64,000 bases of DNA, taken from the NCBI RefSeq assembly GCF_036711975.1, contig NC_091975.1, forward strand, positions 14,820,501 through 14,884,500, given 5' to 3'. Both the position numbers and the translations under genes were made by a program. A model generated the notes under the pieces. It saw only the letters and a list, made by a program, of their open reading frames with translations. It made no database searches and was not told the origin of the DNA. This DNA comes from Onthophagus taurus (Eukaryota > Arthropoda > Insecta > Coleoptera > Scarabaeidae). Shown here in pieces: positions 1-64,000 of this stretch; the first letter of the stretch is position 1; every line of letters begins with the position of its first letter.

Positions 1-1218
1 TAGATATTAAAAATCATTAGAATCAACTTAGATATTAAAAATCATTAGAATCAAGTTACTTATTAACAATCATTAGAATCAACTTAGATATTAAAAATCA
101 TTATAATCAACTTATACATTAAAAATCATTAGAATCAACTTTGATATTAAAAATCATTAGAATCAATTTAGATATTAAAAATCATTAGAATCAGCTTAGA
201 TATTAAAAATCATTAGAATCAACTTATATATTAAGAATCATTAGAATCAACTTAGATATTAAAAATCATTAGAATCAACTTAGATATTAAAAATCATTAG
301 AATCAACTTATACATTAAAAATCATTAGAAGCAACTTACATATTAAAAATCATTAGAATCAACTTTGATATTAAAAATCATTAGAATCAATTTAGATATT
401 AAAAATCATTAGAATCAACTTAGATATTAAAAATCATTAGAATCAACTTATACATTAAAAATCATTAGAAGCAAATTACATATTAAAAATCATTAGAATC
501 AATTTAGATATTAAAAATCATTAGAAGCAACTTACATATTAAAAATCATTAGAATCAAATTACACATTAAACATCATTAGAATCAATTTAGATATTAAAA
601 ATCATTAGAAGCAACTTACATATTAAAAATCATTAGAATCAAGTTACTTATTAACAATCATTAGAATCAACTTAGATATTAAAAATCATTATAATCAACT
701 TATACATTAAAAATCATTAGAATCAATTTAGATATTACAAATCATTAGAATCAACTTAGATATTAAAAATCATTTGAATCAACTTAGATAATAAAAATCA
801 TTAGAATCAACTTACATATTAAAAATCATTAGAATCAACTTAGATATTAAAAATCATTAGAATCAACTTATATATTAAAGATCATTAAAATCAACTTAGA
901 TATTAAAAATCATTAGAATCAACTTACTTATTAACAATCATTAGAATCAACTTAGATATTAAAAATCATTAGAATCAACTTAGATATTAAAAATCATTAG
1001 AATCAACTTATATATTAAAAGTCATTAGAATCAACTTACATATTAAAAATCATTAGAATCAACTCAGATATTAAAAATCATTAGAATCAACTTACATATT
1101 AAAAATCATTAAAATCAACTTCGATATTAAAAATCATTGGAATCAACTTAGATATTATAAATCATTAGAATCAAATTATATATTAAAAATCATTAGAATC
1201 AAATTATATATTAAAAAT

Positions 1219-1352
1219 CATGATGTTAATAATTTCGAATGACTGTTAATAAGTAAGTTGATTCTAATGATTTTTAATATCTATGTTGATTCTAATAATT
1301 TTTAATATGTAAGTTGATTCTAATGATTGTCAATATGTAAGTTGATTCTAAT
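1219..1352. repeat. Spacer plus inverted island 1 in the satellite
   Basis: A unique spacer beginning CATGATGTTAATAATTTCG is followed by about 109 bp of satellite units in reverse orientation. At 1353 the orientation flips back through a near-perfect palindrome (TTGATTCTAAT, C, ATTAGAATCAA). The same cassette recurs at 2641, 14477, 16935 and 18945. Confidence 0.9.
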
Positions 1353-2640
1353 CATTAGAATCAACTTATGTATTAAAAATCATTAGAATCAACTTAGATA
1401 TTAAAAATCATTAGAATCAACTTAGATATTAAAAATCATTTGAATCAACTTAGATAATAAAAATCATTAGAATCAACTTAGATATTAAAAATCATTAGAA
1501 TCAACTTAGATATTAAAAATCATTAGAATCAAGTTACTTATTAACAATCATTAGAATCAACTTAGATATTAAAAATCATTATAATCAACTTATACATTAA
1601 AAATCATTAGAATCAACTTTGATATTAAAAATCATTAGAATCAATTTAGATATTAAAAATCATTAGAATCAGCTTAGATATTAAAAATCATTAGAATCAA
1701 CTTATATATTAAGAATCATTAGAATCAACTTAGATATTAAAAATCATTAGAATCAACTTAGATATTAAAAATCATTAGAATCAACTTATACATTAAAAAT
1801 CATTAGAAGCAACTTACATATTAAAAATCATTAGAATCAACTTTGATATTAAAAATCATTAGAATCAATTTAGATATTAAAAATCATTAGAATCAACTTA
1901 GATATTAAAAATCATTAGAATCAACTTATACATTAAAAATCATTAGAAGCAAATTACATATTAAAAATCATTAGAATCAATTTAGATATTAAAAATCATT
2001 AGAAGCAACTTACATATTAAAAATCATTAGAATCAAATTACATATTAAACATCATTAGAATCAATTTAGATATTAAAAATCATTAGAAGCAACTTACATA
2101 TTAAAAATCATTAGAATCAAATTACATATTAAACATCATTAGAATCAATTTAGATATTACAAATCATTAGAATCAACTTAGATATTAAAAATCATTTGAA
2201 TCAACTTAGATAATAAAAATCATTAGAATCAACTTACATATTAAAAATCATTAGAATCAACTTAGATATTAAAAATCATTAGAATCAACTTATATATTAA
2301 AGATCATTAAAATCAACTTAGATATTAAAAATCATTAGAATCAACTTACTTATTAACAATCATTAGAATCAACTTAGATATTAAAAATCATTAGAATCAA
2401 CTTAGATATTAAAAATCATTAGAATCAACTTATATATTAAAAGTCATTAGAATCAACTTACATATTAAAAATCATTAGAATCAACTCAGATATTAAAAAT
2501 CATTAGAATCAACTTACATATTAAAAATCATTAAAATCAACTTCGATATTAAAAATCATTGGAATCAACTTAGATATTATAAATCATTAGAATCAAATTA
2601 TATATTAAAAATCATTAGAATCAAATTATATATTAAAAAT

Positions 2641-2774
2641 CATGATGTTAATAATTTCGAATGACTGTTAATAAGTAAGTTGATTCTAATGATTTTTAAT
2701 ATCTATGTTGATTCTAATAATTTTTAATATGTAAGTTGATTCTAATGATTGTCAATATGTAAGTTGATTCTAAT
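2641..2774. repeat. Spacer plus inverted island 2
   Basis: Copy of the cassette at 1219, 1422 bp downstream, with the same spacer, the same inverted units and the same switch-back palindrome. The identity of flanking variants on both sides shows that it arose by duplication of a block of about 1.4 kb. Confidence 0.9.
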
Positions 2775-5700
2775 CATTAGAATCAACTTATGTATTAAAA
2801 ATCATTAGAATCAACTTAGATATTAAAAATCATTAGAATCAACTTAGATATTAAAAATCATTTGAATCAACTTAGATAATAAAAATCATTAGAATCAACT
2901 TAGATATTAAAAATCATTAGAATCAACTTTGATATTAAAAATCATTAGAATCGATTTAGATATTAAAAATCATTTGAATCAACTTACATAATAAAAATCA
3001 TTGGAATCAACTTAGATATTAAAAATCATTAGAATCAACTTTGATATTAAAAATCATTTGAATCAACTTAGATAATAAAAATCATTAGAATCAACTTAGA
3101 TATTAAAAATCATTAGAATCAAGTTACTTATTAACTATCATTAGAATCAACTTAGATATTAAAAATCATTAGAATCAACTTAGATATTAAAAATCATTTG
3201 AATCAACTTACATAATAAAAATCATTGGAATCAACTTAGATATTAAAAATCATTTGAATCAACTTAGATAATAAAAATCATTAGAATCAACTTAGATATT
3301 AAAAATCATTAGAATCAACTTAGATATTAAAAATCATTAGAATCAACTTAGATATTAAAAATCATTTGAATCAACTTAGATAATAAAAATCATTAGAATC
3401 AACTTAGATATTAAAAATCATTAGAATCAACTTTGATATTAAAAATCATTAGAATCAATTTAGATATTAAAAATCATTAGAATCAACTTAGATATTAAAA
3501 ATCATTTGAATCAACTTAGATAATAAAAATCATTAGAATCAACTTAGATATTAAAAATCATTAGAATCAACTTAGATATTAAAAATCATTAGAATCAACT
3601 TAGATATTAAAAATCATTAGAATCAGCTTAGATATTAAAAATCATTAGAATCAACTTACATATTAAAAATCATTAGAATCAACTTAGATATTAACAATCA
3701 TTTGAATCAACTTAGATATTAAAAATCATTAGAATCAACTTAGATATTAAAAATCATTAGAATCAACTTAGATATTAAAAATCATTAGAATCAAGTTACT
3801 TATTAACAATCATTAGAATCAACTTAGATATTAAAAATCATTATAATCAACTTATACATTAAAAATCATTAGAATCAACTTTGATATTAAAAATCATTAG
3901 AATCAACTTACATATTAAAAATTATTAGAATCAACTTAGATATTAAAAATCATTAGAATCAACTTAGATATTAAAAATCATTTGAATCAACTTAGATAAT
4001 AAAAATCATTAGAATCAACTTAGATATTAAAAATCATTTGAATCAACTTAGATAATAAAAATCATTAGAATCAACTTAGATATTAAAAATCATTAGAATC
4101 AAGTTACTTATTAACAATCATTAGAATCAACTTAGATATTAAAAATCATTTGAATCAACTTAGATATTAAAAATCATTAGAATCAACTTAGATATTAAAA
4201 ATCATTAGAATCAACTTAGATATTAAAAATCATTAGAATCAGCTTAGATATTAAAAATCATTAGAATCAACTTACATATTAAAAATCATTAGAATCAACT
4301 TAGATATTAACAATCATTTGAATCAACTTAGATATTAAAAATCATTAGAATCAACTTAGATATTAAAAATCATTAGAATCAACTTAGATATTAAAAATCA
4401 TTAGAATCAAGTTACTTATTAACAATCATTAGAATCAACTTAGATATTAAAAATCATTATAATCAACTTATACATTAAAAATCATTAGAATCAACTTTGA
4501 TATTAAAAATCATTAGAATCAACTTACATATTAAAAATTATTAGAATCAACTTAGATATTAAAAATCATTAGAATCAACTTAGATATTAAAAATCATTTG
4601 AATCAACTTAGATAATAAAAATCATTAGAATCAACTTAGATATTAAAAATCATTAGAATCAAGTTACTTATTAACAATCATTAGAATCAACTTAGATATT
4701 AAAAATCATTTGAATCAACTTAGATAATAAAAATCATTAGAATCAACTTACATATTAAAAATCATTAGAATCAACTTTGACATTAAAAATCATTAGAATC
4801 AACTTAGATATTAAAAATCATTAGAATCAACTTAGATATTAAAAATCATTAGAATCAACTTAGATATTAAAAATCATTAGAATCAACTTAGATAATAAAA
4901 ATCATTTGAATCAACTTAGATAATAAAAATCATTAGAATCAACTTAGATATTAAAAATCATTAGAATCAAGTTACTTATTAACTATCATTAGAATCAACT
5001 TAGATATTAAAAATCATTAGAATCAACTTAGATATTAAAAATCATTAGAATCAACTTAGATATTAAAAATCATTAGAATCAACTTTGATATTAAAAATCA
5101 TTTGAATCAACTTAGATAATAAAAATCATTAGAATCAACTTAGATATTAAAAATCATTAGAATCAACTTAGATATTAAAAATCATTAGAATCAACTTAGA
5201 TATTAAAAATCATTTGAATCAACTTAGATAATAAAAATCATTAGAATCAACTTAGATATTAAAAATCATTTGAATCAACTTAGATAATAAAAATCATTAG
5301 AATCAACTTAGATATTAAAAATCATTAGAATCAACTTAGATATTAAAAATCATTAGAATCAACTTTGATATTAAAAATCATTAGAATCAACTTAGATATT
5401 AAAAATCATTAGAATCAACTTTGATATTAAAAATCATTTGAATCAACTTAGATAATAAAAATCATTAGAATCAACTTTGATATTAAAAATCATTAGAATC
5501 AACTTACATAATAAAAATCATTTGAATCAACTTAGATAATAAAAATCATTAGAATCAACTTTGATATTAAAAATCATTAGAATCAACTTACATAATAAAA
5601 ATCATTGGAATCAACTTAGATATTAAAAATCATTAGAATCAACTTTGATATTAAAAATCATTTGAATCAACTTAGATAATAAAAATCATTAGAATCAACT

Positions 5701-8700
5701 TAGATATTAAAAATCATTAGAATCAACTTAGATATTAAAAATCATTAGAATCAACTTAGATATTAAAAATCATTTGAATCAACTTAGATAATAAAAATCA
5801 TTAGAATCAACTTAGATATTAAAAATCATTTGAATCAACTTAGATAATAAAAATCATTAGAATCAACTTAGATATTAAAAATCATTAGAATCAACTCAGA
5901 TATTAAAAATCATTAGAATCAACTTAGATATTAAAAATCATTTGAATCAACTTAGATAATAAAAATCATTAGAATCAACTTAGATATTAAAAATCATTTG
6001 AATCAGCTTAGATAATAAAAATCATTAGAATCAACTTAGATATTAAAAATCATTAGAATCAACTTTGATATTAAAAATCATTAGAATCAACTTATACATT
6101 AAAAATCATTAGAATCAACTTAGATATTAAAAATCATTAGAATCAAGTTACTTATTAACTATCATTAGAATCAACTTAGATATTAAAAATCATTAGAATC
6201 AACTTAGATATTAAAAATCATTAGAATCAACTTAGATATTAAAAATCATTAGAATCAACTTTGATATTAAAAATCATTTGAATCAACTTAGATAATAAAA
6301 ATCATTAGAATCAACTTAGATATTAAAAATCATTAGAATCAACTTAGATATTAAAAATCATTAGAATCAACTTAGATATTAAAAATCATTTGAATCAACT
6401 TAGATAATAAAAATCATTAGAATCAACTTAGATATTAAAAATCATTTGAATCAACTTAGATAATAAAAATCATTAGAATCAACTTAGATATTAAAAATCA
6501 TTAGAATCAACTTAGATATTAAAAATCATTAGAATCAACTTTGATATTAAAAATCATTAGAATCAACTTAGATATTAAAAATCATTAGAATCAACTTTGA
6601 TATTAAAAATCATTTGAATCAACTTAGATAATAAAAATCATTAGAATCAACTTTGATATTAAAAATCATTAGAATCAACTTACATAATAAAAATCATTTG
6701 AATCAACTTAGATAATAAAAATCATTAGAATCAACTTTGATATTAAAAATCATTAGAATCAACTTACATAATAAAAATCATTGGAATCAACTTAGATATT
6801 AAAAATCATTAGAATCAACTTTGATATTAAAAATCATTTGAATCAACTTAGATAATAAAAATCATTAGAATCAACTTAGATATTAAAAATCATTAGAATC
6901 AACTTAGATATTAAAAATCATTAGAATCAACTTAGATATTAAAAATCATTTGAATCAACTTAGATAATAAAAATCATTAGAATCAACTTAGATATTAAAA
7001 ATCATTTGAATCAACTTAGATAATAAAAATCATTAGAATCAACTTAGATATTAAAAATCATTAGAATCAACTCAGATATTAAAAATCATTAGAATCAACT
7101 TAGATATTAAAAATCATTTGAATCAACTTAGATAATAAAAATCATTAGAATCAACTTAGATATTAAAAATCATTTGAATCAGCTTAGATAATAAAAATCA
7201 TTAGAATCAACTTAGATATTAAAAATCATTAGAATCAACTTTGATATTAAAAATCATTAGAATCAACTTATACATTAAAAATCATTAGAATCAACTTAGA
7301 TATTAAAAATCATTAGAATCAACTTTGATATTAAAAATCATTAGAATCGATTTAGATATTAAAAATCATTTGAATCAACTTACATAATAAAAATCATTGG
7401 AATCAACTTAGATATTAAAAATCATTAGAATCAACTTTGATATTAAAAATCATTTGAATCAACTTAGATAATAAAAATCATTAGAATCAACTTAGATATT
7501 AAAAATCATTAGAATCAACTTAGATATTAAAAATCATTTGAATCAACTTACATAATAAAAATCATTGGAATCAACTTAGATATTAAAAATCATTAGAATC
7601 AACTTAGATATTAAAAATCATTTGAATCAACTTAGATAATAAAAATCATTAGAATCAACTTAGATATTAAAAATCATTTGAATCAACTTAGATAATAAAA
7701 ATCATTAGAATCAACTTAGATATTAAAAATCATTAGAATCAACTTAGATATTAAAAATCATTAGAATCAACTTAGATATTAAAAATCATTTGAATCAACT
7801 TAGATAATAAAAATCATTAGAATCAACTTAGATATTAAAAATCATTTGAATCAGCTTAGATAATAAAAATCATTAGAATCAACTTAGATATTAAAAATCA
7901 TTAGAATCAACTTTGATATTAAAAATCATTAGAATCAACTTATACATTAAAAATCATTAGAATCAACTTAGATATTAAAAATCATTAGAATCAACTTAGA
8001 TATTAAAAATCATTAGAATCAACTTAGATATTAAAAATCATTCGAATCAACTTAGATAATAAAAATCATTAGAATCAACTTACATATTAAAAATTATTAG
8101 AATCAACTTAGATATTAAAAATCATTAGAATCAACTTAGATAATAAAAATCATTAGAATCAACTTAGATATTAAAAATCATTAGAATCAACTTAGATATT
8201 AAAAATCATTAGAATCAACTTAGATATTAAAAATCATTAGAATCAACTTAGATATTAAAAATCATTAGAATCAACTTAGATATTAAAAATCATTTGAATC
8301 AACTTAGATAATAAAAATCATTAGAATCAACTTAGATATTAAAAATCATTTGAATCAACTTAGATAATAAAAATCATTAGAATCAACTTAGATATTAAAA
8401 ATCATTTGAATCAGCTTAGATAATAAAAATCATTAGAATCAACTTAGATATTAAAAATCATTAGAATCAACTATGATATTAAAAATCATTAGAATCAACT
8501 TATACATTAAAAATCATTAGAATCAACTTAGATATTAAAAATCATTAGAATCAAGTTACTTATTAACAATCATTAGAATCAACTTAGATATTAAAAATCA
8601 TTTGAATCAACTTAGATAATAAAAATCATTAGAATCAACTTACATATTAAAAATCATTAGAATCAACTTTGATATTAAAAATCATTTGAATCAGCTTAGA

Positions 8701-11700
8701 TATTAAAAATCATTAGAATCAACTTAGATATTAAAAATCATTAGAATCAACTTAGATATTAAAAATCATTAGAATCAACTTAGATATTAAAAATCATTAG
8801 AATCAACTTAGATATTAAAAATCATTAGAATCAACTTAGATATTAAAAATCATTTGAATCAACTTAGATAATAAAAATCATTAGAATCAACTTAGATATT
8901 AAAAATCATTAGAATCAAGTTACTTATTAACAATCATTAGAATCAACTTAGATATTAAAAATCATTTGAATCAACTTAGATAATAAAAATCATTAGAATC
9001 AACTTACATATTAAAAATCATTAGAATCAACTTTGATATTAAAAATCATTTGAATCAACTTAGATATTAAAAATCATTAGAATCAACTTAGATATTAAAA
9101 ATCATTAGAATCAACTTAGATATTAAAAATCATTAGAATCAACTTAGATATTAAAAATCATTTGAATCAACTTAGATATTAAAAATCATTTGAATCAACT
9201 TAGATAATAAAAATCATTAGAATCAACTTAGATATTAAAAATCATTAGAATCAAGTTACTTATTAACTATCATTAGAATCAACTTAGATATTAAAAATCA
9301 TTAGAATCAACTTAGATATTAAAAATCATTAGAATCAACTTAGATATTAAAAATCATTAGAATAAACTTAGATATTAAAAATCATTAGAATCAACTTAGA
9401 TATTAAAAATCATTAGAATCAAGTTACTTATTAACAATCATTAGAATCAACTTAGATATTAAAAATCATTCGAATCAACTTAGATAATAAAAATCATTAG
9501 AATCAACTTACATATTAAAAATTATTAGAATCAACTTAGATATTAAAAATCATTAGAATCAACTTAGATATTAAAAATCATTTGAATCAACTTAGATAAT
9601 AAAAATCATTAGAATCAACTTAGATATTAAAAATCATTAGAATCAAGTTACTTATTAACAATCATTAGAATCAACTTAGATATTAAAAATCATTTGAATC
9701 AACTTAGATAATAAAAATCATTAGAATCAACTTACATATTAAAAATCATTAGAATCAACTTTGATATTAAAAATCATTTGAATCAGCTTAGATATTAAAA
9801 ATCATTAGAATCAACTTAGATATTAAAAATCATTAGAATCAACTTAGATATTAAAAATCATTAGAATCAACTTAGATAATAAAAATCATTTGAATCAACT
9901 TAGATAATAAAAATCATTAGAATCAACTTAGATATTAAAAATCATTAGAATCAAGTTACTTATTAACTATCATTAGAATCAACTTAGATATTAAAAATCA
10001 TTAGAATCAAGTTACTTATTAACTATCATTAGAATCAACTTAGATATTAAAAATCATTAGAATCAACTTAGATATTAAAAATCATTAGAATCAACTTAGA
10101 TATTAAAAATCATTAGAATAAACTTAGATATTAAAAATCATTAGAATCAACTTAGATATTAAAAATCATTAGAATCAAGTTACTTATTAACAATCATTAG
10201 AATCAACTTAGATATTAAAAATCATTCGAATCAACTTAGATAATAAAAATCATTAGAATCAACTTACATATTAAAAATTATTAGAATCAACTTAGATATT
10301 AAAAATCATTAGAATCAACTTAGATATTAAAAATCATTAGAATCAACTTCGATATTAAAAATCATTAGAATCAACTTACTTATTAACAATCATTAGAATC
10401 AACTTAGATATTAAAAATCATTAGAATCAACTTATACATTAAAAATCATTAGAAGCAACTTACATATTAAAAATCATTAGAATCAACTTTGATAATAAAA
10501 ATCATTAGAATCAACTTAGATATTAAAAATCATTAGAATCAACTTAGATATTAAAAATCATTAGAATCAACTTAGATATTAAAAATCATTAGAATCAACT
10601 TAGATATTAAAAATCATTCGAATCAACTTAGATATTAAAAATCATTAGAATCAACTTAGATATTAAAAATCATTAGAATCAACTTAGATATTAAAAATCA
10701 TTAGAATCAACTTAGATATTAAAAATCATTCGAATCAACTTAGATATTAAAAATCATTAGAATCAACTTAGATATTAAAAATCATTAGAATCAACTTAGA
10801 TATTAAAAATCATTAGAATCAAGTTACTTATTAACAATCATTAGAATCAACTTAGATATTAAAAATCATTAGAATCAACTTATACATTAAAAATCATTAG
10901 AAGCAACTTACATATTAAAAATCATTAGAATCAACTTTGATAATAAAAATCATTAAAATCAACTTAGATATTAAAAATCATTAGAATCAACTTAGATATT
11001 AAAAATCATTTGAATCAACTTAGATAATAAAAATCATTAGAATCAACTCAGATATTAAAAATCATTAGAATCAACTTAGATATTAAAAATCATTAGAATC
11101 AACTTAGATATTAAAAATCATTAGAATCAACTTAGATATTAAAAATCATTTGAATCAACTTAGATAATAAAAATCATTAGAATCAACTTAGATATTAAAA
11201 ATCATTAGAATCAACTTAGATATTAAAAATCATTAGAATCAAGTTACTTATTAACAATCATTAGAATCAACTTAGATATTAAAAATCATTATAATCAACT
11301 TATACATTAAAAATCATTAGAATCAACTTTGATATTAAAAATCATTAGAATCAATTTAGATGTTAAAAATCATTAGAATCAGCTTAGATATTAAAAATCA
11401 TTAGAATCAACTTATATATTAAGAATCATTAGAATCAACTTAGATATTAAAAATCATTAGAATCAACTTAGATATTAAAAATCATTAGAAGCAACTTACA
11501 TATTAAAAATCATTAGAATCAACTTTGATATTAAAAATCATTAGAATCAATTTAGATATTAAAAATCATTAGAATCAACTTAAATATTAAAAACATTAGA
11601 ATCAACTTATACATTAAAAATCATTAGAAGCAAATTACATATTAAAAATCATTAGAATCAATTTAGATATTAAAAATCATTAGAAGCAACTTACATATTA

Positions 11701-14476
11701 AAAATCATTAGAATCAACTTACATATTAAACATCATTAGAATCAATTTAGATATTACAAATCATTAGAATCAACTTAGATATTAAAAATCATTTAAATCA
11801 ACTTAGATAATAAAAATCATTAGAATCAACTTACATATTAAAAATCATTAGAATCAACTTATACATTAAAAATCATTAGAAGCAACTTACATATTAAAAA
11901 TCATTAGAATCAACTTTGATAATAAAAATCATTAGAATCAACTTAGATATTAAAAATCATTAGAATCAACTTAGATATTAAAAATCATTTGAATCAACTT
12001 AGATAATAAAAATCATTAGAATCAACTTAGATATTAAAAATCATTAGAATCAACTTAGATATTAAAAATCATTAGAATCAACTTAGATATTAACAATCAT
12101 TTGAATCAACTTAGATATTAAAAATCATTAGAATCAACTTAGATATTAAAAATCATTTGAATCAACTTAGATAATAAAAATCATTAGAATCAACTTAGAT
12201 ATTAAAAATCATTAGAATCAACTTAGATATTAAAAATCATTAGAATCAAGTTACTTATTAACAATCATTAGAATCAACTTAGATATTAAAAATCATTATA
12301 ATCAACTTATACATTAAAAATCATTAGAATCAACTTTGATATTAAAAATCATTAGAATCAATTTAGATGTTAAAAATCATTAGAATCAGCTTAGATATTA
12401 AAAATCATTAGAATCAACTTATATATTAAGAATCATTAGAATCAACTTAGATATTAAAAATCATTAGAATCAACTTAGATATTAAAAATCATTAGAAGCA
12501 ACTTACATATTAAAAATCATTAGAATCAACTTTGATATTAAAAATCATTAGAATCAATTTAGATATTAAAAATCATTAGAATCAACTTAAATATTAAAAA
12601 CATTAGAATCAACTTATACATTAAAAATCATTAGAAGCAAATTACATATTAAAAATCATTAGAATCAATTTAGATATTAAAAATCATTAGAAGCAACTTA
12701 CATATTAAAAATCATTAGAATCAACTTACATATTAAACATCATTAGAATCAATTTAGATATTACAAATCATTAGAATCAACTTAGATATTAAAAATCATT
12801 TAAATCAACTTAGATAATAAAAATCATTAGAATCAACTTACATATTAAAAATCATTAGAATCAACTTATACATTAAAAATCATTAGAAGCAACTTACATA
12901 TTAAAAATCATTAGAATCAACTTTGATAATAAAAATCATTAGAATCAACTTAGATATTAAAAATCATTAGAATCAACTTAGATATTAAAAATCATTTGAA
13001 TCAACTTAGATAATAAAAATCATTAGAATCAACTTAGATATTAAAAATCATTAGAATCAACTTAGATATTAAAAATCATTAGAATCAACTTAGATATTAA
13101 CAATCATTTGAATCAACTTAGATATTAAAAATCATTAGAATCAACTTAGATATTAAAAATCATTTGAATCAACTTAGATAATAAAAATCATTAGAATCAA
13201 CTTAGATATTAAAAATCATTAGAATCAACTTAGATATTAAAAATCATTAGAATCAAGTTACTTATTAACAATCATTAGAATCAACTTAGATATTAAAAAT
13301 CATTATAATCAACTTATACATTAAAAATCATTAGAATCAACTTTGATATTAAAAATCATTAGAATCAATTTAGATATTAAAAATCATTAGAATCAGCTTA
13401 GATATTAAAAATCATTAGAATCAACTTATATATTAAGAATCATTAGAATCAACTTAGATATTAAAAATCATTAGAATCAACTTAGATATTAAAAATCATT
13501 AGAATCAACTTATACATTAAAAATCATTAGAAGCAACTTACATATTAAAAATCATTAGAATCAACTTTGATATTAAAAATCATTAGAATCAATTTATACA
13601 TTAAAAATCATTAGAATCAACTTTGATATTAAAAATCATTAGAATCAATTTAGATATTAAAAATCATTAGAATCAGCTTAGATATTAAAAATCATTAGAA
13701 TCAACTTATATATTAAGAATCATTAGAATCAACTTAGATATTAAAAATCATTAGAATCAACTTATACATTAAAAATCATTAGAAGCAAATTACATATTAA
13801 AAATCATTAGAATCAATTTAGATATTAAAAATCATTAGAAGCAACTTACATATTAAAAATCATTAGAATCAAATTACATATTAAACATCATTAGAATCAA
13901 TTTAGATATTAAAAATCATTAGAAGCAACTTACATATTAAAAATCATTAGAATCAAATTACATATTAAACATCATTAGAATCAATTTAGATATTACAAAT
14001 CATTAGAATCAACTTAGATATTAAAAATCATTTGAATCAACTTAGATAATAAAAATCATTAGAATCAACTTACATATTAAAAATCATTAGAATCAACTTA
14101 GATATTAAAAATCATTAGAATCAACTTATATATTAAAGATCATTAAAATCAACTTAGATATTAAAAATCATTAGAATCAACTTACTTATTAACAATCATT
14201 AGAATCAACTTAGATATTAAAAATCATTAGAATCAACTTAGATATTAAAAATCATTAGAATCAACTTATATATTAAAAGTCATTAGAATCAACTTACATA
14301 TTAAAAATCATTAGAATCAACTCAGATATTAAAAATCATTAGAATCAACTTACATATTAAAAATCATTAAAATCAACTTCGATATTAAAAATCATTGGAA
14401 TCAACTTAGATATTATAAATCATTAGAATCAAATTATATATTAAAAATCATTAGAATCAAATTATATATTAAAAAT

Positions 14477-14610
14477 CATGATGTTAATAATTTCGAATGA
14501 CTGTTAATAAGTAAGTTGATTCTAATGATTTTTAATATCTATGTTGATTCTAATAATTTTTAATATGTAAGTTGATTCTAATGATTGTCAATATGTAAGT
14601 TGATTCTAAT
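14477..14610. repeat. Spacer plus inverted island 3
   Basis: Third copy of the spacer and inverted island, far from the first two but with the same internal variants (CTATGTTGATTC, GATTGTCAATATG). Confidence 0.9.
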
Positions 14611-16934
14611 CATTAGAATCAACTTATATATTAAAAATCATTAGAATCAACTTAGATATTAAAAATCATTAGAATCAACTTAGATATTAAAAATCATTTG
14701 AATCAACTTAGATAATAAAAATCATTAGAATCAACTTAGATATTAAAAATCATTAGAATCAACTTAGATAATAAAAATCATTAGAATCAACTTAGATATT
14801 AAAAATCATTAGAATCAAGTTACTTATTAACTATCATTAGAATCAACTTAGATATTAAAAATCATTAGAATCAACTTAGATATTAAAAATCATTTGAATC
14901 AACTTACATAATAAAAATCATTGGAATCAACTTAGATATTAAAAATCATTAGAATCAACTTTGATATTAAAAATCATTTGAATCAACTTAGATAATAAAA
15001 ATCATTAGAATCAACTTAGATATTAAAAATCATTAGAATCAACTTAGATATTAAAAATCATTAGAATCAACTTAGATATTAAAAATCATTTGAATCAACT
15101 TAGATAATAAAAATCATTAGAATCAACTTAGATATTAAAAATCATTAGAATCAACTTTGATATTAAAAATCATTAGAATCAATTTAGATATTAAAAATCA
15201 TTAGAATCAACTTAGATATTAAAAATCATTTGAATCAACTTAGATAATAAAAATCATTAGAATCAACTTAGATATTAAAAATCATTAGAATCAACTTAGA
15301 TATTAAAAATCATTAGAATCAACTTAGATATTAAAAATCATTAGAATCAGCTTAGATATTAAAAATCATTAGAATCAACTTACATATTAAAAATCATTAG
15401 AATCAACTTAGATATTAACAATCATTTGAATCAACTTAGATATTAAAAATCATTAGAATCAACTTAGATATTAAAAATCATTTGAATCAACTTACATAAT
15501 AAAAATCATTGGAATCAACTTAGATATTAAAAATCATTAGAATCAACTTTGATATTAAAAATCATTTGAATCAACTTAGATAATAAAAATCATTAGAATC
15601 AACTTAGATATTAAAAATCATTAGAATCAAGTTACTTATTAACTATCATTAGAATCAACTTAGATATTAAAAATCATTAGAATCAACTTAGATATTAAAA
15701 ATCATTTGAATCAACTTACATAATAAAAATCATTGGAATCAACTTAGATATTAAAAATCATTAGAATCAACTTTGATATTAAAAATCATTTGAATCAACT
15801 TAGATAATAAAAATCATTAGAATCAACTTAGATATTAAAAATCATTAGAATCAACTTAGATATTAAAAATCATTAGAATCAACTTAGATATTAAAAATCA
15901 TTTGAATCAACTTAGATAATAAAAATCATTAGAATCAACTTAGATATTAAAAATCATTAGAATCAACTTTGATATTAAAAATCATTAGAATCAATTTAGA
16001 TATTAAAAATCATTAGAATCAACTTAGATATTAAAAATCATTTGAATCAACTTAGATAATAAAAATCATTAGAATCAACTTAGATATTAAAAATCATTAG
16101 AATCAACTTAGATATTAAAAATCATTAGAATCAACTTAGATATTAAAAATCATTAGAATCAGCTTAGATATTAAAAATCATTAGAATCAACTTACATATT
16201 AAAAATCATTAGAATCAACTTAGATATTAACAATCATTTGAATCAACTTAGATATTAAAAATCATTAGAATCAACTTAGATATTAAAAATCATTAGAATC
16301 AACTTAGATATTAAAAATCATTAGAATCAACTTAGATATTAAAAATCATTAGAATCAAGTTACTTATTAACAATCATTAGAATCAACTTAGATATTAAAA
16401 ATCATTATAATCAACTTATACATTAAAAATCATTAGAATCAACTTTGATATTAAAAATCATTAGAATCAATTTAGATATTAAAAATCATTAGAATCAGCT
16501 TAGATATTAAAAAGCATTAGAATCAACTTATATATTAAGAATCATTAGAATCAACTTAGATATTAAAAATCATTAGAATCAACTTAGATATTAAAAATCA
16601 TTAGAATCAACTTTGATATTAAAAATCATTAGAATCAATTTAGATATTAAAAATCATTAGAATCAGCTTAGATATTAAAAATCATTAGAATCAACTTACA
16701 TATTAAAAATCATAAGAATCAACTTAGATATTATAAATCATTAGAATCAACTTAGATATTATAAATCATTAGAATCAACTTATATATTAAGAATCATTAG
16801 AATCAACTTAGATATTAAAAATCATTAGAATCAACTTAGATATTAAAAATCATTAGAATCAAATTAGATATTATAAATCATTAGAATCAAATTATATATT
16901 AAAAATCATTAGAATCAAATTATATATTAAAAAT

Positions 16935-17068
16935 CATGATGTTAATAATTTCGAATGACTGTTAATAAGTAAGTTGATTCTAATGATTTTTAATATCTAT
17001 GTTGATTCTAATAATTTTTAATATGTAAGTTGATTCTAATGATTGTCAATATGTAAGTTGATTCTAAT
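16935..17068. repeat. Spacer plus inverted island 4
   Basis: Fourth copy, 2458 bp after the third. The switch-back palindrome is again centred on a single C at 17069. Confidence 0.9.
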
Positions 17069-18944
17069 CATTAGAATCAACTTATATATTAAAAATCATT
17101 AGAATCAACTTAGATATTAAAAATCATTAGAATCAACTTAGATATTAAAAATCATTTGAATCAATTTAGATAATAAAAATCATTAGAATCAACATAGATA
17201 TTAAAAATCATTAGAATCAACTTAGATATTAAAAATCATTGGAATCAACTTTGATATTAAAAATCATTTGAATCAACTTACATATTAAAAATCATTAGAA
17301 TCAACTTAGATATTAAAAATCATTAGAATCAACTTATATATTAAAGATCATTAAAATCAACTTAGATATTAAAAATCATTAGAATCAACTTACTTATTAA
17401 CAATCATTAGAATCAACTTAGATATTAAAAATCATTAGAATCAACTTAGATATTAAAAATCATTAGAATCAACTTATATATTAAAAGTCATTAGAATCAA
17501 CTTACATATTAAAAATCATTAGAATCAACTCAGATATTAAAAATCATTAGAATCAACTTACATATTAAAAATCATTAAAATCAACTTACTTATTAACAAT
17601 CATTAAAATCAACTTCGATATTAAAAATCATTGGAATCAACTTAGATATTAAAAATCATTTGAATCAACTTATATATTAAGAATCATTAGAATCAACTTA
17701 GATATTAAAAATCATTAGAATCAACTTAGATATTAAAAATCATTAGAATCAACTTTGATATTAAAAATCATTAGAATCAATTTAGATATTAAAAATCATT
17801 AGAATCAGCTTAGATATTAAAAATCATTAGAATCAACTTACATATTAAAAATCATTAGAATCAACTTAGATATTAACAATCATTTGAATCAACTTAGATA
17901 TTAAAAATCATTAGAATCAACTTAGATATTAAAAATCATTAGAATCAACTTAGATATTAAAAATCATTAGAATCAAGTTACTTATTAACAATCATTAGAA
18001 TCAACTTAGATATTAAAAATCATTATAATCAACTTATACATTAAAAATCATTAGAATCAACTTTGATATTAAAAATCATTAGAATCAATTTAGATATTAA
18101 AAATCATTAGAATCAGCTTAGATATTAAAAATCATTAGAATCAACTTATATATTAAGAATCATTAGAATCAACTTAGATATTAAAAATCATTAGAATCAA
18201 CTTAGATATTAAAAATCATTAGAATCAACTTTGATATTAAAAATCATTAGAATCAATTTAGATATTAAAAATCATTAGAATCAGCTTAGATATTAAAAAT
18301 CATTAGAATCAACTTACATATTAAAAATCATTAGAATCAATTTAGATATTAAAAATCATTAGAAGCAACTTACATATTAAAAATCATTAGAATCAACTTA
18401 CATATTAAACATCATTAGAATCAATTTAGATATTACAAATCATTAGAATCAACTTAGATATTAAAAATCATTTGAATCAACTTAGATAATAAAAATCATT
18501 AGAATCAACTTACATATTAAAAATCATTAGAATCAACTTAGATATTAAAAATCATTAGAATCAACTTATATATTAAAGATCATTAAAATCAACTTAGATA
18601 TTAAAAATCATTAGAATCAACTTACTTATTAACAATCATTAGAATCAACTTAGATATTAAAAATCATTAGAATCAACTTAGATATTAAAAATCATTAGAA
18701 TCAACTTATATATTAAAAGTCATTAGAATCAACTTACATATTAAAAATCATTAGAATCAACTCAGATATTAAAAATCATTAGAATCAACTTACATATTAA
18801 AAATCATTAAAATCAACTTACTTATTAACAATCATTAAAATCAACTTCGATATTAAAAATCATTGGAATCAACTTAGATATTATAAATCATTAGAATCAA
18901 ATTATATATTAAAAATCATTAGAATCAAATTATATATTAAAAAT

Positions 18945-19478
18945 CATGATGTTAATAATTTCGAATGACTGTTAATAAGTAAGTTGATTCTAATGATTTT
19001 TAATATCTATGTTGATTCTAATAATTTTTAATATGTAAGTTGATTCTAATGATTGTCAATATGTAAGTTGATTCTAATGATTTTTAATATGTATGTATGT
19101 TGATTTTAATGATTTTCAATATGTAAGTTGATTCTAATGATTGTCAATATGTAAGTTGATTCTAATGATTTTTAATATGTATGTATGTTGATTCTAATGA
19201 TTTTTAATATGTATGTATGTTGATTCTAATGATTTTTAATATGTAAGTTGATTCTAATGATTTTTAATATCTAAGTTGATTCTAATGATTTTTAATATGT
19301 AAGTTGATTCTAATGATTGTCAATATGTAAGTTGATTCTAATGATTTTTAATATGTATGTATGTTGATTCTAATGATTTTAATATGTATGTATGTTGATT
19401 CTAATGATTTTTAATATGTAAGTTGATTCTAATGATTTTTAATATCGAAGTTGATTCTAATGATTTTTAATATGTAAT
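18945..19478. repeat. Terminal inverted run of the satellite
   Basis: Fifth spacer copy. Here the orientation does not flip back: inverted units continue to the array edge, with TATGTATGT expansions between some units. The array therefore ends in reverse orientation, as does the second array at 33134-33766. Confidence 0.9.
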
Positions 19479-19804
19479 AATGAAAATAATATTTAATATG
19501 TATAATCTAAATGATTGTCCTTCATTTAGATTCAATGAATACGAAGTTAGCACATGATTTGGAACATTTAAAAAAAGAAAGTTTTAGTATAAAAGTTGTA
19601 GCAAATTTAATTTAAAATTAATTTCAGGAAATTGCCTTTTTTTGCTCCCGTAATTTTTTGCTGTTTCAGTCTGTAATAGCTGCCTTGAGCAGTTTTTGAG
19701 CAGCCTTGAGTATCGTTTTGTGTGTGGATTAGATTCGAGAAAATATTGGCCCACTATAAGTAATTAGCAAACCTTTGACATTTGAGTTTATATTATTTTT
19801 GCAG

Positions 19805-20649
19805 ATTATAATTAATTTTAAAGAAAAACTGGGAGAGCTTCAAAACCTTAAAATACAAGAACTGGAAAAATTGAACAATGCAATGAAAGAATTAAATGCT
19901 GCCAAGGCAGATGTAACACTTTCTAAATATTTTGTATTTATGAAATTTATTATGTTTTTTTATAGCTTGAGGAACAATTGGAAAGTCTAAAGAAAAGTGT
20001 AGAAGAACAGATTCTAATCAATCAGGAATTGGAGCAGACAAAAAATGAAAAAACCAACAATCACTCTAAAGTAAAAAATGAACAAAAACCAGTATAATTA
20101 ATACCATGTTAATTAATGTTCTTTTTAGCAAACTAAAGAAATGCAAAAACATCTTGAAGATAAACAGAAAAAAAAGGTTGATTGTCTAAGAAGGGTTGAA
20201 GATTTACAAGATAATCTTATTGCTCTTGAAGGAAATATAGAAACATTGATAAAAAAGTCAGTTTAAGCTTTTTATAAATCATCAATACCATTTTTTTTTG
20301 TTTTAGAGAAGAAAAGCTGAACAATCATCGGAATGAATGTCAGGAGCAGGGTTTTGCATTTCTTAATGATGTTTTAGAAAGATTGGCTAAGGATGCGTTG
20401 GAAGTAGTGGTAAGTTTTTTAGATTTAAAAAGTTTTTTTTAATTATTTTTAAAATGAAACTTTTTGTTTAAGAGGGCAGTTAATGATGGTCGTGGACAAT
20501 TTGATGAAGTTGTAAAAAATACGTCAGTGTTTGGATGTCTGCATAAAACTTTTAGAAGAACAGGAGGATGGATGAGTAGGATACAAGTTACTAAGTACTG
20601 GGTTTATTTGTATAAAGTCTATTTTATATGCTCTATAATCTTGGAGTAA
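19805..20649 (+). CDS. 3' part of an unidentified coiled-coil gene, five exons
   Basis: Five coding blocks are separated by short AT-rich introns with canonical ends: 19805-19912, 19966-20070, 20129-20256, 20307-20409 and from 20473. The reading frame is kept across every junction (GT donors at 19913, 20071, 20257, 20410; AG acceptors just before each exon). The joined protein is rich in Glu, Lys, Leu and Gln with heptad spacing, so a long coiled coil is expected (about residues 1-150), followed by a short Gly/Arg-rich tail. The last exon end is uncertain; the frame stops at 20649. A further exon may lie at 19530-19585 (MNTKLAHDLEHLKKE). Upstream exons are missing or lie beyond the satellite. 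I do not recognise the family. The clean splice frames argue that it is or recently was a real gene. Confidence 0.6.
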
Positions 20650-21462
20650 GATTCAGCAACTAATTTAAATCTCATCTTCAACTGAAGTTAGATTCCAAGC
20701 TTAAAATATGAATATAAATTTTTCTACATATTTAATATTTTCAGTCCTTTCAAACTTTATAACAAAAATCAGGTTATTAATTTTTCTCTAAAGGTGCAAA
20801 AAAAACAACTGATAACTCAAAGTTAGCGTTTATCCTTAACGGTAAAAATTGTAGCGTCTCGGCCGTAAATGACCTTGACTTCCAGGTTTTAGACCCAGCA
20901 GAGATATATCTTTAATCCCTCAATATACAATACTTACTTTTATGATATGAATTTACGAATTGAGAGAATTAATAGCTTGCGGCTGAGGTTACAAAAAGTA
21001 TATTGATTTTTGAAATTACCTTTGTTTATTTACTAGCTACAAGAATAAAACGTACAGCGATTCTAAAATTGGTCATTTCGTATTTCAAAATTCTCTCATT
21101 AGTGGTTGACAACAGGTTAACAGGTTTTATTGAACATGTTTTTAACATTGATAAACGTAAGAAATTGAAAAAAAGTTAATAAATAAATCACAACTAAATC
21201 ACTAAGAATTCTATAATAATCACATTTTATTATACTTTTATAAAATTTGACTAAACTATAATTAATAATGAAACAAATAACTTTTTAAATATAAGAAAAT
21301 TGAAGTGTAGTTACTAATATGACTAAGAAATGAAAGATAAATGAAAATTCTAATATAAAAACTTTATAAGTAGCAATGTTACAAGGTATTAATTAACATA
21401 TTATATAAAAAAGGAAACTATATTGTCAGATTTGATTAAATTATCCATCAGCAAGCTTTGTT
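20650..21462. other. AT-rich spacer, nothing recognised
   Basis: No ORF with recognisable similarity, and no clear repeat. Several A/T runs. It lies between the coiled-coil gene and the foldback element. Confidence 0.6.
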
Positions 21463-21976
21463 TAAGTCAATTAAATAAAACAAAAATTTTCCTCTTTCTT
21501 GCTATTTATTTTATTATGCTTCTAAATCGATTTCGAGGAAACAATCCTCATCTTCAGTAGAATTGTCAGTTTAGTTGAAAAAATATATTAATCATCAAAA
21601 TTTAACACATCCTCCAAATTTAACTTCATCTTTTTTTTTTTTTTTTATCCAAACTTGAAAATTTCTTACTTTAATAATTGAACAAATATAATAGAATATC
21701 AAATTTAAAACGAAAAGTTAAAATACACTTAAAACAAAATCTAAAATAATATAAAACAAAACACGCGTTTACACTTGCCAAAAGATACGAAAAATGAATC
21801 TTGATATCATTCATTTTTCGTATCTTGGATGTGTTAAATTTTGATGATTAATATATTTTTTCAACTAAACTGACAATTCTACTGAAGATGAGGATTGTTT
21901 CCTCGAAATCGATTTAGAAGCATAATAAAATAAATAGCAAGAAAGAGGAAAATTTTTGTTTTATTTAATTGACTTA
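21463..21976. mobile_element. Foldback/MITE-like element with 150-bp inverted arms
   Basis: The left arm 21463-21612 reads TAAGTCAATTAAATAAAAC onward and is matched almost perfectly, in reverse complement, by 21827-21976. Between the arms lies a spacer of about 214 bp whose right part contains a second perfect hairpin (18-bp arms 21782-21799 and 21809-21826). A 12-bp direct repeat TATATTGTCAGA lies close to both outer sides (about 21420 and 21976) and could be part of a target duplication, though it is not flush on the left. No coding capacity. Class uncertain: a non-autonomous DNA transposon or foldback element. Confidence 0.8.
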
Positions 21977-22089
21977 TATTGTCAGAGGTATCATTTTATT
22001 TAAATCTTTTTAATACGGAAGGTAATCAACCGATTTTATGATACGGTTTAAAAATATTTGAGATTCCATCTAATAAACACATATCTGTT

Positions 22090-22763
22090 GTCATGGGTCC
22101 CCAAAATACATATTAAGTGATAGAGGAACAGTATTTTTATCTCACACCGTCACGGAAATTTTAAAATTAATGGGAATAGAAGGTACTTACACAACGGCGT
22201 ATAAACCATCTACAAATGGATTAACAGAAAGAGCAAATAAAACGATGGTAGATATGATTAGTTTGTATACGTCTACGTCACAAAAAGATTGGGATGTATT
22301 TCTTCCTCATTGTGTATTCGCCTATAACACTTCAAGGCAAGAATCGACTCAGTTTAGTCCTTTTCAATTGGTGTATGGTAGAGAGCCAGTACTTCCTACT
22401 GATGCTCAACTCAGAGTAGAAATGACGACAGAATTTGCTATACAAAATCAGGATGTAATCCAAAAAATTAGGGACGAGGCACGTGAGAACCTAAAGTTAA
22501 AACAAGAAAAAGACAAAGAGCGCTACGATGAACGGCATAGAGAAGTTAACTTTGACATAGGACAAAAGGTTAGACTAAGAACACCCTTGAGACAAGTAGG
22601 AAAATCCGATAAGCTTCAACCTAAATATTTCGGACCCTACACAATTGTTGAAAGACGTAATAGTTTAAACTATGTTGTAGAATCTGGTTCTGGAGCTAAA
22701 CGTAAAAGAGACGTAGTTCACGTATCGCGCCTCGCTCCCTATTACGACCAATGGGAACCATAA
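22090..22763 (+). pseudogene. Ty3/gypsy integrase, C-terminal part
   Basis: An open frame from about 22090 to the stop at 22763 carries the second half of a retroviral-type integrase: SDRGT (second catalytic Asp), TTAYKPSTNGLTERANKT (region of the catalytic Glu), the FSPFQLVYGR motif, and a C-terminal DNA-binding part with LQPKYFGPYTIVER. The zinc-binding domain, first Asp, reverse transcriptase and gag are missing, so it is 5'-truncated. It is followed closely by an envelope-like frame, the order seen in insect errantiviruses. Inactive on its own. Confidence 0.88.
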
Positions 22764-22870
22764 ATGAAAAGAGTTTGGATATCTCATATCTAAACTATTC
22801 TGTAGGGCTTCTCAAACATACATATATAAAACAGGGTTATTTTGTTTGTTGTTACTGTTAAGGAATTAAG

Positions 22871-23579
22871 TTGTTATGTTTACAGAAAACGAAAAAAAAC
22901 GTCCCACAATTAATGATGTACTGGGTAATTTGGGAAATCATCCGCGTATTTATGGTGGCTACCGTTGGAAAAGCAATACAAAGAACCCCAATACAACGTA
23001 GAATCATTAAACCATATTCCAGGCCTCATGTACAAAAAATTAGGTATGATCAACGTTGTTCAGATGTATTGGAATGTAGTAACTCATATAGATTTTCAAA
23101 ATTATGACCGAAATTTTGCATTAATTCAAGTTAACTTACACGCTATTATGAAGGTCTGTTCACAAAACCACTCGGAAATACAAAATGTTTGCGCCAGTCA
23201 TGTTAGCGCGCTAAATCGCACGGTACACAAGATTGAATGGGAAAAATCCCTGATTCCCAATTTGGTAGGGCATGCACGTGTAAAACGTGGATATTTTGAC
23301 GGTATCGGTAAGCTTTCTAAAACACTCTTTGGCACTCTTTCTACCGACGATGCTGATCATTTCGAATCTTTAATAACTCAAGTTACAAACAAACAAGTTA
23401 AAACCGAAAACTTATTAGGTGAGCAGACTTCAATAATTAAATCTACTATTCAAAATGTAAACAAAACTCTGAATCATGTTGAAGAGAATGAAAAAATAAT
23501 AGAAAATAATTTAAAGAAATTGCAAATATTACATAATATCGCGTTTAAAACGGAAAACCTTCGCCGGTTAGCCTGAACT
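22871..23579 (+). pseudogene. F-like envelope (errantivirus env) remnant, truncated
   Basis: Two overlapping frames (from 22871, and 22965-23576) cover an envelope-type gene directly after integrase. The downstream frame has a basic furin-like site (RVKR) followed by a Gly/Phe-rich hydrophobic stretch (GYFDGIGKLSKTLFGTL), then a heptad-rich helix. That is the layout of the F-like fusion proteins of gypsy-type errantiviruses and baculoviruses. The frame stops after about 100 residues of the post-cleavage part, so most of the ectodomain and the membrane anchor are absent. The N-terminal part is in a different frame. A dead fossil copy; assignment from motif layout and position. Confidence 0.75.
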
Positions 23580-24338
23580 AAGTAGGGCTACCTTACGTCC
23601 ATGATGACCAATGGTTTCCAAAAAGCTCACCCTCAACAACCAATTACGACCCTTAAGACGCTTGTGATATCCAAATTGACCATTTACCGACGCTTAATTG
23701 AAAAAATTAAATAAAATAAATAACCAAAAGAACGAAGTGGATAATAATAACCTCAAATTAAATTAATTGCGAGATGGAGAAGAATGTTTAGGTTAAGATA
23801 GATTAAGATAAGCACGGTGTTAAAGCTTTGGTGGCAAAGCCGGGTTTGTTTTTTGTTTTTCTTTTAGTTTTGTTACTGTAGCTTCAAATATGCTGGGGCA
23901 TATTTGGCCCAGCGGGGGGTAAACCCACGAAAAGTTTTAACACCGATATAAAACAATATTTTATCGAGGATTATTGTAAGACAATCGCTGGTATGTAATT
24001 AGATAATGCTTTATCAGCGTCGCGAGGGAACGACGAACTGCCCGATGGCGGGGGCGCCTCGGAAGAATACGAGTGATTGTCCGGGAGTTGGGAGTAAGAA
24101 GCGGTTAAGTTCGGTGGTAATAAAAAGACTTAAAAGTTATCGGTGATACCGTTTTTTGATTTCCAACCCGAATATCTTCCCGACGTCCGGAATACTAAAA
24201 CTCAGTACGAAACACGGTAAGTACCTTTACTATTATATTCAGATTAGAAGGGTTAGCTAGCGTTGGTACCTTCGCAATAAGAATTCAAGCGAGTAGCTAG
24301 GAGCAACTACCCCCCTGAACCAAGGGCGAAACGTGACA
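23580..24338 (+). mobile_element. Probable 3' end and LTR of the errantivirus-like element
   Basis: No coding frame. A purine run AGCGGGGGG at 23911-23919 could be the polypurine tract priming plus-strand synthesis. An AATAAA signal lies at 24119-24124. The region ends exactly where similarity to the P1 integrase begins (24339), which suggests this retroelement inserted into, or recombined with, P1. No second LTR is in the window, so the LTR limits cannot be set. Confidence 0.4.
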
Positions 24339-25062
24339 CTATTTTAAATAACTCACTGGTCCAGTTGGGTAAATATCCCTTATCGAAGACATGCTTATGC
24401 TTGCTAATGCGAACAACATCTCCAACATTAAAGTTTCTTTTACCAGCAATTTTAATATGATTGTACACTGTATTGAGAAGTTTATTTTTTACAGATTTCG
24501 AATTTATTTGAGATGGTTTTATTTTCGTGGTTGAATGCTTTGAATTGTTATATTGAGTTGTAATAGCATCCAATAAGTGTAACCATTTATGATTTCCGTA
24601 AAGACTAAACATTTTATACAACTTTTGTTTTATGGTTCTAATTACGCGTTCAGCTATTGCAGCCTTCATTACGCTATACGTTGAATAATGATTAATTTTA
24701 AATTCCATCATCAACTTTTTGAAGTGTGTATTGTAAAATTCCTTTCCCTGATCTGTTTGTAGATTTTTAGGTACACGACCTTCACAGAGAATTGAACGTA
24801 ACGCGTGTATTACATCCGTTGAAGATTTATTTTTTAACGGACGCATCCAGAGATACTTTAAAAAACAATCGATAACCACTAAGATGTATTTATGTCCAAC
24901 ATTGATTTTACCAAATTCAATCATTTCAATAAGATCAGCTTACCATAAATCATCGATCCCCCTCAGTATAGTTCTTCGTCTAGGAAATAAACGTCTAGCG
25001 GGACAATGAAGTTCTTCAACTATAGTTTGTTTCGCTTTCGATACCTGCATTATTGAGCTCAT
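24339..25062 (-). pseudogene. P1 integrase, Polinton/Maverick type, truncated with a nonsense codon
   Basis: The minus-strand frame starts at the ATG at 25060-25062 and is closely similar to the intact-core copy at 61616-62528. It shows VVIDCF (first catalytic Asp), LQTDQGKEFY (second Asp), and AERVIRTIKQ (Glu region), then ISKHKHVFDKGYLPNWTSELFKIV from the C-terminal part. A TAA stop at 24940-24942 replaces the Gln codon (CAG) present in the P2 copy, within DLW-Q-ADLIE. The 3' end is cut off at 24339, so the C-terminal chromodomain is lost. Inactive. The family is the DDE integrase of Polinton-like elements (close to C. elegans F54H12.3-type proteins). Confidence 0.85.
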
Positions 25063-25072
25063 GGATTAGGTC

Positions 25073-25240
25073 TTACTTTTTTTTCTCTAATATATCTAGT
25101 CGTGAATTTATAGTGCTTTCCATATCAAGTAGACGATCTGCAACACCCTGTATCCCATTTCGAAGATTTGTTGTGAGTATATCAAATGAATTTAAATTAG
25201 TGTTGTATGATTTTGTTAGAGTTGTAATTTGCTGACCAAT
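25073..25240 (-). pseudogene. P1 coiled-coil gene, C-terminal remnant
   Basis: The minus-strand frame immediately upstream of the integrase ends in SRLDILEKK, the same ending as the coiled-coil gene upstream of the P2 integrase (62545-63154). Only about 50 codons are similar (SFDILTTNLRNGIQGVADRL and onward). The frame runs on to 25330 but there overlaps the capsid-like gene on the other strand, so the two were joined by a deletion or rearrangement near 25240. Role unknown. Confidence 0.55.
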
Positions 25241-26432
25241 AATTCGATCGCTAGAGAAGAAGTGCATAGTTATCATCCCTCCACAAATTCTTTTCAAAAT
25301 AACGATATATTCACCATTGAATTGAACCAAGAAGATGTTTTATTTTCGTTCTTCGAAAGTTATATACGTATTGAGGGAGGTTGCAAAGAAAAATTAAACG
25401 ATCCAACTGATACTATCCAGCTAACGCACAACTTACCAACATATCTATTTGAGTATATCGCATTTGAGCATAACGGTACTGAAATCGAACGGGTACGTGA
25501 ACCCGGTTTAACATCATTGATTCGAACCCTACTTCAACAAAACGAAGAGGAACGCAAATCTTTAGAAATAGCTGGTTTAAAATGGCCACCCGAAGGAAAT
25601 TTGCCTACAGTTAGTGCGAACAAGGATTTCACGTTTCAAATCCCATTAAGTCATATTTTCGGATTATTTAGAGACTATAATCACGTTATGAGAGGTCGCT
25701 TCAAATTTAGATTTGTTAGAAGTCGTACTGACTCCAATTGTTATAAATCTACATCAAAAGCCGATTCTAGCACCGCAGAGTTTACTGTAAAAACGGTTAC
25801 ATTGTTGGCGAAACACGTGTACCCAAGCCCATCTATAAAGATGAAGCTGTTAGATGGCTTAAATAAAAACGCAAACATTCCCGTACCGTTTCGGAAGTGG
25901 TCTTTTTATGAGCTACCTTCAATGAGGAAGGGAAATAAAGAGATTTGGTCGGTCACGTCAACAACTAACAGAGGTAGACCTCAATACGTTATAGTTGCAT
26001 TCCAAACCAATCGAAAGGATCAGCCGAATTCAGATTGTACACTTTTCGATCACTTGAACATTATAGATCTTAAAGTATATCTAAACTCATACTGCTATCC
26101 ATTCGAGTTGATGAATTTGGAGTTTGCGAAAAAAAATTATGTTGAACTATGTGTATAAAATGTATACTGAATTTCAACCGTATATTTGGGAAACATCTCG
26201 AAAACAACCTATAATGAATTTCGCAACCTTTAAAAAGAGACCTTTATTGGTGGTGGATACCACTAAGAATAACGATGAAGAAGCCGCCCCATCCGCATCA
26301 TGTGAGGTGCGTATCGAAATTCAAAGCGGTAAAGATTTTCCGCCTGATACAAAAGCATACTGTATACTACTTCAAGAATCCATGTATACGTACAAACCTT
26401 TGAGTGGGGAGGTATCTGTAATTATAAATTAA
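25229..26432 (+). pseudogene. Double-jelly-roll capsid-like protein gene, frameshifted
   Basis: Frame 25229-26158 followed by frame 26124-26432 covers about 400 residues. Recognisable parts are the N-terminal HSYHPSTNSFQNNDIF, the SYIRIEGG turn, IPLSHIFGLFRDYNHVMRG, IRSRTD-like FVRSRTDSNCY, and FRKWSFYELPS. The pattern matches insect and cnidarian double-jelly-roll-like proteins, homologues of the major capsid proteins of Polinton/adinto-type elements. There is no ATG at the start: the N-terminus is lost at the junction with the antisense coiled-coil gene. A one-base shift near 26148-26155 breaks the chain (…VELCV stop; continuing YKMYTEFQPYIW in the next frame). Capsid assembly role inferred from family; this copy is disabled unless the shift is a sequencing error. 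Confidence 0.7.
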
Positions 26433-26449
26433 ATTACAGATGAGATCAT

Positions 26450-26962
26450 ATGTTAGTTTACAATATGAAGTTCAAAATCGCGCTTGTAGACGTCCAGGGG
26501 TTTTACATCAATTCTAAATTCGAAGTTAAAGAATTTACTCTTCTGGATATCACCACCGACTACATAATATATTTACACTTAAAAGCTAGTATACCATTTC
26601 AACAATTAAACGTTCGAGATCAAAGATCAGTGAGATATTTGGAACGCAACCATCATAGGTTGCTATATAACGATGGGTGGATAAATCAATCAGAAGGTCT
26701 AAATGTAATTGATACCTTAATTTCCTCCTACGATCAAATATTTGTTAAGGGAAATCAAAAGAAGCAGTTTTTGAAAACACGTAACAGCAATTCAACACTA
26801 ACGGATATTGCGTTAGAATTTGCGGAAGAGGATGAGACTAAATTAAATTCATCCACCAATCAATGTTGGTTCCACACCGGCTCTCCAGCTGTATGTTCAC
26901 AAAACAATGTATTAATTTTACACAAATTTTTATATAATTACAATAATGTTACTTGTATTTAA
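26450..26962 (+). CDS. 170-residue protein of the P1 element, unknown function
   Basis: ATG at 26450, only 18 bases after the capsid-like stop, same strand: likely the same transcription unit. Conserved-looking parts are ALVDVQGFYI near the N-terminus, KEFTLLDI, RYLERNHHRLLYNDGW, YDQIFVKGNQKKQFL, and a Cys/His-containing C-terminus (CWFHTGSPAVCSQNNVLIL). I associate this layout with proteins that accompany double-jelly-roll genes in insect and cnidarian elements. The early Asp and Glu residues and the middle Asp could fit an RNase H/DEDD-exonuclease-like fold, but that is speculation. The frame is intact. Confidence 0.6.
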   Translation: MLVYNMKFKIALVDVQGFYINSKFEVKEFTLLDITTDYIIYLHLKASIPFQQLNVRDQRSVRYLERNHHRLLYNDGWINQSEGLNVIDTLISSYDQIFVKGNQKKQFLKTRNSNSTLTDIALEFAEEDETKLNSSTNQCWFHTGSPAVCSQNNVLILHKFLYNYNNVTCI

Positions 26963-27110
26963 GTTGTAAATATAATTTTTAAATAAAAAATTGATTGTAG
27001 TTTTATTATTATAATAGTTGTAAAATTTATTGGGAGAGGGTGGGGGGTGTGAGATATATCATATAATTAAAAAATAAATGTATTCAGTTTACAACTGAAT
27101 TTGATGAAAT

Positions 27111-27401
27111 ATGAATGTTAACACTGGGTGTGAAATTTCTGAAAGCCCTTACTGGGTATCAATTAATAAACAATGGGAGAAGTTTCGTGATAATATAGAG
27201 AAAGAAAATAAATTTATTGGTGAAACCTTATATTCCATCGATAGATTTAACATAAAAGTTGGTATTAGTGTGGCGAGAGGTTTTATAACATGTGTGAAAT
27301 TGATTTTTAAATCTTGGAATGATGTAGAATCGAAATCACATATACTCTCTTTTCTACGTGAAGATTGGGAACAATTGATTAATGCCCGCTCATATATGTA
27401 A
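27111..27401 (+). CDS. 96-residue hypothetical protein of P1
   Basis: ATG at 27111, intact frame, same strand as the capsid-like gene. Sequence starts MNVNTGCEISESPYW and ends with a strand-strand-helix pattern (ITCVKLIFKSW … LSFLREDWEQLINAR). A beta region followed by a helix with EW.xL spacing faintly recalls the PC4/p15 single-strand-DNA-binding fold; this is weak. It could equally be a short capsid accessory protein. Probably the last gene of P1 before AT-rich DNA. Confidence 0.4.
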   Translation: MNVNTGCEISESPYWVSINKQWEKFRDNIEKENKFIGETLYSIDRFNIKVGISVARGFITCVKLIFKSWNDVESKSHILSFLREDWEQLINARSYM

Positions 27402-27586
27402 TATGAGCGGGCTTCGGTATTATTATGTAATGTTTATTATTAAATGTTTATTAATACTTTTATTGGGTTGATTGGGGGGGAAATTAAATTGTGTTATTAT
27501 TATTTTCCTGCATATTCCCAAGTTCCTGCGCACGCGCATTCAGGAGTTGTGAGGCGCGCCTTTATGCGTTCAACGCGCCATCTTTC

Positions 27587-27956
27587 AGAAACGCCGATTC
27601 TAGACAGGAAGTTGTTGCTCCTCCGCTCCTCCGTGACGGCATCCGCCCGATGTAAAAGGATAGGGGGGAGGGGTGTCAACCAAAGGCTTGGGGGAAAAAT
27701 AGGTTGATAGCTAGATCTGGTGACTTTTTAAAAAAGTAGCAGTGTACCTGGTTGGTAGTGGTTTAGTTCCACTACCAGCCACTAGGTGGCGCGTTACTTT
27801 TTTTTAAAAGTCACCAGATCTGGTTACTTTTCCAATACCAACCTATTTTTTTTTCTCCTCCGCCTTAGGTTGGTACTCTTCCCTATCCTTTTACATTGGG
27901 TTGATGACGTCACGGAGGAGCGGAAGAGCAACTTCCTATCTAGAATCGGCGTTTCT
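27587..27956. mobile_element. 370-bp foldback/MITE element
   Basis: The left half (AGAAACGCCGATTCTAGA … GGAGCG … AGGATAGGGG … AAAATAGGTTGATAG … AGATCTGGTGACTTTTT) is repeated in reverse complement by the right half, ending CGGCGTTTCT at 27956. The centre holds a further hairpin around GGTAGTGGTTTAGTTCCACTACC. The arms extend almost the full length with small indels. No ORF. Its right edge abuts odorant-receptor coding sequence of OR-A, so it has replaced or interrupted the upstream exon part. No clear target-site duplication. Confidence 0.85.
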
Positions 27957-28226
27957 ATACTACTAATAATCCCATATTACGTCCCACTTGATGTAAAACC
28001 GTGGCAAATAACATTGCTAATGTTATTTCAAGTACACACTATTAGTGTGGGGTTAAATGTTTTGTTGTCTCTATTGTTGTTATATTACTACTCGCTGGAA
28101 TTAATAGTTACGCGGATTAAACACCTTAACAAAATTATTGGCGAAGCGAATTTAAGTGGGAATAAGAAAGACAACTTTAATGCTTTACGAGATATAGTGT
28201 TATATCAGCAACAAATATTAAATTAA

Positions 28227-29015
28227 TGTAATATACACATATTCAATTGTAACGAAGTTACATTATTTTTATTTTTCAAAAAGCGAATATCCAGAAAAGT
28301 TATCGAAAATGAAATATATTCGAGTATACTTCCCACACTACATCGATACGTTACAGTTTCCACCCGATTTGTAGAAATTCCGAAAAAGATATCTTATCTC
28401 CTTATCACCGCCCGTTTATGCAACCCAATTCACATTTTATTAATTTTGATAATTTTCTTAATTAGACTTTGATTTTCTCCGTTTTCCATTTCGAACCGTT
28501 ATCTTAAATTCCAACAACGTTCCCTGATCGAATCATCAATAAATGAAAGTGATTAATAAAATTGCTGAATCACGAAAATATGTGCTTTCCGAAAAATTAT
28601 TATCAAATAATTAAATAATGCCGAAATTAACAAATTTCCAAACAAGATACGACAAGCCACATGTTTCTATCAGTCTAGCCGACCGTCCCGAGGAAGTTTC
28701 AGCAGCCAGCGAGCTACCGTCGAGCTACCGTATAGCGACTACTTTTTATGATGCGGAATTAGAAATCGTAGACCGATCAAACCGATTTCAAACATTTACA
28801 AATATCATGAAATAACCGTTGAACGATTCTAAAGATCCGCTTATTATTAATACAATAATTCACCGAAAATCATCCCGCATCGTAATTAATTAAATTACTC
28901 CATTCCTGATGGTCATCCGTTGAAAATATTGCCCATGTAGGATTGCCCCGAACATCACCCAACTGCTGGAATTGTTTTGTGTTAAGGTGCGCGTAAATTA
29001 ATATCGATTAATTGG
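28227..29015. other. AT-rich receptor intron and spacer
   Basis: No supported gene. A 65-codon frame at 28618-28815 has no recognisable similarity or codon signal and is not called. Confidence 0.5.
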
Positions 29016-29990
29016 TGTTGACGTGAAACACGTGGTCGGGAAAACGTCTGTGAATATAAGTGCCGTAAACAGTGGCCGATTTTGTTAAAAATATTTTTGT
29101 GATTTTCTGTATAAGTAAGGGTATCTTTTGATTTGTATTATAAATTTTTCCGTTAATTATTGTTGATTAATTGTTAATTACTCCGCCGTTCTTTAACCGA
29201 TTTTACCCGTTCAAAAACTGTAATTATGTAATTTTATGTCCTGCATCCGATAGCACCGTCAGAATTTTGCTATTTTTGTTAATTAGCGCCGCGCATTTTA
29301 AATTAGTCGTTGATAACTTGTACTGATACGATCCCCCACGCGGAAAAATCCAGTTTTCGCCCCAAAATGGTATAAATAGCCGGTCAAAATTCTGATTTTT
29401 AACAGTTCTTCATCAGTTCTACGCCAGCTTCAACAGTCCTTCAACAGTTCTTAAACAGTTCTTCATCAGTTCCATCTACGACAGCTTCAACAGTTCCGAA
29501 GACACCCGCTAAATTTTTCTTAGAAATATCCGTATTTCAATTTTACCGTAAGTCCGATTTATTTTGAAAGACTTTGATTTTATTTTTGTTAACATTCATT
29601 AATTGTTGTACATTTTGTCCCAACCTTAATACTCTTGGAAGGTTCTTCGAGTATTCCGTTCCTTTGCACCTTAGGAAGGTTTCCAGGTGTATCCCATACC
29701 TCCGCCTCATTTTTTTTATTTGTTTAATTTAAACTCATTTATTATAAAGTCAAAGTCTTGTCAATTTATTCCCACCGTCCCCATTCTCCGACCGTGGTCA
29801 CAAAGCAATAAACTGCCCTCCTATTTGTTTACTTTATTATTAATAAAGTTGATGGTTATTTGTTTTCCGAATTTTTCTTGTTTTCTTCTTTCCCATACCG
29901 AATCCCTGGATCTCCGACTGTAACCCCCAAAAGTTACCTAGAGGCGAAAGAGTTCCTTAACTCTCTAAACATAAGGTGGCGCCCGAGACC
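29016..29990 (+). mobile_element. Possible solo/5' LTR with primer-binding site
   Basis: The block contains a TATA box (TATAAATAG, 29371-29379) followed by several CAGTTCTTCATCAGTTC-type repeats, and ends next to TGGCGCCCGAGACC at 29977-29990, which looks like a retroelement tRNA primer-binding site. The start TGTTG at 29016 is a guess. Only about 100 bp of possible internal sequence follow before receptor exon DNA resumes at 30095, so this would be a recombined insertion lacking gag and pol. It sits inside an OR-A intron. Confidence 0.35.
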
Positions 29991-30688
29991 GTTAACATCC
30001 CGAACACATAACAGGGCACCAAGACACCTTTTCCTAGGACCGAACCAGGATAGGTCGTCGCACAATATAATGATCTAATAAGCATTTATTTTAGGATGTT
30101 CCAACTCGCTTACAATTTGTTTACAAGCTTGTTTGTACCATCAAAAATTTTGCTTGGAGCTTGTTTATCGATATCCTGCACTGATTTCTTCTTGGTTTGT
30201 GTTATTAAATATTACATACATCATTTAATTAGCGCTAAATTTCAGAAGAAGAATGCAACAAGTTTTCTCATGATTATATTTAGCTTCTCATCCATCTAAT
30301 GTGCTAATTTATACATTAGGACAAAGACTCACCACAGCGGTTTGTATAATTAATTCTTACTCTTTTGGTCTTTATCTATATGAAAGTTTTTACCTTGTTT
30401 TATGATAGAGTAATAAAATTGAAGAGGCCATTTATAATTTAAACTGGTATGAAGCCGACCTTTCAACGCGAAAGTACATTTGGTTTTTTGCTCTTTATCA
30501 GCCAACAAGAACTCAAAATTGAGTTGCCGTTGTTTGGGGCATTATCGAATAGGGCTGCAGCAAATGTAAGTAAAACGACTTAATAAATAGAAATATATTG
30601 AATGATAGTTTTAAAGGAGTACAAGAAGGTTTATGTATTCATTAATTGGATGTTGAAAATTATGACAAAGAACAACTTTAAACTTTAA

Positions 30689-32154
30689 GAAATCATATTG
30701 ACTTTATTTATAGGAATTAAGAAACAATTGTTATCTTTAATTAAATACTTACTATGTATAATAAGTAATACGTTTAATGATAAATTTTGTTTTTAAAATC
30801 GAAAAATGTCAATGATTACTTATGGGAAGATTATTGAACGTAACTGTTTGTTAAACTTTAAAAAATCAAAACGCATTTGTTTGTAGGAATTAAGAAACGA
30901 CTTTTATCTTAAATTAAAAGTTACATTTTAATCTTTATATTTATGTAGAATAAGTAATACGTTTGATAACAAAGTTTCTAATAAATTTATTGTACTCATA
31001 ACTTTTACTATGATTTTTTTGTAACAGTACATGTGTTACGCGCCGAAAACCTTCGGTGTGACAAAAGCTAAGGCTCGATAGCTCAGTCTTATAGATTGGG
31101 TCGTGGGGGAACAAAAAGAGCGCCACCAATCTCTACCTTTTTCACTTCTAAAATAGTAAATCTAATACGTTGAACTTGGAAACGTACAAAATATTTAAAC
31201 AGGTAATATGAGCAACGAATAATTGAAATGGAGAGAACTATGTGGAAAACTACTGCAATAATACAAAAAAAAAATAGGGTGATAATTCAATATAAGAGAA
31301 AAAAAAATTAAATCGAACGTTGATTAAAACTTAATTTCAAGTAACCTGAAGGCTATGAACATGGTTAAAGAGTGTCTTCTATTCTCGCAAAAAAAAATAA
31401 GGATAATGATATTAATAAAATTTCAATCTTTGACTTCAATCAGGCCTTAATCGGCCTTAATATATCCGTAAATAAACGAACCACGAGCTGAAGGTATACA
31501 AAATTTTCACTCAACTCACAATGTGGCCAAACTAAGGTGTCAACAGGGTTAGATCAAACACGTCTACGCATCAACACGTACAACGACAGAAGAGAGCGGA
31601 AATTGAAATTACCCCTAAAATAAATGCATCGGTGCACGCGTACGAACCGAACCATTAGTGGTGGTAAAGATAGGGTAGAGATCTTTGTCAAAAAGAATAC
31701 TCAACAACGAACAACAGATGACGTGACGAATTCTAGCAAAAATTAAAAGAAAACCAAAAACTATAACTCTATACTAAATTACAAGTTAAACCCGTAACAA
31801 GTTATTTGCTTTGTTTAGGTATAACAACTTGAATCAATCTTGATTATTTTTAATAAGATAAAGATTATTCATTATAACCCGGCTCTGACCAAAAAGTGTT
31901 AATTTTAAAATTTATTCTACAACGAAACTTAATCCAATTAAAACTTGCTATCGCGTCATTCCAACCAAAAAAATCGTAAACCCATAAAACGCAATTTATG
32001 ATTGCGCATTTCGCATCCGTTGGTTTCATTGAAATAGTCGTAGATTTATGGTTCGTCATTGTTGTAACATCTCGTAAACGAAACATTTCAGTATTATTTG
32101 TTCGACGGTGAATGTAACAGTAATTTTTCTCGAGGATCCTCTCGTCATCCACGA
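30689..32154. repeat. Non-coding DNA with a dispersed repeat
   Basis: 30710-30830 and 30886-30985 are two diverged copies of one repeat (GGAATTAAGAAAC … AATAAGTAATACGTTT … AAAATCGAAAAATGTCAATGAT). The same sequence occurs reversed at about 56805-56950 near OR-C. The rest (31000-32154) has no gene I can support; a minus-strand frame at 31865-32152 resembles nothing known. Confidence 0.5.
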
Positions 32155-33779
32155 TTCATTAGAATCAACTTAGATACTAAAAACCATTAGAATCAACTTA
32201 CATATTAAAAATCATTAGAATCAACTTACATATTAAAAATCATTAGAATCAACTTAGATACTAAAAATCATTAGAATCAACTTACATACTAAAAATCATT
32301 GGAATCAACTCAGATATTAAAAATCATTAGAAATAACTTAGATATTAAAAATCATTAGCATCAACCTAGATATTAAAAGTCATTAGAATCAATTTACATA
32401 TTAAAAATCATTAGAATCAACTTAGATATTAAAAATCATTAGAATCAACTTAGATATTAAAAATCATTAGAATCAACTTAGATATTAAAAATCATTAGAA
32501 TCAACCTAGATATTAAAAATCATTAGAATCAACTTCAATATTAAAAATCATTACAATCAACTTAGATATTAAAAATCATTAGAATCAACTTCGATATTAA
32601 AAATCATTAGAATCAACTTACTTATTAACAATCATTAGAATCAACCTAGATATTAAAAATCATTAGAATCAACTTAGATATTAAAAATCATTAGAATCAA
32701 CTTCGATATTAAAAATCATTAGAATCAACTTCAATATTAAAAATGATTAGAATCAACTTACATATTAAAAATCATTACAATCAACTTAGATATTAAAAAT
32801 CATTAGAATCAACTTCGATATTAAAAATCATTAGAATCAACTTAGATATTAAAAATCATTAGAATCAACCTAGATATTAAAAATCATTAGAATCAACTTA
32901 GATATTAAAAATCATTAGAATCAGCTTAGATATTAAAAATCATTAGAATGAACTTAGATATTAAAAATCATTAGAATCAACCTAGATATTAAAAATCATT
33001 GGAATCAACTTAGATATTAAAAGTCATTAGAATCAGCTTAGATATTAAAAATCATTAGAATCAACTTAGATATTAAAAATCATTAGAATCAAATTATATA
33101 TTAAAAATCATGATGTTAATAATTTCTAATGACTGTTAATAAGTAAGTTGATTCTAATGATTTTTAATATCGAAGTTGATTGTAATGATTTTTAATATCT
33201 AAGTTGATTCTAATGATTTTTAATATCTAAGCTGATTCTAATGATGTTTAATATCTAAGTTGATTCTAATGATTTTTAATATCGAAGTTGATTGTAATGA
33301 TTTTTAATATCTAAGTTGATTCAAATGATTTTTAATATCTGAGTTGATTCGAATGATTTTTAATATGCATGTATGTTGATTTTATTGATTTTTGATATGT
33401 ATGTATGTTGATTCTAATGATTTTTAATATCTAAGTTGATTCAAATGATTTTTAATATCTAAGTTGATTCTAATGATTTTTAATATCTGAGTTGATTGTA
33501 ATGATTGTTAATATAGAAGTTGATTCTAATGATTTTTAATATCGAAGTTGATTCTAATGATTGGTAATAAGTAAGCTGATTCTAATGATTTTTAATATGT
33601 AAGTTGATTCTAATGATTTTTAATATCTATAATGTTTCTAATGATTTTTATTACCTAAGTTGATTCTAATGATTTTTAATATCTAAGTTGATTCTAATGA
33701 TTTCTAATATCTAAGTTGATTCTAATGATTTTTAATATCTAAGTTGATTCTAATGATTCTTAAATCATTAGAATCAACT
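32155..33779. repeat. Second 28-bp array with direct and inverted arms
   Basis: The same unit as in 1-19478. Direct orientation runs from 32155 to about 33108, then the CATGATGTTAATAATTTC spacer at 33109, then reverse orientation from about 33134 to 33766, ending in a small hairpin (TAATGATT … AATCATTA). This is a foldback layout with unequal arms. Units are more diverged than in the first array (GGAATC, CTAGAT, TTCGAT variants), suggesting an older copy. It ends flush against an alpha-tubulin fragment. Confidence 0.95.
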
Positions 33780-33950
33780 AATGATCAACTTCATAAATTT
33801 GATTTGATGTATGCTAAACATGCTTTCGGTCATTGGTTGGTGAAGGTATGGAAGAAGGAGAGGTTTTTCGAAGCTCATGAAGATTTGGCTGCTCTCGAAA
33901 AGGATTATGAAGAGGTTGGAGCGGATTCTGGAGAAGGAGAAGTATATTAA
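33780..33950 (+). pseudogene. Alpha-tubulin C-terminal fragment
   Basis: The frame reads [12 protein letters not shown], then [20 protein letters not shown] and GEGEVY before the TAA at 33948. This is the C-terminal helix and acidic tail of alpha-tubulin, including the terminal Tyr. Between HW and EAHEDL the frame is shifted: the expected GEGMEEGE motif is readable in another frame, so two compensating indels are present. No upstream tubulin sequence exists; the 5' edge is the satellite. Either a truncated retro-copy or the broken last part of a gene. Not functional. Confidence 0.85.
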
Positions 33951-34095
33951 GTGAAAGTAATTGTTTTTCATTATTATGTATTGTTATCAATTGTGATGCT
34001 GTTAATTTCTGATGAATTAATCAATTTCATCCATTTCGTAACTTTATCTTTTCCTTCAGAAAACGTACGCTTATTATTGTTTCAAAACAATTTAT

Positions 34096-34308
34096 CTAAA
34101 ACTTACCAAGAAAAAAATTATCTCTTTCAGATGTAGTATCACCATCATCATTATCTGCACAATCAATAACTGAATTCGTATCGTCACTATCGATACTTTC
34201 ATGATCCGAGTCACCAATTCTTTCATCATTTTCGCTGTCAAAAAAATCGTAAAATTGTTCATCTTGCACTATACGTTCGTCGGTTAGCGGCCTTCTCATA
34301 TGCGACAT
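34096..34308 (-). CDS. Short acidic N-terminal exon, possibly of a piggyBac-like gene
   Basis: Minus-strand frame from ATG at 34306-34308: MSHMRRPLTDERI, then a strongly acidic Asp/Ser/Glu stretch (EQFYDFFDSENDERIGDSD … ADNDDGDTTSE), ending FFLG followed by GTAAGT, a good splice donor. Acidic N-termini of this kind are common in piggyBac-derived transposases, but no catalytic domain follows on the minus strand within 300 bp. Identity uncertain. Confidence 0.3.
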   Translation of the reverse strand: MSHMRRPLTDERIVQDEQFYDFFDSENDERIGDSDHESIDSDDTNSVIDCADNDDGDTTSERDNFFLGKF

Positions 34309-34317
34309 GTTGACCAA

Positions 34318-34934
34318 TCAAAAAATTAAAGTATACTAACTCATCCACCATCCACTCGAAACGACAAAAATACCATAAAAATAATTAGGTACTTCTTCGG
34401 GACTACCCATGAAAATAAAATAAACTAATTGCTCGCGTGGCGCCTATGAGACACCACGCACGGTTACGCTTTGTTTAGGACTTTATTGAGAAAGAACTAA
34501 TTGATGTAACTAATGTTACTCTAGCTGATTATATTGACAAATATATGCATGAGGAATACATGAAATCACAAATATATAACTACATTAGTAAAAAAGATAT
34601 TTGAGTTGAAAATGCGTGTTTCGTTATGAAATGATGAAAATAAACTGAAGTTTTATTCTAAATGTAAACAATAATACATTTTCATGACAACGCCATAATA
34701 AAATGATTTAACAAATATTTGAATTTAAAATCAGGTGCGCAAAATATTCAACCGATGGAAAGGAATAAATAAAAATACTACATGGAATTAATCAAGTATT
34801 ATTCTACAAAGCAAAGTTATAATGATTTCTTTGATGCAGAATGTTTCGATAAATTATATTAATGCAGTTATTTAAAATGAACGCTGGCTTTAAACGATTA
34901 ATGTTAACAATGTATTCTTGTTTTAGATGATTGT
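34318..34934. other. AT-rich spacer, nothing recognised
   Basis: No ORF, tRNA or clear repeat. A small GC-rich patch (GCGTGGCGCCTATGAGACACC, about 34436) is near-palindromic and could be a transposon end. Confidence 0.4.
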
Positions 34935-35395
34935 TTCTAAAAATAACAAAATTTTTTGAAAATTTTTTGACAACTTTAAAAGGTCATTCATATCTTGCTG
35001 ATAATGAAGGTTTTATGCCCTCAAGTCGAAGGAAAGCAAAGTCTGAATCACGCAGCTGTTTTGTACAAAAGGTTGTTCAGTGGAATGTAAAGAGGTTGAC
35101 GTTGGCTTCAAATTGGAAAATGTTTATTGTAGGCTGATCAAGGATTAACATCTGTTGAGTTGTGAGAATTTACGAAAAATTCACCTGGTAAACGTAACGG
35201 TTGATGGTCAATGACTGTAAGAACAAAAGAATAACCAAGCGAAGGCATTGACCTTGTAGGGGGCCTACAAGGTCAATGTGGATATGTTCAAAACGTCCAG
35301 AAGGAATATCAAATTTATTGAGTGGAGATTTTGTATGTTTATGAATTTTTGATTGTTCAATTGACGGCTGGTGAACAGCGTAACATCGCTAAAAG
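34935..35395 (-). pseudogene. Ty3/gypsy pol remnant, minus strand, internally deleted
   Basis: Read from 35395 leftward: IHKHTKSPLNKFDIPSGRF, HIHIDLVGPL (first catalytic Asp), SLGYSFVLTVID, then a jump straight to QPLRLPGEFF (a motif normally about 150 residues later), followed further left by the FVFLR-like DFAFLRLEGIKPSLSARYE and PFKVVKKFSKNFVIF of the integrase C-terminus. Several stops and shifts. Deletion derivative; close to but in opposite orientation from the next remnant. Confidence 0.65.
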
Positions 35396-35496
35396 TCCAG
35401 AGACGCGAAACGGCTGGCGAAGGTGCTCATATCCGGGTTGTGGCGGGCGGATCCATTTTTCACAATCTCCTCGCCGAGTATAACCCGAAACACGGA

Positions 35497-36764
35497 GTAG
35501 AATACCATATCCACACGACCCCAGGACAACCCGTCGCGAGCTGATTTCGACGCCTAAACCCCCAAAGGTACGAGGCTGCCAAAAGGGAGTTCGTCACCAG
35601 CGAATTCAACCGGGCAGCGTTCAATTCCCTACATCAACTATCACACCCCGGAATTAACGCCACGGTTAAGCTCGTAACTCAACGTTACGTGCGGCCGTTG
35701 ATTAAGGCGGATTGTAGGAGGTGGGCCCGGCACTGTTTTGATTGTCAGCGAGCCGAAATACGTCAGCCCCCACCGCAAACTTTACATTACCCAGTGACAG
35801 GTTCAAGCACATCCACATTGACCTGGTGGGTCCACTACCTTTGTCAAGAGGATACAGGTACGCTTTAACGTGTGTGGACCGTTTCTCGCGCTAGCCCGAA
35901 GTGATCCCCGTCGAGAATATAGAGGCATCCGCCATAGCAAAAATTTTCGTGACCGGATGGGTATCCCGATTCGGAACGCCGTTGCGAATAACAACGGATT
36001 AAGGCAGGCAATTCCAATCATAGCTTTTCATGGAGCTTGACGCCACGCTAGGAACCAAGCATTTTCGGACGACCGCTTACCACCACGCTGCCAACGGTCT
36101 CGTGGAAAGATTCCACTGTCAACTAAAAGGCGCTATCCGATGCCAAGCCACTGAAAAATGGGTCGATATCTTACCCGCGGTCCTGCTGGGCAACAGGTCA
36201 GCCTGGCGAGACGATTTCTCGGCAACGACAGCGGAACTAGTGTACAACGAACCTCTCAGACTCCAGGGCGAATTCTTGGCACCTAGAGAATCGAGCGGGA
36301 ACAAGGAAGGTGCGACGAACTTCAGCCAAGAATTGAAAAAGCACTTTCAACAGCTTCAACCGATCCACGGAACCAGACACGGAAGTAAAAAGAACTTCGT
36401 TTTCAGAGACCTAGCCAACTATACACATGTTTGGATTCGCTTGGGTGGAGAACACCACCCGTCAACGCGAGAAGAAAGGGAAACAAATTACCGTTTCAAT
36501 CGTCCGCTTGAAACCGGTGTACATCCTGTCCGTAGAGGAACAACGCCAGGAGGATCCACAACGCCCAGAGGCTACTCGGAATGATCCAGGACCCCAGCAG
36601 ACAGAACCTACTCCGCCAACAACGCGATATGGGAGTCGCGTAGGATTCCCTGACCATTTCCAGGCAGGGCTCTACTATCGTGTTTTTCAACCCACGGTCA
36701 AACACTGGCAGGGGGTCTCTGTGGCAAACATCTGGACGCCAGAGAACTTTCCAAACCTTTACTA
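35497..36764 (+). pseudogene. Ty3/gypsy pol remnant, plus strand, RT deleted
   Basis: The frame starts with the RT N-terminal region (HGVEYHIHTTPGQPVAS, then TGA, then RRLNPQRYEAAKREF) and passes directly into integrase zinc-binding sequence (LHQLSHPGINATVK … RHCFDCQRAE), so RT and RNase H were deleted. The integrase core follows after a frameshift: HIDLVGPLPLSRGYRYA, TPLRITTD, TTAYHHAANGLVERFHCQL, ELVYNEPLRLQGEFL, and after another shift TRYGSRVGFPDHFQ near 36640. At least two shifts and several stops. Inactive. Confidence 0.75.
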
Positions 36765-37602
36765 AATCACTTAAAAATAAACTTAAAACAACTTACGCTA
36801 AAATTTTCATTCTTCTCTCTTGCGGTTGTTGCTTCGTTTCATTTTCTTTTCGGTATTGGCTCTGGTACAAGTTGATACTTTCTCCGGGATGTTGTGTACT
36901 TCTTTGGGTACATTTCAGGATGTACGGGTACAAGCAGAACGGCTTCTCCCTTGTGGCTGAGTCGTGCCAATTTAAGGTCTAGAGCCTTGGGTTAGCTTGC
37001 CTTGCAGATCACTTTCACTTGTGTAGGTTCGCGTCACCAAGAATTAGAATTCACCAGTCCCAATTTTCTTCGATTAGTTTCGAGCACTGTTGAGACGAAA
37101 TAATACTACTGACTGCGCCAGTTAAGGTTCTTTCAATAAAACCAAAGGTTTTAAAAAGAAACTTTAAACTAATTTATTAATTTTTTATTCAAACGACAGT
37201 GACAATGTGACGAATAAAAAGTAACTTAACTTCAAACGGCGTCGAGGTGTTTTTATAATAAATGCTTATCGCTAACCCCTTCTCTAATGAGATGTTTGGT
37301 GGTGCGACATACTTCCTTTATTTCCAGGAATTTAGCATAAATGATGCTCCATAACTCGCGTTTTACGTAGCCGTCGTCGTTTTTAAGTTTTTAATGATTT
37401 ATTGAAATCCCGTTTTATTGCGATTTTTTGAAAAATATTTTTCAATTATGTTGTTTTTATTTAATCCACTTCCGACTTCTTCTTCCATTTAAAAACATCG
37501 TTGATTGCAATTCTCATAATTCAATTTTTAATAGTCAACCAACGATTCCGTTCAATACTTTGCGTCCTGTTTGATTTGATTACTTCAGTAGTTGTGGTTA
37601 AA
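36765..37602. other. Gypsy-derived flank with a tRNA-Ser-type primer-binding site
   Basis: No supported gene. At 37111-37120 the minus strand reads TGGCGCAGTC, the usual primer-binding site of insect gypsy-type elements primed by tRNA-Ser. This implies that a minus-strand element has its 5' LTR to the right (from about 37121) and internal sequence to the left, consistent with the minus-strand pol remnant at 34935-35395. The LTR right edge is unclear. Confidence 0.4.
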
Positions 37603-38576
37603 ATGTCGAAAACGCTCGGTTTTTACATTGTAAAAACGTATTCCCGAAAATATCAGTTTTGGCCCTCCGCGCAAGGACTTCGCGGTCTTGCACCAACAAT
37701 TTTGATTGTTATAAACGTATTGGGTAATTTACCCGTTTATAATAGAAATTGCAAGTGAGTGTTGCATAAAATTACTCGAGATATTTCTTATAATTGTTCT
37801 CTTTATGATTTTAGATTATAAGACGAATTTTGAAAAACTGTTATTTCACGTGGAGTTAACTTCGATGGTAATACTATTCCTATATCTCAATATTCAATTA
37901 TTGTGGAGTCGACGTCATTTAATCCAAACTTGATGAATGAAACTTGATTTATTGAGCGATTTCAGCCAATTTGGTGTTCCGCAAATTAATAATGTTATTT
38001 CAAATGTATACAATCAGTACTATTATTCATGTTATCCTCGGCATACGAATATTGTGTACTTATTCAGTGGAATTATTGGTTGCACGTTTACAACATCTTA
38101 TCGAAATAATTGATGGTATAAAATTAACGAGAAATAAGAAAAGAAATTTAAGAAAATTAAAACTTGTTGTTATGTATCACCAGGAAATAGTTAGGTATTC
38201 TAATCTTAAAATTTATTTTAATGTATCGACGAAGAGATGTTAATGATTTCAGAATGTACCAATTCGCAAATACTCTTTGCACCCCTTTTCTAATTATTCT
38301 TTTCTATATAATTTTATAAAAAGATTTTCTTGTTTTGAATAGGCTGGTAGTGTGGCGGAGACTGTGTATAATTTAAATTGGTACGAAGCGGATATATCAA
38401 CACGAAAAGATGTTTTAATTTTACTATGTATGTCTCAGAAGGAGTTTAAAGTGGAGTTTCCTGTGGTTCGCGAATTCTCGCACGCAGCGGCTGCAAATGT
38501 AAACATTTTTGTTTTGATATATGTATTTGGTGATAATAAATATTTACTTAATTGGATAAAAATGAAAGATATCTAA
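37603..38576 (+). pseudogene. Odorant receptor remnant OR-B
   Basis: First exon from ATG 37603 (MSKTLGFYIVKTYSRKY, QGLRGLAPTILIVINVL) to a GTGAGT donor at 37755. Second exon from 37815 (NYKTNFEKLLFHVEL) hits stops near 37930, keeps LSDFSQFGVPQ, then jumps to MLFQMYTIS (37986), losing about 60 codons of helices 3-4. Then YSVELLVARLQHLIEII and VVMYHQEIVRY, the RMYQFANTLCTPF piece at about 38252, and the C-terminal exon from 38344 (AGSVAETVYNLNWYEADIS … MSQKEFKVEFPV). A one-base phase error lies between exons 1 and 2. The final exon is replaced by a Tigger-like fragment. 7tm_6 family; non-functional. Confidence 0.8.
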
Positions 38577-38604
38577 TTTTAATCAAACTCAAAAAAATGA
38601 AATA

Positions 38605-38796
38605 CTTATCGCTGGACCTACATTTGATGAAGCTTATTCCTATCTTAGAAAGCTTGAAACCTATGTATTATCAAGAAAGAATGTTCCAAATAATATTCAT
38701 AATTCTTTATATTTAATAGAAGATTTTTTCGACAAAGAGCGGTTGTCCACTTTAATCCAAAAGAAAATGACGGATTACTTTATAAAACTTGATTAA
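38605..38796 (+). pseudogene. Tigger/pogo-type transposase C-terminal tail
   Basis: A frame of 63 codons to the TAA at 38794 reads LIAGPTFDEAYSYLRKLETYV … LIQKKMTDYFIKLD. This matches the helical tail of Tigger/jerky-type (CENP-B-like) pogo transposases, ending in the usual K.x.TDYF motif. The catalytic DDE part is absent. Terminal inverted repeat sequence follows at 38892-38968. Confidence 0.6.
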
Positions 38797-38891
38797 TTTT
38801 CTACTTCCAATACTATTAAGGTTTCTGTTTTAAATATACGTATTAGAAAAGTACATTTCTAATGTTTTTCTTTAGAGCTATAATTCTACTA

Positions 38892-38968
38892 ATTTTTCTC
38901 TAACTCGAATTCTCCATAACTCAAAGTTTTCTTCCGCTCCCTTAGTGATTCGAGTTAGGGGTTCACTG
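38892..38968 (-). repeat. Tigger-like terminal inverted repeat, right end
   Basis: Read on the minus strand the end is CAGTGAACCCCTAACTCGAA, followed by AGTTATGGAGAATTCGAG, the typical CAGT-start, gene-poor end of pogo/Tigger transposons. TA dinucleotide target at 38969-38970. The matching left end was not found, so only the right end of the element survives. Confidence 0.6.
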
Positions 38969-38970
38969 TA

Positions 38971-39638
38971 TGTAAATATGTAAGTATGTAAATATGTTTT
39001 TAGAAAAATTTAAATTTCAAATCAAATTACACTAGGCTTTAAATCGTAAACATCGCGTGGTACCTAATTAAGATAATATAAAACTTGTTAAGAAGATTAA
39101 ATTACGTACGTAAAAACTATCTATATAATAACTACATACTGCTGACCTTAACATTCATAAAAAATGGATCTTGAATATCTAATCTATTCTGTAAATTCGT
39201 GAACACACGGAAAATATTGTATTTACCTAAAAACAATGCTTTTTTTGCAAGACCATGTGTCTGTGTCTAACGGTGTTCCGGCATGGCTAGACATGGCTGA
39301 CGCTCAATGGCTCCACACTGACTCTGACTGAGCCAGACGTGATCGGTTAATTGCGTATCTTAGCACTTGCAATTAAACTTGAACTAACAACTTTTAAGAA
39401 AAATTAAGTTTTACATTTATTTTAAATTATTTATAATTTTTAACTATCTACTGAATAAATTATTACGTTTTAATTTTGTCACTTTTTAACACTACATCTA
39501 TACGCCAAATACCTAATAGTTAGTTAGTTACCTATTAGTTTCACTTTTAACTACTGAAATGGTTTAAAAGACAACTAAAATTAAATATTTCCGCCTTGAT
39601 TTAGGCTACCCCACATTACATCCTTTGTTTCCAAATTT
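38971..39638. other. Spacer, nothing recognised
   Basis: AT-rich with a moderately GC-rich patch near 39260-39350 (TGGCTAGACATGGCTGAC). No gene or repeat identified. Confidence 0.4.
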
Positions 39639-39639
39639 T

Positions 39640-40224
39640 AACATTAGGTGACCAAAGGCTCAATGTGCTGCCTTAATATATTGAGGTATTTACCTGAGTT
39701 TAAGTTTTTATGGTATATACTATATGCCAAATATCTATTATCTAAAACCGCACACCATACATTGAACCCCAATCTTCTTAGAACACTCAGAGACTTCATC
39801 GGTCCAGATGACATTTTGAACAAACAGCAGATTATTTCATTTTTCTAAATATCATCTACAAAATTGTAATCTTAGATTGACATCTCTGACACGTAAATAA
39901 TGAGTTAGCCCCGCTTTGTATGGTTTATACTTATTTTTCTTTCATATTCGGGAGCGCGGCTGTTGGGTCAGACGTCTTGTTCAACTTCACTGCAAGATGT
40001 TAAAGGATTTATCGCAAGTGAAGCCAACACATTGACTTCATCCTCTTCCAGGTCATTTTGGTATGTTTTGCACGTGGTTTGGGGAAGGACCAAAAATCTA
40101 TTAAATTTTCTGCTAATCGGCTGAAGGTTCTTACGTGCGGTTGTCTTCTTTCCGGATACCTTGTGAAATATAATTCCGCGGCTAACGAGGCATTCTTATT
40201 TGATAACATATAGCATTCCATCAT
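39640..40224 (-). pseudogene. DDE_3 (Tc1/mariner superfamily) transposase, N-terminal half
   Basis: From ATG 40224 on the minus strand: MMECYMLSNKNASLAAELYF, RYPERRQPHVRTFSRLAENL, the DUF4817-type helix-turn-helix that precedes DDE_3 catalytic domains in many insect elements. Further left, with stops, come STRRLTQQP, YLRVRDVNLRLQFCR and NVIWTDE, the last containing the first catalytic Asp. The C-terminal half is missing. A terminal-repeat-like sequence is on the upstream side (40898-40911). Confidence 0.7.
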
Positions 40225-40897
40225 GTTACATTTTTCATAATTTTCGAAATTAATTGTAAAGTTTTATTCAGTTTTGTTATACTTTGACACTTAACATGCT
40301 GGTGCTTCGTACCAGCACATAATGCCAGAGTTGTTATCGAATATTTAAATACAAACTTTGGCAATTATTTGATACATTATGTTCCATCGTAGTATGTATG
40401 GTTATCACCATAGCAACATTAACTTTTAAATACATACATTAGTTTTAGATAGAACAAAATGAATTTTTGTTAATTATTCAACAACTATAAGAAATATACC
40501 CCACAAACTATATATATTTGTTATCAGAAGAAAATAACAAATTATTTTAGGTCATAGCCAACTATGGTTTCCATTTAAAAAAATAAAGTTACGTCTAAAA
40601 TCTCGAAAATAAAAGATGGGAAAAAAATTCTACCTACGCCACTGAATTTTTCGTAAAAAGTTGCCCATATAATATTTTATTTATAATACTCCATCTTTGA
40701 TAATAAGTGAGATATTCGCGATTGTCGTTTTCGCAAAATTTGCAGTTTTTGCCGATAGAGCGAAAACAAAAGACGATAGCTATTCGGAGTATTCGGCATT
40801 AGCATTTTCTCGAAAAACGAGATCATGACATGTAAGCTACTTTTTTTCTATCTCTTTTAGTTTCGGAGTTAGCCTATGCGGACATCGAAATTGGGAC

Positions 40898-40911
40898 ATC
40901 CTGTACAACAT
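40898..40911 (-). repeat. Transposon terminal repeat candidate
   Basis: On the minus strand the sequence runs TACAGGATGTCCCAATTTCG, close to the TACAGGGTGTCCCA ends common in insect DDE_3 elements. It lies about 0.7 kb upstream of the transposase start at 40224, in the orientation expected for the 5' end. Confidence 0.45.
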
Positions 40912-41006
40912 ATGTGGGACTGATCCAGAGAATAATATGGCTATAACATCTGGAAAGGATGCATGGAGACAGAGGATAATTGTAGAATGAACACTAAACA
41001 ACAATG

Positions 41007-41211
41007 TGTTCGCGAACGACAATAGGTGGCGTGTAGAGACGAGATGTACGAACTAAAACAAGTCGGTGTGCATCATCGGAAGAAGAAGGAAGTGTCGTGT
41101 GGACCAAATAATGTATAGCGTTTAGTTTAATCAGTTACATACTCTTTTTTTGTGTTCTAAGTAAAGTTAATATATTTGTTACAAGAGAGCTGACTAATTT
41201 AACGAATAACA
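41007..41211 (+). repeat. 5' LTR of the complete Ty3/gypsy element
   Basis: 205 bp, starts TGTT and ends AACA. It is nearly identical to 45775-45979 (one substitution at the fifth base and two compensating 2-bp indels). Contains TCAGTT at 41131-41136, an arthropod initiator core that may be the transcription start. Flanked by AATG (41003-41006), repeated after the 3' LTR. Confidence 0.95.
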
Positions 41212-41374
41212 ATTGCAGCGGTGAGATAAATATCTGAAATCAGTGTAAAACCTGTGGTAAAACGGTGAAGGGCGTACGTGCCGAGCGACGACGTGGCGAG
41301 ACAACACATGTGTCGGGTTCGATTTTTATAAGAACAAAAGACGTTTATCAGGTGAACTTTATTTTTATTTTACG

Positions 41375-42130
41375 ATGGAAAGTTTGTCAAATAATCCTAC
41401 AATTAATGCTAATATTAAATCGGCACCAGCGCATGCAATAAAAGCCATACATAGATTGATTTTTGAATACGATGGCGACCGAAGAAATCGACAAAGATTA
41501 AGAGAGTTTCAAGGGTTCTCATTTGACGAAGACTCCGATGATTTTAACAATAAATTAAAATACATCAAAGAGAACCTAACGCTGAAAGATCTGGTTGCAT
41601 GTTGTGTGTTACATGTCGACTTTGATAGTGTTACTGTCGACGATATACCGAAGAAGGTTTGCATGACCTTGAGCGATTTGAATAAATTAGCGTTGAGTAT
41701 GAAAGCTACCGAAGAACACGAAAAAAGCAACAGCGGAGGTAAGAGTAATGAAGAGATGCAAGAAAACGATGATACTGATGACAACAATGGAGACGACGAT
41801 GAGGGCACCGATGATGATGAAAATGTAGACGAAAGACGAAGTTGTGGTTCTAGGACTACACCAAAGACGACGAATAAGAAGAAAACTAAAACGTACGAAG
41901 ATGATTTATGCATGACGACGAAGTTTATGATGACATTCAGGGATGTCGAAGACACGATTCGACCCTTTGATGGCAAAGGTGATTGTGCGATAGACACCTG
42001 GATGGAAGAATTCGAAGAAAACGCTGTTTTATTGGAATGGACAGACGTGCAAAAATTTATTTATTGCAAGAAATTGCCAAGAGGAGTAGCAAAGCTATTT
42101 ATCCAGAGTGAAAGAGGAATCACGACATGA
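41375..42130 (+). pseudogene. Gag, N-terminal part
   Basis: ATG at 41375, 163 bp after the LTR. The N-terminal region is followed by a highly acidic stretch (NDDTDDNNGDDDEGTDDDE, about residues 132-150), then the capsid-like domain (IRPFDGKGDCAIDTWMEEFE … KLPRGVAKLFIQSE). It ends at a TGA (42128-42130) where a Trp codon is expected, since gag sequence continues directly after it. The next gag part is in another frame from about 42170. Confidence 0.8.
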
Positions 42131-42155
42131 AAAAAGCTGAAAATAAAATTAGAAG

Positions 42156-43421
42156 ATGAGTTTGGCAAAAAACAGTGCTGACTTGCACAAAATGCTGTCA
42201 CAGAGACGAATGAAGAGTGATGCAACAGTGGGAGAGTACTTTTTGAAAATGCGAGAATTAGGAAGTCGAGGAAACGTAGAGAAAGATGCATTGTATCAAT
42301 ACATAATAGATGGGATAGAAGACGAATCAACAAACAAAACTGTTTTGTACGGAGCGAAAAACAATAGTGAATTTAAAGAAAAACTGGAGATTTACGACAA
42401 GATAAGGAAGCAGAAGCAAACAAGAACAAGCAGGCCGAGACAACATGAACAAAAAGATGACGAGACCAGGCCAAGAGAGAAACCAAAATGTTGTTATAAC
42501 TGTGTTGAAAAAGGTCATTTTGCAGCTGAATGTAAATTCAAGGAGAAGGGCCTCAAATGCTTCAACTGCAAACAATTTGGACATAAAGCAAACGACTGTT
42601 CAAAGAAATCATCTACACTCACAAATGTGAAACAACCATCAGTAAAGAAAGTTGCAACGATGGAAGAGAAAAGTGAATATTACAAAGACGTGAACATCGA
42701 TGGAAGTGACGTTGTCACGATGAGAGAAGAGACAGCCATTGAGATGAACATACAGTATGTGCCACACCAGATTAAACTGAGAGGTTTCGGACAAGGAATG
42801 TGCGAATCTGTAGGAAAGAGAACATTGCTGTTAGAGATAGATGGAGTCAAAATCGAAGCGGTTGTTCTGATTGTACCAAATGAAGCGCAACAGGAATCGA
42901 TGATAGTGGGACAGAGTGCATTGGATCAGCCAGGGATAAGAGTAACCAAAGAAAATAAGATGCTTACCATCGAAAATATTTCCAGAATAGAAAAAACAAG
43001 ATGTCAGAACGAATATGTGAACATAAATTCGGGCATAGGTTGTGACGAGATTCAAAGTGTTCGAGACTTGGTAAGTCATTTTGATTCAGTTTTCTCTACG
43101 AACTCCTGTGACATTGGCACCACTGACCTGGTAACTATGAACATTGATCTTACAAGTCAGGATGTAGTGCGGTGCAGACCATATAGACTACCATACGCGG
43201 AACGGGAGAGTGTGAAATCTATGATAGACGATCTTTTGAAAGCCGGCATCATTCGCGAATCAACATCGGAATATTCAAGCCCAGTGATTTTAGTTCCTAA
43301 AAAAGACGGTTCGCAAAGACTGTGCGTAGACTATAGACGCTTAAATGCCATAACGCGAAAATCACATGTGACGATGCCCTCGATTGACGAACAGTTAGAC
43401 ATGTTGGCGGGTAACAAATAA
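42156..43421 (+). pseudogene. Gag C-terminus, protease region and start of RT
   Basis: Opens with gag sequence (LHKMLSQRRMKSDATVGEYF), then two CCHC zinc knuckles (CYNCVEKGHFAAEC and CFNCKQFGHKANDC), nucleocapsid-type RNA binding. The protease follows as VNIDGSDVVTMREETAIEM. The usual D-S/T-G-S core with its catalytic Asp is missing, consistent with an in-frame deletion of roughly ten residues. RT begins with PYRLPYAERESVKSMID, GIIRESTSEYSSPVILVPKK, and LCVDYRRLN. A TAA at 43419-43421 interrupts where Tyr is expected before FTTLDFMSGYYQIP. Confidence 0.85.
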
Positions 43422-43439
43422 TTCACTACATTAGACTTT

Positions 43440-43733
43440 ATGAGTGGGTATTATCAGATTCCGATAAATGAACAATCTAAACATTTAACCGCGTTTGTGA
43501 CGACCGAGGGACAATTCGAATTTAATAAAATGCCGTTTGGTTTGGTAAACGCACCAAATGTATTTAATACTCTTATGCAGCGTGTCGTGCAACGCATTGG
43601 ACCGAACATTGCTTTAACATATATGGACGATATGCTAATACCGAGGGATACAGTAGCGGAGGGTATCGCGAAACTACGAAAAGTGTTGGGAGTATTGCGA
43701 GAGCTAGGCTTAACATTAAAACTCAGTAAATGA
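43440..43733 (+). pseudogene. Reverse transcriptase, catalytic part
   Basis: Continues the RT frame after the stop: MSGYYQIPINEQSKHLTAF, FEFNKMPFGLVNAPNVF, and the polymerase active site YMDDML. Ends at LKLSK, where a short deletion and frameshift remove the region normally reading C.FF before DYLGFEI. Confidence 0.88.
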
Positions 43734-45793
43734 TAGATTACCTGGGGTTTGAAATTGATAGTGAGGGTATACGGCCGGGTGAGCAAAAAACCCAAGCTGT
43801 AATGAATTTTGAGACACCGACGAATGTTCACGAAGTTAGACAATTCTTGGGATTATGCGGATTCTTTCGAAAGTTTGTACAAGGGTTCTCATTGATAGCC
43901 AGACCATTAACAGAATTGACCAAGACAGATCGGGCTTTTGAGTGGAATGAGTTGCAGGAGAAAGCATTCCAAACGCTGAAAGATAGATTGACCCAAAAAC
44001 CGATACTAGCACTCTATGATTGTAGAGCAGAATTGGAAGTACATACAGATGCTTGTAAGGACGGTCTTGCAGGCATGCTTCTGCAGAAAAATGATAAAGG
44101 AACATTTCAACCATTGGCTTATTATAGCCGAAAGACGACCGAATTGGAGGCCAAGTACCATAGCTATGAACTTGAAGCATTGGCAGTAGTGGAAGCCATA
44201 GATAGATTCAGAATATACGTATTGGGACGACACTTTACAGTAGTTACTGATTGCAATTCTCTGAAAACAATCATGACAAAGAAATATATGACGCCGAGGA
44301 TTGGGCGATGGCTCTTGAAGTTACAAGAATACGACTTTTCTGTTATACATCGATCGGGAGAAAGGATGTCACATATTGACGCCTTGAGTAGACACCCAAA
44401 TGAGCCTGGAAAGGAACCAGAAGAAGCTGATCTGAAGATCAACACCTTAAGAATCGATGAAGCTGACTGGTTGCTGACGATGCAGCTCCAGGATGAAAAT
44501 CTAAAGCGGATATACAAAGTTTTAGTAGAGAACCGTACAGAGACACTAGAAGACAAACAAATTAATACCGACTATGAGATCGAGGAAAATAGAATTTGTC
44601 GAAAAACTGATGACGGACCGAAATGGGTTGTTCCTAAGGGAGTGATTTGTCGTGTTATAGAAGAGAGTCACGATAAAATGGGACATTATGGAGTCGAGAG
44701 AACGTTGAAGAACCTACAACGACAGTATTGGTTTGCAAAGATGAGGAAAAAGGTGAAGAATTACATATCCTCTTGCGTAAGATGCGCGTACCACAAAGCC
44801 GTGAAAGGAAGACTCGAAGGAGAACTACACATAATAGAGAGAGTACCAATTCCATTTCATACGGTGAACATGGATCACTTAGGACCATTTGTCAATAGTG
44901 CAAGGAGGCATGATTATGTTCTGTTGTACCAGGACAACTTCACGAAGTACACGATATTGCGAGCGGTAAAATCGACAAAAACAAAACCTGTCGTGAATAC
45001 TTTGAAAGATGTCTTTAGTTATTTTGGAACACCACATCGTTTAATAACCGATAGAGCGACATCATTTACGTCGAAGGAATTTGAGAAATTCTGTGAAGAA
45101 AACCAAATTAAACATATTCGTAATGCTACAGCAACGCCAAGAGCAAATGGGCAGGTGGAAAGACAAAACCAAACCCTTTTGACTGCATTAACAACCATGT
45201 ATGAAGACGAAGACGGAAGAGATTGGGACAGGCGAATCCAAGAAATTCAGTTTGCATTAAATGACGCTGAAAACAAGACAACAGGAAAGACGCCCCACCA
45301 ACTGCTTTTTGGATATCATCCGAGAAATGCCTTACAAAACCAGATAGCATTAGCTGTGAGTAAACTTGACTATCCCAAAGACATTGACAACTTACGAATA
45401 GACGCAGTACGACGAATTGGTGAACAACAACAAAAGGATAAGAAGTATTTTGATCAGAAGCACAAACAACCTCAAACATATAATGTTGACGACATTGTGT
45501 TAGTGAAACGCGAGTTAGCGGAAACGGGACATTCGCGAAAACTATTGCCCAAATACAAAGGACCTTATATAGTGACGCGAGTGGTCGGAAACGACAGATA
45601 CGTGATAAATGACATTCCGGGAGCACAACGATGTGCTAAACCATTTAACGCTGTTTTCTGTTCAGGGTTAATAAAGCCGTGGTGTACCCTTACCGAAGAA
45701 GATACGGATGATAGTGACCGGGAAGATGAGGGCCCTGAGGCGGAAGGCACTCCGCCAGGTCAGGAAGGCCGAGTTGTTGGCGAACGACAATAG
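43730..45793 (+). pseudogene. RT C-terminus, RNase H and integrase
   Basis: A 687-codon open frame. It starts at IDYLGFEIDSEGIRP (RT connection), then RNase H (HTDACKDGLAGMLLQ, YSRKTTELEAKYHSYELEAL, TDCNSL, IDALSRHP). The integrase follows: zinc-binding HH-CC (SHDKMGHYGVERTL … SCVRCAYHK), DDE core with NMDHLGPF, LITDRATSF and ANGQVERQNQ, and a C-terminal domain (LLPKYKGPYIVTRVV). The frame ends 19 bases inside the 3' LTR. This is the best preserved part and has no internal stop; it is called a pseudogene because the polyprotein upstream is broken. Confidence 0.9.
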
Positions 45794-45979
45794 GTGGCGT
45801 GTAGAGACGAGATGTACGAACTAAAACAAGTCGGTGTGCATCATCGGAAGAAGAAGGAAGTGTCGTGTGGACCAAATAATGTATAGCGTTTAGTTTAATC
45901 AGTTACACTCTTTTTTTGTGTTCTAAGTAAAGTTAATATATTTGTTACAAGAGAGCTGACTTTAATTTAACGAATAACA
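45775..45979 (+). repeat. 3' LTR of the complete Ty3/gypsy element
   Basis: 205 bp, TGTT…AACA, followed directly by AATG (45980-45983). Initiator-like TCAGTT at 45899-45904. See the 5' LTR for differences. Confidence 0.95.
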
Positions 45980-45983
45980 AATG

Positions 45984-46650
45984 GAAGCATGACATAATTG
46001 AGATAACTGTTTGGTCTGAATTATCGCTTTTACTTTGTCATCATTTTCAGTCCCGGATAATATACTATCAGCACATACAAAAAGAAAATTGTTATATATT
46101 CAGCTCAATATTTATACTCTAATTTTCTACTACTTAATTTTGAGACCCCTTGGTAAATAATCCTTAGTTAATTATTGCACCATCAGAAAGTCTAATAATA
46201 TATCCTCATTGCTGTCGGCACTTCAAATGTTTTCTGAGTTATGGAAGTGTGGCGAAGAGCGACGAAGTAATGGGGTTCAATGGAAGAAGTTAGGTAGAAC
46301 GCATAGTGTTTAACAGTAACTTATGTTTGTATTAATATAATCCGGGTTAGCGCGCACGCAGACCCTACTACCAAAAATTACGCGCCCGAGTTACCCGCAT
46401 TAGGGGTAATCGCAGGGGTCAGCCCGACTGAAGTGCAATGGAAGGGCCTCGTCCTGGGGGAACCGCCTTATTGATGACGGTAGCCCCTACGCCAGGTAAG
46501 TATGCTTTTCTGGGGCAACCGACCCTCTTGCCTATACGATATGAAAGTATCTAGTAACTAGAATAAATACGCGCCATCTGTAGACGCGACACAAACAATA
46601 ATCAGGCGTTGGTAAGAATAATGTAGATCGCATTTCCTTATATACAGGGT
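45984..46650. other. Spacer with a GC-rich block
   Basis: No gene seen. 46340-46530 is markedly GC-rich for this region (GCGCGCACGCAGACCC, GGTAATCGCAGGGGTC) and may be a fragment of an unrecognised transposon. Not assigned. Confidence 0.4.
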
Positions 46651-46654
46651 GATT

Positions 46655-46672
46655 CATAATATATGTGCAGGA
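46655..46672 (+). repeat. Transposon terminal repeat candidate (left end)
   Basis: TACAGGGTGATTCATAA resembles the TACAGGGTG ends of insect Tc1/mariner-superfamily elements. A matching DDE_3 transposase remnant lies on the minus strand at 47850-48440. Confidence 0.45.
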
Positions 46673-47849
46673 CTTCAGGATGTTATAGCTTGTGCAAAAA
46701 TTTGAAAAAGTTTTTATCAACTTACCCTCTGTTTTTACACAAAAATGGTGCAGTAGGACATGAACTGTAAAGTTGACCGTTTTCTAGAAAAATCAACTTT
46801 TATGTTGAAAAGCATGGTCAATTTTTTTAAATAATAATTTTATTTTACAATTAAACAAAATTTATGTAAACGCTAGAACAAGTAACAAAACTGTTATATT
46901 AAACTAAAACTAGAACTAACATTAGAAACTTTCAGGTTTTGCCGTGCGTCTTTTAATAAAAGGCTTGACATTTCGGATGCCATGTTGCAACCTTCTTCAG
47001 AAACTGGTTCGAGGTGGCTTCGTTAGTTCTAGTTTTAGTTCTAATTTTAGTTTAATTCACACCGGCCGTGAAATTTTTCAAATTTGGTATACAGAGTTTT
47101 TTTGGCCTGAGAAAGACGATTATGGAGTCCGTTTTACTATAGCCGGTAGAGATACGCTCTGTAACGTATTATTTACGGATTAAAATAACAATAACTTTTT
47201 TGACAGTATACTTTTTGGCTTTTTGAATAAAAATACTTATTCTGTGTACCTTTTAAGCAAAAAGGATACTCTTATCAAAATGCGCTAAAATTCATCGTTT
47301 TCAAGATAATCCGCTTTTTATTATTCGATACAGACCGATGTTTTTAGAGGATAGTTAAAGATAGTTAAAATAAGGTATGCCATGGAAACAAAGTAGCTAA
47401 ATTAAATAATGTTTTAGTTTATTAATGTTTTTTAATCTAAATAATAAAAGAAAAAAATTAAAGAAATTGTTGAAAATGTAAACAATTTTGCTTGCATTAT
47501 TCTGACCGACGAATTACTTATCGAGTGATGTTATTTAAGTTCATCCCTTGTGGGAACAGGTGTCTCATACAATTTTCCTTTCAAATATCTCCACACAAAA
47601 AAGTCTAAAGCATTAACTTTTTTCTATACTTTTTCAATGTTATATTTAAGTTCTCTATTCGACATGTTTCGAGGATCCAGTCCTCATCTTCAGGAAAATT
47701 CGTCAATTTTTGAATAAAAGATAACCATATCCCTCGGATTACAATTCAAAACTCTTACGACTACACAATTAAACAGAAATAAACTATTAAAACTGCATCG
47801 GAAGATTCTGAATTAACACAATGTTAAGAAAAACCAGAAACAATTATTA
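46673..47849. repeat. Repeat-rich spacer with ACTAGAACTAAC inverted repeat
   Basis: AACTAAAACTAGAACTAAC at about 46902-46920 is mirrored by GTTAGTTCTAGTTTTAGTT at about 47023-47041, enclosing a block GAAACTTTCAGGTTTTGCCG … CGGATGCCATGTTGCAACC. A related block occurs at 48965-49045. At 47660-47700 CGAGGATCCAGTCCTCATCTTCAG resembles the inner sequence of the foldback at 21463. A 79-codon frame at 46944-47183 overlaps the repeat and is not called as a gene. Confidence 0.5.
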
Positions 47850-48440
47850 AAGCATTAACATCAGCAGATCGTGAGGCCATGCGACTGGTCCATCACGACC
47901 AATCCATCTTGCAGGAAAATGGTTGTCTAGCCAATTTCTTACCACCCTACCATGACTAGCGGCACAATCATCAAGTTGAAACCAGGCCTTTCTTCCTAAA
48001 GCTAAATCAATGTCATCTCACATATTGGCATGTTCAGCAACCAAAAATTACAAGAACGCCGCAGCGGTTAGTTGTGGTGGCAAAAAGTATGGCCCGAAAA
48101 GATGATTATTATAAACACCTACCCGGACGTTGACACTACTAAATTCATGTTGGAAATTTCGTGGCCGAATTGCGTGGGGATTTTCATGCGCCAAACATAT
48201 AAATTATGAAAGTTTACAATCCGACGTCTTGTGAAACACGATTCATCGTTCCACAATACATTATTTAAAGAATCCACCGACAAAACGTTACACGCTCCTT
48301 GCAAGGGTTGTAAATGATAAGCATATCTGTGATCATGTTTTAAAAGGCGATAAACACGCGCCCTAGAAATTCGTAAGGCATTCGAAACTCATCTAACACT
48401 CGTAGTGGGGTCTCTGCCGAATTCACGCAAAATTCTTCTT
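47850..48440 (-). pseudogene. DDE_3 transposase, C-terminal half
   Basis: Minus strand, from about 48440 leftward: RRRILREFGRDPTTSVR and RARVYRLLKHDHRYAYHLQ (second helix-turn-helix), then NVLWNDESCFTRRRIVNFHN with the first catalytic Asp, W.xE.xP-type spacing, and further left WLLNMPICEMTLI and EERPGFNLMIVPL. Several stops and shifts. Same superfamily as the N-terminal remnant at 39640-40224 but not evidently the same copy. Confidence 0.65.
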
Positions 48441-49487
48441 CTAAAGTTTACAACATACTTAAATAGTTAAAAAAAAATAGGAAAAAAAGAAAAATAAAAA
48501 AAAATAGAACAGTTTATTGTTACTTACCTAAAATTAGTTTGATATTTTTATACTCACCTGAAATAGTTTATTATTTATTATTATTTGGTTTAGTTTACTT
48601 TTATTTCATTTTTTTTTACTTTTTGATTTTGTAAGATCACAATTAACTCGAGTAAACTTTGGTTAAATAAAATTTTTGTTTCTTAAAGATTTTGAATGGT
48701 TATAATTATAATTGATTTAATTATTTATTTTTTTTACCTTTCACTGAAAGTTACTTTATTTTTTTTTATTCTTTTAATAGAGTATTATTATTATTATTCG
48801 TTTTGTTTCCTTTGATTTTCGTCATTCACTTTCACTTCAGAGTGGGTCTTGTTGTGATTGGCATTGATACAAGGAATACTATCGTAGATCCACTGGCGCC
48901 CTATAAAATAAAAAAATCCACCCCTTCTCTGCTTAAACTGCCGACACCTTGTTTTTCGTAGCGTAGTGTTAGTTCTAGCACTATCACTAGAACTAACACT
49001 ACACCTAGAACTAGAAGCTTTCGGGTTAAGCCGTACGTCTTTTGAAAAAGTCAATAGGTTTTGAATAAAGTTATAGTGATATGATGTAAATGTTTAATTT
49101 ATTGTTATATACCGGGTACAACATACATACATTTCAAAATCGTTCTGCAAACAAAATTAAATTAACTTACGTCATAAAACTTTTTACAAAGGGTAAACAT
49201 ACATTTATAATCAGATAATGATGAGCTAGAATTATAATTAGAATAAGGTAGTTGTCCACTGAGTTGTTATACATTAAAAGCGCGCTAAAACGGAAGGTTT
49301 GAGGTTATGTTGTATTACAGTCGGTAAAGTAGGTATCTAGCCAAAAGACGTCGCCACAAAATACAAATATCACAAATGGTTTGAAGGTGGAATATCCAAA
49401 GTGGAGGGTATCAGTCAATAGATAGAGGTTAGTGATGATGAAAACTCCAACGATGATCTAAACAGTTCGACAAACACAGTAATTCCA
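48441..49487. other. AT-rich spacer, repeat fragments
   Basis: T/A-rich low-complexity DNA to 48800. 48965-49045 contains CTAGCACTATCACTAGAACTAACACT and GAAGCTTTCGGGTTAAGCCG, a diverged copy of the block near 46900-47000. A minus-strand frame at 48794-49054 runs through this repeat and is judged non-coding. 49260-49480 may be the 5' leader of the LINE. Confidence 0.4.
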
Positions 49488-50566
49488 ATGCAAACTCGGT
49501 TAGTAAAAACCTCCAAGTCAAAAAATAACACGTTGAGGCTTCTAGCTTTAATCAACCGACTCGAAACAAAAATAAACATGCTAGAAACACGAATTACAAA
49601 AATTTTAAGAGCCGCCAAGACTACGGATCAAGTTAATGAGAATCGATTTACGAAGAAATTAATTAAAGTTCAAAATGGCGTAAACTGTTGTTGTGAAAAA
49701 GAGAATTTCACTCCAAACCGTAAAGTCGAGAATCGCGCTGGTAGGACCGGCTCCAACGTTACGAAGGCGGGTGGGGGATGCAGCACCGCCACGGACACTG
49801 CCGAAAGAAGAAGGGAAAACATCTCCGTTTCTACTGCCCTGGAGCTCATTCACGGGGGTGTCACCGTCGAGAGCAAGAACAAAAATCGGCGACAAGCGTC
49901 GTCGCCTGTAATTGAGCCGCGTGCGAACATCACATCAAATTGTTTCCAAACAGCAATCAACCATTGTCCAGGGATGCTGTATTATCAAAAACTCTTTTAC
50001 TAGCTGACAGCCAGGGACGATATGCCTCCAAATTTCTTGGAGATATTGTGCCAGATTTGGAGGTAATATTTAAACCAAATGCTTGTCTTGTGGATGTTGT
50101 TGCGGACGCCGCCGCTTTGTCTAAGTCTTTTACCAAAAGTGATTATATTCTAATTTTTGCTGGTACAAACGACGCGCTCCGCAATAAGCATTATAATAAG
50201 CCACAACTACATAAGATTATATCTAGGCTAGGGCACACAAATGTTATTTTTATGTCAATACCATACATAAACCCCAAGTTTAATGTCAATCAGCAAATAT
50301 ATGAAATGAACTGTACCTTATTCGAATATTGTACCAAATATGTAAGTAAGGGTTTAATTTATTTTGAAGTGAATAATATAGTAGGGGGGAATCATTATAA
50401 TAAAGGTGGTATTCATTTGAATGGTTATGGGAAATTAGAAGTTTTTAATATGTTGTATAATGTTATTGACGCTCATAGGTGTTCTTCGTTTTTTAATCAT
50501 ACTGACGTAAATGACAATTTAATATATGTTACCATTGACCCGGAATGCACGTCGGCTCGTGTTTGA
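49488..50566 (+). pseudogene. LINE ORF1 with SGNH esterase-like domain
   Basis: Frame 49488-50003 carries a coiled coil (LLALINRLETKINMLETRIT) and a basic, Pro/Arg-rich linker. Frame 49940-50566 carries LLADSQGRYASKFLG (block I Asp-Ser), IFAGTNDALR (block III Gly…Asn), and KGGIHLNGYGK (His-containing last block; the usual Asp before His is replaced by Gly). These are the SGNH hydrolase landmarks found in ORF1 of some CR1/L2-like LINEs. One frameshift separates the halves. Esterase role in retrotransposition is unproven. Confidence 0.7.
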
Positions 50567-53416
50567 CAGTGCAACAAGATCTGAGTCCGCTTCCAGTGTC
50601 GATCCCATTTTCAAGCGTATATTGCCGAATTACGAGGTAATTTCTGTTTTTCATTTAAATGCTCAAGGGTTGCGTCCGAAGATAGGTGAGCTTGAGGTGT
50701 TTTTTGAAAGTCATAAAACGGTTTTTGATTTTGTTTGTATTAGTGAACATTTCCTTCACAGTATGGAGTTTGAACTTGGGATGCGGATTGGAAAGTGGAT
50801 TGCTCATTCGTTTTTTGTTAGAACTGTCCATATCCACGGTGGAGTGGCAATTTTTTCTAAAATTGGTCGAAAATGCAATGTATTGGAGAATATTAACAAG
50901 TTGTCTGTTGAAGTTGATTGTGAGTTGGCAGCTCTGCGGTGTGAGGCTACCCTGGCAATTATTGTTTGTGTTTATAGATCCCCATCCGGTAGTTTTGTAA
51001 ACTTTAAGAATATTATTGAGCGTGTTCTGGTTAGTTTGGCCGACTGCAGAAATATCATAGTCCTAGGTGATTTTAACGTTAAATTTGGAACCCGTGATAC
51101 TAACGCTACTGAACTTTGTAATATATTTTCCACCTTTGGGTTCTCTCCCACAATCTCACAGCCTACACGGGGAAATAATTGTATTGACAATGTTTTTGTT
51201 AAATTAGAGCGGGACGTTTTCAGGTCCGGGGTTATCATGAATAATATTTCAGATCACCATGGCCAATTTATTTATACCCCAGTAGTGTATATATTATTAT
51301 ATACACTACTGGGATTGGTAGGCCAATTAGTGTTGAGGGCAACATAAGATTTTTTGAACTCTTTCAGAAATACTCCTGGGAGATTTTTTCTGATAGTGAA
51401 TTTGATGTTAATGCAAAATTCAGTTACTTTTTTGAACGGTTCTTATCAACATTTTATACAGCTTATCCTGAGGTTGGTAGGCAGGTTAGAGTCCGTGATG
51501 GAGGAATCAAATGGTTTGATAACACACTGCGCCAGCTGAGAGATATCTGTGACTTGGCTTCTAATCTTTATAACCGTTTCAAAACGGAAAGTCTAAGAGA
51601 TTCTAGAGACAAAGCCAGATTGTTATACCGTAACAAAATAGCTGAGGCAAAGCGTAAAGCCACGAATAATTTTATTAATGGGTCGAATAATAAATCTAGA
51701 GCTTCTTGGGCGGTTATAAACAATAACAGGCCAAACGCCAATAAACAAAATTCAGTGAATCTTGACCCGGATATTCTTAATGATTTCTTTGTTAACGAGG
51801 CCAATAACATTGTGTCTCAGCTTGGTCCATTGACTAACCCTTCTTCAAGCATATGCCCTGCTAGCTTTATCGATGTCCCCATTTTTTCCTTTACACAAGT
51901 GTCGGAGTGTGAGGTTAGGGGTATCCTTCAGGGTTTGAAGTCTAGTGGGACTAGAGACATATACGGTGTTCCAACCAAAGTTATAAAGAATAATATTAGC
52001 CTATTTGTGAAGCCTTTAACCAGATTGGTAAACAGCTCGTTGTCTTCTTGTGTATTCCCTGATGTGTTAAAGGTTGCGTCTGTTGTGCCTATTTTCAAAC
52101 GCGGCGATAAAAATGACTGCTCGAATTACCGACCTATTAGTATACTACCGGCGCTGTCTAAAGTATTTGAACGCGTAATTTACAAGCAAATAATAGCACA
52201 TGTAGAATCAAATAATATGCTTTTTGAAAACCAATTTGGATTTCGACCTGGTCGGAGCACAAAGGATGCAATTATTAAATTTATGAACACCTGTTATGAT
52301 GCATATGAAAAACGGAAATTCTGCGCTGCATTGTTTTTGGATCTGTCACGCGCTTTTGACAGTGTATCCCACAGTATGCTATTGCATAAACTGCGATATT
52401 TTTTCCGATTTGATCAGGACAGTGTTGACTTAATCAGATCATATCTGTCGGGCAGATCCCAACAGGTTAAGTGTGAAAATGGAACGTCTGAGCGACTTCG
52501 TATCACGAGAGGCGTCCCTCAGGGATCAATATTGGGACCCCTCCTGTTTATTCTTTTCTTTAACGATTTTCCTAGGTGTTTGGGTGATAATGTGAACTGT
52601 TTGTTGTATGCGGATGACGCGACGCTGCTGGTAACGGGTATTGAGTTTGAGGAAGTGATATCCTCCACGGATCGACTGCTGACCGCGGCAAACGAATGGT
52701 GTATTGCCAATGAATTGTGTTTAAATAAAGACAAAACGGTCCAATCATTGTTCAGTCTTAGACAAAATTATATAAATTTAAATGAGCTATCCTCTACTAA
52801 ATTACTGGGAATAACAGTGAGTCCTCCCGACTTGAATTTTGAGGGTCATACGGTAGAGATTGGTAAGAAAATTGCCCGAAACATATTTCTACTACGTAGA
52901 TTGGTGAATTCTGTGTCGGCTGAGGTGGCCAGAACCTCTTATTTCGCGCTCATACACTCAATATTGAATTATTGTATCATTGCTTGGGGTGGTAGTCCAG
53001 CTAGTAACCATATATTTGGCTTGCAGCGCAAGGCGGTGAGGATCATTGCTAAACTTAACTATACAGATGACTGCCGACACGCTTTCAGACAACTTGATAT
53101 TTTGACACTACCATCTTTGTTTATACTTGAGTGTCTTCTGTACTGTTACGATAATAAAGACAAATACAGCACGCATGCCGACGTGCATAGTTATGGGACC
53201 AGAAACCGTGAAAACATTTACGTTGATTTTTGTCGACTGAGTAGAACGCAAAAAAGTCACATATATATTGCACAAATCTTATTTAATAAATTGCCCATGG
53301 GCATTAGATCTTTGCAAAAAAATAAATTTAAAAATGTCATAAGAGCGTCTTTGTTGAGGAATGTGTTCTACTCAGTTGAGGAATATCTGAAAGATAGGAC
53401 TGTAATTGAGATTTGA
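50526..53416 (+). pseudogene. LINE ORF2: endonuclease and reverse transcriptase
   Basis: Overlaps ORF1. The first frame to about 51280 is the APE endonuclease: FHLNAQGLRPK, CISEHFL (catalytic Glu), VYRSPSG, IIVLGDFNV, and the final ISDHHGQF. The frame then shifts within a 34-bp palindrome (51280-51313) and continues in the next frame (IGRPISVEGNIRFFELFQ … WFDNTLRQLRDICD) into the RT, open to 53416: RGDKNDCSNYRPISIL, NQFGFRPGRSTKDAI, AALFLDLSRAFDSV, RGVPQGSILGPLLF, and the active site LLYADDATL. The C-terminal part has YGTRNRENIYV. One indel away from an intact ORF. Confidence 0.88.
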
Positions 53417-53512
53417 TTGTTGATTGTGAATTTACTTATTGTATTGAATTATATATGACGAGTGTAAGCCCTGGCATATAACACAATAAACTTATTATTA
53501 TTATTATTATTA

Positions 53513-53740
53513 ATATCTAATAAACTTCCAAATAAATCCAATGTGGACATCAAGATACGGGAAAACAGGGGAAACAAAAAACAGTGAAAATTAGCAAACC
53601 TGGATAGTTTAAACCACAAAACTTAAAAAATTTAATAATGGCATGGACTGCAAGTTGTGCAAGCCATGAGCCGCCTTGGGGAAGGATTTTTTAAGCAGTT
53701 GTACAATGGTGTGTACATAGGTATATCTGTCATGAATAGT
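53513..53740. other. Short spacer
   Basis: No gene or repeat recognised between the LINE tail and the next LINE remnant. Confidence 0.4.
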
Positions 53741-53749
53741 TGTGGGTCC

Positions 53750-54000
53750 TCCATCACTTCGTCCTCCCATCATTCATGAACTCATTATTGAATGCATTCT
53801 GCTGCTTAAAAGCCTTTTTGGCATTATATTCTCGCTCATTCGTTTCATATGACCAGTCTACTGCAGTCTTTGCAGTCCTTATTTCTGCGATAGTGACTTC
53901 CTTGAATAGAAGGTTAAGTTCCACGTTGTATCGTATTTTTTTTTCAAATATTCCCAGCTTATTCTTTGCAGTCTCTGTCATAATCCATGTTCCGGAAATG
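53750..54000 (-). pseudogene. LINE-type C-terminal remnant (I/RTE-like)
   Basis: Minus-strand frame TETAKNKLGIFEKKI followed, after a gap, by RYNVELNLLFKEVTIAEI. This resembles the endpoint segment of insect LINE reverse transcriptases, in which an FE.xKxLR motif precedes RYN.ELY.L. The LR.IFG segment between them has been deleted. No RT core present. Confidence 0.5.
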
Positions 54001-54009
54001 ATTTTTTAA

Positions 54010-54348
54010 AATTTAACAAATATTTTCGTTTATTGCTGTTATTAAAAAGGATCAATTTCAAAAGGATCTTAATCATCCTTGAGTCGTTGCTTAGTTGAAC
54101 GCTTTGTAATTGAAAAACAAAACAATTAAGACCCTATAAACGAATGATTGATTTCCCATTTGACGACTGTTGAGAGTGAAATCAAGGTAACTTTTTAACA
54201 TTATAAATAATGCGGAGATTTAGTTTGATTTCATACTTCCTTGATGAAAAATCAATTGTCGTAAATCAATTTTTAATACAGACACACGTAACCACGTTTA
54301 TATAGGTTAGACGTTACATCCTTTCTTTTTAGTTCAGAATCGTTCGAG
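54010..54348. other. Upstream region of OR-C
   Basis: AT-rich non-coding; may include the former receptor promoter. No motif strong enough to call. Confidence 0.4.
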
Positions 54349-56243
54349 ATGATGAATACGCTCGGGTTTTATCTTCTCGAAAAATATTTGCGCGAATGCT
54401 ACATTTGGCACACCTCGCATGGATTGAGAGGAATCGGGCCGACAATTTTAATTGCAATACATTTAATTTGGCGTTCTTACCTATTATTTAAACAATTTAC
54501 AAGTGAGTACACTATAGCAATAGTAAGTTAATTAATTTTATTATTAAAACAATTTTAGATTACAACACAAATTTTGCGAAATTATTGGTTCATTTAGGAT
54601 TGAATGTCATGGGTCTAGCAACTATGTTTTATAGCATTCAATCGTTACGAAATAAACGTCGTCTGTTTAAAATGATTCATGTATTGAGTGATTTTAATCA
54701 ATATGTTATTCCCAAAAGACTGAAATTTGTTGAAAAGAATATGAAGACAGCATTAAAATCGATTCGTTTCGGCGGATTTTTTCTAGCATATCTTTTGACG
54801 TACTATGTTGTGTTAAAAAATGATTGTGACAGTGTTGCAAAGACTCAACAATGTTTCCTACTGGAATATTATATTCCATTTGATTTAAAGCAGTGGCAAA
54901 TAACTTTACTACTGTTATTTCAGGTATACATTTTAAGTGTTGCAATGCACATAGCACTTTTTGGGTTGTTATTATATACCTATTCGGTGGAGTTATTAAT
55001 CTTGCGAATTGAAAACCTGAAAAACATGATTAATAATATACATTTCACTAGAGACAGGAAGAGAAACTTCAAAATGTTGCGACCTGTTATCTTGTATCAT
55101 CAAGATATATTCCGGTATTGTAACCTTAATGTTAATTTCATCATTTTTATGATATCAGTTATAATTTTAGGATGTTTAAATGCGTTTACAATTTCTATAC
55201 CAATGTTCTTGCGCCTACAAAACTTTGCAATTTACTTTGTTTATCTACATCTATTACTGCATTTGTTCTGGTTTGACTTTTTTTATAATATTAATATTTT
55301 ATATCCTAATGTGATTATTATAGGAAAAGGACATAGTAAGTTGCTATGTTACTATTTCGAACTTCGCAGCGTTACTTTTAATCCATACGATTGGACAAAG
55401 ATTTACGACAGTGGTATGAACTGATATTTAGTATTATTAAATAATTATTAATAATCTACAGTGTTCGTCATAAAGTTAGCAACACCCTCTTTTTTGGGGC
55501 CATTGCACGTTTCTAACATTTTGTCATTGTATTGAGAACTTTATGTCTGGTTTTTTCCTCTTTCCAATCTCTGTTTAGTCTCTTTCTTTTATTCCATATT
55601 TCTTGGTCCCTGTTCAATTTTCTTCTTGTCTTACCAAGCTCTGTTTAATGTTTTTCTTTTGCGACCAGACCCTTTTTAGAGACCAGTTTTCTTACCTTTT
55701 CAGTGTATATTCAACTTAACTCTGCTATTATCACGTACTTTCTAAGTATCCCCTTGTCTGTCTAGTCCATGTCTTGCCTTTACAGTTTGTTTCCAGTTTT
55801 CGTCTTCCCTGGTCAGTGCCTTCCTATTTTACCAATTCCGCTGCAGCCTCATGTTCTATTACAAGTTCGTGTACAGTCTTCCAGTCTTCGGACACTGTAT
55901 ATTCGAAAACTCAATTTTTTTAAAACATAAAAGAATGTTTTTTTTTCCTATTATAGGCGGCCAGTGTTGCCGATGAAGTTTATAACATGAATTGGTTTGA
56001 AGCGGACGTTTCAACACGAAAAGATGTTTTAATATTATTGTGTATGAGTCAAAAACCACTCATACTGGGGGTCCCTTTATTTGGAGATTTGTCACATTCG
56101 GCAGCAGCTAAGGTAATTATTTATATTTATGAAATATAATGATTATAAACAATTAATAAGCTGAATGATATTCTTTTAAGGAATTCAAGTTGGTTTATAT
56201 TTTCTTCAATTGGATTTTAACTGTCACGAAAAAGAATTCTTAA
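54349..56243 (+). pseudogene. Odorant receptor OR-C, nearly complete but with a premature stop
   Basis: Exon 1 from ATG 54349 (MMNTLGFYLLEKYLRECYIW, HGLRGIGPTILIAIHLIW) to a GTGAGT donor at 54503; exon 2 54559-55114 (NYNTNFAKLLVHLGLNV … IPFDLKQWQITLLLLFQ … YSVELLILRIENL … VILYHQDIFR); exon 3 from 55171 (RMFKCVYNFYTNVLAPTKL), aligned to the OR-A exon at 30095; C-terminal exon 55957-56112 (AASVADEVYNMNWFEADVS … LCMSQKPLILGVPLFG); last exon 56181-56243 (EFKLVYIFFNWILTVTKKNS). Introns are 56 bp (54503-54558, 55115-55170). Exon 3 meets TGA at 55274-55276 where OR-A has Cys, and no clean donor joins it to 55957. A longer frame ending at 55424 reads through the second intron. 7tm_6 membrane receptor; likely a young pseudogene. 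Confidence 0.75.
55425..55956. other. Pyrimidine-rich intron of OR-C with a Tc1-like end
   Basis: CAGTGTTCGTCATAAAGTT at 55461 resembles a Tc1/mariner terminal repeat. The rest (55540-55870) is a T/C-rich degenerate tract without ORF. No matching second end was found. Confidence 0.35.
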
Positions 56244-57210
56244 AGCATATTAGAATATTAAAGAATATAGAATATTTAATGGTCATAACCTAAGTTGTAA
56301 ATGTTAACACCGTTTTTATTACATTCTAAAATTGTGCAATATTGCTTACTTTTTGTAATATATAGAGAAAAACATTAAATTTCTCTTTGATCCATTTTGT
56401 TTTCCTTTTCAGTGAAGTTTGAAACATTTGTCACAATGTGTTTAAATATCTTCTAGACTTTGTAATGTTGTCAACTTGTTTTTTAATGAAACATTTTGAC
56501 CCATACTGTATATTGCTGTGATATGTAACGCAACGTACTGTTCACAGGGAAATTAAAACTAAGTTTTTTATAAATATATTATTAAATTAATAAAAGTTCT
56601 TTGTAATTCAATTCTAAACAAATATTGCATTTAAATAATGTTGATTTGAACAATAATTATTAATAGTATATCCTCGAAACTGTTGATTTATACCAGTACA
56701 ATACAATGCAACCTGATGGAGATATGGAAAATCTCGGCCAACCATTATAGTAATAATCGTAATAGTTCATCATTTTCCAATAAAATTATCCTAAATAGTT
56801 TTTTCATCATTGACATTTTTCGATTTTACAAATAAACTTTATTATCAAACGTATTACGTATTATGCATAGAAACAAAGATCAAAGTTTAAGCTTTTATTT
56901 AATAAGAAAATTATTTCTTAGTTCCTTAAAATAAAGTCGGTATGGTTTTTTAAAGTTTGTCAAAGATTTTCGACTAAATTTCTGCTACCATTAAACATTG
57001 ATGTTTTTCGATTTTACAAAAAACTTTAATTAGTGACACCAAAAATTGAGAGCTAGAATTAATGGAGCCAGAGGTACACAAACACGCACCAAATAATTAA
57101 TTCTCATTGATCAATAGTCATGATCCAACTTTTAATAGGACCACGTATGTACCACGTATGCTTGGATTTCAGTTTAACCCCATCAATTCAGTTGAGTTGA
57201 GCACTTTAAA
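56244..57210. repeat. Spacer with reversed copy of a dispersed repeat
   Basis: 56805-56950 is the reverse complement of the repeat at 30710-30985; a further partial copy is at 56990-57035 (TTTTTCGATTTTACAAAA). Otherwise AT-rich with no gene. Confidence 0.5.
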
Positions 57211-57591
57211 ATGTCAAAAACACTTGGTTTCTACTTACTCGAAAAATATTTTCGAAAATATCTATAATGTTAGCCCTCTTCACATAGGCTTCGAGGACTC
57301 GGACCAATAATATTGATTATCGTAAATATACTTTGGAATATGTATCCTTTCATAATAGAAATGATAAGTATGTATTACGTAATTGCACAGAATAAAAATA
57401 TATGTATACATTTTCGTTTTAATTCTTACAGATTTTAAGACGAATTTTAAAAAGTGTTTATTTCCCATAGAGTTTGTTACGGTGGCAATATTTACTGTAT
57501 CTTGTAAGTAACGTACAGTTAATGCGCCATCGACGTCGATTATTCGAAATGATTAATTTATTGAGTGACTTTAATGAATTCAGTATTCCCC
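57211..57591 (+). pseudogene. Odorant receptor remnant OR-D
   Basis: ATG 57211: MSKTLGFYLLEKYFRKYL, two stops, then LRGLGPIILIIVNILWNMYPF to a GTATGT donor at 57368. Second exon from 57432 (DFKTNFKKCLFPIEFVTVA … RHRRRLFEMINLLSDFNEF) is cut at about 57591, where a minus-strand LINE fragment begins. Same exon layout as OR-B and OR-C, so all four arose by tandem duplication. Dead. Confidence 0.8.
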
Positions 57592-58080
57592 TCCCTTAGC
57601 TCACTACACCCTCTCAGCATGTGTTCCAGCGTCTCCCAATCCTCTCCACACAGCCTACACCAGCTCTCCACATCGATCGCCCAGTACCTATTCCCCCTCT
57701 CCTCATTGCCACAGCGGAATTTGGCTACCAATCTCTTACCTCAATCATCCCCCTCCATCAACAAATACTTTGGCAGTTCCTTTGTCACTATCTCCCCATA
57801 CCTTTCATTGTATCTCCCTTCTCGTATCTGTGATCTTCTTTCCTGCCTCTGTATATCCATGTCCCTATCTCTCAGTTCTCTCCACATTTTACCTCTTTCC
57901 GATCTTCTATTTTCGATCCCACTTAGTGAGTATCCCACTCTTCTATAATATTCTTCCCTATCTCTTTGCCCATACATCAGCCTCATCTCCTTAATTTCCC
58001 TCCAGCACTTTCCCGGGATCCTGCAATGTGGTCTTGCTTCTATCATTTCCTCATACTTCACTGCTCTTCTCGACGGCGAC
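57592..58080 (-). pseudogene. Non-LTR retrotransposon C-terminal fragment
   Basis: Minus strand: EEYYRRVGYSLSGIENRRSE, WRELRDRDMDIQRQERR, RYNERYGEIV, then after a TGA codon RLVAKFRCGNEERGNRYW and CRLCGEDWETLEHMLRGC, a CCHC-like zinc motif. This is the C-terminal end of R1/jockey-like LINE polyproteins common in insects. Inserted in OR-D. The pyrimidine-rich frames on the plus strand are its shadow. Confidence 0.75.
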
Positions 58081-58086
58081 GACGAC

Positions 58087-58291
58087 GATGACGTCGACGA
58101 TCGTATGCTTATCAGCGGAAGTTAATCCCCCGCGGAGCGATGACTGAATTGAAATAATACTCACCTTAAAATAGGTTATTTATTATTATTATTATTGATT
58201 GATTGACTGATTGATGGTAGGAGGAGGAAGAGAAAATCACAAAAAAATAAAGTTAATACATATATTAAAAATTTAAATTTAAATTAAACAT
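58087..58291. repeat. Direct repeat A1 (3' flank of duplicated gene)
   Basis: Sequence from GACGTCGACGATCGTATGC through AGTTAATCCCCCGCGGAGCG and a (TTA)n stretch to about 58291 is repeated at 58864-59032 with few differences. Each copy lies just downstream (3') of a minus-strand gene of the same small family, so gene plus flank were duplicated together. Confidence 0.9.
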
Positions 58292-58410
58292 GCCCAAAAT
58301 GATAAACATATACAGAAAGCGCTTGTGATAACATCGATCAAAGTGCAGAGAATTTCGGCGACAAAAGATAGTAAACTATTTAAACATTTACCCATTGTGT
58401 AGCAGTTTAA

Positions 58411-58728
58411 TTACAAAAGTATAAATTTCAATCGTTCGGTAGCAGATGTATATCTTTCATAGATTAATCCAAGCTTAATCGAATCGAGTTGCTCTTGTCC
58501 GTGTATGATATCTTTCCAAATGCGCTCAGCGTAAAGGGGCGGTAAATATACCCTAACGTGCTCCAATTCTGCCAGAAGGTCTTGATACGAATCTGGGTCT
58601 TGCGTGAAACGTATCACCCGATACACCCTATTCTTCTCTAACGACGAAATTGGAACTTTAGGTTTGTTCGCGCTTATACTTAAGGCGTTTAAACCTTGTA
58701 TCGCAACAATCAAATCGCGTTGGGACAT
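58411..58728 (-). CDS. P2 small protein, family copy 1 (105 residues)
   Basis: ATG at 58726-58728. MSQRDLIVAIQGLNAL, then LEKNRVYRVIRF, VRVYLPPLYAERIW, and LDSIKLGLIYERYTS. The layout (Y.xIxR, a hydrophobic strand ending VYLP, then LxLIY) is shared with the neighbour at 59111-59530, and I associate it with small beta-rich, possibly OB-fold nucleic-acid-binding proteins found in insect Polinton-like elements. That function is inference. Intact frame; TATA-like TATATAATATATAT lies about 40 bp upstream (58770-58790). Confidence 0.6.
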   Translation of the reverse strand: MSQRDLIVAIQGLNALSISANKPKVPISSLEKNRVYRVIRFTQDPDSYQDLLAELEHVRVYLPPLYAERIWKDIIHGQEQLDSIKLGLIYERYTSATERLKFILL

Positions 58729-58863
58729 ATCGTAACGCTAGACGTCGACTGAAATATAGAACGGTAGCGATATATAATATATATTTGGGGGGGAGATAAA
58801 AATTACATAAGCGCCATCTATATTACAATAGGTCGCACATAAATTTCAGATAACGCTCAATGG

Positions 58864-59032
58864 GAGACGACGTCGACGATCGTATGCTTATCAGCGGAAG
58901 TTAATCCCCCGCGGAGCGATGACTTAAAATATGTTCTTTATTATTATTATTGATTGAGGGTAGGAGGAGGAAGAGAAAATCGCAAAAAATTAAACTTAAT
59001 ACATATATTGAAAATTTAAATTTCAATTAAAC
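58864..59032. repeat. Direct repeat A2
   Basis: Second copy of the repeat at 58087-58291, shorter by deletions in the middle (no ACTGAATTGAAATAATACTC segment, shorter TTA run). Confidence 0.9.
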
Positions 59033-59110
59033 ATAATTAACGGATAAGATTAGTCTGTACCGTTCACGACATCGGTCGCTAAATTGTAATAGAAACCGCC
59101 TTGGTTACGT

Positions 59111-59530
59111 TCATGAAAGGGGGGTCCGTGATGTCCCATGATATCGTCTGCTGACGGGTGTGGACACTTCCGGAACAGTATGGGCCACCACCAAATTTTC
59201 AGCGACGTCCGCTACCGGAGAAGGAATCGTATAAATTTTCTGATCGAATCGGATTAAATTCACAGGATTCTGTTTCCCAAAATCCCTCTTTCCGAGATAT
59301 ACTAAAGACATCCTATCGAGGGACCGTAACTCTTCATCGGTTATAGCTTCGGCAATTCTCAACGGTAAATATACCGCAAAACCATCTTCCAACTCAACAA
59401 TAACGGAGGGCCATTTGTTCGATGCGATTCTTTTAGCTCTCACAATCGGGTAAGGATGATCGATTTGTAGCGAAGAAAGCGAACGTTTCAATGGGAAAAC
59501 GTATGAACCCAAAAGATTTAGACGAGACAT
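59111..59530 (-). CDS. P2 small protein, family copy 2 (139 residues)
   Basis: ATG at 59528-59530. MSRLNLLGSYVF, then IDHPYPIVRAKRIASNKW, VIVELEDGFAVYLPLRIAE, and MSLVYLGKRDFG. The core matches copy 1 in order and spacing (YPIVRAK with YRVIRF; VYLPLRIAE with VYLPPLYAE; LVYLGKR with LGLIYER), with an added C-terminal tail of about 45 residues rich in Val, Pro and Ser. Divergent proteins with near-identical 3' flanks are unusual and suggest either gene conversion of the flank or strong divergence of the coding part. Putative nucleic-acid-binding protein; inferred. Confidence 0.6.
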   Translation of the reverse strand: MSRLNLLGSYVFPLKRSLSSLQIDHPYPIVRAKRIASNKWPSVIVELEDGFAVYLPLRIAEAITDEELRSLDRMSLVYLGKRDFGKQNPVNLIRFDQKIYTIPSPVADVAENLVVAHTVPEVSTPVSRRYHGTSRTPLS

Positions 59531-59557
59531 CTTATCAGTATGAACGGCTACCTCGGA

Positions 59558-59869
59558 CTACATTGAAATTACGGTAGGAGTAGTAATTACCCTAAGCCAA
59601 AAAGATGCCCGCGCATTAGTGAATCCACCAATTAGAAAATCTAAAAACCGCAAAATACCCTTGAAGTAAGGGAGTAGCTCCCTCATTATTGCATCATCCC
59701 TATCGCTGTCGTTAATCAAATTAGATTGATGTAAATTAAAAAGATTTAATTTAAAATAAATAAAATAATTTAACGTAATTATCACTAGAATAAAAATCTC
59801 GCAACCGTTAAATGGGGTTAATGTGGTTAGATAAAGATTACGAATTCTCGACTTTTCGCTTAAATACAA
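59558..59869 (-). CDS. Possible small membrane protein (103 residues)
   Basis: Minus strand, just upstream of copy 2 and in the same orientation. Contains one hydrophobic segment (IFILVIITLNYFIYFKLNLF, about residues 26-45), then a polar loop (NLINDSDRDDAIMRE) and an amphipathic C-terminus (LLPYFKGILRFLDFLIGGF). No family recognised. Small single-pass membrane proteins are common in such elements, but codon support is weak. Confidence 0.35.
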   Translation of the reverse strand: MYLSEKSRIRNLYLTTLTPFNGCEIFILVIITLNYFIYFKLNLFNLHQSNLINDSDRDDAIMRELLPYFKGILRFLDFLIGGFTNARASFWLRVITTPTVISM

Positions 59870-59928
59870 TAGTTTTAAATTAAGGAGTTTAGTATCATTT
59901 AACTTGTTTTACGTTAACATATACTACA

Positions 59929-60653
59929 ATGGCTTTGATCAACGCACCTTCACTGAAAGATTTGGCTCAAGCGAAAATCAATTTAAACATATCGAATCCT
60001 CTACATGTACTATCACTCAAAGAATACTTGCCGTGGAAAGTAGTGTTAGACTTATGGAACACGTGGTTCCAGGATAATTGGTTCGAGCTTGGAACGCATA
60101 AAAAATGTTCCGATGATGTGGACGTGAGGTGCATTACAATGGATGTATTTAATTATAAACTGAATCATAAGTTACAATGCGCCATCTTTAGAAATGTTGA
60201 AATTTTCAGGTAAATTAGAAATTAAAATATAGTCTTTAAAGATAATTGAGATGTTAATAATAATACTTTAGTGATGAAATTTTCAATCAAATAAATGGGG
60301 ATGGAGTAGTATACAAGAGCATATCATACGATCACACTAAACACGGGCGTGTATGCGGTCATTGTTGGGATATGTTCGATTCGGAGCTTAGATTTGGTTC
60401 TTTAGGAAATAAAGAAGGATTTCAACTCAAACCACAAAACAGCAGAATTCGGGGGTTTCAAATTATAAATAAGAGTGAATCCATTCTTGGGGGGTTTAAA
60501 ATTATAAATAAGAGTGAATTCATTGAGCTAGTGGAAAGCGAGAAAATGTGGTGGGCGTTCTGCTTGAAGAAACCAAATTTTCGAGTAAGTTTAAGAGTAG
60601 AATGTTCCGAAGTTGTATACCAATTTTTAATGATAGAAGTAGCTCGCTATTAA
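59929..60653 (+). CDS. Two-exon gene of P2, unknown function (~220 residues)
   Basis: Exon 1 59929-60209 (MALINAPSLKDLAQAKINL … LPWKVVLDLWNTWFQDNW … HKKCSDDVDVRC), donor CAG/GTAAAT at 60210; intron of 62 bp; acceptor TTTAG at 60271; exon 2 60272-60653 begins in frame (S-DEIFNQINGDGVVYKS). Exon 2 has a Cys-x2-Cys pair (CGHCWD) which, with the CxxxxxxxxC spacing in exon 1, could bind zinc. An in-frame imperfect tandem duplication of about 39 bp gives RGFQIINKSES / GGFKIINKSEF. Divergent from the minus-strand genes on its left. No family recognised. Confidence 0.55.
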
Positions 60654-61060
60654 ATCAATAGAAAAGGATATTGTAATAGTGTATAAAAATATCATTAAGA
60701 GCACGTTTTACTGGAAATAGACTAATTTCAAATTAAATTTAAAGTTTTAAATAATGTAGGTATATTATTTTTAAAATAAGCTTGTAAGTTAAATATAAAA
60801 GATAAGTTAGTTTATTATAAATAAGGTATACTTTTTTAAATAAATAATTTTTTGTAATATAAGCAATTGTTTGATATTTTTAAATAATCCAAACGCATTG
60901 AGGAATTAATATTAAATAACTCTTTAAAGATATATGGATGGAGATTTGATAAAGAAAACAAATTAAATTCAGGTCAGCTCATTTTAATCTAAATAAATTA
61001 AAAAATGAAAGTTAATATAAATATAATAACAATGTAAAAAGATTAAACTCACTCTCTAAT
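60654..61060. other. AT-rich spacer
   Basis: Very A/T-rich, no ORF. Lies between the two-exon gene and the hairpin cluster. Confidence 0.5.
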
Positions 61061-61064
61061 TTAT

Positions 61065-61290
61065 ATAATATGGAGACATAAGTCCCCATATCGCAATAGA
61101 ATAATCCTGACCCGAGGGGCGTATAACCCCTCGGACACTTGTATCGAGGCAACAGCCTCGACATGAAAATCGATTTCTGCACCTTCTAAATTTAAAGATA
61201 GAAATCAATTAAAAAATGAAATTAAACTCCGAAGGGAGACCTAATTTTTAATGGGGGGGGCAGGAGCCTCCCCGCTATCTCCTCCACTAT
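61065..61290. other. Cluster of GC-rich hairpins
   Basis: Several short stems in a row within very AT-rich DNA: TATGG.GAC…GTC.CCATA (about 61068-61090), CCGAGGGG…CCCCTCGG (about 61114-61136), TCGAGGC…GCCTCGA (about 61144-61161), and a G-run/C-run pair (GGGGGGGG…CCTCCCCGC, 61252-61276). Could be a replication, packaging or transcription-termination region of the P2 element, or structured RNA. Function unknown. Confidence 0.6.
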
Positions 61291-61435
61291 TAGTTTAACT
61301 GAATAAATATGAATTTTAAACTCAAAACTTAAACTAAACTTTAACAATTTAGAGCTCACCTCTTTGATTATACATAGTTAACAAAAAAATGCGGTAAAAC
61401 GGTATTGCATAAGGCTTTATACCCTTTACAGAGTA

Positions 61436-61532
61436 TACCCTTATCAAGTGTGTGGTTTCCTAAGGAAACAACTTGGGTGCAACGTTCTTATGCTGCAAAC
61501 CCTTATCAAATGTGGTTTCTTAAGGAAAAAGA
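61436..61532. repeat. Direct repeat pair with palindromic core
   Basis: CCCTTATCAAGTGTG…GTTTCCTAAGGAAAC at about 61438-61470 and CCCTTATCAAATGTGGTTTC at about 61500-61530. The first copy includes the palindrome GTTTCCT-A-AGGAAAC; the second reads GTTTCTTAAGGAAA. Lies just past the 3' end of the integrase gene. Confidence 0.6.
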
Positions 61533-61615
61533 AACTCGAGTAAAATTCCATAAAATAGACGTTTAAAAAATTAAATTTTATTTAAAAAAATAATTCACAT
61601 CGATATAAAAAAATG

Positions 61616-62528
61616 TTATGATATATCTTTATTTGATATCCAAGAATTATGGGATAAATCGAATCCTAACCATTTTACGTACAACTTTCACGAGGTAAAC
61701 GTTGGGTTGAGCGGCCCTTTGAAGTTCGAATTCGTAAAAAGCGCCTTTAATCGGCTGGCCACGCACATCCTCCAATAAATATGAAATTGGATTTGTGATA
61801 TTCACTTTAACGATTTTAAACAATTCGGCGGTCCAGTTGGGCAGATATCCTTTATCAAACACATGTTTATATTTACTGATACGAACAGCGTCTCCAACTC
61901 TAAACTTTCCTCTGCCGGCAATTTTAATATGATTGTACACTGTATCGAGAAGTTTATTCTCTACCGATTTCGAATTTATTTCAGACGGTTTCATTTTCGT
62001 AGTCGAATGTTTCGTACTGTTATATCGAGATGTTATATCCTCCAATAGGTGCACCCATTTATGATTTCCATATAGACTGAAGAACTTGTAGATTCTTTGT
62101 TTAACGGTTCGAATTACACGTTCAGCCATCGACGCTTTCATAACGCTATACGATGAAAAATGATTAATTTTAAAATCCGACATCAACCGTTTAAATTGAC
62201 TGTTGTAGAACTCTTTGCCCTGATCGGTTTGTAGATTTCGAGGCGCGCGACCGTCGTCTGTGAGAATTGAGCGTAGCGCTGCGGTGACGTCCGTAGAATT
62301 TTTACTTTTTAACGGACGCGTCCAAAGAAACTTGGAGAAACAGTCTATAACCACTAATATATATTTATATCCGGAATTCAATCTGGCAAACTCAATCATT
62401 TCAATTAGATCCGCCTGCCATAGATCATCGATCCCCTTCAGGATGGTTCTTCGTCTAGCGAAAATACGTCTAGTGGGGCGATGGAGCTCCTCCACAATGA
62501 CACGTTTCGCATCTGACACCTTCTCCAT
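61616..62528 (-). pseudogene. P2 integrase, Polinton/Maverick type with broken chromodomain
   Basis: ATG 62526-62528 (MEKVSDAKRVIVEELHRP). DDE core intact: WQADLIEM and YILVVIDCFSKFLWTRPL (first Asp), RNLQTDQGKEFYNSQF (second Asp), SMAERVIRTVKQR (Glu), then HSTTKMKPSEINSK, VGDAVRISKYKHVF and LPNWTAELFKIV. The main frame stops at 61647, but the next frame reads YVKWLGFDLSHNSWISN to TAA at 61616-61618: this is the core of a chromodomain, the usual C-terminal module of Polinton integrases. A small deletion with frameshift near 61680 separates it. Catalytic part could be functional; chromodomain targeting lost unless this is a sequence error. Supports assignment of P2 to Polinton/Maverick-like elements. 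Confidence 0.85.
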
Positions 62529-62544
62529 TGTGACAATTAAGGTT

Positions 62545-63154
62545 TGAGACCAACCTTTTTCTCTAATATATCAAGTCGGGAAAATATAGCGGAATGCATG
62601 AGGTCAACTCGCGACTTTTGCGCACCGATCGACTGTCGTATATTCGATATGAGCGTATAATCACCGATAGACGATTTGTAATGCGATTTAGATTCAAAGG
62701 TATATCGGTGTTTACCGTTTTAATTAGCGATGCGATCTGTCCGGTCTTAGATGGGTCTAATAAATTCGATACATCTTCGATATTCGATTTGTTAAGCTTT
62801 ACTTGATTTAATAAATTAGTGAATTCCGTTTTAATTGCGTCCCCCAACTTTGTTAATCGATCGGAAAGTTGAGTTAAATCACCAGAGACGTCCGAGTAAT
62901 TTCGATTAATAACATCTGTGAACTTTGTCGCCGTATCAGTTAATTCGTTGGAAATTTCGGTAATTTTTACGCCGCTAACATAAATTTTAGCATGCAGATT
63001 TTTAATATCGGATACCCAATGCGATTTTAAATTTAAAATCTGATCCTCGATCGCTTCGATTGAAGGCTTTAAATTTCCAGAAACTTGAAGATCGATATAT
63101 TTCTTGCTGGCATCGAATTCATCACGTAGGGTTTGAATCTCCGAAGTAGTATAA
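62545..63154 (-). pseudogene. P2 long coiled-coil gene, frameshifted
   Basis: Minus strand, upstream of the integrase. From about 63154: SEIQTLRDEFDASKKYIDL, IEAIEDQILNLKSHWVSDI, ITEISNELTDTATKFTDVI, LTQLSDRLTKLGDAIKTEF, LNQVKLNKSNIEDVSNLL, all heptad-like. A one-base shift near 62668 leads to IGDYTLISNIRQSIG … SRLDILEKKVG, the ending shared with P1. About 200 residues; no ATG is evident upstream, so the N-terminus is undefined. May be a fibre-like structural protein or an accessory of integration. Function not known. Confidence 0.6.
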
Positions 63155-63339
63155 GAAGGAGAGTTCTGGAGCAGGATTATCCCATATCTTGCGCTCTGTG
63201 ATTGGTTGAAATGCCAATATGGCGGTCAAAAATTTAGTAACTTTTAGGGATTTTCATTTTACATGTTGTCAATGAATCTCAATTATGTTGGTACTACTGA
63301 GGGTGGAGGGAATGCAAATTTTTTTAATATAAATAAAAG

Positions 63340-63380
63340 TAGGGTGACCGTCAATATATAAAAATTACGATTTATGATTC
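63340..63380 (+). promoter_or_regulatory. TATA promoter of the PPP1R15-like gene
   Basis: TATATAAAAATT at about 63354-63365, some 125 bp before the ATG at 63487, with a CCAATATGG (NF-Y/CCAAT-like) box at about 63220. A splice-donor-like GGTGAGTAA occurs at about 63468, between promoter and ATG; no acceptor is seen before the ATG. Confidence 0.45.
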
Positions 63381-63486
63381 GTGCTACAATTAGGACTAAG
63401 TGTGTGAAAGTGAAAGGAGAATTAAAAAAAAAAACAACAAACGTTACAGTGAACTTGTATTTTAAAGGTGAGTAATATACATTGAA

Positions 63487-63681
63487 ATGAAGCGTGTTAA
63501 ATTTAAAGAAGATTTAGATGTGTATTATATTGATGAAGACGAATATAGCAAAAATGCTAGAAACGGATCGGAATGGTTGCAAGCAGCTGCAGATAGGTAT
63601 CGTTTTAAGAGACGTATTGAAGAAACTGAAAAATTATTGTATGAAATATTACGTAAAAAAAATGAGAAATTAAATAAATAA
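63487..63681 (+). CDS. Stand-alone PPP1R15/GADD34-like core protein (64 residues)
   Basis: ATG 63487, TAA 63679. The protein starts MKRVKFKEDLDVYYI: RVKF is a consensus RVxF docking motif for protein phosphatase 1, at residues 3-6, followed by a hydrophobic strand. After an acidic linker comes ARNGSEWLQAAADRYRFKRR (residues 22-41) and IEETEKLLYEIL. Spacing of RVxF, Ala-Arg-x-Gly, Trp and a Asp-Arg-x-Arg-Phe-x-Arg-Arg-Ile helix is that of the C-terminal core of PPP1R15 (GADD34/CReP), which brings PP1 to phosphorylated eIF2alpha. Host PPP1R15 proteins are several hundred residues; here only the core exists, as in the short viral members of this family. Expected role: reverse eIF2alpha phosphorylation and keep translation going. 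Assignment from motif spacing; no search made. Confidence 0.7.
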   Translation: MKRVKFKEDLDVYYIDEDEYSKNARNGSEWLQAAADRYRFKRRIEETEKLLYEILRKKNEKLNK

Positions 63682-63714
63682 AACACTTTAAATGGTATTT
63701 AATATATTATTTAT

Positions 63715-64000
63715 TTAAATATGTAATCTTATGTATGGTTCTATTAGGTTTAAAACATCTACATAATCTTGTGTGTTTGTAGAGGGCCAATGTGCCGAAT
63801 CAGGACCGGATTGCCATCCAACTGGTTTCCCTTTAGCTCCATTTCTCATGTTGTTTATTAACCATGCCATTATATTCTGGTGTGATATTCGCGACAGTGG
63901 CTCAAAGTTAAATTCATAGTTGAGTGCTTTGAAAACTTGTATACATCTTTTTACAAATTCATTGTCTGCACAATAGAATGCATCGCAAATCAATTTATCA
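63715..64000 (-). CDS. Unidentified gene, C-terminal part, runs off the right edge
   Basis: The minus-strand frame is open from the window edge to the stop at 63715. It reads LICDAFYCADNEFVKRCIQVF, LSRISHQNIMAWLINNMRNG, WQSGPDSAHWPSTNTQDY, VDVLNLIEPYIRLHI. About 95 residues visible, no start codon in the window. Convergent with the PPP1R15-like gene, with only 33 bp between the two stop codons. Not recognised. Confidence 0.5.
   Translation of the reverse strand, partial: DKLICDAFYCADNEFVKRCIQVFKALNYEFNFEPLSRISHQNIMAWLINNMRNGAKGKPVGWQSGPDSAHWPSTNTQDYVDVLNLIEPYIRLHI

Follow-up and report, generated by a model that had tools for sequence, protein, structure and literature searches.

Near the right end of a 64,000-nucleotide stretch of Onthophagus taurus DNA (C10:14820501-14884500, hereafter the window), a gene of 64 codons encodes a stand-alone, minimal PPP1R15 core and lies at the left end of a nested Polinton that we call element A. 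Related genes recur near capsid genes in the 290.8 Mb of genome that we searched. Judging from sequence comparisons, we propose that the minimal PPP1R15 core is a Polinton/Maverick accessory gene whose product would recruit PP1 and G-actin to dephosphorylate eIF2alpha and thereby undo translational shut-off; we put the probability of this reading at a little under four in five.

The encoded protein, MKRVKFKEDLDVYYIDEDEYSKNARNGSEWLQAAADRYRFKRRIEETEKLLYEILRKKNEKLNK, is 64 residues long and carries every motif listed in the original prediction: RVKF at residues 3-6, Ala-Arg-x-Gly (here A-R-N-G) at 24-27, a Trp at 30 and RYRFKRRI at 37-44. The TATA-like sequence that had been pointed out is also present, its role as a promoter being putative (Table 1). 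Between it and the ATG, at 63468-63475 and within the terminal repeat, AAAG followed by GTGAGTAA makes a strong 5' splice-site-like sequence. A similar AAAGGTGA string also precedes another ORF at the right end of element A, and the sequence at 63468 may therefore belong to a shared leader and not mark a splice site. The promoter region is itself partly repeated at the right end (83% over 70 bp). Elsewhere in the window, a 28-bp AT-rich satellite of ~677 copies fills the first 18.9 kb (window 1-19477) and then flips orientation, and a second head-to-head pair of arrays of the same satellite lies at 32156-33111 and 33124-33763. A full-length match to U1 spliceosomal RNA (129.5 bits) occupies 46341-46503 on the minus strand, near a retroelement polyprotein ORF with RNase H and integrase at 43730-45793.

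Table 1. Features of the PPP1R15-like gene, element A and the interrupted outer Polinton (window positions, except where C10 is given).
Feature	Position	Strand	Remarks
Integrase (rve) of outer Polinton	61647..62570	-	PF00665, E 9.5e-14
Outer Polinton ORF cut by element A	62563..63138	-	Listed frame, to 63225, enters the terminal repeat
6-bp target-site duplication, left copy	63139..63144		Identical 6-mers on both sides of element A
Left terminal inverted repeat of element A	63145..63557	+	413 bp; begins AGTAGT; inner edge within the gene
Element A, part in the window	63145..64000		Whole element C10:14883645-14898968, 15,324 bp; runs off the window to the right
TATA-like TATATAAAA	63355..63363	+	Within the terminal repeat; seen in the sequence, putative
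PPP1R15-like gene	63487..63681	+	64 aa; identified by homology and genome copies
AATAAA	63677..63682	+	Overlaps the stop codon of the gene; seen in the sequence
242-aa ORF of element A, 3' part	63715..64000	-	Continues past the window end; without Pfam match
6-bp target-site duplication, right copy	C10:14898969-14898974		Directly after element A

The proposed identity as a stand-alone PPP1R15/GADD34-like gene was confirmed by Pfam, by phmmer against the PDB and by a profile of related sequences. Residues 2-51 match Pfam PF10488 (PP1c_bdg) with an E-value of 2.7e-5 and a score of 24.4 bits, a little under the curated cut-off of 26.1; three further Pfam models gave E-values of 0.017-0.034, all under their own cut-offs. 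Two sequences of group C (the groups are described below) exceed the PF10488 cut-off, with 27.7 and 28.6 bits, and the scores elsewhere are 15.3 and 18.8 for two group B copies, 19.3 for a diverged group A copy and 14.7 for group D. In the PDB, the window protein matches African swine fever virus (ASFV) DP71L at 1.2e-5, PPP1R15B at 8.3e-4 and PPP1R15A at 0.18. Profile A1, made of eight sequences that all come from the same genome as the window, matches these proteins significantly, at 1.5e-11, 1.6e-8 and 2.4e-8, respectively, the first unrelated protein following at 0.53. When P0001 alone was used as the query against the protein database there was no match; profile A1 and profile A2, the latter from an alignment of seven sequences (groups A-F and P0005), found five short proteins. 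Two of these, P0004 and P0006, from contigs no longer than 2.4 kb, match groups D and E. The other three, P0005, P0007 and P0008, are each 75 aa long, PPP1R15-like and stand-alone, and lie on ENA contigs of 19.6, 7.8 and 24.4 kb, respectively. Viral contigs yielded no relative in PPP1R15-type scans, nor with the element B capsid protein as query.

That the host is an insect shows in its genome too, with 49 matches at E <= 1e-10 to PF02949 (7tm_6), the insect odorant receptor family. From this genome we pooled 204 PPP1R15-like loci in seven groups, A-G. One search gave 77 genome matches, in which eight copies, the window's included, encode an identical protein and group A accounts for 12 full and three partial loci. 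Group B has 41 loci (39-52% identical). We examined one element B copy closely (L011, L012): there an inverted repeat of ~1.7 kb, its outer limit blurred by tandem repeats, encloses the whole gene, which is hence present at both ends. Group C has seven loci, and in the ORFs read its module continues in frame into an accessory protein marked by a D-(V/I/M)-Q-G-F motif; this protein is a separate ORF in A and B, and stands behind the PPP1R15-like module as a fusion in C and G. The D-x-Q-G-F protein occurs in A, B, C and G (L009 7922-8440, minus strand; L012 3007-3516, plus; L013 2989-3657, plus; L072); for the versions in A, B and C, Pfam yielded no match to the protein itself. Most of the 147 matches to a group F query belong to groups D and E, which we separated on identity class and on a few copies that were fetched, and E is among the two largest groups. 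Group F is represented by a single copy and group G by a single broken, fused one, a Polinton setting being claimed for neither.

Eight columns of alignment A2 are invariant (V4, W30, D36, R39, F40, R43, I44 and L55), and the relatives keep these positions at 21-48% identity to the window protein. Six of them, W30, D36, R39, F40, R43 and I44, are the equivalents of W582, D588, R591, F592, R595 and I596 in human PPP1R15A. There, W582 contacts PP1, D588 and R591 contact eIF2alpha, and F592 and R595 contact actin (PMC8500838). For PPP1R15B, the account in PMC4394352 names the Arg-pocket residue R658 together with W662, F672 and I676, and describes I676, the counterpart of I596, as important for activation by actin. 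The RVxF motif is R3-V4-K5-F6 in the window protein; V-x-F is retained in the B, C, D and F sequences of A2, with Ser preceding Val in the B ORF, and Ile replaces the Phe in group E, so that PP1 binding may be weak there. The putative PP1 Arg-pocket arginine is found five residues before the Trp in A and B, four before it in D, E and F, which is the R658/W662 spacing of PPP1R15B, and is lacking in C. Among other sequences, one of the 12 A copies (L024) has D36E together with R3C and V4I; Thr takes the place of I44 in P0008, and Tyr that of R43 in the broken group G copy.

AlphaFold2 (six sequences) predicted strands at residues 3-8 and 11-16 and a single helix at 29-63, with a mean pLDDT of 69.7; the means by tens rise from 50, 56 and 61 over residues 1-30 to 75, 88 and 89 over residues 31-40, 41-50 and 51-60. 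The predicted shape agrees with the known strand-plus-helix arrangement, its first half being of low confidence. The long helix, which the original prediction had ending in RYRFKRRI, is thus modelled as beginning near Trp30 rather than ending there, and as reaching residue 63.

If the protein works as we propose, the RVxF strand would bind PP1, and the helix from Trp30 onward would form with G-actin a platform that docks eIF2alpha. PP1 would then strip the Ser51 phosphate from eIF2alpha, and translation would stay on during expression of the element's genes in a shut-down host cell. The helix contact residues that such a role would need are present. A core of ~70 residues with PP1 and G-actin is described as an active trimeric phosphatase that dephosphorylates eIF2alpha efficiently in vitro; the same source presents this core as common to viral and invertebrate PPP1R15s, and as weaker in cells than full-length PPP1R15A (PMC10998612). 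Another study describes core fragments of PPP1R15 that suffice to damp the cellular stress response (PMC4394352). The fold might instead have been kept in a PP1-targeting subunit that acts on another substrate, for example an element protein or a host chromatin protein. Group E has lost the RVxF Phe and group C lacks the Arg-pocket residue, yet both keep the helix, and the fusion of the module to an unrelated accessory protein in C and G could retarget PP1. The invariant positions of A2, however, include the eIF2alpha and actin contacts of the human complex and so go beyond those for PP1, and we consider a switch of substrate unlikely.

Element A is a Polinton/Maverick: it has a capsid gene, a type B DNA polymerase, an integrase, terminal repeats and a target-site duplication. 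Inward from the left it carries the 242-aa ORF, polymerase pieces, accessory ORFs, the capsid protein, a penton-like protein and a protease (these last two named by position and resemblance rather than by significant matches), then a 126-aa ATPase-like ORF, PLA2, two ORFs, the integrase and a 222-aa ORF. The double jelly-roll capsid protein matches PF21738 at 3.3e-52 on part of the ORF and at 6.1e-109 in the whole 405-aa frame, and that of element B at 9.9e-109. The polymerase of element A (PF03175, 4e-14) is spread over several frames, and this copy is therefore probably not active; no ORF for such a polymerase was seen in the shorter element B. The PLA2 of element A matches PF08398 at 3.4e-14. 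In element B the integrase matches rve at 1.1e-14, the element A ORF being 86% identical to it over 252 aa, the packaging ATPase matches Pox_A32 at 8.4e-9, the 126-aa ORF of element A resembling its C-terminal half, and a putative cysteine protease matches Peptidase_C48 with an E-value of 0.0061 and 16.8 bits, against a cut-off of 20.7. Between the two elements, the core genes are 89% (capsid), 85% (penton), 96% (PLA2) and 86% (integrase) identical, and a 371-aa and a 122-aa ORF are 89% and 65% identical, as against 48% for the PPP1R15-like genes and 29% for the DVQGF proteins. Either the ends have been exchanged between Polintons or the accessory genes evolve much faster. Fast evolution is frequent in genes that face host defences.

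Most of the scored capsid loci have a PPP1R15-like gene nearby. Of the 126 capsid loci that we scored, an incomplete set drawn from 332 candidates, 96 lie within 4 kb and 115 within 12 kb of a PPP1R15-like locus, leaving 11 without one. When positions were shifted at random by up to 1 Mb (500 runs, the lengths of contigs C12 and C14 being estimated), the number within 12 kb averaged 10.4 and never exceeded 23. Counted in reverse, 125 of the 204 PPP1R15-like loci lie no further than 12 kb from a scored capsid locus. Before counting, we set aside 14 of the 77 rows, of which 11 were stubs of ~26 residues, one was the second piece at C24:451011 and two belonged to group D and were counted in the group F search; the six weakest or decayed of the 147 rows were dropped as well. 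The lack of a significant profile match to PPP1R15, or a gene that was never near capsid genes, would have spoken against the original prediction; the results are the opposite on both points and support its interpretation.

A comparison of groups A and B gave a dN of 0.41 and a dS of 1.40, which is near saturation, and hence a dN/dS of about 0.3. Within B (34 copies) the distinct changes comprise 16 synonymous and 22 nonsynonymous ones, where the expected nonsynonymous share is 0.74 (P = 0.023), and none of the 22 falls at V4, F6, W30, D36, R39, F40, R43 or I44. Within A (12 copies) there are four synonymous and six nonsynonymous changes, which is not significant (P = 0.27); A and B pooled give P = 0.016. 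The counts were made without three partial loci of the 15 in A and seven of the 41 in B (stops, partial frames, diverged ends), and the exclusion of copies with stops or partial frames biases them towards constraint. Pooled pN/pS is 0.27 for A, 0.24 for B and 1.55 for C, the analysis having taken 21 of 41 B loci and five of seven C loci, with few changes in C. We take constraint to be shown between groups A and B; the case for it among the copies of a group is modest.

The modest strength of this evidence, and the stops or truncations seen in some copies, would fit a fragment of a host PPP1R15 that was acquired on a single occasion and then propagated with the element as a functionless passenger. 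Against this stand the A versus B dN/dS, the eight positions kept in such divergent relatives and the presence of a PPP1R15-like locus beside most scored capsid loci, and we regard a passive passenger as very unlikely.

No PPP1R15 of the host itself was found with PF10488 (88 matches), with the group F query (147) or with P0005 (116), in searches that read six frames and were blind to introns. Such searches can miss a gene with introns, and the failure to find a host PPP1R15 is therefore not evidence of its absence; with no such gene found, the capture of the core from a host stays conjectural. Five loci that stood out as different (L069, L076-L079) turned out to be intact or decayed copies of Polinton-type modules or, for L079, to lack the module. 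If the host did have no PPP1R15 of its own, copies from the elements might now be expressed as its eIF2alpha phosphatase subunits. The host searches, however, took no account of introns and scored limited candidates, and no locus that we opened is a clear single-copy, element-free module; service to the host thus strikes us as even less probable than a passenger.

The placement of the gene is where the original prediction needs revision, since it had set the gene beside a Polinton-like element. The gene lies instead inside a different Polinton. The left repeat of element A and its inverted right repeat are 98.5% identical over 411 aligned positions, and 63145 is also where the homology shared by copies elsewhere (L001, L005, L008) begins. 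With element A taken out and its flanks joined at the duplication, the outer Polinton ORF becomes one unbroken frame, and we conclude that element A sits within a gene of the outer Polinton, to which the integrase at 61647-62570 also belongs. Membership of the gene in the left-hand integrase element is thus excluded by the terminal repeat, the 6-bp duplication and the continuous outer frame. Because the left repeat ends inside the gene, at 63557, the full gene is found at the left end and a stub at the right end; the stub has 24 codons in common with the gene and soon afterwards a stop. That the gene belongs to the host or to the outer Polinton and merely adjoins the insertion, as an integrase ~0.9 kb to its left might suggest within the window alone, is hardly credible: the start of the gene falls within the terminal repeat of element A, gene and element recur together at other sites, and there are a target-site duplication and a continuous outer frame. 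The interrupted ORF of the outer Polinton (62563-63138; L010 7475-7996) contains repeats of a coiled-coil-like unit and weakly matches baculovirus PEP (E 4e-5, under the cut-off), and it possibly encodes a fibre-like protein. Another copy, L007 (C10:15109737-15112928), matches the window copy together with its left flank at 99.7% over 1,600 bp, and the nested pair of elements therefore appears to have been duplicated together.

Viral homologues of PPP1R15 were already known from herpes simplex virus (ICP34.5), ASFV (DP71L) and a granulovirus (gp036). The best single match to the window protein, ASFV DP71L (PDB 9nb9, 71 residues in the chain), is likewise a stand-alone minimal core with RVxF, Trp and the RF..RI helix. 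It comes, however, from a large cytoplasmic DNA virus, whereas the window gene comes from an integrating Polinton. The granulovirus gene, coGV-gp036, belongs to a virus whose host genus we take to be Choristoneura. It shares the PPP1R15 core, there carried by a DNA virus of insects as a baculovirus gene, and we liken the two by description rather than by sequence (PMC4394352). The animal proteins PPP1R15A/GADD34 and PPP1R15B/CReP share the C-terminal core of ~70 residues and the six helix positions, but their N-terminal membrane or eIF2gamma-binding extension is absent from the 64-aa protein, and groups C and G have a C-terminal fusion instead. In its setting the gene resembles what is described for vertebrate Mavericks, namely (AGT)2 ends, a 6-bp duplication, a mean length of ~17 kb, repeats of ~400 bp on average and core modules flanked by accessory genes (PMC8097293). 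We found no PPP1R15-type accessory gene named in that study, and its main text does not contain the word phosphatase. The word is also absent from the main text of a study of parasitoid wasps, in which Mavericks are described as abundant and diverse (PMC6035795). Specific searches of open-access full text found no report of a PPP1R15-type gene in Polintons, and broader ones showed none by title among the matches listed, in line with the earlier remark that no such description was known. What appears new is that the viral PPP1R15 core recurs as an accessory gene in insect Polintons, where it takes several forms, fusions among them.

A broader view, which we offer as a speculation with some chance of being right but a greater one of being wrong, is that an eIF2alpha-phosphatase core is an old and near-standard accessory gene of insect Polintons, kept for an infection-like phase in which host translation is shut off, and that Polintons were the reservoir from which large DNA viruses associated with arthropods, granuloviruses and ASFV, obtained their copies. 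The loci add to the natural diversity of the PPP1R15 core, with one variant that lacks the Phe of RVxF and two that are fused to another protein, for studying how the phosphatase chooses its substrate. A gene known for undoing the translational shut-off of stressed or infected cells would be hard to explain in a silent transposon and natural in a virus. If these proteins do dephosphorylate eIF2alpha, they would offer a direct way to test by function whether animal Polintons pass through a virus-like phase.
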